A stretch of DNA of 31,863 nt from a virus, in the IMG/VR virus record IMGVR_UViG_3300017765_000020, positions 1 through 31,863 of that record. One strand, 5' to 3'. Position numbers and translations under genes: made by a program. The notes under the pieces were generated by a model. It made no database searches, had not been told where the DNA came from, and saw only the letters and a list, made by a program, of their open reading frames with translations. Below are positions 1 to 31,863 of the stretch, one piece after another. Numbering within the stretch: position 1 is the stretch's first letter; every line of letters begins with the position of its first letter.

Positions 1-202
1 CACCACTTTTCGATTCACTTACACCTCCATTACCACCATTACCATTTGAGCTTTGCTCTCCACCCTCAACGGGTTTATCAATACCAACCTCTTCTGGTTC
101 CTTACCATTACCAAAGTACCTTCCAGTCATTTTGAGACCAGCAGGAATCTTTTTACACTTTTTATCAGTGTAGCAAAAATAGTAACCGGGTTTGCACTTC
201 AT
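1..202 (-). CDS. Partial Cys-motif, Gly/Asn-rich small phage protein (N-terminus only)
   Basis: The gene starts at an ATG at 200-202 and runs off the left edge, leaving 67 visible residues. The N-terminus begins MKCKPGYYFCYTDKKCKKIP, with cysteines at residues 3, 10 and 16, then a basic stretch. From about residue 48 it becomes a low-complexity Ser/Gly/Asn linker. I recall similar 'KCKxGYY-C-xDKKCKxIP' modules at the ends of marine T4-like phage proteins, but I know no function for them. The spacing C-x6-C-x5-C could bind a metal or form a disulfide knuckle. The gene lies 22 nt downstream of gp16, where T4 would have gp17, so it is an insertion between the two terminase genes or precedes gp17 outside the window. 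Upstream there is AGGA about 15 nt from the ATG and a short GGAT-CT-ATCC inverted repeat. A gp17 N-terminus is unlikely because no Walker motif or terminase-like sequence is visible. Confidence 0.6.
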   Translation of the reverse strand, partial: MKCKPGYYFCYTDKKCKKIPAGLKMTGRYFGNGKEPEEVGIDKPVEGGEQSSNGNGGNGGVSESKSG

Positions 203-224
203 AAAAAAGGATAGATCCTGTTTA

Positions 225-641
225 TTATTTATCTTCTTTTAATCCAGACTTTAGCATCTTTGCTAATTCTGCAGTAGATCCAACAAATAGAGCGTTATTA
301 ACTGTTGATGGTCCTTTTTCTTTTTCTTCAGCATTGACATCTTTCAACTTTTTCTGAAGATCCATCAACTTGTCTGTTGCATCAGAAACACTCTTAATAA
401 GTTGGCCTGCGACTTCATATGCCCTTGGTTGATCACTTTCCTGTGCCAACTCAAGAATGCCATTTATAGCTTCTTGTCCCTTTTCTATAATAGAATAAAG
501 ATTTCCTCTTGTATATTCATAGTCCTTTGTTACATCATCTTTACTCCTCTCTGGAACTACTTCCGACTTCATAATCTCAACCTTTTCGTCACTTTTCGCA
601 ATACCCAAAGAATCTTCTATTTCATCAAAATTTTTAGTCAT
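225..641 (-). CDS. gp16: Terminase small subunit gp16
   Basis: This 138-aa acidic/basic, mostly helical protein fits the cyanophage gp16 family, the small terminase that regulates DNA recognition and packaging by gp17 at the prohead portal. Support comes mainly from position, directly after gp13-gp14-gp15 as in T4, and from length (T4 gp16 is 164 aa). The sequence has a central helical segment (residues about 45-100, ending in a heptad-like DATDKLMDLQKKLKDV stretch) that suits the oligomerising coiled coil of small terminases. The C-terminus is a short Lys-rich tail. Two starts are possible: the ATG at 639-641 (chosen, MTKNFDEIE) or a TTG at 645-647 that overlaps the gp15 TGA as TTGA. The TTG lies 9 nt from an AGGA, which is better spacing than the ATG has. 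Translation is probably coupled to gp15. The function is inferred from context more than from motifs. Confidence 0.75.
   Translation of the reverse strand: MTKNFDEIEDSLGIAKSDEKVEIMKSEVVPERSKDDVTKDYEYTRGNLYSIIEKGQEAINGILELAQESDQPRAYEVAGQLIKSVSDATDKLMDLQKKLKDVNAEEKEKGPSTVNNALFVGSTAELAKMLKSGLKEDK
226..233 (-). promoter_or_regulatory. Late-promoter-like octamer GATAAATA
   Basis: On the minus strand this reads GATAAATA and overlaps the gp16 stop codon, 24 nt before the start of the next gene. T4-like late promoters are a single -10-type octamer close to TATAAATA, recognised by gp55/gp33, and cyanophage versions are usually written NATAAATA. The motif is short and AT-rich, so chance occurrence is quite possible. 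Confidence 0.3.
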
Positions 642-643
642 AA

Positions 644-1702
644 TCAAGGATCAATATCCTGACCAGAAGTTGGATTGAATATCTTTCCATCACTAAAGAA
701 CTCTGTAGAACCATCAAATCCAAAATCGTCTTCAGATTCGATAAGTATATCGTCTTGAACATCTACGACAAATATTGCAGTTGATGCAATATGGCTAACG
801 GCAGTTGTATTTTCATAACCTCTGGATACAACTAAGTTATTGTTAATAATTTTACTAATAAACATTAGTTCATCATTAATTGTAATTCTGGACTGCTCTA
901 AGAATAGAGATCCGTCAGAAACTGATATATTAGTAGTATCTGCTTCTATACTTCCAGCAAGAGTTCCTGCTTGTGTTCCAGTATAATTTTTTGTAGCAGA
1001 TGCTTTTCCAATATAACGCATACTTCTTGGAGACTTCTTTGAGGCCTCTGTATGATAATCCACTTGAACTTTTTTGATGACTCCAGGTGTTTTTCCTGCA
1101 GGGATTGGACCATACAAATAAGTTTTTACTTTAAATTGTAAAGTATATAATAAAACTCTTCTTTTATTAAAATCGCCGTCATAATCATCTCTCATGCTAA
1201 TACTTTCTAATACAACAGGAATATCTTTTCTCTCACCAATTTCATCAATTAATTTGACGCTAACATTATATGCTGGTTGAAAGTATGGTAAAATTTGCTC
1301 TATAATTTGAAGAGCATCTTCATTCAACTTTGTCATAATATTTAGCTCGAATCCCATATTATATGGAACTGGCATGAATACCTTCTTTACTTCTGTTTTA
1401 TTTGACTTATTAAATGCTTTAAATTGTTTCGTTACTGTTCCCTTTCTAGATGGATCGTAATTTAAGGAAGTCATCTCAAATGACATTCTTGGCAATGTTA
1501 TTGCATTTTTGCTTCCAATATCAGATTGTTGCTCTATTCTGGCTAAAAATTTCTGTATTGGTGCGTAAGATAGTGGAACTTTTATAACACTTGTTACATT
1601 TCCGGAGGAGTCTGTATGCCTAATATCTAAATTATTAAATATAGTTCCAAATGCAACAACTGTTTTTCTAAAAATTTCGTTATAATAATATGTTCCCAAC
1701 AT
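644..1702 (-). CDS. gp15: Tail completion / sheath stabiliser protein gp15
   Basis: This 352-aa protein is the T4 gp15 homologue, the terminator that caps the tail tube and sheath and joins the tail to the neck. It starts MLGTYYYNEIFRKTVVAFGT, the conserved cyanophage gp15 opening, followed by 'FNNLDI' and 'KVPLSYAPIQKFLARIEQQ', all typical of the family. The body has the conserved 'LPRMSFEMTSLNYDP' segment and 'PVPYNMGFELNIMTK'. T4 gp15 is 272 aa; the extra length here is C-terminal. Residues about 245-315 carry an inserted module with 'ITINDELMFISK' and a following 'VVSRGYENTTAVSHI', the same module seen in the giant baseplate proteins. It follows gp14 after 3 nt and its TGA overlaps the alternative TTG start of gp16. 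Confidence 0.87.
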   Translation of the reverse strand: MLGTYYYNEIFRKTVVAFGTIFNNLDIRHTDSSGNVTSVIKVPLSYAPIQKFLARIEQQSDIGSKNAITLPRMSFEMTSLNYDPSRKGTVTKQFKAFNKSNKTEVKKVFMPVPYNMGFELNIMTKLNEDALQIIEQILPYFQPAYNVSVKLIDEIGERKDIPVVLESISMRDDYDGDFNKRRVLLYTLQFKVKTYLYGPIPAGKTPGVIKKVQVDYHTEASKKSPRSMRYIGKASATKNYTGTQAGTLAGSIEADTTNISVSDGSLFLEQSRITINDELMFISKIINNNLVVSRGYENTTAVSHIASTAIFVVDVQDDILIESEDDFGFDGSTEFFSDGKIFNPTSGQDIDP

Positions 1703-1705
1703 TGT

Positions 1706-3088
1706 TTATACTCCACCAAATGGGTTTACTTCTGAAAAGTCTAAAATAGAATCAGCTTCGGTCTGAATAGTAATACTTTCAGTATAAGGCTGTGTAGTAT
1801 CTATATAGTTTACAGATCTGAGTGTCAAAGAGCTTCCCCCCGAACCAACTATGGTTTCTCCTGGAATAAATGCTCCTGTTATATTTGAAACAGAAAGTAC
1901 AAAATTTGATGAGTTGTAACTTCTAACTCTTGCAGTAGAAGAACTAGATTCTCCAGTTATTATTTCATTCAAACTGAAAGATGCTGTTCCATCTGTTCCA
2001 AAAGATTCTGGAATAGCAATAGAAACTGATGGTATTCCAGTATATCCAGTTCCTGCATTTGTTATATTAATCGATGATACTATACCCTCGTTTATAACTG
2101 CTACTCCAGATGCAGTGGTTCCACTTCCAATTGGGCCGCTGAAAGAAATTACTGGCGGATTAATATATCCACTTCCCCCACCAGTTATACTGACGATACC
2201 AACAGTTCCTTGTGTAATATTAGCCTTTGCTGAAGCAATCCTAGTATTATCTCCTATACCACCAATGAATTGTATATCTGGTTCTGAGGTATATCCAAAT
2301 CCAGGATTTGTTATCTCAATTTTTTCAACATAAAATGTTCCATCACCTATTGGTTCCATTATGGCAACAGCCGTAGCACTTTGACCAGAACTTGGTGGAG
2401 ATATTGCAATCAATGGTGCTGTAGTATAAGAGTATCCTCTGTCTAGAATAGTGATGCTCTGAACAGAACTATCTTGATTAGTGTAACTGGTTATAGCAGA
2501 AGCTGATGTTCCTGCACCAGTTAAAGTGAATGTTGCTTGATATCCAAGATCTACAATTTCATCATCAATTTCGTCAATACCAGTTTCAATAATTTCATCT
2601 TCGAATCTGAAGAGTTCGCATGTCAATTCATAAATATAGTTTTTTTGTAATTGGTAGAATGGTTTATCTCTCTTTACATTTTTAATTTCGAATAAGACAT
2701 CACCAAGTGGGAAGTAAATTATATCACCTTCTTTAGGTCTGCTAGAAAGTTTTATATTTGGAATTCTTTCAATCAGTGGTTGAATATAAAGTTCATATCT
2801 TTCTTGAGAAACTTCTAAAATTATTTCATCTTTAGACTCTATTCCAAATTTAGATAATTCTACACTTTGTCCTTCCCATCCGTCATAATTTTGCAAATAC
2901 ATTTCTATTGGAAGAGCATTTCTAAAAGCAGAGACTATGTTCTCTTTTATTATAGTATTTTCTCCCAAATATAATCTCGGCATATAGTGTACTTCTACAC
3001 CATACATTTTTATAGATTCTGTTATGAGGTCCTGCATCAGGCCTTGTTCGCCTTTAGAACCTTGTAGAAAAAAAGGATTTAATGCCAT
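1706..3088 (-). CDS. gp14: Neck protein gp14 with repeat-rich C-terminal extension
   Basis: Residues 1-175 match T4-like gp14, the neck protein that with gp13 completes the head and joins it to the tail. Recognisable stretches are MALNPFFLQGSKGEQGLMQD, 'YGVEVHYMPR', 'FGIESKDEIILEVS' and 'GDIIYFPLGDVLFEIK'. T4 gp14 is 256 aa, but this protein has 460. Residues about 185-365 hold four or five copies of a repeat of the form 'I-x-I-x-x-x-G-x-G-Y-x-x-x-P-x-I-x-I'. Residues about 365-430 hold a 'G-E-x-x-x-x-S-S-S-x-x-A-R-V ... G-E-T-I-V-G-S-G' module. Both modules recur in the baseplate genes, so the tail of gp14 looks like an accessory surface domain added to the core. The start ATG overlaps the gp13 stop as TAATG, so translation is probably coupled. 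The function of the extension is unknown. Confidence 0.88.
   Translation of the reverse strand: MALNPFFLQGSKGEQGLMQDLITESIKMYGVEVHYMPRLYLGENTIIKENIVSAFRNALPIEMYLQNYDGWEGQSVELSKFGIESKDEIILEVSQERYELYIQPLIERIPNIKLSSRPKEGDIIYFPLGDVLFEIKNVKRDKPFYQLQKNYIYELTCELFRFEDEIIETGIDEIDDEIVDLGYQATFTLTGAGTSASAITSYTNQDSSVQSITILDRGYSYTTAPLIAISPPSSGQSATAVAIMEPIGDGTFYVEKIEITNPGFGYTSEPDIQFIGGIGDNTRIASAKANITQGTVGIVSITGGGSGYINPPVISFSGPIGSGTTASGVAVINEGIVSSINITNAGTGYTGIPSVSIAIPESFGTDGTASFSLNEIITGESSSSTARVRSYNSSNFVLSVSNITGAFIPGETIVGSGGSSLTLRSVNYIDTTQPYTESITIQTEADSILDFSEVNPFGGV
1990..2540 (-). repeat. G-x-G-Y beta repeats inside gp14
   Basis: This part of gp14 encodes tandem copies built on 'ITILDRGYSYTTAPLIAI', 'IEITNPGFGYTSEPDIQF', 'VSITGGGSGYINPPVISF' and 'INITNAGTGYTGIPSVSI'. 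Each is spaced by a small Gly/Ala-rich linker. Copies diverge at the DNA level but share codons for G-x-G-Y-T-x-x-P. The period is about 45 residues. Confidence 0.8.
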
Positions 3089-3924
3089 TATCCTATCATA
3101 TCAAGGGGTGGTATTTCATAGGTATTTGACATTTGCTCTCTAATTATTTGAAGTTCTTTTTCGGCATCATCGTACATTTGACGGCCATTCAATTCAACTC
3201 CACCAGGAAGTTTCATACCTTGGAATTTCATCATATTTTGACCCCACTGTCTTTTAATAAGAGATGTAAGATATTTTTTAAGAAATGAATCATTCCAAAC
3301 TCTAGTATGAGTATCTGGATTCATTCCTCTATAACAATCAATAACCAAATACTTATCTTTGGATACACTAGACCAATCAATATCAAGATATAGTCTATTC
3401 ATTCTTTGATTGAATCTTATTTGTTTCTGAGTTGATAATAAGAAATCAATATCTTCCAAATACCTTTTTGTCATAGAATATGTAAGAAGTTCTGTTGAAC
3501 CCCAGAAGTAAATATCATTCAAGAAAAGTTGATATTTAATACTAAACATTCCAGAACTGATGGAATTAGACCCCTCAAACTGAAAAACTTTGGTTATTCC
3601 AATTATATCATCTGGAACTTTTAGATAGTTACTGTTTTCTTCATAATCAAACTGAACTGAAGAACCATCTATTATAGATGTTGCAGAGGTAGTTGCTATT
3701 CCAACAGAGTTAGTGGCTCTACCTCTATTAATATCATCTTGAGTAAATTTATACTTTAGAAGCGTTGGGAAGACTCCATCAAAATGTCTTTCTTGAAAGT
3801 ATTGAATTGCATCATCAACTAGATCGTCGATTTGCTCATCGGCAACATTTATCTCAAGAACTGGATATCCCAGTTGTCTTTTGCAATAATCTATTAAAGT
3901 TTGTCTAGATGATGGTTGTGCCAT
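3088..3924 (-). CDS. gp13: Neck protein gp13
   Basis: This 278-aa protein fits T4-like gp13 (309 aa in T4), one of the two head completion proteins that close the portal after DNA packaging and prepare the head for tail joining. Characteristic features are the N-terminal 'SRQTLIDYCKRQLGYPVLEI', then 'ADEQIDDLVDDAIQYFQERH' and 'FDGVFPTLLKYKFTQDDI', and the C-terminal 'LTSLIKRQWGQNMMKFQGM' and 'LPGGVELNGRQMYDDAEKEL'. These are strongly conserved across T4-like phages. The full family length is present and no insertion modules are seen, in contrast to gp14 and gp15. Its ATG overlaps the stop of the preceding 72-aa gene (TAATG), and its own stop overlaps the gp14 start in the same way. Confidence 0.9.
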   Translation of the reverse strand: MAQPSSRQTLIDYCKRQLGYPVLEINVADEQIDDLVDDAIQYFQERHFDGVFPTLLKYKFTQDDINRGRATNSVGIATTSATSIIDGSSVQFDYEENSNYLKVPDDIIGITKVFQFEGSNSISSGMFSIKYQLFLNDIYFWGSTELLTYSMTKRYLEDIDFLLSTQKQIRFNQRMNRLYLDIDWSSVSKDKYLVIDCYRGMNPDTHTRVWNDSFLKKYLTSLIKRQWGQNMMKFQGMKLPGGVELNGRQMYDDAEKELQIIREQMSNTYEIPPLDMIG

Positions 3925-4142
3925 TACTTATTTTCTACTAATTTGTGAAGGAGAGATTTTATTTCACTAATCTCATTTTTCATACAATCTAAATCGTTTT
4001 TGAAGGAATGAAATTCTTCCTTCTCCTTTAGTTTTTGTTCTTTAAGTCTAATATAGGAATTGTATGCTTGACTATCAGTATTTATGATAGCATTTGAGTT
4101 TTCATCCCTAAATAAATTTTTTTTATCTTTGACTTGTTTCAT
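3924..4142 (-). CDS. Small conserved coiled-coil protein before gp13
   Basis: This 72-aa charged protein starts MKQVKDKKNLFRDENSNAII and continues into an almost unbroken helix rich in Lys and Glu. The C-terminal third (about residues 45-70) has heptad spacing of hydrophobics, 'MKNEISEIKSLLHKLVENK', suggesting a short coiled coil. I recall similar small proteins immediately before gp13 in marine T4-like phages. Their function is unknown to me; the position would suit a minor neck or tail assembly component or chaperone. It begins 2 nt after the large 2697-aa structural gene and its stop overlaps the gp13 start, so it is probably translated by coupling. No clear Shine-Dalgarno is visible. Confidence 0.75.
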   Translation of the reverse strand: MKQVKDKKNLFRDENSNAIINTDSQAYNSYIRLKEQKLKEKEEFHSFKNDLDCMKNEISEIKSLLHKLVENK

Positions 4143-4144
4143 AG

Positions 4145-7100
4145 TTATGCTAATGCTATTACTCTCAAATCTCTAATCTTAGGAACCACTGCCTGATTAG
4201 TAGATGTGAATATTATTTTTACTTGATATGCACCATATTCTGGAAGATTATCAATTGTAAATTCATAATCAGAATATTCGTTATCACTTATGTTAATTGG
4301 AACAAATCTATCTGGTAATCCATCACTATTTCTAGGATCTAATACTTCGGAGTTATTTCCAATATTATTGTATCCTGGGAATAGTTCAAATTCTGGATTT
4401 ATAGGACCATCTTCTCTGAAGATTTTATATAGAGCTCTAATATCAGTACCAGCTGGACGATTACCTAAGAACATCAATTTGATTGACGTAGCTGGTTGTT
4501 CTAATCTTATTGCCTGAGTCAAATAAACTGCAGAATGTGGTTCTGTGATGGAATTCATAATAGCACCATCTTGAGCAAAATCCTCTACAGGTTTATCAAT
4601 CCTATTTGTGCTTAAGATAGCATTGACTCTTGTAGTATCAACAACTGGTGATATATCTCTATTATTAGTATTCAAGTTTAATTCTAAAGTCAAAGATCTA
4701 GATCCAGGAAGTTCTGAGACGAATTGCTCTTCATTTACTCTGGAAGCAACCATTCTAGGATTATCAAAATAGTTGTTTTCATTTATAACAACTGGTTCAA
4801 ATCCTTTATCTTCAAAAGAAGCCTCTGCTGTTCCATTTTGATATCCACCAATACTTGTAGCAGAAATAGTTCTCACATTAGAAGTAATTGTCGATTCTGA
4901 AGGAGTGAATACTTGAACATTAGGATGAATTAATTCAAACTGTAAATTTTTTGTAGATTTAACATTAATTCCACCAGCACGTTTTGTTTCTCTAAAGAAT
5001 AGTTCTGGGAATCCACTTACATTACCAGTTCTGTCTGTTAGTATTGTAGTAACTCCTTCTGTTCTTCCAGACCTATCAATTTTTAGATAAAAACTATCTA
5101 GAGACCTTGATATATCTGTAGGGACATTTGTTCTTGCAAAATTATGTTGAGTATTTAATCTAGCTAAACAGATTCCATTAAGTTCGTATTTATCTACAAA
5201 ATTATCAGCAGTATGTGTTGTTGGAACTGTATTAAATGAACCCCTGGTAATTCCTGAAAGTCCAGTAGAATCCGAGGTTATTGCAGTATACCTAATAATC
5301 TCGCTATTTATTTTGACATATCCAGGATTTGTGTTGCTAATAGCCATTCCCTCAAAAGTTCTATATTCATCTATTTCTGCCGTGTTTGATGTAGTCGTAA
5401 TTGTAATATCATCAGTAGAAGTCTTTGATATAGTTTCAATTAGAGTGAGTGATTTAGTATCAGTTCGTATATTTGAAAGATTTACTAAATTATTTGATGA
5501 GTGCATTCCATGACTATGGAATAGTACATTCATGTGCAAACCATCTCTACTATTGTTGGGGAAGACTTCTGAAGTATTAGGAGTAATTCTAAGAAGCTTT
5601 TTATCAACTCCAGAGTTATTTGTATAGAAAATTACGGAATTTTCGTTATATGTTCCTTGAATATTTCCAACAAACATTGAGTTAGTAATTCCAAGACCTA
5701 CAATAGAAATTCTTGGAGTTTCATTACCAACTCTAGCAAAATTAGTAGGATTAATACTCAATCTTTGACCGACTTGATAACCAGAACCACCATCAAACAC
5801 CTTAACACCATTAACATCAATTGAACCATTGTTAACTGTGATATTACATGTTGCACCAGATCCAGTTGAAGATGTTAATTCAATATCTTTATATGTAAAA
5901 GTTCCGACAGAAGGTGTAAGACCGATTCCAACATCATCAAGTTTTATACCACTTCCGGAACCACTGGTTTTATTGCTGGTAATTGAACCGCCCAGTCCAA
6001 CAATAATTCCACTAAAGTCTGGATTATTTGCTTGAGTTATTCCGATACCTGGTCCAAGCTCACCTAAAATATTTGAAGTAATCTCAGTTGATACTCCAAT
6101 TTGAATTTGTCTAGAAGCCATAATCAGTGGATTATCCCTCAATCTCTTTATTTGATTATTATCTTCTGAAAGAATTGAACTGTAAAATCTTACAGTACCA
6201 TTAGTTTCTTTAAATTTAGCTTTATTGATAACATAAGCCAAATCTTCAAACTGATTTGGAGTCCAAGTAGAACCGTTTTGTGACTTAAATAAGACACCAG
6301 CCGAAGGTTGCTGAGAAACAATTGATTGAGATTCGCTATCATCTTCAGAACTTCTGAATATGTCAATTTCTCCCATCCTTGCAATGTATACATTATATTC
6401 ATCAGAATTTGAAAGTAAAGTTATACCATATTCTCTATTAGCCTCAAGATATACTAATGATGGGAAAGTAAATCTAGTAGATGATAAAGAATCTAAGGAA
6501 CCACTGGCATCAAAAATATTAACATCTTCAGGTTCTAATGTGACTTCACCAAATGGTGGAATTATTTGAGTTGGAACACCGTTTCTTAAAGTTCTTATTT
6601 GACAGGTAATTGGTATGGATTCTGATTTTGTTTTAAAGTAGATATCGATACTACTAATGAATACACCACTTCCATCACCAGTAATAAAAGACTGGCAAAG
6701 TGGATCAATCCATCTAACGTCTTCCTGTACTTCTTCTTGTTCCTGAGTTATCCTTGTTTCTTGGCGAGTACTCTCTTCAAACTTTTGATCCGTATGGTCT
6801 CTCTTCTCAATTTTAGCATTTCTAACACCAATGACATCTTCTTGAAGATTATCAAGCTCTCCTTGAGCAAAGAAATTAGTTTCTGCAGAAGTATTGACAA
6901 AACCTCCAACCGTAGAATTTACAGAACTATCTGTTAGTCTAAATGTTTTTGTTCCCGTTTCAAATCTTGGATTTTTTGCTACTGAAGAATCTGGAATAAA
7001 GAAGCATCCTCGAATAGAACCATTTTCATCAGTTACTAATCTGACATTCGATATTGTTGCTTCAGCACCACTGTTTTGTCCAACCAACTTCATACCAACT

Positions 7101-10100
7101 CCTACCCATCCAAGACCATTCTCTTCGATGCTAGATAATCCAAAAGTATCAACATTTAAAATATTAGTTGACTCTGAATATTCAGATTCCATAGTAGAAT
7201 CTGAATTGTATGGGCTAGTAGTATAAGTTGCTGTAGGATTATTATATGGTCCATACTTATGATTTGGATTTGCTAATCTAAATCTTATTCTTGGATTTAC
7301 ACCATCTCCAGATATATCTGGATTATCTTGTGGCATGAGACCTTGCACAATCTCACCAACTTCAAATTCTCCATTTACGTTACTAACTTCCAATAACTTA
7401 GGAACAATAAAGTTATTCAAATCTACACCATCAAAGAATGGGTAAACCCTTGTCAATGGTTTCAATCTCTTTGCAATAAATTCAACATTTCGGAATCTCA
7501 TAAAAGGAATTACATCCCTACTTACCACTTTGTTACCAAGACTTTGCTTATCGATTTGCTCAGTAACTTTATATGAGATTCCAGTTCTATTAAATTCATG
7601 TCTAGTGGTAATCTCTACTTGTTGGGATGTGGTTACCGTATCTGTCCTTACCCTAGCAATTTCAACTTCACCAAGTCCGCTATCTGCTGTACCAAATCTA
7701 GCTCCACCTCCCCTATCAAATGCAGATTCTTGAATTGCTAAAGCTTCTCTAGTTCCAGGTTCAATTCCTCTTCTCTGAAGATTGGCGAGCATTCCTGCGC
7801 CGAGAGCATTTACTGCCGAACCATCAGTAACAAGTCTAAATTGAGTTGTTCCGTCTGCTCCTGTAGTTGAATCGTTTGTACCAACTGTTGCAGTCAATAA
7901 TCCATCTGCATCTGGTTGGCCAAAACGAGTAGTAAGTCTTTGACCAGCTGCACTGTCTGCATTAATCAAAAATTCATTATTACTACCTCTAGAGATGACC
8001 CCTTCAACCAAAGAATCAATTAGACCACTTGCAAGGTCATTATTGCCAGCATCTAAAACTCTTCCTGCTCCATTAGAGAATATATGAACTCTACTTCTAT
8101 CAACTACTCCAGTTTTTTGCCAAGTGCTTTCGCCCTGAACTTTTGTCTCTATGGGAGAACCTATATTTCGTTCCGACTCTGTTCTTCCCGCAAAGTTTTC
8201 TTCCCATGCATTCCATTGAATAGCACTCCAACCATCAGCTTCAGGTGGATATAAATCCATAAATGCTTGATAAGAACCTTCAAGAGTTATATTGTTAACT
8301 TCTAGTTGATTTGTTGCAATCCAAATATCAGATTCTGGCTCAAGTTCCATAGAACCAGACCAGTTTACAATATTAAACGGATTTACATTTTCAGTTCTTG
8401 TAGCAAACTTTTGAGACTGAAATTCTTCCTCGTCATAATCTAATGTAATTAGATCTCCTGTTTTTCTTACATTTGGACTACCCAAATCAGTTACAAATGC
8501 TAAATCTGCATCTGGTGTTGTTGTACTAGTAACACCAGGTATAGCACTAGAACCAAGTTGCAAATCAATAGATGGCGTATTATGTGAAGGTCTGCATAGA
8601 TTATTTTCTGTATCAATGGAACATCCCCAACTTGGATCACTAGTATTAGCTAACTGCAAAGTGCTAAAGTTATCTACATAGAAACCAGATTTAAATCTAT
8701 CTAATCCTGTTGTTGGGTCTTTTATTGTTAAAGCGTTGGTATCAGTTTCTAACAATGAAAGTGATGTATAAAACTCAATATTAGAAATTCTTCCATCAAG
8801 TTTAGCGATATCTTTCATAGTATATCGCTTATTTTCCGATTTTATGAATTTAACTTGCTTCGCGCCAAATACATATGGTGGTAAATAAGCAGTTCCTATT
8901 AAAAGTGCTGAGTCTTCATTTGAAGGTTCTTTTGGATCTCTAGAGGCAATTCCTTTTTGAACAGTAAATTTACCATCTCTCGTTAAGAAAATTTTATCAA
9001 TTCTGCCTACATAATGATCAAATCCAACCTCTAAAACAGTTTTTGGAGTTATGCTAAATTGTGGATGTCCTGAAGGATCTGAAAAGTCCTTCCCATCAAA
9101 TTCAAATGGAGATCTTGTATCTGTAGATAAATCATAATCTTTTACTCTAGGCCTAAAATCAATCAAATCACTATTTCTAAACAAGTCCCCTCTAGATTGA
9201 GTGAATGATATTGATTGATATACGTCTGGCGAATAACTATTTGCACTAAAGAAATCGCCACGATCAGAAGAATCTACAGAATATTTTTGGTAGATTACTC
9301 TTATTTTACGCTTTGGTTCGAATGTATTTGAAGACTTTATCAGTCTTGAGTAATCATAATATTCTGGTCTAATTCCGTTATCAAAATAATAATCACCAAA
9401 GATGTTCTTATCTCCTAATGTAGTTAAAAGAACTTTTGCTGTTATTAAAGAGGATGCTGATAAAATACTTTCTCCTGGAAGAAATCTCTCCTCATTCATA
9501 TACTGAATTTCTAAACTATTTGTAGTAGAATCTTTGGTTACAACAATAGCCTTAGCAACACCAAATAGTGACTGTATAGTTTCTCCAATAACAAAATTAT
9601 CTGCTGTAGTCGTAGGTCCTGTTATATCAGTTAATTTTATAGTTGGTAGTTTTGGATTTTCTAAATTTTCAGATTCATATACACCATAAACTCTGTATAC
9701 ATCTGGACAATTCAAAGATATCTGATCGTCTTCTACTCTAGTTCCATATACCGATGAATAGCTCAATCCATTGTTAAATGTTCCTTCCCCAGTTCCTGAA
9801 GATTCATACTTAGATCTAGATATTGTTAAATCTCCAATACTATTAAATTTTTTCTCTTTTGACTTTACACTTTTTTTATCTAAGGTTGTAATAAGAGTAT
9901 AATTTGTCCCATTAGGGATGTCTGCGATAGAAATCTGTCTTCCTACTATCGTTACATTTCCTCTGTTGATGGTGATTATAGTTCCATTAGAATCTGTCAA
10001 TTGATATTTACTACCAACATCCTTCCAAGAAACTTCTGGTAATGTTTGGAAATCAGGTTCGGTATCTAGATTTATTTGTAAAAAGTTGTTGGATACCGTT

Positions 10101-12238
10101 CTATTTGTAAATTGATATGTTAAATTCAGATCACCTTGAGAAAGATCTACAGAAGCTACATTTCTATATTTTAATGGGCTAAAGAACCCACTACTCTTAG
10201 AAATAAAGGATGGTCTTAAAATTCCTACCGATGATTTTTCTTTTGTTCCAGAAACTATTTCACCTCTATTTACGCCAGAAACTGCTGTTACTCCAGCAAT
10301 TCTCACATCTCTTCCGGAGGCAAGGAGTTCTGTAATTTTAGCATATGATGGTAAAATCTCAGAAGTTGCAAATACAGATGTATCGTCAGGATTTGAATAA
10401 ATGATAATATCGTTTTTTCTGGCTAATGTAGATAAATTTTCATTAGTGCTGGTTAATATACCCACATTTATGCCTGTATCTCCAGACATTTGAAATTCCG
10501 TTCCCACACTAGATAAAGAAATTACTCTATCCAATACAGTGTCTGCATTAAAGTGTGCTCCCAGTCCATGCGTATTTTTATTTTGGAATACCGACTTTAC
10601 ATCACCTAAATTGTAATCATAAACCTCTGTAGTCAATATACTTTCTTCTTCGCCATTGATAATTAATTCTTCATTTTTTATGAACTGGCCAGAAACATTA
10701 GTAACTACTAATTTTGGATCTGTTACTGTATTGTCGATTTCATACTTTAAGAATCCGCTAGCGCCACTAGACTTACCTTTTATAAATGTGGGGAGCTCTA
10801 ATTTACTTCTACCAATTGTATTAACGCCAACCTCAGTATACGTTTGCATATCATACATGTATAATTGATATTCTGAAGATGCATCTTCATAAATGTTTTC
10901 TGAAGTTAAATCTAAAACTCTTGCTTCACCTACAGTAGTAATTCCAGTTGAGCCATCTGTAGTATCTCTCCTATCATGTCTTAAATCAATAATATTGTTG
11001 TTATTATTAAATTCGATTGATGGAATCCCATAGAGATTATTAATCTTTACAGATACGCCATTCTCTACATTAATACCAGAAGTTGGGACTCCAACAGTTG
11101 TTCTTGGTTTCTCTACGTCCAAGTATTTTGGAGCCAACGTTTGAATATCATAACCTCTAACATATGCCTTACCTGGCATAATTTTATAGGTCAATAAATC
11201 ATCAGATGCCGGATTTCCTTCGGGTGTGATAGAACCTCTGTCAAACAATCCATTATTTCCCGAATAGTTGTTTACAGTTTCTCTAGGAAATACATCAAAA
11301 GATTTTATGACATAATCTCCAGATTCATCATATGTTCTTCTTGCTAACTCTTGGCGAACTAAATTATATTGACTTCTATCGACAAATTTTTCTATTATAC
11401 CATTTCTTATTCTAATTAATTCAATAAAGTTTTGATCATTTCTGTCATCAATATCTTTTTTAGATAATATGAGATTTATTTTTAATCTATCAGCACCTGG
11501 TGCTGCATAGTTTGAAAATCCTTGAGAATTATCATTCAATGACGAATCATCTAAAGATGAAACTATAGTCTCATTTACCAATAACCCCACTCTTACTGAT
11601 GGACTATTGCTATATTGATCTAATATGACTGTCTGCTTTTCAACAGACACAAAATTCCCTCTAACAAAGTAAACACCATCGTTGATTGTCGCTGCTGATG
11701 CTTTAAAACTGGCACTTGTGGGAACGGTATTTGCAAAAGTATTTCCAGCCTGTATTAGAGTGGAACCATAAATTATATTCGAATTGGTTATTAGAGACTC
11801 TCCGGGTTGGAAAACTTGATATTCCGAATTTGGATTTGAGTTCAAATATTTTACATATAGAGTAACAAAACCCTGCTCAGATTCTGTAGAATCTAAAACT
11901 TTCGATACAGTAGCTGTAACACCACTAGTCGAGCCCTTTACTGAAATTCCAACCAGTTTATCTAAATATGATGCTACAGGGACACCAAAAAACGAAGAGT
12001 CAATTCTAACACCATAGTAACTAAAATCTACTCCAGTAGCTCCTGGAATGACTTGAGAACCTTCTTTAAAAAAGTGGTCCCCAAATTTTTCAATCTGATT
12101 CTGAAGTATACTTTGAAGAGTTGTTAACTCTCTGGCTTGTACTGGAAATCCTGGTTTGAATAAAACTTTATGAAAACCTTTGTCTTCATTAAAGTCATCA
12201 AAATAAGGAGAAACGTTGAGATTAGTTTGCTGGGGCAT
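4145..12238 (-). CDS. Giant DUF4815-type virion structural / baseplate protein (2697 aa)
   Basis: The N-terminus, 'NLNVSPYFDDFNEDKGFHKV' followed by 'LFKPGFPVQARELTTLQSIL', is the hallmark of DUF4815 proteins, found in tail structural proteins of many marine myophages. The domain covers roughly residues 1-600. Residues about 1570-1606 have the phage structural motif 'SRDVIPFMRFRNVEFIAKRL' followed by 'TRVYPFFDG'. Residues about 1834-1970 have the 'DPLCQSFITGDGSGVFISSI' domain. Residues about 2296-2351 carry the 'VKINSEIIRYT ... GITRGSF' module, and the C-terminal 200 residues include 'NNRDISPVVDTTRV' and 'VYLTQAIRLEQPATSIKLMF'. It sits between gp8 and gp13, where T4 has gp9, gp10, gp11, gp12 and wac, so it probably forms the outer baseplate or fibre-attachment part (sometimes called gp10-like in cyanophages). 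That role is inferred. The start lies 4 nt after the gp8 stop. Confidence 0.8.
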   Translation of the reverse strand: MPQQTNLNVSPYFDDFNEDKGFHKVLFKPGFPVQARELTTLQSILQNQIEKFGDHFFKEGSQVIPGATGVDFSYYGVRIDSSFFGVPVASYLDKLVGISVKGSTSGVTATVSKVLDSTESEQGFVTLYVKYLNSNPNSEYQVFQPGESLITNSNIIYGSTLIQAGNTFANTVPTSASFKASAATINDGVYFVRGNFVSVEKQTVILDQYSNSPSVRVGLLVNETIVSSLDDSSLNDNSQGFSNYAAPGADRLKINLILSKKDIDDRNDQNFIELIRIRNGIIEKFVDRSQYNLVRQELARRTYDESGDYVIKSFDVFPRETVNNYSGNNGLFDRGSITPEGNPASDDLLTYKIMPGKAYVRGYDIQTLAPKYLDVEKPRTTVGVPTSGINVENGVSVKINNLYGIPSIEFNNNNNIIDLRHDRRDTTDGSTGITTVGEARVLDLTSENIYEDASSEYQLYMYDMQTYTEVGVNTIGRSKLELPTFIKGKSSGASGFLKYEIDNTVTDPKLVVTNVSGQFIKNEELIINGEEESILTTEVYDYNLGDVKSVFQNKNTHGLGAHFNADTVLDRVISLSSVGTEFQMSGDTGINVGILTSTNENLSTLARKNDIIIYSNPDDTSVFATSEILPSYAKITELLASGRDVRIAGVTAVSGVNRGEIVSGTKEKSSVGILRPSFISKSSGFFSPLKYRNVASVDLSQGDLNLTYQFTNRTVSNNFLQINLDTEPDFQTLPEVSWKDVGSKYQLTDSNGTIITINRGNVTIVGRQISIADIPNGTNYTLITTLDKKSVKSKEKKFNSIGDLTISRSKYESSGTGEGTFNNGLSYSSVYGTRVEDDQISLNCPDVYRVYGVYESENLENPKLPTIKLTDITGPTTTADNFVIGETIQSLFGVAKAIVVTKDSTTNSLEIQYMNEERFLPGESILSASSLITAKVLLTTLGDKNIFGDYYFDNGIRPEYYDYSRLIKSSNTFEPKRKIRVIYQKYSVDSSDRGDFFSANSYSPDVYQSISFTQSRGDLFRNSDLIDFRPRVKDYDLSTDTRSPFEFDGKDFSDPSGHPQFSITPKTVLEVGFDHYVGRIDKIFLTRDGKFTVQKGIASRDPKEPSNEDSALLIGTAYLPPYVFGAKQVKFIKSENKRYTMKDIAKLDGRISNIEFYTSLSLLETDTNALTIKDPTTGLDRFKSGFYVDNFSTLQLANTSDPSWGCSIDTENNLCRPSHNTPSIDLQLGSSAIPGVTSTTTPDADLAFVTDLGSPNVRKTGDLITLDYDEEEFQSQKFATRTENVNPFNIVNWSGSMELEPESDIWIATNQLEVNNITLEGSYQAFMDLYPPEADGWSAIQWNAWEENFAGRTESERNIGSPIETKVQGESTWQKTGVVDRSRVHIFSNGAGRVLDAGNNDLASGLIDSLVEGVISRGSNNEFLINADSAAGQRLTTRFGQPDADGLLTATVGTNDSTTGADGTTQFRLVTDGSAVNALGAGMLANLQRRGIEPGTREALAIQESAFDRGGGARFGTADSGLGEVEIARVRTDTVTTSQQVEITTRHEFNRTGISYKVTEQIDKQSLGNKVVSRDVIPFMRFRNVEFIAKRLKPLTRVYPFFDGVDLNNFIVPKLLEVSNVNGEFEVGEIVQGLMPQDNPDISGDGVNPRIRFRLANPNHKYGPYNNPTATYTTSPYNSDSTMESEYSESTNILNVDTFGLSSIEENGLGWVGVGMKLVGQNSGAEATISNVRLVTDENGSIRGCFFIPDSSVAKNPRFETGTKTFRLTDSSVNSTVGGFVNTSAETNFFAQGELDNLQEDVIGVRNAKIEKRDHTDQKFEESTRQETRITQEQEEVQEDVRWIDPLCQSFITGDGSGVFISSIDIYFKTKSESIPITCQIRTLRNGVPTQIIPPFGEVTLEPEDVNIFDASGSLDSLSSTRFTFPSLVYLEANREYGITLLSNSDEYNVYIARMGEIDIFRSSEDDSESQSIVSQQPSAGVLFKSQNGSTWTPNQFEDLAYVINKAKFKETNGTVRFYSSILSEDNNQIKRLRDNPLIMASRQIQIGVSTEITSNILGELGPGIGITQANNPDFSGIIVGLGGSITSNKTSGSGSGIKLDDVGIGLTPSVGTFTYKDIELTSSTGSGATCNITVNNGSIDVNGVKVFDGGSGYQVGQRLSINPTNFARVGNETPRISIVGLGITNSMFVGNIQGTYNENSVIFYTNNSGVDKKLLRITPNTSEVFPNNSRDGLHMNVLFHSHGMHSSNNLVNLSNIRTDTKSLTLIETISKTSTDDITITTTSNTAEIDEYRTFEGMAISNTNPGYVKINSEIIRYTAITSDSTGLSGITRGSFNTVPTTHTADNFVDKYELNGICLARLNTQHNFARTNVPTDISRSLDSFYLKIDRSGRTEGVTTILTDRTGNVSGFPELFFRETKRAGGINVKSTKNLQFELIHPNVQVFTPSESTITSNVRTISATSIGGYQNGTAEASFEDKGFEPVVINENNYFDNPRMVASRVNEEQFVSELPGSRSLTLELNLNTNNRDISPVVDTTRVNAILSTNRIDKPVEDFAQDGAIMNSITEPHSAVYLTQAIRLEQPATSIKLMFLGNRPAGTDIRALYKIFREDGPINPEFELFPGYNNIGNNSEVLDPRNSDGLPDRFVPINISDNEYSDYEFTIDNLPEYGAYQVKIIFTSTNQAVVPKIRDLRVIALA

Positions 12239-12242
12239 TTTA

Positions 12243-13847
12243 TTAGAATTCTATAATAATTTTAATATCTTCTTTTTGGTTTCTTGATCTGGGAATAGGT
12301 TCTCGATTATCGACATAAATTATATCTCCAGACCTAGGTTTAATTTCTGGATTTGCAACACCATTCACAAATGCTTGTCCAAGATTATATTTCCTATTAT
12401 TTATTGTCGTTGTTGAACTGGGATTATTAGATGTTCCGAAAGTGTTATCTATACTTAATCCATTAGGTGAGGGATTATCTGGTTGGTTTATTGTCAAATT
12501 ACCTCCAGTTCCAACACTTCCAGTAAATCTAAGTAACTTGTAACCAAACTGTGGTTGTGTTCCATATGCTGGAGAACTAGGTCCCCCTTCTGGTTGACTC
12601 AATACAAGGCTTCTATCTTGCCAGAACTTTAAAATCTGAGTGGTTTTATCATATGATGCAACTCTTCCTATAGCTGTCATTCCAGAACCCACGGTTTGAG
12701 TGATTCTCTCATCATCAACAAAACTTAGAGTTGATGCGCCAATACCAGTCAACTTTAAAGCGTAGAGTCCAGAAGCTGTTGGTTGAGTGAAAGTTACTCC
12801 AGTTCCAGAAAATGTTTCTGGATTTTTTACTACACCCAATCTAGCAAAACTATTACTAGAAATAACATCAGGATTTTGGAATTGTAGATTTTCAAATCTA
12901 CTATAAAGTAAAACTCTATTGGCACCCAATTCTCTATAGATATTAGCACCATGACCACCTTTCGGCGAAATCATAACATCAAAATTTGCTAGTGTTGTAG
13001 TTCCAATTCCAGTATGAGTTACATTTGAAATATCGAGAGTTCCATAACTGTATCCACTTCCTCTATTAGTTATTGAAATATCTACAACTTTTCCTTCCGA
13101 TGAAATTGCAATAGAAGCTTCTGCTCCATCCCCATCACCAATAATTGGGATATTGTTTATTGAAGTTGCGGAACCATATCCAATTCCCGCGTTTACAATT
13201 ACTGCAGCCTCAATAGATCCATCTACAGAAGCATCAACAATATCAGATACTTCTGAATTACCTAATGACCATTTTTCTGGAACGGGTATAAAATCAGTGG
13301 AATCGAATTTGATTACATCATTTGGTCTTATTGTATAGAGATATTTCCAAAGATACTTATCGCTACCATCACCTGCAGCTTGTGCTGTAGTAGTTGTATG
13401 GGTTGGTTCGTTGATGGATGGTCTTCCTTTTGGATTATCAGGGTCTGTTCCATTCTGCAAACATATATAGACTCTATAATCGCTGGTTAGTACATAAAAT
13501 TTTGAATCATATAATCTGGTAGAATTTGTTATGGGAGTTCTATTGACTCTAGAGTAGTCATTTCTATACATCTCATAGGTTTCTCCAGTGACCCAAGTAT
13601 ATTTTCTCACTACTTGTCTAGCATCACTTGGAGCTATCTTTGATAATGCTACAATATTATCAAATGCTCTATTTTCCTCATCAAAACTATCAATGGGATC
13701 TGGAGTATTATTCTGCCAATCACTATCTATCTCATTAATATCTGGGACAGATAAGAATGTGTAATATGAATTGGATGTATTGCCAATAGAGGCTATGAAA
13801 TCAGAAGCCCGTAATATTCTAAATTGGTCAGTTAAGATTGCCGACAT
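12243..13847 (-). CDS. gp8: Baseplate wedge protein gp8
   Basis: This 534-aa protein matches T4-like gp8 (334 aa in T4), the wedge subunit that bridges gp7 and gp6 in the baseplate. The family pattern is visible in 'SYYTFLSVPDINEIDSDW', 'VVRKYTWVTGETYEMYRNDY', 'KFYVLTSDYRVYICLQNG' and 'DGSDKYLWKYLYTIRPNDVI', ending 'FIPVPEKW' near residue 190. After this core it has two copies of the G-x-G-Y repeat (about residues 210-275: 'VIVNAGIGYGSATSINN' and 'ISITNRGSGYSYGTLDIS'), then a C-terminal half including 'RELGANRVLLYSRFENLQ'. The extension explains the length above T4 gp8. An AAGGA lies 10 nt before the ATG in a 25-nt gap that also has a late-promoter-like octamer. Confidence 0.88.
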   Translation of the reverse strand: MSAILTDQFRILRASDFIASIGNTSNSYYTFLSVPDINEIDSDWQNNTPDPIDSFDEENRAFDNIVALSKIAPSDARQVVRKYTWVTGETYEMYRNDYSRVNRTPITNSTRLYDSKFYVLTSDYRVYICLQNGTDPDNPKGRPSINEPTHTTTTAQAAGDGSDKYLWKYLYTIRPNDVIKFDSTDFIPVPEKWSLGNSEVSDIVDASVDGSIEAAVIVNAGIGYGSATSINNIPIIGDGDGAEASIAISSEGKVVDISITNRGSGYSYGTLDISNVTHTGIGTTTLANFDVMISPKGGHGANIYRELGANRVLLYSRFENLQFQNPDVISSNSFARLGVVKNPETFSGTGVTFTQPTASGLYALKLTGIGASTLSFVDDERITQTVGSGMTAIGRVASYDKTTQILKFWQDRSLVLSQPEGGPSSPAYGTQPQFGYKLLRFTGSVGTGGNLTINQPDNPSPNGLSIDNTFGTSNNPSSTTTINNRKYNLGQAFVNGVANPEIKPRSGDIIYVDNREPIPRSRNQKEDIKIIIEF

Positions 13848-13862
13848 TTTATGTTTTTCCTT

Positions 13863-13870
13863 TATTTATT
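13863..13870 (-). promoter_or_regulatory. Late-promoter-like octamer AATAAATA before gp8
   Basis: The minus strand reads AATAAATA in the 25-nt gap between the giant gp7-like gene and gp8, 15 nt before the gp8 ATG and just before AAGGA. It resembles the T4-like late promoter TATAAATA. Being in one of the few non-coding gaps of the wedge cluster supports it; the short length and AT-rich context weaken it. Confidence 0.4.
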
Positions 13871-13872
13871 CT

Positions 13873-16800
13873 TTAAAAATCTTCTTTAAATGGTAAATAT
13901 CTTGTAATTATTGGTGAAGGTAAATCGTTTGCACTTATCCCAACAATTTCATTGATATCAAATGCATACGAATCAGAAGATCTTGTTCCAGTAATTTTTC
14001 CCCAACTATAAGAACCATAGTAATAACCATCTCCAGAGTTTGTAGTAGGGGTTATCCCGTTTAAATTGGAAACATTGGAATATACTGTTGTTATTCCATT
14101 GTTCGATAAAACTTGATCAGCTTTATATATGTTATCAATGAAAGATAATCCTACACCAATCGAAGAACCATTTTCAATAGAAATTATTCCATTTCCAATG
14201 TTAGAACCAGATACTGTGAAGTATATGTCTGAGACTATTCCTTCTAATCCAGCATTTATAGATTCATCATTTTGAATAGTGAATTCAAGCATAGGTGATG
14301 TTGTATTTATTCCAGAAGAACTAGTTCCAACTCCGACTATTATTCCATGACCACCAGAAACATTTACGTTAGTAATTACTTCTGATTTTGTTGAAACACT
14401 TGAGGAATCAAATTCTTGAGAGGTTATGATTATATCGTTGGTTACTCTAGAATCTGCATTGAAATTCTTAGATATGCCATCAACATATAAAATATGATCA
14501 GAATTGGTTATAGGTCTTATTAATTTAGATTCTGGCCGTATCAATGCCTCTAAACTTAACCTTTTTTTAGAAATCAATTCTCCGCCAATAAAAGCGTCAG
14601 TATTTTGTCTTATGAGATGTGCAGACCTCAAAGATTCTGACAATCCATTTCCACTGTAAGTTGTTGTTTTTACGGAATTTGAATTATTAATTGATGTTAT
14701 GGTTCTTGAATCTTCCCTATCAATAAATCTGTTATTTTCTGGATATGATAATTGTACCTTATCCCCAATTTCTAATGGAGGATCGATATCAATGAATTTA
14801 GTATCACCAACACTTCCTTTATAGAAGAAAATCTGACACTTATAGTCGGATTTTGGTGGGTGAGTAAATGTAAACTCTGTTCCACCTTCAAATGTATAGT
14901 CGTCATTTGGTTCCTGTATAACTCCATCCAAAAGAACTATTAAGTTTGCTGCTAAATCAATAGATCCATATGTTCCTTTTTCAATACTTAATGGTTCTAT
15001 TCCAAGTGGGCCTTGTCTCTTCAAACTAAATGTACGTCTAACTCCGTCAAATTGGTTTGAGATATCAAGTACCAATTCTAATATTCCAATATTCCATGCT
15101 GCAAACGGTTCGTCATATACATCCTTTACTGTTATTGTAAATGGAGAAGTCGATGAATTTGAATCTTCTAATATTCCTACTGGTGTCAAAACTTCACCAA
15201 TTTCATATCCATATCCAAAGTTTGTAATTCTAAAATCAATAACGCTAGAACCTTGTCCAACAACTACATCAACAGATGCTCCAATTCCAGAAGTGCTTCC
15301 ACTCAAAGACAAATTATTGTATGGGATAGGAGAATCAAACAGTACTGATGGTGGGGTATTAATATTGTAACCAGAACCAGGATTTGTAATTACGACTTCA
15401 GTTACAATTCCAGCATTGACTACACCATGAGCCTTCGCTCCAGTTCCAGTTGAACTAAAGAATTTTATTGGTACGATTGGTTGTGTATATCCGGAACCGG
15501 GGAAACTAGTTTCTGTATATCCATTAAGAAGAGTTGAGTACGTAGTTCCTATGCCAACAGAATCAATCTCTCCATTGACTACAGATGCAATTCCAACCGC
15601 TCTCATTTGGGGTTGATAACCAAATCCCTGCGAGGAGGCTACAGAAACTATTATTCCCCCCTTAGGAACCATATTTTTATTTACATCAATTTGAGATACT
15701 ATATCATTTCCTAATCCATCTTCTCTTCCAACAAATCTCAATTGTGTACCAATACCCACAACATTTTCGACATTAAAATCTATGGTTGGTTTTTGAGATA
15801 TATTTCTCAAAAGCACAATACTATTAGAATTCTCAGTTTCATCATATCCACTTACAGCATTCCCTTCCTCCGTAAGATTAAAATCTTTTTTAATTCCATT
15901 AAATTCATGTGAAATATCATCAAATATAGCATTTTCTTCATAAGATGATTTTTGGAAGAATCTTCCATTGAATGATGATTTTGTTTTTAATCTGGATAGG
16001 TTTAGAAAATCGTTTCTAACCTCCGTCAATCCATATGGAGCCTCTTTGAAAAATATTCTATCCTTAACGATATTATAATCTCCCCTGTATATTCTTACAA
16101 TGTCTCCTGAAGAATGAGATTCTGCCTTGGTTCCCATCCAAGATCTATCAACCAGTACAGAATTTACGGTTGGCGTCTTTGCACTAGATATTCTCATAAA
16201 CTCATTTCCAAGTCTAACAATGTCACCATCTCTCATAGTAGAAATTCCAGTGAGAGGTAATGAGGTAGATAATCCAGTAATATTATTAGATAAAGTATGT
16301 GTTATGGAAGTCCAAGTCATTGGACTTTGAATGATATTATCTATCATAATAACACATTTCTTGTTAGAATTTATAGAATCAAAAGTTTGATCTTTCATTC
16401 CAGCATAGAAATCAGTAATGGTCAAAGCTATTCCAGACAAAGCATCAGATCTAGAAGTTGCAATTTGTATAGTATTTTCTGTCTTCTTTATTGCAAAAAT
16501 AGTTTCTGGTAGTCTATCTGTATAACCAGTACCAGTCATCACAGAAATTCTTTCCGTACCAATTCCGGTATATTGTATTTCCTCTCCAGTAACAAAGAAA
16601 TGATCATCGGATGTCCCATTTTCATCAAGGAATGTTATTGATCCTAGAGTAGTAGAAACTCCTGAAGGAGAAATTTCTTTTGAAAATAATGAATCGCCAA
16701 CATGCTTAAGTGGGAAATCCAATTTATATCTTTTTAATCTCTCAACATATGTAAAGTCATCTACAAAAATGTCTAGATGCGAGAAAGAAGTGTTTGCATA

Positions 16801-19800
16801 TCCAGCAGTTTCTTTGCCAAACTCCTCAGAAAATACCTTTACAGTAACACCTATTCCAGGATTTGGTGTAAACAAAAGATCGACTTTGTTATTATTCAGA
16901 GAATAATCATATGTACCTAGTGGGCCATTTGTATTTACATTTCCATATTCATTATAAAATGTATCAGTATCATCGTGTATTCCAATAATTGTGGAAACAT
17001 CTTTTTCTCCAGAATCAGAAATAACTTGAACTAAATGCTTTGAAGACCTGAATTGGTCAACTCTCATGGTAGAAATAGTAGTTATACTAGGATTTGAACT
17101 AGCGGATATTTCAGTAAAGTTAGACTCTAACTTTATATTTTCTGTATTAGGATCTATAAAGGTGGATCCAACAGAAGCAGTATTTTTAAATCCAATTACA
17201 TATAGTTTGCCAACGAACGAAGTAGCTGCTATCCCAGTATTCAAAGTAAAGTTTAAATCCAGATTTCCAGAAGAGTAACTAGTATCAAATGCTCCTAAAT
17301 CTCTATGAGTATTGATATCACTGAAGAATACGTTATGAACATTGAATCCACCATCGTAAGTTGTGAATCCCTCTACACATTGATAATCAGAAGAACCTGA
17401 CGGTAATAGTTGATTATCAGTATCTGTTTCTACTTGAATAATAAAACCATATGAATCATATTGAGTAGCATCTAAACTTAGTATTTTTTGAGAAACTCCA
17501 GGATTGGCATTGAATGATGTTGTCAACCCAATTCTATCGACAAATCCCAAAGAAACCGTTTCATCGATAAGAGAAGCATCTGTTATTGCTGTTCTATAGA
17601 CTTTCATATAGATGTTATCATCTATATCATATGGCATAAATTTTACTTCGATTTTTCCTAGTGTGATGTCAGTTGTTAATGTCCCGAATGGATTGCTGTT
17701 ATAAGCTCCGGTATAATCGCCAATAAAAACTAAGAAATTATTATGTGTTAATATAAAATTAGCTACCTCATATTCATTTGTGGTAGAATTATACATTTCA
17801 ATAATATACTTACATGTTCTTATAGTATTTCCATAAAAACTATCAATAACTGTAAATACATCCAAATTTGGATTACTCTTGAACTCATCACTAAAATCGT
17901 CAATAGTTATTGCTCTGTTTTTATCGCTTCTGAAGAAATCGGTAATAATTTTTCCATTAAAAGAAATATTTTTTGAACTAGAGGCAATTTTGTCCTCTCT
18001 AACCATATCAAAATCATGTATTCTGTCCACCTCTATGGAACTTGTTAGATTAGTTACTGAAGTTACAGAAGTGATTCCTGAAATTGGTCTTGTTGTGATT
18101 CCAACTGAAGATTCTGCAATATAATCACTAAATCTTTTAAATCCAGAAGTATGAACTAAATTTCCTACAGAATCGTCCCATTTACTAATATCAGTCGTTC
18201 CCTTAATTGAATATGAGAATCTTTGATAATAATTATTATCATGAATTTTTTGAGAAAAATTACTAAGTTTTCCAGTTTCTTTTGATGAACCTAGTAATAT
18301 TGGGCTTGTCGCATCTACAATAAACTTTCCAGAAGAAGTTTCTAATGACCTTACAGTGCCCTTTGCTGTCGTTGTATTGCTATTAATAGAATCTCCAACT
18401 TTAATGACTCCACCTTCAATGCTATTAACCCTTAACTTTGATGTAGTTTGATCCCATCCTTGATTATCTACGACAAATCCAAACGTTTCTGCAGAAGAAC
18501 CAAAATTTAAACGTTCTCCTGCAGAAAATAAATCTGCGACTCCCTCTTTAAATTTAATTTCATATGAAGCTAAGTTAGACTCTTTAATTATGGAACCAGA
18601 GGAATCGGTTCTAATTCCTGCAGAAGAAGTGTTTGAAATGGTATACGATACTGTAGCAACATTAGCTACTCCAGGTGCAGTGTTAACACCAACAATATCA
18701 AATAACTGATATCCATGATTACTCGAATTGTATCCATCTCCAGATCCGGAAATAATCTCAATTCCCTCAACAAATACTTTTTGACCAATAGAAAATGGAT
18801 AAGTAGAATCTGTAAATCCAGTCGGAGGTGTTCCTAACGTTAGTGTTACAATTTTAGTAGAAACATCAAATTCAGCGTCTATTACATCGATTCCATTAGT
18901 ATTATTTGTACTTACAGCTAATAAATTTGACTTTGATAATCCAGAACCACCATTTATTACATTTACTTCAGATACTGAAGATCCAATAAGATTTACATCA
19001 AAAATGATATTATTCATTTCTTGATTCAATTCAGAATCATAAATCGTAATATTTGGTGGGGTCGTATAGTCAATTCCAGATTCAACAATTTTAATACTTT
19101 CTATTTCATGGTAATTTGATATACTTATAACTGTTGGTATATCTGCTATTGGTTTAAGTGTTTTATCAGAAGAAAATTCAAAACCAATATTAGAAATATC
19201 TAATTTTTTTATGTTTCCAACTTCTTCACCAATAAAATTAATAATAGCTCCAGAACCAGTGTTTGATGCTATAGAAGTTACTTCTGGAACTTTTTTTAGA
19301 TTTGCCGATTTTTGCTTTATCTTTAAAGATTTTATAGGGCCAAAATAATTTGCTGATTCTGTAGAATATTCTGATTTTGATAAATCGGAGGATTCATAAT
19401 ACAATCTTTCCGGTTCTTGTTCTAAAGATACCTTAAAAGATTTTGAATCTATCACATTAATTTCATACTTACCATTATATCTGCTGAATATTAAATCAAT
19501 TTTATTTGAATTAAATGGTTTTGGTGCTAAATCTGGAAGTATTTTTAATTTATCTTCCTCGCCAGCACTCTTGATTTCATCAGTATTTGTTGGTTTCAAC
19601 TGATAATAGAAAGAACTTGGGAAATTTTCATTTAAATGAAGTCTAACTAAAGAATTTAATTCTCCTGGAGTTCCCACTCTTTCAATTTCAATTTCAGAAG
19701 ATGTTTTTGTAGATTCAAATTCCCCAACAAAAGATTCATCAGTAAAAAATGATAGTCTTAAATTTGTTAATGAACTATGAGAAACATCAAACGCAATATT

Positions 19801-22800
19801 AGCATATGCTGGTAGTTTTATGTGAGGATTTACTAAACTAAATCTATGATTAGAACCTTGTGTAGTTAAATTTATTTCTTGAACTGGTAAACTAAATCTG
19901 GCATCCCACTCATGAGTCGATAGCTTAAATTCATTATCTGTTATTTTATGTGCATAATAAATGGTTTCATTTTCTAAAGGAAGAGTCGGATCACTAGATT
20001 CGTAAAAAATTCTGTCTCCATTGTTATAACCATGATTTTCTATTGTTATTACATTATTTTCTATATCAATATTGGATGGAGATGATGGGTTAAAAATAGA
20101 CTTTCGTATCTCTGAATTATATTCGACTTGATATAATGTTTCTGAAACCGAAGAGTTTATATCAATACTTACAATATCTCTATTAGAAAGTTGATGATCA
20201 TCGATTGTCGTTACAATACCAGTATATTTTTTAATATTTGAATTGAATATTGTTTCGGAAGTTTTTAAACTATGAGATTTCCCCGAACCATAATTTGTAA
20301 AATATAGTACATTTGGCACTTTTGTTGTTGTTACTCCAACATAACTCCCATCCGAACCAATTCCAATAGAACTGGTAGATAGTCCAACAAAATTCCTTCC
20401 GAGATTCACTGCATATAGTAATGAATTATCTTGAAGAGCAAATTCGTTACCAACTGTATCCGTAGTAACCCCTATTGGAGATTGACCGCGTGATGAGTAA
20501 ATTACTTTATCGCCCGTCTTTAGTCTATGATTTTCTATAAAAATTGACTGCAATTTTATCTGTCTTTTTTTGGAGTTGACAGTATTGAATGTAGAAATTC
20601 CAATTATTCCAGCCCCAACCGATTCTGAAGGATTGAAGTAGAATTCTGATCTTCTTCCGGTATTGGATTTATTTCTAAAATCTTTGGATAAAATAATTTG
20701 TCTACTATCAAGAATCACATCAGACCCAGAAACATGCGAACTTCCAGTGGTTGATAGTTGCTCTCGTAAGATGGATAATGTATTATTTTCTCCATCAAAT
20801 CCAGTTACTTTTACTTTTTCATTATCGATAGTTAAATAATCATTTACTTTTAAATTATCTAAAATATTAAAAACGCTGGAACTAATTGAAATTTCAGTTG
20901 CAATCCCTGTCTGAGATGCGTTGCCAATAGATCTAGATAAACTAGTTTTGAAATTGGTTATTCCAATTTTATATGAGCCATTCAACTCTTCTATTTTTGA
21001 AGAGGAGTCAAAGAAAGAAACAATATCTCCGCTTTCTAAGTTATGTGGGAATTCTGATGTAACCTGAATGAGCCCATCTGGTCTAAATTCTACGTTTACA
21101 TCTTCTATAATATTTTTTTGTGATGATATTTTCTCTATTCCAACTCCAATAACTGATTCCACTTCTGCTATTGGAGAAATTGAAGAACCAGTACCATCCA
21201 TTTTTACGACAGTTCTGTCTCCAACCTTATAATTTTTTCCAGAATCAATAATTTCTATATCCGTTATATCTCCGAAAGAAGTTTTTAATAAATTATTTGT
21301 TAAATTATTTTTATTCTGAGGTTGAATAAGATATTCATAGGTGCTATTCTTCTCCATAAATTTATATGGAGAAGTATTTCTAGTGACATTTAATAAATTA
21401 AGATCAATATCTCTTTGGTTAACTTTGGGGTCAAAGTTTACTAATTCTGCTGATGATTTGTAATTTGGGCCAATTACATAGGGAAATTGTGGTCTCTTGT
21501 AATTAAAGAATGGGGACTGTGCGTTTTTATCATTCTCTCCATCTTTATCTGAATTCTTATATGTTACAAAGTATGCATATATGCCATTTGGAAATTCTGG
21601 AGTTATACAAAATCTTCCATTATATTCATCTAGATCACCATCTCCCCTATATTCATAATCTTCAATAAAAAATCCTTCTGGGAAATCAGCAAATGCTGGG
21701 CCATTTTTTCTTACTGATTGATTTTGAGGATCTTTATTATTTTTAATACCATATCCACTGGATAATAATCTTACATCTCCTCCATTTTTATTTGAATATC
21801 CATATGGTCCATATATTGGATTTCCATCGTAAGACCACCCAATAATTGGGGAGTGTTCTGTTGAATAATCTGGTAAAACACTCTTATCCACTTCTCCAGA
21901 AATAGAATCAAATATTAAGTCTGGAGTTCCATTATTTGTTAGTATGTTAGACCTTAATTTTCTGGGGGCATATAGAGAACCAAATCCTATCCCAAGATTA
22001 GAATCTTTACTCTCAACAAAAATTCCATCATCAGTTGTCATATTAGATTTATTTCTCTCAAATAGATTAATATTCCACTTTTGAATTTGTGCTCTAAGAA
22101 TTGCTCCACTACCAATAGGAATTACTCTAATAGAAGTATTTTTTCCATATCCAACTCCACCATATACAATCGTAACCGACTCGATAGAACCATTATTGAG
22201 CACAGGCTTTAATATGGCTCCAACACCATTTCCATCAGAATCGATAATCTTAAGATCTGGTTCTGAAGTATAGTTATTTCCACCGTTTCTAACGATCACA
22301 AATGATATTGAACCATTTGACACTATTGGTTCTAAAATGGCTTTTTCTCCAGTATTAATACTAATTTTTGGTTCAAAAATTAGCGAGGAGTCAAAATTTA
22401 TCAAACTACTAGAAGAACCATATTTATCTCCACCATTTGTAACAGAAACTGAAGTAATATCACCCTTTACTACAGGTCTTAATGAGGGGTTTCCTCCGAA
22501 AGTGTATCCTATACCAGTTTTTCCATCTACAGAAATTTCTATAGGTGGATAATTAAAGATATGAGTTCCATCTCCAACCGAATCAAACTTTAAATATTTT
22601 GCTCTTTCATAATTCTTTGTTGAAATGTCTGTACTAACCCCAGCTAAAGATAATCTGAAATTATTTTCATCAAATACAGTTACTTGATATAGATTGGTTG
22701 TAGAAAGTCCAGATATTGGGAGATTGTTCCCTTCATACGAATATGTAATTATATCCCCATCCTTGTAATCATGATTTTGTATATTGATGACATTTTCTGC

Positions 22801-25800
22801 AGTATTTACTCCATCAATGTTGCTGGAGTCTGGATTGTTTGAATCTATTTCAATTATTCTTTTTTTACTCTTGTAATCTTCTCCTTTAGATACAACAATT
22901 ACATTTGATAAAATATTTTTTGGCTTTGTAGAGACAAACTCTTGAGGGCCGGTTCCAAATCCAACAATATTAATTGGGTGTCTTTTATTTACAGCATCTT
23001 CTTCTGTAAAATGAAGTCTAAATTGTTTATCATCAATTCTAGAAACAAAATAATGAGAATTATTTCTAAGAGACGTTGATAATCCAGAGACTGAGGGAGT
23101 AAATCCAAAAGTAGTAGAAATGCCAGAAATTGGAATCGCCGTATTTCCGTTTGTTCTATAAACAACTTCATCAGCATCCCTAAATTTATGTTTATTTTCT
23201 ATTCTGAAACTATTATTTGTTGTATTGATAATTGTAATTGTAGAATTTGCACTAGCGTATCCTGTTACTCCAGCATCAAATTCAACTTTATGTGTTATTG
23301 GGAGAAGTCTTGCTTTTAGTTTACAACCAAAACCATTTCCACCACTTAATGCAATTGTTGGTTCTTCTAAAAAGTCAAAACCGGCATCTTCTATTTTAAT
23401 TTCTTCAACCTTTCCAACCAAAGATAAATTTGCTTTAGCTCCTGATCCTCCAGTAAGATTTGTTGTAGATACAATAGAAACTTCCGGTGGATTCATAACG
23501 TCATATCCACTGCCACTATCGAGGACATCAATTTTTTCTATTTTTCCATAGTGAATTTGCTGTGGAGACTTATAGTTTATAAGTTCTACTCCATTTACAA
23601 ACATACCAATAGAACCTATTGGAGTAGATTGATTATTATTTGGATTTTTTGTTTCTTTTGGTATAAATTTTAATAATTTTTGTCCCGTGAGATTTTTATT
23701 TGCAAGTTTTCCTGGACTTAATCTATACTTATTCTCAGTATCTGTAGGATTTCCAGATCCAATTTGTCTTATTGATCCATTCAGAACGCCATCTATTGAT
23801 GGCGTTAATTGAATTTCGTTTATGGACTTATTAACAATGTAATAATATCCTTCAAGTAAATTTTCAATTTCAGGGCTATTTTCATCTGAAGAATAATATA
23901 CAATGTCTCCACTATAGAATCCATGGTCTTTTATGAATATTACATTATTTGAAATATTCGAAGAGGAGAATCTTTTTACTCCTTTAGTTAATGCAATTTC
24001 ATAGTTTGGTATTGATTCTGAAGCAACTAAAACTTTAGATGAAGCATCATAAGTATTTTGAATTCCTGAGACTAATTCTTCTATATTTGAGTTTGGATGA
24101 TTATCATTATCTAGAGTAAATTTACCAAAATTTATTTTTCTTCTAACAGCATAATTTTTACTGTCCGATAATATATTTGAAGACTGTGTTGAGTTAAATG
24201 TTAAACTGGTTTCTGTATTAATTTCTTCAACTATACCTTCCAATACAACAGTATTTGTTGAAATATCAATTATCTCAATAATATCATTTAAATATATTTG
24301 ATGACTATCAAATGTTTTTATTTTTATTGCATTTCCTACTATAGCCAGTATTTCTTCTATATTACTTCTAGTTGATACATTATAAGTCCAAGATGAAAAA
24401 TATGGATCGTTTTTGTCTGTTACTTCGCCAATAGACTTTACTTTTATCTGGTCTCCAACTAATAAATTTTTAGCAAAAGTTCCGGATTGATTAAAACTAC
24501 CTTTAAATTTGAATCCATCCAGCAATGGATTTCCAGTTTCATATATTATACCATCTACTAATGATTTTGAAATGGTTCCTATAATTTTACCAGTTATTTG
24601 TAGGCCATCAAGGGCACTACTAGTTCCAGAAACAACTCCAGAACCTAATATAGTATCAGAACCAATTATTACACCAGTTCCGTTTATAGTTCCCTCTAAT
24701 TGCAATTCTGCAGAACTTGCGGTTCCACTTAAACTACTAATAGAACCAGATTCAAAGTTATTTAAAACTCCGGTAATTATAAGTTCAACTTTTTTTGATT
24801 TATCATTATTTTCATATCCATAAATGTTTGTTACCGACCTTACAATGCTTCCTTCTTTGAATGTTTTTGAAGGATAACTACAATCTACGAATTGGTTTAT
24901 ATTTTTACTTTGATATGTTATTAATTCTCTACTATCACCATCTTCCAAATAAAATGCACCAGAAGATGGAAAGGATACTGTAGAGTCTACAGTTATTACT
25001 TTACTACTTGTAGTCGAATCAACTGTAGATATTGTTTTTGAAGGTATTTTAAATTTTCCTTCTATTGTTCCAGAAGTAAATGAATCTCTATCATATCCAG
25101 AAGAAAGACTTATGACATAATACAAATCACTGTTGCTAGAATAACTCTCAGAACTTACTATAGATTCATTTCTTGAGTTAACATCGTATCTTACTGCATC
25201 AACGTCAGATATTGATCCAGAAGCACTTAATACTTCAGGATCATATGGGTTTTTATCTTGGTATAATGTAAATCCCTTTAAATTTAATGGTTCTCCCGAT
25301 ATTCTTTTACATACTAACTTTTCAACAACCTCATAATTCGAATCTGATGGTTTGAATAAAAAGTCTTGTGGCTTAATTACTTCAACTTCTTTTCCAAACA
25401 GAGCACGAAAAAGTATTTTTATAGATTCATCAGTACCTTTAGATTTGAAAAAATCTGTAACTCTATTATAAAAATTTAAATCATTTAAATCCGTCGTAAG
25501 AGTTTTATTTTCAAACCCAGGAGCAAACTGTTGCTTAAACTTTCCAAAAAAATCTTTTAAGAAAAGATTACTCAAGTTTATTACAGCAGTTCCTGTATCG
25601 TGGGTTGATGGTTCTGAAGTATTGAATACGACTTTTTCTGGGTTGAGAGTATCTTTCAAGCTTGTGATAGCACTAAATCCTCTAGTGCATCCTAAAAAAG
25701 AAGTTTCTGTTTTTTCGGTATATGTTATAATCTCATCATTTATTTTTAAAATGCCATATTTTGATGGCCAACCTTTACTAGATACTACATTAATAGAAGT

Positions 25801-26034
25801 ATCATTTTCTCCGACGTTAGTAGTTAATATCGTCTCAGAATCAATATTTCCTTCTAGATACGAATCAGTGTTTTTATAAACATCAAGATTCGTTAATATA
25901 TCAACAGGACCACCCCGAAATTCTTGAGAAATATAATATTGCTTTAGAAAATCAACGAACTTAGGATTTTCTACAATAAAATTTTCTGGTAAATTTGATT
26001 GAAAAGTTTGATTTATCTGAGTTCTTTCGGTCAT
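13873..26034 (-). CDS. gp7: Giant gp7-like baseplate wedge protein (4053 aa)
   Basis: This 12.2-kb gene occupies the gp7 slot between gp6 and gp8. Residues about 18-30 ('ENFIVENPKFVDFLKQYY') and 195-219 ('FFKSKGTDESIKILFRALFG' then KEVEV) resemble the C-terminal part of T4 gp7, whose 'FYSTKGIEASYKFLFKVLYN' I recall. I therefore call it a gp7-like wedge protein, about four times the T4 length (1032 aa). Beyond residue 250 it is a mosaic: E-I-I-x-Y-T/R-G modules (about 72-130, 1865 and 3240), at least six 'H-G-Y-x-x-G-D ... Y' modules (about 570-2045), many G-x-G-Y repeats, one YHYH-like domain (about 1395-1519), three tandem modules (about 2739-3071) and two 'F-D-G ... F-x-L ... V-L-L' modules near 3377-3740. 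The C-terminus has 'YYYGSYSWGKI', which I recall in other cyanophage structural proteins. The start overlaps the gp6 stop as ATGA. The frame is open throughout. Confidence 0.78.
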   Translation of the reverse strand: MTERTQINQTFQSNLPENFIVENPKFVDFLKQYYISQEFRGGPVDILTNLDVYKNTDSYLEGNIDSETILTTNVGENDTSINVVSSKGWPSKYGILKINDEIITYTEKTETSFLGCTRGFSAITSLKDTLNPEKVVFNTSEPSTHDTGTAVINLSNLFLKDFFGKFKQQFAPGFENKTLTTDLNDLNFYNRVTDFFKSKGTDESIKILFRALFGKEVEVIKPQDFLFKPSDSNYEVVEKLVCKRISGEPLNLKGFTLYQDKNPYDPEVLSASGSISDVDAVRYDVNSRNESIVSSESYSSNSDLYYVISLSSGYDRDSFTSGTIEGKFKIPSKTISTVDSTTSSKVITVDSTVSFPSSGAFYLEDGDSRELITYQSKNINQFVDCSYPSKTFKEGSIVRSVTNIYGYENNDKSKKVELIITGVLNNFESGSISSLSGTASSAELQLEGTINGTGVIIGSDTILGSGVVSGTSSALDGLQITGKIIGTISKSLVDGIIYETGNPLLDGFKFKGSFNQSGTFAKNLLVGDQIKVKSIGEVTDKNDPYFSSWTYNVSTRSNIEEILAIVGNAIKIKTFDSHQIYLNDIIEIIDISTNTVVLEGIVEEINTETSLTFNSTQSSNILSDSKNYAVRRKINFGKFTLDNDNHPNSNIEELVSGIQNTYDASSKVLVASESIPNYEIALTKGVKRFSSSNISNNVIFIKDHGFYSGDIVYYSSDENSPEIENLLEGYYYIVNKSINEIQLTPSIDGVLNGSIRQIGSGNPTDTENKYRLSPGKLANKNLTGQKLLKFIPKETKNPNNNQSTPIGSIGMFVNGVELINYKSPQQIHYGKIEKIDVLDSGSGYDVMNPPEVSIVSTTNLTGGSGAKANLSLVGKVEEIKIEDAGFDFLEEPTIALSGGNGFGCKLKARLLPITHKVEFDAGVTGYASANSTITIINTTNNSFRIENKHKFRDADEVVYRTNGNTAIPISGISTTFGFTPSVSGLSTSLRNNSHYFVSRIDDKQFRLHFTEEDAVNKRHPINIVGFGTGPQEFVSTKPKNILSNVIVVSKGEDYKSKKRIIEIDSNNPDSSNIDGVNTAENVINIQNHDYKDGDIITYSYEGNNLPISGLSTTNLYQVTVFDENNFRLSLAGVSTDISTKNYERAKYLKFDSVGDGTHIFNYPPIEISVDGKTGIGYTFGGNPSLRPVVKGDITSVSVTNGGDKYGSSSSLINFDSSLIFEPKISINTGEKAILEPIVSNGSISFVIVRNGGNNYTSEPDLKIIDSDGNGVGAILKPVLNNGSIESVTIVYGGVGYGKNTSIRVIPIGSGAILRAQIQKWNINLFERNKSNMTTDDGIFVESKDSNLGIGFGSLYAPRKLRSNILTNNGTPDLIFDSISGEVDKSVLPDYSTEHSPIIGWSYDGNPIYGPYGYSNKNGGDVRLLSSGYGIKNNKDPQNQSVRKNGPAFADFPEGFFIEDYEYRGDGDLDEYNGRFCITPEFPNGIYAYFVTYKNSDKDGENDKNAQSPFFNYKRPQFPYVIGPNYKSSAELVNFDPKVNQRDIDLNLLNVTRNTSPYKFMEKNSTYEYLIQPQNKNNLTNNLLKTSFGDITDIEIIDSGKNYKVGDRTVVKMDGTGSSISPIAEVESVIGVGIEKISSQKNIIEDVNVEFRPDGLIQVTSEFPHNLESGDIVSFFDSSSKIEELNGSYKIGITNFKTSLSRSIGNASQTGIATEISISSSVFNILDNLKVNDYLTIDNEKVKVTGFDGENNTLSILREQLSTTGSSHVSGSDVILDSRQIILSKDFRNKSNTGRRSEFYFNPSESVGAGIIGISTFNTVNSKKRQIKLQSIFIENHRLKTGDKVIYSSRGQSPIGVTTDTVGNEFALQDNSLLYAVNLGRNFVGLSTSSIGIGSDGSYVGVTTTKVPNVLYFTNYGSGKSHSLKTSETIFNSNIKKYTGIVTTIDDHQLSNRDIVSIDINSSVSETLYQVEYNSEIRKSIFNPSSPSNIDIENNVITIENHGYNNGDRIFYESSDPTLPLENETIYYAHKITDNEFKLSTHEWDARFSLPVQEINLTTQGSNHRFSLVNPHIKLPAYANIAFDVSHSSLTNLRLSFFTDESFVGEFESTKTSSEIEIERVGTPGELNSLVRLHLNENFPSSFYYQLKPTNTDEIKSAGEEDKLKILPDLAPKPFNSNKIDLIFSRYNGKYEINVIDSKSFKVSLEQEPERLYYESSDLSKSEYSTESANYFGPIKSLKIKQKSANLKKVPEVTSIASNTGSGAIINFIGEEVGNIKKLDISNIGFEFSSDKTLKPIADIPTVISISNYHEIESIKIVESGIDYTTPPNITIYDSELNQEMNNIIFDVNLIGSSVSEVNVINGGSGLSKSNLLAVSTNNTNGIDVIDAEFDVSTKIVTLTLGTPPTGFTDSTYPFSIGQKVFVEGIEIISGSGDGYNSSNHGYQLFDIVGVNTAPGVANVATVSYTISNTSSAGIRTDSSGSIIKESNLASYEIKFKEGVADLFSAGERLNFGSSAETFGFVVDNQGWDQTTSKLRVNSIEGGVIKVGDSINSNTTTAKGTVRSLETSSGKFIVDATSPILLGSSKETGKLSNFSQKIHDNNYYQRFSYSIKGTTDISKWDDSVGNLVHTSGFKRFSDYIAESSVGITTRPISGITSVTSVTNLTSSIEVDRIHDFDMVREDKIASSSKNISFNGKIITDFFRSDKNRAITIDDFSDEFKSNPNLDVFTVIDSFYGNTIRTCKYIIEMYNSTTNEYEVANFILTHNNFLVFIGDYTGAYNSNPFGTLTTDITLGKIEVKFMPYDIDDNIYMKVYRTAITDASLIDETVSLGFVDRIGLTTSFNANPGVSQKILSLDATQYDSYGFIIQVETDTDNQLLPSGSSDYQCVEGFTTYDGGFNVHNVFFSDINTHRDLGAFDTSYSSGNLDLNFTLNTGIAATSFVGKLYVIGFKNTASVGSTFIDPNTENIKLESNFTEISASSNPSITTISTMRVDQFRSSKHLVQVISDSGEKDVSTIIGIHDDTDTFYNEYGNVNTNGPLGTYDYSLNNNKVDLLFTPNPGIGVTVKVFSEEFGKETAGYANTSFSHLDIFVDDFTYVERLKRYKLDFPLKHVGDSLFSKEISPSGVSTTLGSITFLDENGTSDDHFFVTGEEIQYTGIGTERISVMTGTGYTDRLPETIFAIKKTENTIQIATSRSDALSGIALTITDFYAGMKDQTFDSINSNKKCVIMIDNIIQSPMTWTSITHTLSNNITGLSTSLPLTGISTMRDGDIVRLGNEFMRISSAKTPTVNSVLVDRSWMGTKAESHSSGDIVRIYRGDYNIVKDRIFFKEAPYGLTEVRNDFLNLSRLKTKSSFNGRFFQKSSYEENAIFDDISHEFNGIKKDFNLTEEGNAVSGYDETENSNSIVLLRNISQKPTIDFNVENVVGIGTQLRFVGREDGLGNDIVSQIDVNKNMVPKGGIIVSVASSQGFGYQPQMRAVGIASVVNGEIDSVGIGTTYSTLLNGYTETSFPGSGYTQPIVPIKFFSSTGTGAKAHGVVNAGIVTEVVITNPGSGYNINTPPSVLFDSPIPYNNLSLSGSTSGIGASVDVVVGQGSSVIDFRITNFGYGYEIGEVLTPVGILEDSNSSTSPFTITVKDVYDEPFAAWNIGILELVLDISNQFDGVRRTFSLKRQGPLGIEPLSIEKGTYGSIDLAANLIVLLDGVIQEPNDDYTFEGGTEFTFTHPPKSDYKCQIFFYKGSVGDTKFIDIDPPLEIGDKVQLSYPENNRFIDREDSRTITSINNSNSVKTTTYSGNGLSESLRSAHLIRQNTDAFIGGELISKKRLSLEALIRPESKLIRPITNSDHILYVDGISKNFNADSRVTNDIIITSQEFDSSSVSTKSEVITNVNVSGGHGIIVGVGTSSSGINTTSPMLEFTIQNDESINAGLEGIVSDIYFTVSGSNIGNGIISIENGSSIGVGLSFIDNIYKADQVLSNNGITTVYSNVSNLNGITPTTNSGDGYYYGSYSWGKITGTRSSDSYAFDINEIVGISANDLPSPIITRYLPFKEDF
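16820..17825 (-). repeat. Three tandem ~110-aa modules in the gp7-like protein
   Basis: Residues about 2739-2813, 2860-2948 and 2998-3071 each show the order 'I-I-x-V ... F ... G-x-x-x-x-x-x-x-x-x-G-x-L-x-x-x-F-x-x-x-x-G'. Examples are 'GTLTTDITLGKIEVKFMP', 'GAFDTSYSSGNLDLNFTLN' and 'LGTYDYSLNNNKVDLLFTPN'. The copies are divergent, so the duplication is old. Confidence 0.6.
19910..24320 (-). repeat. H-G-Y-x-x-G-D repeat array in the gp7-like protein
   Basis: At least six dispersed modules have a start like 'IFIKDHGFYSGDIVYYSS', 'VINIQNHDYKDGDIITYSYE', 'IFIENHRLKTGDKVIYSSRG' or 'VITIENHGYNNGDRIFYESS'. About 20 residues later each has 'Y-Y-x-x ... x-N-x-F-x-L-S'. They alternate with G-x-G-Y repeats. 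Confidence 0.7.
21480..21852 (-). other. YHYH-like domain within the gp7-like protein
   Basis: Residues about 1395-1519 read 'HSPIIGWSYDGNPIYGPYGY', then 'RGDGDLDEYNGRFCITPEFP' and 'NGIYAYFVTYKN'. This is the layout of the YHYH domain family (D-G-x-P-I-Y-G-P, then L-D-E-x-N-G-R, then P-x-G-x-Y-A-Y), named for a Tyr/His motif in proteins of unknown function. Here the last motif is Y-A-Y-F rather than Y-H-Y-H. The domain is a single copy. Confidence 0.7.
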
Positions 26035-27923
26035 GCTCTGATATAATTTGTCGTTGATGGGTATGAAGAAGTTGATGCGTAAGATGAACCAGAATTGGAA
26101 TATCCACTTGTAATAGTATCTAATATCATTGTGACTTCGCTTTTATTTACAGCATATTGCACATAAAGATCTTGTTTTCCAATAACATCATTAGAATCTG
26201 GAGAAACTTCAAATTCTATGACGTTTTCATCTTTTTGTGTATTAGATATTGATATAGTATCTATAAGGATTTCTCCAGTATTATAATTGACTTTTCCTGC
26301 ATCTCTCTTAACAATAAAAACACCACGCTGAGGTATGAGTTTAAATATAAAAAGTCTTCCTTCAGTAGCAGAAGTTGGAGTATCCGAAAAATATAAAACA
26401 CCATCCATACCAGAAACGGAAAATCCTGTCGATTTTATATTATATCCACTTGGATTGATATAAAATTTATTACCAAAACATAATTCATATTGATTGTATG
26501 TATTTCTACGTACTCTCATATTTCTAACCATCTTCACCTTAGTAATATTTGATATTATAGCTTGATCTGATTGGTCAATCAATGTTGATACTTTACTATA
26601 CTTAAATCTACCTCCAAATTTATTGACCTCGGTAGTTCTTGAGTAAGCCAAAAGTGTATTTGTAATTCTTTCTTTTAATGCATCAGTATCACTGACAAAA
26701 GATGAATTATAGTATACCGATGATGTAGTCTCTACAGTCAAGTACTTCAAATCAACTAACTCTGGAACAATTCCAGCAACAGTATATGACCTCAATTTAT
26801 CCAATATCTGCCTTTTTGCAAAACTAGACAGATAATTAGAATTCTTTGGTTTTACTGCCGCAAATACTTTTCCATACTGTGGAGGATTCAATTCTTCTCC
26901 ACCATATGCCGATACTGATTCCACATTATCATAGACATACGGAATTATTGCTTCATAATCTCTTGCAGTTACAGCTCTATATTGTGAAGAATACAGTCTT
27001 GTTGAAAAATACTTGATTGATGATGCAGATTCTATTTCTGCACCTCCTGTCGCTGGAGTAACAGTGGTTATTAACGATATTCCACTATCAATCAAATTGT
27101 TTTCATTATTATTTCCAAAGAGTATACCACTGAATATGAAGTTAGAAGCTCCATTTCCAGATTCACCTGAAGTTGTTATGTATGATGCAGTAATATAATT
27201 ATTATTTTCTAATTTTTTGCCTATGATGCCGTCACCAAATAAAAGTCTGTATCTTTCATCGACGGTTTCTTGAATTAAATAGATTCTTGAATTATTTTTA
27301 ACTTTGATAATGTTATCAACTAAAGAATAATCTTCTTTTATACTGTCAGTCTGAGTATTTTTTACATTTACTCTAATTGTAGATGTATCTACAAAAGAAT
27401 TATCCAATTCATACTTTATTTCACTCTCATTTCCAACTACTGTCCAATTTTGAGTTAATAATGTTCCCTCATAAACTGTAATATTTGAAAATGTTGCAGT
27501 GCCATTATCAACTTGTGCTACTACTCTTTCAGGAATAGAAAATTTTAGATTATTATTATTTCCGGCACCAACACAAACTAAACCAGACTCTAAAGTTATA
27601 GTTCTATACTCTGCTGGTAATCCTGTAACTCTAAAACTTACAACTGCTCTTGAAGCTCTTCTAGATTTTGGAACATAACCAACATTTCTTGCTAGAGAAA
27701 CAATGTTTTCTCTTAATGTTGCCGTATCGAGGAAAACCTCATTGGCAACCATGTTTGAATTGTAGGCTGTAAGATAAGTATTGTAAGCCAGAATATTAAT
27801 AAGGACCGAAAGGTTAGTTCCCTCATAGTCATAATCAGTAAATTCTGTATTTGCTTTGATATAGTCTTTTATAGACGCTTTGATTTCATCAAAGTCTAAA
27901 CTTGTAAACTGAGTAAATGGCAT
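26031..27923 (-). CDS. gp6: Baseplate wedge protein gp6
   Basis: This 630-aa protein is the T4-like gp6 (660 aa in T4), the wedge subunit whose dimers form the inner ring of the baseplate around the hub. The N-terminus, 'FTSLDFDEIKASIKDYIKAN' then 'DYDYEGTNLSVLINILAYNT', is diagnostic. So are 'YNSNMVANEVFLDTATLREN' and 'SLARNVGYVPKSRRASRA' (residues about 60-95), also shared with baseplate J-like proteins. The middle has 'YRLLFGDGIIGKKLENNNYI' and the typical 'FSTRLYSSQYRAVTARDYEA'. The full length is present with no inserted repeats. It lies 6 nt after gp25 and its TGA overlaps the start of the gp7-like gene as ATGA, matching the T4 order gp6-gp7-gp8. Confidence 0.94.
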   Translation of the reverse strand: MPFTQFTSLDFDEIKASIKDYIKANTEFTDYDYEGTNLSVLINILAYNTYLTAYNSNMVANEVFLDTATLRENIVSLARNVGYVPKSRRASRAVVSFRVTGLPAEYRTITLESGLVCVGAGNNNNLKFSIPERVVAQVDNGTATFSNITVYEGTLLTQNWTVVGNESEIKYELDNSFVDTSTIRVNVKNTQTDSIKEDYSLVDNIIKVKNNSRIYLIQETVDERYRLLFGDGIIGKKLENNNYITASYITTSGESGNGASNFIFSGILFGNNNENNLIDSGISLITTVTPATGGAEIESASSIKYFSTRLYSSQYRAVTARDYEAIIPYVYDNVESVSAYGGEELNPPQYGKVFAAVKPKNSNYLSSFAKRQILDKLRSYTVAGIVPELVDLKYLTVETTSSVYYNSSFVSDTDALKERITNTLLAYSRTTEVNKFGGRFKYSKVSTLIDQSDQAIISNITKVKMVRNMRVRRNTYNQYELCFGNKFYINPSGYNIKSTGFSVSGMDGVLYFSDTPTSATEGRLFIFKLIPQRGVFIVKRDAGKVNYNTGEILIDTISISNTQKDENVIEFEVSPDSNDVIGKQDLYVQYAVNKSEVTMILDTITSGYSNSGSSYASTSSYPSTTNYIRA

Positions 27924-27929
27924 TATACG

Positions 27930-28316
27930 TTATCTTGTTGATGTGAATACAAATGAAGCTTCTTGTGCTCCTTCAGATACAGCTCCGACTATATAGAATT
28001 CTATTGTGAGTTGAACTTCATTTGCATCGGAATTTGCTTCTGGAATTATTCTTAATATCTCTATTCTGGGTTCCCAAAATTCCAATGCTTCCCTGGCTGC
28101 GGAAGCAAGAAGATCTAACGAAATGGTATCTATCAACTCAAAAAGTGAATCATAAATTCTACTACCATAATCTGGCTCAAATGGCCTCTCTCCCAACCGT
28201 GTGGTCAGGATATTTCTCATCGCATTGGTAATCGCACTGACATTAGTTATTTTTCCAATGTCATTAGTGACTGGATGCTTTGAAAATGATAGTGAAATAT
28301 CACTATAAACTGCCAT
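27930..28316 (-). CDS. gp25: Baseplate wedge protein gp25
   Basis: This 128-aa protein belongs to the gp25/GPW baseplate family (T4 gp25 is 132 aa), which contacts gp6 and gp53 and helps start sheath assembly at the baseplate. The signature 'ITNAMRNILTTRLGERPFEP' followed by 'DYGSRI' (residues about 30-55) is the conserved core of the family. A C-terminal beta stretch 'VQLTIEFYIVGAV' completes it. It is followed 6 nt later by gp6, and is preceded by a 46-nt gap with two late-promoter-like octamers. No Shine-Dalgarno is obvious before the ATG. Confidence 0.94.
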   Translation of the reverse strand: MAVYSDISLSFSKHPVTNDIGKITNVSAITNAMRNILTTRLGERPFEPDYGSRIYDSLFELIDTISLDLLASAAREALEFWEPRIEILRIIPEANSDANEVQLTIEFYIVGAVSEGAQEASFVFTSTR

Positions 28317-28331
28317 TTTGCAGAAATGCTG

Positions 28332-28351
28332 TATTTATTTTTTTATTTATT
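28332..28351 (-). promoter_or_regulatory. Two late-promoter-like octamers before gp25
   Basis: On the minus strand AATAAATA occurs at 28344-28351 and again at 28332-28339, in the 46-nt gap upstream of gp25 and the wedge operon. The nearer copy ends about 16 nt before the ATG. The match to the T4-like late promoter TATAAATA and the position at the head of the baseplate cluster make this the best late-promoter candidate in the window. Confidence 0.5.
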
Positions 28352-28362
28352 CACGAAATCAA

Positions 28363-28563
28363 TCAATTAATGAAGTCGCCAGAGGTATCTACATTCATTA
28401 CAGTATCAATATGCTTAGATTTTTGATCAATATCGTCATTTTCTACTTCTCTTAGCATTTTTTGGGGGTTTCTATCAAAAATTGACCCATAATCAGTAAT
28501 TAAAGCCTCTGTTCCCCACATATCTCTCATATATTTTCTGTCTCTATCTGGTTGTTTGCCCAT
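28363..28563 (-). CDS. Small conserved cyanophage protein upstream of gp25 (66 aa)
   Basis: This is a 66-aa acidic soluble protein starting MGKQPDRDRKYMRDMWGTEA, with 'LITDYGSIFDRNPQKML' in the middle and an Asp-rich tail. I have seen similar short proteins in marine T4-like phages but know no function. A GGAG lies about 7 nt before the ATG, giving a good ribosome binding site, so it is a real gene despite its size. It sits between an uncharacterised 216-aa protein and gp25, so a minor baseplate or assembly role is possible but unproven. Confidence 0.75.
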   Translation of the reverse strand: MGKQPDRDRKYMRDMWGTEALITDYGSIFDRNPQKMLREVENDDIDQKSKHIDTVMNVDTSGDFIN

Positions 28564-28620
28564 TGTTTGCTCCGATAGGTAAAAATCAGAACTTTTAATG
28601 GGGTTGCTATCCCATATTAC

Positions 28621-28628
28621 TATTTATT
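28621..28628 (-). promoter_or_regulatory. Late-promoter-like octamer before the 66-aa gene
   Basis: The minus strand reads GGAATAAATAG, containing AATAAATA, overlapping the stop of the 216-aa gene and 57 nt upstream of the 66-aa gene start. It matches the other late-type octamers in this cluster. Confidence 0.4.
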
Positions 28629-29274
28629 CCTTCTCTTTTGCCGTTTTCCAAAAATAATTTTCGTCATTTCCGAGTCCATCCCTGTCATGCCCGTTCTCCA
28701 CTTGATAATACACGGTTGAAACCTTAAAATCTGGTGTTTTTGGTGTCTCCGGAGTTAATGAATTATCAAAAATTCGTGTTCGATTGTTAGGATAAAGACA
28801 AAATTGACCATTATCAAGCTCAATTAGGTTATGAGACTTGTGTTCAGATGGATTTTCACTTGTTGAATAGTCAATTATATCTGGATCATGGTGATAATTG
28901 TCAATTGTGCAGACATATGTACCAGTTTGTGGTCCAAAGTCGCGTGTATAGACCTCATAATGCATTGATCCAATGAATTGTTTCTGCACTACTGTGACTC
29001 CGTAGTCCATGCAATTCCAGAATTGTAGGTTATGTAGCGTAAGGTCAGGTTTCGGCGCTTCTGGGGACGATAAGAAGGCACTGATAGGCAATTTATCGTA
29101 CATAGCCGCATACTCTGGTAAGTAAGTCTCAAAATAAAAAGCGCGTCCAGGTATCGATTTAACAGATACCCAGACGCCTTTTACATATTCACCATGACCG
29201 CTCTTATGATCAGTCAAATATTCTTTTCTTACCCAGACTTCTTGTGATGGAAGATTTGCAATTAAGCAAGGCAT
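28624..29274 (-). CDS. Conserved cyanophage protein of unknown function (216 aa)
   Basis: The sequence starts MPCLIANLPSQEVWVRKEYL and contains 'GVWVSVKSIPGRAFYFETYL', 'YDKLPISAFLSSPEAPKP' and 'LIELDNGQFCLYPNNRTRIF'. I recall this as a well-conserved protein of T4-like cyanophages found near structural and glycosyltransferase genes, without an assigned function. It has no signal peptide or membrane segment and looks like a beta-rich globular protein with many aromatic residues. It lies 28 nt after the 46-aa basic protein. Shine-Dalgarno evidence is weak: an AAGAG lies about 14 nt from the ATG. A virion or DNA-linked role is conceivable from context only. Confidence 0.8.
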   Translation of the reverse strand: MPCLIANLPSQEVWVRKEYLTDHKSGHGEYVKGVWVSVKSIPGRAFYFETYLPEYAAMYDKLPISAFLSSPEAPKPDLTLHNLQFWNCMDYGVTVVQKQFIGSMHYEVYTRDFGPQTGTYVCTIDNYHHDPDIIDYSTSENPSEHKSHNLIELDNGQFCLYPNNRTRIFDNSLTPETPKTPDFKVSTVYYQVENGHDRDGLGNDENYFWKTAKEKE

Positions 29275-29302
29275 GAAAAAATTAATAGCTCTTAATAGTT
29301 AT

Positions 29303-29443
29303 TCATTTTTTACCTTGACCACGATAACGCTTACGAGCTTTATTGCGAGAAGTTGCGGCATATTTTGTATGTTGTCCACATCCTTGACGAGATTTTTTCG
29401 GTGTTGGTGTAATAAGATCGCCAGTCTTTGAACGCATTGCCAT
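29303..29443 (-). CDS. Very basic 46-aa conserved cyanophage protein
   Basis: This short gene encodes MAMRSKTGDLITPTPKKSRQ followed by a Lys/Arg-rich tail that includes 'KYAATSRNKARKRYRGQG'. About a third of the residues are Lys or Arg and there is one cysteine near the middle. I recall near-identical small proteins in marine T4-like cyanophages. The function is unknown; the charge suggests nucleic-acid binding or a packaged internal protein. The ribosome binding site is excellent: minus-strand AAGGAGA lies 8 nt before the ATG, inside the 3' end of the preceding 54-aa gene. The stop TGA lies at 29303-29305. Confidence 0.8.
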   Translation of the reverse strand: MAMRSKTGDLITPTPKKSRQGCGQHTKYAATSRNKARKRYRGQGKK

Positions 29444-29445
29444 AA

Positions 29446-29610
29446 TTAATTCTCCTTAGGTACAGGTTCTAGTTTAATCAGTGTAGGGTCGAGAGCAGAT
29501 GTAGGGTCTTCATAATATGCATCAACATATAATTCATATAACTCTGCAGCTGCCTCAGGAGAAATACTCTTTTGTAAGAGTCTTTCTCCATAGTATAGGT
29601 TGTATAACAT
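29446..29610 (-). CDS. Small acidic protein coupled to the glycosyltransferase (54 aa)
   Basis: The 54 residues begin MLYNLYYGERLLQKSISPEA and continue with 'AAELYELYVDAYYEDP'. The protein is acidic, helical and rich in Tyr and Leu. The ATG overlaps the stop codon of the glycosyltransferase as TAATG, and the gene ends 2 nt before the 46-aa basic protein, so the three genes form one tightly coupled unit. I recall similar short proteins in cyanophages without a known function. The acidic protein next to a very basic one could be a binding partner, but that is only a guess. Confidence 0.75.
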   Translation of the reverse strand: MLYNLYYGERLLQKSISPEAAAELYELYVDAYYEDPTSALDPTLIKLEPVPKEN

Positions 29611-30404
29611 TAAATAATACGAGTCTTTTCATGACCGACACGAATGCGTGGGTCGCACCAAATCTCGAAGCCTGCTTCCTTTGCGTCGAGACAGAATGAG
29701 ACATCCTCGCCACACATGTCTTGGACTGAACCAGATTCAAAAACTTGCATCTTAGGTGCAAACCATGGATACTTCAACTCAGGATTCTCAAATACTCCAT
29801 TCGCAATCATTATCCATCCAAATCCTGCATAATCAACCGTAAATGGTTTTCTACGTTGTGCAATACTATCAAGTGTCTCATGATTCATGACTCCACCATT
29901 GGTACGGAAGTCATCTTCATCTAACCAATGTGCAACAGAAGAAGTCTTTCCATCTTCTGTACAATACCATCCAGAAACAATTGATTTCTCTTCTCCTTCT
30001 TCTGAAATGGCCATATCACATAATTGCCAGAACTTCTCAGTGTTGAATACAATATCACTATCAATCCATAACTGATAATCATATTCAAGTTTACCATCCC
30101 AGGGTGCTTGATCAGGACCACGAAGTACATTTGCGCCAAGACACTTACAACGTGCAAAGTTAACCATGGAAGAGTAGTCTTGACTAATTTGAATACTCAT
30201 TCCATTCTGTACCATATCAAAGCACAGTTGTACAAAGTTCTTTAAAAATGTATATGATACTCCTCGGCCTGGTAGACAGAATACAATTGTCTTACCTCTC
30301 ATTCGTTCCTTGATAGCACCATAATCCCATTCAGGTTTGGGTGCTGCTTTTTCTTCTACAGAACCTTTCGGCGTCTTTGCTTTTACAGTGAATCCTTTTG
30401 CCAT
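29610..30404 (-). CDS. GT-A-like glycosyltransferase family protein
   Basis: This 264-aa protein has the layout of a GT-A fold glycosyltransferase. It starts with a Lys/Ala-rich N-terminal tail, then 'KTIVFCLPGRGVSYTFLKNF' (residues about 38-57) as the first Rossmann strand-loop-helix. The metal-binding DxD-like motif 'WIDSDIVF' is at 113-120 (D115, D117). A C-terminal 'CGEDVSFCLDAKEAGFEIWC' (231-250) and 'DPRIRVGH' (251-258) could supply the catalytic acidic residue and a metal-binding His. Such genes are common in cyanophage structural regions; the acceptor is unknown and could be a virion protein, phage DNA or host cell wall. It follows a good sigma70-type promoter, giving a leader of about 17 nt without an obvious Shine-Dalgarno, and overlaps the next gene as TAATG. 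Confidence 0.78.
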   Translation of the reverse strand: MAKGFTVKAKTPKGSVEEKAAPKPEWDYGAIKERMRGKTIVFCLPGRGVSYTFLKNFVQLCFDMVQNGMSIQISQDYSSMVNFARCKCLGANVLRGPDQAPWDGKLEYDYQLWIDSDIVFNTEKFWQLCDMAISEEGEEKSIVSGWYCTEDGKTSSVAHWLDEDDFRTNGGVMNHETLDSIAQRRKPFTVDYAGFGWIMIANGVFENPELKYPWFAPKMQVFESGSVQDMCGEDVSFCLDAKEAGFEIWCDPRIRVGHEKTRII

Positions 30405-30427
30405 TTTAATTTAAAAGTTTCAGTTCA

Positions 30428-30456
30428 ATTCTAACTCAATATGTATACTATGTCAA
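30428..30456 (-). promoter_or_regulatory. Sigma70-type promoter upstream of the glycosyltransferase
   Basis: On the minus strand TTGACA (30451-30456) is followed after exactly 17 nt by TAGAAT (30428-30433), a perfect -35 box and a 5/6 -10 box. The predicted start near 30421 gives a leader of about 17 nt before the glycosyltransferase ATG. The -35 box overlaps the 3' end of the 62-aa gene. This is the form used by host RNA polymerase for early phage genes. Confidence 0.6.
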
Positions 30457-30641
30457 TATGATGAGTCGTCTTGTTTATGTACGGTTAATTCCTCATATGA
30501 TAAATCAGATTCTTGATAATCAGTTTTCATTAATTCTACCATCTGTATAATAGTGCTCCATGTAGTCTCAAATTCTTCTCTCTCTAAATTATGAAATAAA
30601 CACTTGCCCTTTGCATATATGTGAAAGACCTTTTGGCTCAT
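30453..30641 (-). CDS. Conserved small cyanophage protein (62 aa)
   Basis: The protein starts MSQKVFHIYAKGKCLFHNLE and continues 'FETTWSTIIQMVELM' into an acidic C-terminus. I recall short cyanophage proteins with the same 'VFHIYAKGKC-FHNL-EEEF' opening, function unknown. A GGGAG lies 7 nt before the ATG, a strong ribosome binding site in a poly-A leader. It is a small soluble alpha/beta protein, probably expressed early, separate from the late structural operon. The 3' end contains the -35 box of the next promoter. Confidence 0.8.
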   Translation of the reverse strand: MSQKVFHIYAKGKCLFHNLEREEFETTWSTIIQMVELMKTDYQESDLSYEELTVHKQDDSSY

Positions 30642-30648
30642 ATTTTTT

Positions 30649-30719
30649 CTCCCGGATTTTTTTCACTCAGTATATATTGAAAAGGTATTTGATGTGATTT
30701 TTATATCCGGGATTTTTTT
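30649..30719 (-). repeat. Pair of A7-TCCSGGA leader repeats
   Basis: The minus strand has A-tracts followed by TCCCGGA (30705-30711) and TCCGGGA (30652-30658), about 50 nt apart. The cores are inverted complements while the A-tracts are direct. The second supplies the Shine-Dalgarno of the 62-aa gene; the first lies at the 3' end of the 45-aa gene. Two weaker relatives lie at 30847-30875. Confidence 0.45.
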
Positions 30720-30838
30720 GTTCGTTCAAAAATAATACATTTTTTACAATTAGAACCTTCACATTCCCAACCTTTATGACAGTAATCACAACCTTTACCA
30801 CCACATTTTATACAAATTATGTGACTTTTATCAGACAT
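30701..30838 (-). CDS. Small Cys-rich zinc-ribbon-like protein (45 aa)
   Basis: The 45 residues start MSDKSHIICIKCGGKGCDYC and continue 'HKGWECEGSNCKKCII'. There are C-x2-C pairs at 9/12, 17/20 and 31/34, plus C26 and H21. This arrangement resembles DnaJ-type or ribbon zinc-binding modules in miniature, so I expect a metal-binding nucleic-acid or protein adaptor; no function is known to me. The ATG lies after a poly-A stretch without a clear Shine-Dalgarno, which lowers certainty, but the clean Cys pattern makes chance unlikely. It ends 59 nt before the 62-aa gene. Confidence 0.68.
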   Translation of the reverse strand: MSDKSHIICIKCGGKGCDYCHKGWECEGSNCKKCIIFERTKKSRI

Positions 30839-30846
30839 TTTTTTTT

Positions 30847-30875
30847 ATCGGAAATTTTTTATCGGAATTTTTTTT
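30847..30875 (-). repeat. Direct repeat TTCCGAT + A-tract before the zinc-ribbon gene
   Basis: Two adjacent copies of A-tract-TTCCGAT on the minus strand (30861-30875 and 30847-30860) lie just upstream of the 45-aa gene. They could be a duplicated operator or leader element, or slippage in an A-rich tract. Confidence 0.45.
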
Positions 30876-30988
30876 AGGAAAGTGAAATCACTCTTGCGTT
30901 TTGTCACCTCTGTAGGTTAGGGTAGTTAGGCATTTTAATATAGGGGCGGGCATCAAATAAGGGCAAAGCTTTTAAAAAGACTGTCAAA

Positions 30989-31035
30989 TAACGAATGGCT
31001 GCTGATAACACGAATAGGTCAACAGCCATTCGTTA
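30989..31035 (-). terminator. Perfect 13-bp hairpin after the 32-aa gene (probable terminator)
   Basis: TAACGAATGGCTG (30989-31001) and CAGCCATTCGTTA (31023-31035) pair perfectly with a 21-nt loop. On the minus strand the hairpin starts 6 nt after the stop of the 32-aa gene and is followed by TTTGACAGTCTTTTT, a broken T-rich tail. A terminator or a boundary/processing stem for the upstream transcript is likely. The large loop is unusual, and an operator or integration-type site is an alternative. The 30839-31041 stretch has no gene that I can see. Confidence 0.55.
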
Positions 31036-31041
31036 GTGATA

Positions 31042-31140
31042 TCAATCAATCAGCAACGACTCGATAACATCAAGACAAACAAGAATATCATTTCCTGTCT
31101 GTGCTTTAGAGAGAAGACCGAGTGCAGTTGAACGAGACAT
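31042..31140 (-). CDS. Very small cyanobacterial-type protein (32 aa)
   Basis: The 32-aa reading frame starts MSRSTALGLLSKAQTGNDIL and ends 'CLDVIESLLID'. I recall slightly longer proteins with the same 'MSRSTAL-LL---TGN-IL--LD-I' opening in marine Synechococcus and its phages, so this may be a short or C-terminally truncated member. The function is unknown. The leader before the ATG is pyrimidine-rich and lacks a Shine-Dalgarno. The gene is followed at once by a 13-bp hairpin, which fits a real transcript end. Confidence 0.6.
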   Translation of the reverse strand: MSRSTALGLLSKAQTGNDILVCLDVIESLLID

Positions 31141-31201
31141 AATAAAAGAGAAAAGTGTTAACGAAAGTTGGACAGTTTAGCGTCATGTCTAGGACGATTG
31201 A

Positions 31202-31525
31202 TCAGGCGAAGATGTAACCAGACTCGAAATCACGGGTCACTTTGTTGTCGCGAATGTACCACTGATAATCCTTCTGAAAGACACCATCAGTGACAGCATT
31301 GCAGAAACGATTGATTAATGCATTCAGACGGCTTTTGGTGGTAGTTGTCTGCCAACCACCGTCAAAGATCTGCAGAAAATCATCACCAATCACAGCGATT
31401 TTGTGACCATGGAGTCGCACAACTGACTCACCATTTTCCTCACAATAGTGGACAGAAGTGTTTGCAGATTGCCAGGTCTTGTTATTGGCAACTGCGTCAT
31501 TCATTTGCTCTTCGATCTTACGCAT
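31202..31525 (-). CDS. Conserved cyanobacterial/cyanophage protein of unknown function (107 aa)
   Basis: I choose the internal ATG at 31523-31525 as start, giving MRKIEEQMNDAVANNKTWQS, because this matches the conserved start I recall in cyanobacteria and cyanophages. A longer frame from 31606 adds 27 residues of unlikely sequence. Later features are 'VRLHGHKIAVIGDDFLQIFD', 'GGWQTTTTKSRLNALINRFC' and 'GVFQKDYQWYIRD'. It is a compact soluble alpha/beta protein of unknown function, widely shared between marine Synechococcus and phages, and probably exchanged between them. The leader is CTCTCTCTTTTC with no Shine-Dalgarno. A possible promoter lies about 60 nt upstream. Confidence 0.78.
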   Translation of the reverse strand: MRKIEEQMNDAVANNKTWQSANTSVHYCEENGESVVRLHGHKIAVIGDDFLQIFDGGWQTTTTKSRLNALINRFCNAVTDGVFQKDYQWYIRDNKVTRDFESGYIFA

Positions 31526-31584
31526 GAAAAGAGAGAGAGAAGGGATGGAGAGCGGAAGGGGATTGGTGCCCCTCCCATGTAGCC

Positions 31585-31613
31585 AATATAGGGCTAAACC
31601 GGTCAAAACACAA
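31585..31613 (-). promoter_or_regulatory. Possible promoter for the 107-aa gene
   Basis: On the minus strand TATATT (31585-31590) lies 17 nt after TTGTGT (31608-31613). The -10 box is good (5/6), the -35 poor (3/6). The predicted leader to the chosen ATG is about 53 nt. The -35 overlaps the right part of a hairpin, so termination and initiation may be adjacent. Confidence 0.33.
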
Positions 31614-31632
31614 TGGGTATTTGTGCCGGTTT
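31596..31632 (-). terminator. Bulged hairpin right after the 60-aa gene
   Basis: AAACCGG (31596-31602) pairs with CCGGTTT (31626-31632), and inside it CACAA (31609-31613) pairs with TTGTG (31621-31625), leaving a 6-nt bulge on one side. The structure begins 1 nt after the stop of the 60-aa gene on the minus strand. There is no T-tract, so it may be a stabilising or Rho-linked 3' end rather than an intrinsic terminator. Confidence 0.4.
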
Positions 31633-31633
31633 C

Positions 31634-31816
31634 TCAGGTGGTTTTTTCCAGGTCATGAGCGAAGCGCCGGGCGTTACATGCAGCGATCATCCATGCCGGC
31701 CGGCCAGCAGATGGAGGCAGCACAGCGGCAATGGCAGAATCAACGCCTTCCCATATGGAACGCTCAACCCAGACGCGGGAGCGGTCATCGATGCGGCAGG
31801 CAGGAGAGAAGGGCAT
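31634..31816 (-). CDS. GC-rich small protein of unknown function (60 aa)
   Basis: The frame starts MPFSPACRIDDRSRVWVERS and has 'IWEGVDSAIAAVLPPSAG' and 'AWMIAACNARRFAHDL'. Its codons are GC-rich, unlike the phage structural genes, and the amino-acid composition is normal for a globular protein, whereas the overlapping plus-strand frames look like shadows. I do not recognise a function. The leader CCATTTTCTC has no Shine-Dalgarno, as in the next two genes. A hairpin follows directly after the stop. It may be a host-derived gene carried by the phage. Confidence 0.55.
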   Translation of the reverse strand: MPFSPACRIDDRSRVWVERSIWEGVDSAIAAVLPPSAGRPAWMIAACNARRFAHDLEKTT

Positions 31817-31841
31817 GAGAAAATGGTAGAATGAACAGTCA

Positions 31842-31858
31842 GACCGATTCAGTCGGTC
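31842..31858. other. Short inverted repeat near the right edge
   Basis: GACCGA (31842-31847) and TCGGTC (31853-31858) form a 6-bp stem with a 5-nt loop. It lies 25 nt upstream of the 60-aa gene, so it could end an upstream gene outside the window or be an operator. No T-tract is seen on either side. The edge cuts off the context. Confidence 0.35.
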
Positions 31859-31863
31859 GCGTC

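Follow-up and report, generated by a model that had tools for sequence, protein, structure and literature searches.

The window analysed here is the whole of IMG/VR record IMGVR_UViG_3300017765_000020 (31,863 bases), which contains 0 tRNA genes. On the minus strand, gp25 and gp6 are followed by a 4053-aa protein in the gp7 position and then by gp8, a 2697-aa open reading frame (ORF), a 72-aa ORF, gp13, gp14, gp15, and gp16 (Table 1); the 2697-aa ORF is intact with an ATG start. A preliminary description of this DNA had placed only a DUF4815 gene and a 72-aa protein between gp8 and gp13, in the slot that gp9-gp10-gp11-gp12-wac hold in T4. Both statements are borne out: the 72-aa ORF is the sole substantial same-strand ORF in the interval besides the 2697-aa ORF, and the T4 gp8–gp13 interval, with which it was compared, contains genes 9, 10, 11, 12, and wac. 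A gp13 gene no more than 260 bases downstream is also found in seven of the 56 loci having a downstream gp13 (median gap 4.9 kb), and another 25 loci, each with 3 kb or more of downstream sequence, yielded no gp13. By sequence, the virus is placed among the marine T4-like cyanophages, because PF23790 (Kyanoviridae Gp96, E 3.2e-47) is matched and the large protein has its best match in S-CAM9 (Kyanoviridae; 42% identity, 94% covered).

Table 1. Genes of the gp7–gp13 region and segments of the 2697-aa protein (residue numbers are those of this protein)
Feature	Coordinates	Strand	Evidence
gp13 / head-tail adaptor Ad2	3088..3924	-	phrog_211 E 3e-49
72-aa RD..S.A/coiled-coil partner protein	3924..4142	-	phrog_473 E 6.9e-23; conserved after DUF4815 genes
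DUF4815 / VrlC-type baseplate protein, 2697 aa	4145..12238	-	PF16075 E 9.8e-57; phrog_358 1983 bits; PDB 9euf homologue E 2.5e-34
Residues 2545-2697: C-terminal carbohydrate-binding-like jelly-roll	4148..4606	-	aligned with phi812 to residue 1151 (9euf_0); 72/72 rows
Residues 2257-2400: insert resembling siphophage tail-tip domain	5039..5470	-	8rk3_b (JBD30 baseplate) Z 9.2, 2.5 Å, 84 residues; 45/72 rows
Residues 1846-2018: lectin-like beta-sandwich	6185..6703	-	9eui_Q Z 14.2, 2.3 Å, 129 residues (VIA-align); 72/72 rows
Residues 1376-1530: insert nearly unique to lineage	7649..8113	-	occupied in 2/72 rows
Residues 985-1354: DUF4815 core, second part	8177..9286	-	72/72 rows; best Pfam stretch 1064-1309
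Residues 864-984: inserted barrel, tentatively like T4 gp7 domain V	9287..9649	-	45/72 rows; VIA Z 8.1-8.3
Residues 466-863: variable insertion of beta modules	9650..10843	-	199-651 aa among homologues
Residues 63-465: DUF4815 core, first part	10844..12052	-	72/72 rows; matches phi812 ORF65
Residues 1-62: N-terminal motif, proposed docking segment	12053..12238	-	most conserved block
gp8 baseplate wedge subunit	12243..13847	-	PF09215 E 3.4e-12; phrog_438
4053-aa protein in gp7 position	13873..26034	-	phrog_2885 baseplate wedge subunit; short T4 gp7 match

Assignment of the 2697-aa protein to DUF4815, already made in the preliminary description, is confirmed by PF16075: the match scores 193 bits against a curated cut-off of 30 and is split over three stretches of the protein. 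By tblastn, relatives are present in 1512 of 50,697 phage records, 332 of which have one place spanning at least 80% of the query, and homologues of comparable length occupy the same position in many loci; for both reasons, the ORF is no chance ORF. The relatives comprise those of cyanophages, Pelagibacter phage HTVC008M, Ackermannviridae (VriC), Rhizobium and Sinorhizobium phages (VrlC), Herelleviridae (in which the database name is 'adsorption-associated tail protein'), and Wolbachia WO, and the gene order gp8-DUF4815-small ORF is shared by cyanophages, HTVC008M, phiM9, and Moby. A search of the PDB yielded a single clear relative, 'DUF4815 domain-containing protein, ORF65', which is present in 15 entries and aligns with the Kayvirus ISP protein across all 1152 residues. 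The ORF65 entries listed (including 9euf, 9eui, and 9euj) are phi812 baseplates, both before and after contraction.

The likeness to phi812 extends to predicted structure. AlphaFold2 models were built for residues 160–1354 (model A; 67-row alignment, mean pLDDT 77.4) and residues 1500–2697 (model B; 60-row alignment, mean pLDDT 78.8), each containing some low-confidence stretches. The Foldseek top hits of both models are phi812 baseplate chains (E 5.6e-13 and 3.7e-9, respectively), and VIA-align of the models against phi812 chains gives Z scores of 15.7 and 14.6. Agreement is domain by domain and in order, not rigid-body, as whole-chain superposition leaves an rmsd of 17–25 Å in some rows. The lectin-like part also matches phi812 at the sequence level (hhalign 99.8). 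The C-terminal half aligns with 9euf_0 at 5.2 Å over 412 residues, reaching from phi812 residue 678 to 1151 (VIA-align), and the C-terminal domain itself is alike by fold, without significant sequence similarity (hhalign 0.7%). In position and fold class, this last domain corresponds to the C-terminal carbohydrate-binding-like domain described in PMC11406892 for Deep-Blue Gp176 and A511 Gp106. The lectin-like and C-terminal domains may both be carbohydrate-binding-like, a role read from their predicted folds only. The N-terminal motif, two-part DUF4815 body, lectin-like beta-sandwich, and C-terminal jelly-roll follow, in sequence and in predicted structure, the order seen in the solved phi812 structure; the window protein has additional beta modules as insertions. 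ORF65 differs from the window protein in its length of 1152 aa, in being without large insertion zones, in its Gram-positive host, and in a small partner gene of 52 aa.

Conservation along the chain was mapped on an alignment for which three scans yielded 207 candidate proteins; 150 spanned the query, and the 71 kept after removal of similar sequences make up, with the window protein, 72 rows. Every row has the N-terminal dock, both parts of the core, the lectin-like domain, the linker, and the C-terminal domain. Residues 1–50, the most conserved block, show 75% identity to the window protein across the alignment, and the N-terminal region has nine invariant columns in 20 sequences that include ISP, WO, and Kuttervirus. 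The zones at 864–984, 2040–2240, and 2257–2400 are occupied in 44–45 rows, and the homologues of Kuttervirus and phiM9 are 1612 and 1737 aa long. Since the core is present in every row and the insertion zones vary, the 2697 aa amount to a shared core with modular insertions. The insert at residues 1376–1530 has no tblastn match in the 50,697 phage records at E≤0.01, and a small barrel module at residues 466–545 recurs in window gp14. Small beta modules in common with the insertions also occur in gp14 (1706–3088) and, weakly, in gp15 (644–1702). The chain may be divided between genes: in WO, the lectin-like part is encoded by the next gene, and in one further locus (L079, about 9989 to 16850), DUF4815 is split into a 1643-aa ORF followed by a 644-aa ORF beginning with the lectin-like region.

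Taken with the comparisons below, the gene very probably represents the marine T4-like form of the baseplate protein known as VrlC, VriC, A511 Gp106, or phi812 ORF65, and not a fusion of gp9 to gp12; on this reading, the place of the outer baseplate of T4, and probably its broad role, is taken by different, non-homologous parts. The preferred reading must be weighed against the suggestion, in print for VrlC (PMC7029224), that such a protein substitutes for gp7 and not for the outer parts, which is considered quite unlikely here. Its further attraction lies in the barrel at residues 864–984, within an insertion, which aligns with residues 767–864 of a T4 baseplate chain (1.9 Å over 71–72 residues) at Z 8.1–8.3, the tool's chance best hits being 7–8 and unrelated rows of the region scoring 5.5–5.8. 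T4 gp7 domain V comprises residues 766–861, and chain length and range tentatively identify the matched chain as gp7. The barrel is, however, absent from 27 of the 72 rows, and neither hhalign nor a module sequence search detected a T4 gp7 signal in the DUF4815 protein. The gp7 position is instead held by the 4053-aa neighbour, which matches phrog_2885 and whose residues 188–220 align with T4 gp7 residues 727–759 (42% identity, hhalign 46%), and S-CAM22 possesses a separate 1375-aa gp7-like gene alongside DUF4815. Among 34 proteins searched, the barrel recurs by sequence in window gp14 (domain E 2.8e-5) and HTVC008M gp7 (E 2.9e-9); because of this recurrence, it is regarded as a shuffled tail-protein module and no trace of gp9–12.

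The 4053-aa neighbour contains a YHYH domain and has no PDB match at E≤0.1. Occupancy of the gp7 position varies among relatives: S-CAM9, S-SRM01, ACG-2014f, and P-SSM2 have one giant of about 3.9–5.2k aa; Syn9, S-CAM22, and S-RIM8 have a protein of about 6.1–6.4k aa, a gp9-like gene, and a gp7 of 1.4–1.6k aa; and HTVC008M and S-CREM2 have smaller proteins. The last 29 residues of window gp8 weakly resemble the end of PF25691 (BW3TFN, baseplate wedge 3; E 0.18).

The preliminary description also suggested that the outer-baseplate, connector, and short-fibre functions might be merged into the one chain. Such a fusion of gp9–gp12 (and wac) functions as domains would suit the shared chromosomal slot and the great chain length, and the barrel (Z 8.1) adds a T4 resemblance, yet to a wedge protein and to none of gp9–12. 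The suggestion finds no support in the domain analysis, which recovers a VrlC architecture and no profile like those of T4 gp9–12 or wac, and the fusion is regarded as highly improbable. When the 15 window ORFs were searched against Pfam and PHROGs at E≤1, no Pfam family of T4 gp9, gp10, gp11, gp12, or wac was matched, and a six-frame search of the 31,863-base record for the gp9/gp10 N-terminus (PF07880) returned nothing at E≤10. The statement that no T4-like gp9, gp11, gp12, or fibritin is visible therefore holds for this 31.9-kb fragment. Within the 2697-aa protein, PF07880 is without a match at E≤1, as are gp11 (PF08677; best hhalign 6.6%, over 20 residues) and the middle, collar, and receptor-binding families of gp12 (PF09089, PF07484, and PF14928; hhalign 0.1%), and fibritin wac (PF07921, phrog_1056) is likewise unmatched (hhalign ≤0.3%). 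These family scans are able to detect the proteins in question, because T4 gp9–12 and wac themselves match their own Pfam families (over cut-off) and PHROG families strongly.

Profile comparison gave the same picture. Two profile halves of the protein scored at most 6.6% by hhalign against ten T4 tail proteins (gp5, 6, 7, 8, 9, 10, 11, 12, wac, and 18), whereas the positive controls (phi812-type, VriC, phiM9, and WO) reached 95%–100% for the parts that each contains. Values for the two halves were 98.9 and 99.8 for phi812-type proteins, 100 and 100 for Kuttervirus VriC, and 100 and 99.9 for phiM9 VrlC; WO VrlC reached 97.3, and its next gene 99.6. A likeness by eye between the N-termini of DUF4815 and gp9/gp10 (strand, glycine, helix) was rejected, as profile comparison gave 1.1%. 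Apart from the rows resembling gp7 domain V, no T4 outer-baseplate protein was recognised in the VIA-align rows shown, and the contents of the T4 and window gp8–gp13 slots share no detectable sequence or profile similarity.

Further evidence against a fusion comes from relatives in which T4-like parts are separate genes. The set comprised 16 + 4 non-T4 records (20), or 21 with S-CREM2, of which WO (29 kb) and G001 (119 kb) are not whole genomes; DUF4815 is present in all 20 and in S-CREM2 and absent from T4. The gp9/gp10 N-terminus is over cut-off in three of the 20 (S-CAM22, S-RIM8, and Syn9), where a separate gp9-like gene encoding about 406 aa lies upstream of the gp7-like one, and sub-threshold in phiM9 and G001. 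The collar domain is over cut-off in five of the 21 records, with P-SSM2 sub-threshold, and gp11 is over cut-off in none of the 20, with one sub-threshold row in S-SRM01 (E 0.033). A strong fibritin match is confined to T4; among 16 others, partial rows in ISP (E 4e-4) and Kuttervirus (0.066) are probably coiled coil. The order in S-CREM2 is gp8, DUF4815, an 88-aa partner homologue, and a collar fibre (E 1.4e-24), which means that a gp12-like fibre and DUF4815 coexist; the slot of this fibre is empty in the window. The proposal that functions had moved elsewhere thus fits some relatives, namely those with gp9-like genes or collar fibres, S-CREM2 having its fibre in the same operon.

Relatives also provide evidence from virions. 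In the S-CREM2 virion proteome reported in PMC10665884, ORF124, labelled 'hypothetical', is covered to 46% and exceeds every other protein in the table in unique peptides (450), although peptide count rises with protein length and the figure is no measure of copy number. ORF124 is a DUF4815 protein (E 7.4e-57) with 38.6% identity to the window protein over the first 409 residues, and Syn9 gp105 is annotated as a structural protein. That the window protein is instead a long-tail-fibre or adhesin protein with a VrlC-like core, sited at a fibre tip rather than the baseplate, might be argued from its lectin-like and jelly-roll domains and from the database name of its Herelleviridae relatives, but it is hardly credible given that the homologues in phi812 and A511 belong to the baseplate, that the wedge-operon position is retained across families, and that the N-terminus is conserved, whereas host-binding tips usually vary.

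For a baseplate protein of the VrlC type, a mechanism can be proposed by analogy with A511, in which Gp106 is described as forming pyramids, which make up the second layer of the baseplate, and as reorienting towards the cell wall (PMC11406892). The N-terminus of the DUF4815 protein would dock on the gp6/gp7/gp8 wedge, and the protein would assemble into pyramid-like arms of a second layer, as Gp106 does. During infection, these arms may swing and the carbohydrate-binding-like domains touch the host surface, with host specificity presumably provided by separate fibres. Pyramid formation, oligomeric state, and swing are all transferred from A511; among the papers listed for the subject, none reported a cryo-EM structure of a Kyanoviridae or T4-like cyanophage baseplate. 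VrlC has been proposed as a component of a two-layered baseplate in cyano- and pelagimyophages by Zaragoza-Solas 2020 (PMC7029224) and also in an Agrobacterium T4-like phage.

The small gene that follows appears to belong with the large one. In 186 of 192 loci, DUF4815 is followed by a first ORF of 40–110 aa, a count of length that does not imply homology, and 157 of these 186 small ORFs have RD within the first 40 residues. A partner HMM was built from 150 seeds (the window and IMG/VR loci), eight named records, phiM9 and HTVC008M among them, being left out of the original 158. At Z=1000, it matches the neighbouring genes of HTVC008M (3e-26), S-CREM2 (4e-12), Vibrio phage 144E46.1 (2e-8), phiM9 (8e-7), Kuttervirus (1e-4), and Moby (0.004). 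Five Herelleviridae genes in the partner position, including P100 gp38, have in common an 'RDP.S.A'-like start and a coiled coil. Single Herelleviridae partners match the cyanophage HMM weakly (E 0.03–3.7, Z=1000), and the score of SEP1 was reached by 47 of 1000 shuffles. The relationship is convincing only in the five-sequence profile, which scores 90% against the cyanophage profile, a score reached by none of 200 column shuffles and none of 100 motif-only shuffles; taken separately, the motif part scores 83% and the coil 15%. In EFP01, one Herelleviridae record examined, DUF4815 is not directly followed by a small annotated gene of this kind, and the 52-aa ISP partner has no match in the PDB. 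According to PMC11406892, the 63–64-aa protein after VrlC in Deep-Blue and Vp4 is called a chaperone, and A511 Gp107 is a putative chaperone that may form a binding domain. On the evidence of sequence, the 72-aa gene is a conserved, predicted coiled-coil partner of DUF4815 that can still be recognised in Herelleviridae. It is tentatively suggested, at slightly less than even chances, that DUF4815 and its RD..S.A coiled-coil partner form an ancient two-gene peripheral-baseplate cassette, found from Herelleviridae to Ackermannviridae and marine T4-like phages and alternative to the gp10-gp11-gp12 of Straboviridae, a phage having one or the other, with fibres (gp12-like ones included) encoded by separate genes beside it.

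Among the closest known systems, S-CREM2 ORF124, Syn9 gp105, and the S-CAM9 and S-SRM01 proteins share family, size class, and gene order with the window protein, although identity is about 27%–42% and most of these cyanophages have extra genes between the small gene and gp13, where the window has none. Kuttervirus VriC (Ackermannviridae) resembles the window protein in both halves and in its slot before a small gene and gp13; it differs in its 1612 aa and in having tailspike/fibre genes upstream, in which PMC11721090 describes gp10-like XD domains. A511 Gp106/Gp107 and Deep-Blue Gp176/Gp175 share the order of VrlC and then a 63–73-aa gene (P100 standing in for A511), but the VrlC proteins are about 1150–1170 aa and described only in Gram-positive phages. 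For A511 and Deep-Blue, second-layer pyramids are described in PMC11406892, whereas the cyanophage side is known from sequence and from presence in the S-CREM2 virion.

Parts of this account are already in print, namely the absence of T4 parts in cyanomyoviruses (2010) and VrlC as a two-layered-baseplate component (2020). Clokie 2010 (PMC2984593) describes cyanomyoviruses as without wac, g10, g11, and g12 and suggests replacement by unknown structural proteins, and a 2024 review (PMC11721090) describes Ackermannviridae, too, as missing gp9–12, with VriC present. Among papers containing the word DUF4815, none was by title a phage-baseplate paper. The domain map, the assignment of S-CREM2 ORF124, and the conserved partner gene are useful additions, and no new kind of system is described. 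Marine T4-like cyanophages are abundant, and the annotation of their outer baseplate is still largely hypothetical. The family tie supplies a template for a big virion protein, its pre- and post-contraction structures having been solved, and explains the seemingly missing T4 genes; the conserved small partner protein is a testable addition.

Two features of the window lie outside this region. A 216-aa protein at 28624–29274 matches phrog_3704, labelled ferredoxin (E 2.2e-112). At the contig end (31500–31863), GC content rises to as much as 0.54, against a window mean of 0.33, possibly reflecting a different region or an assembly-end effect.
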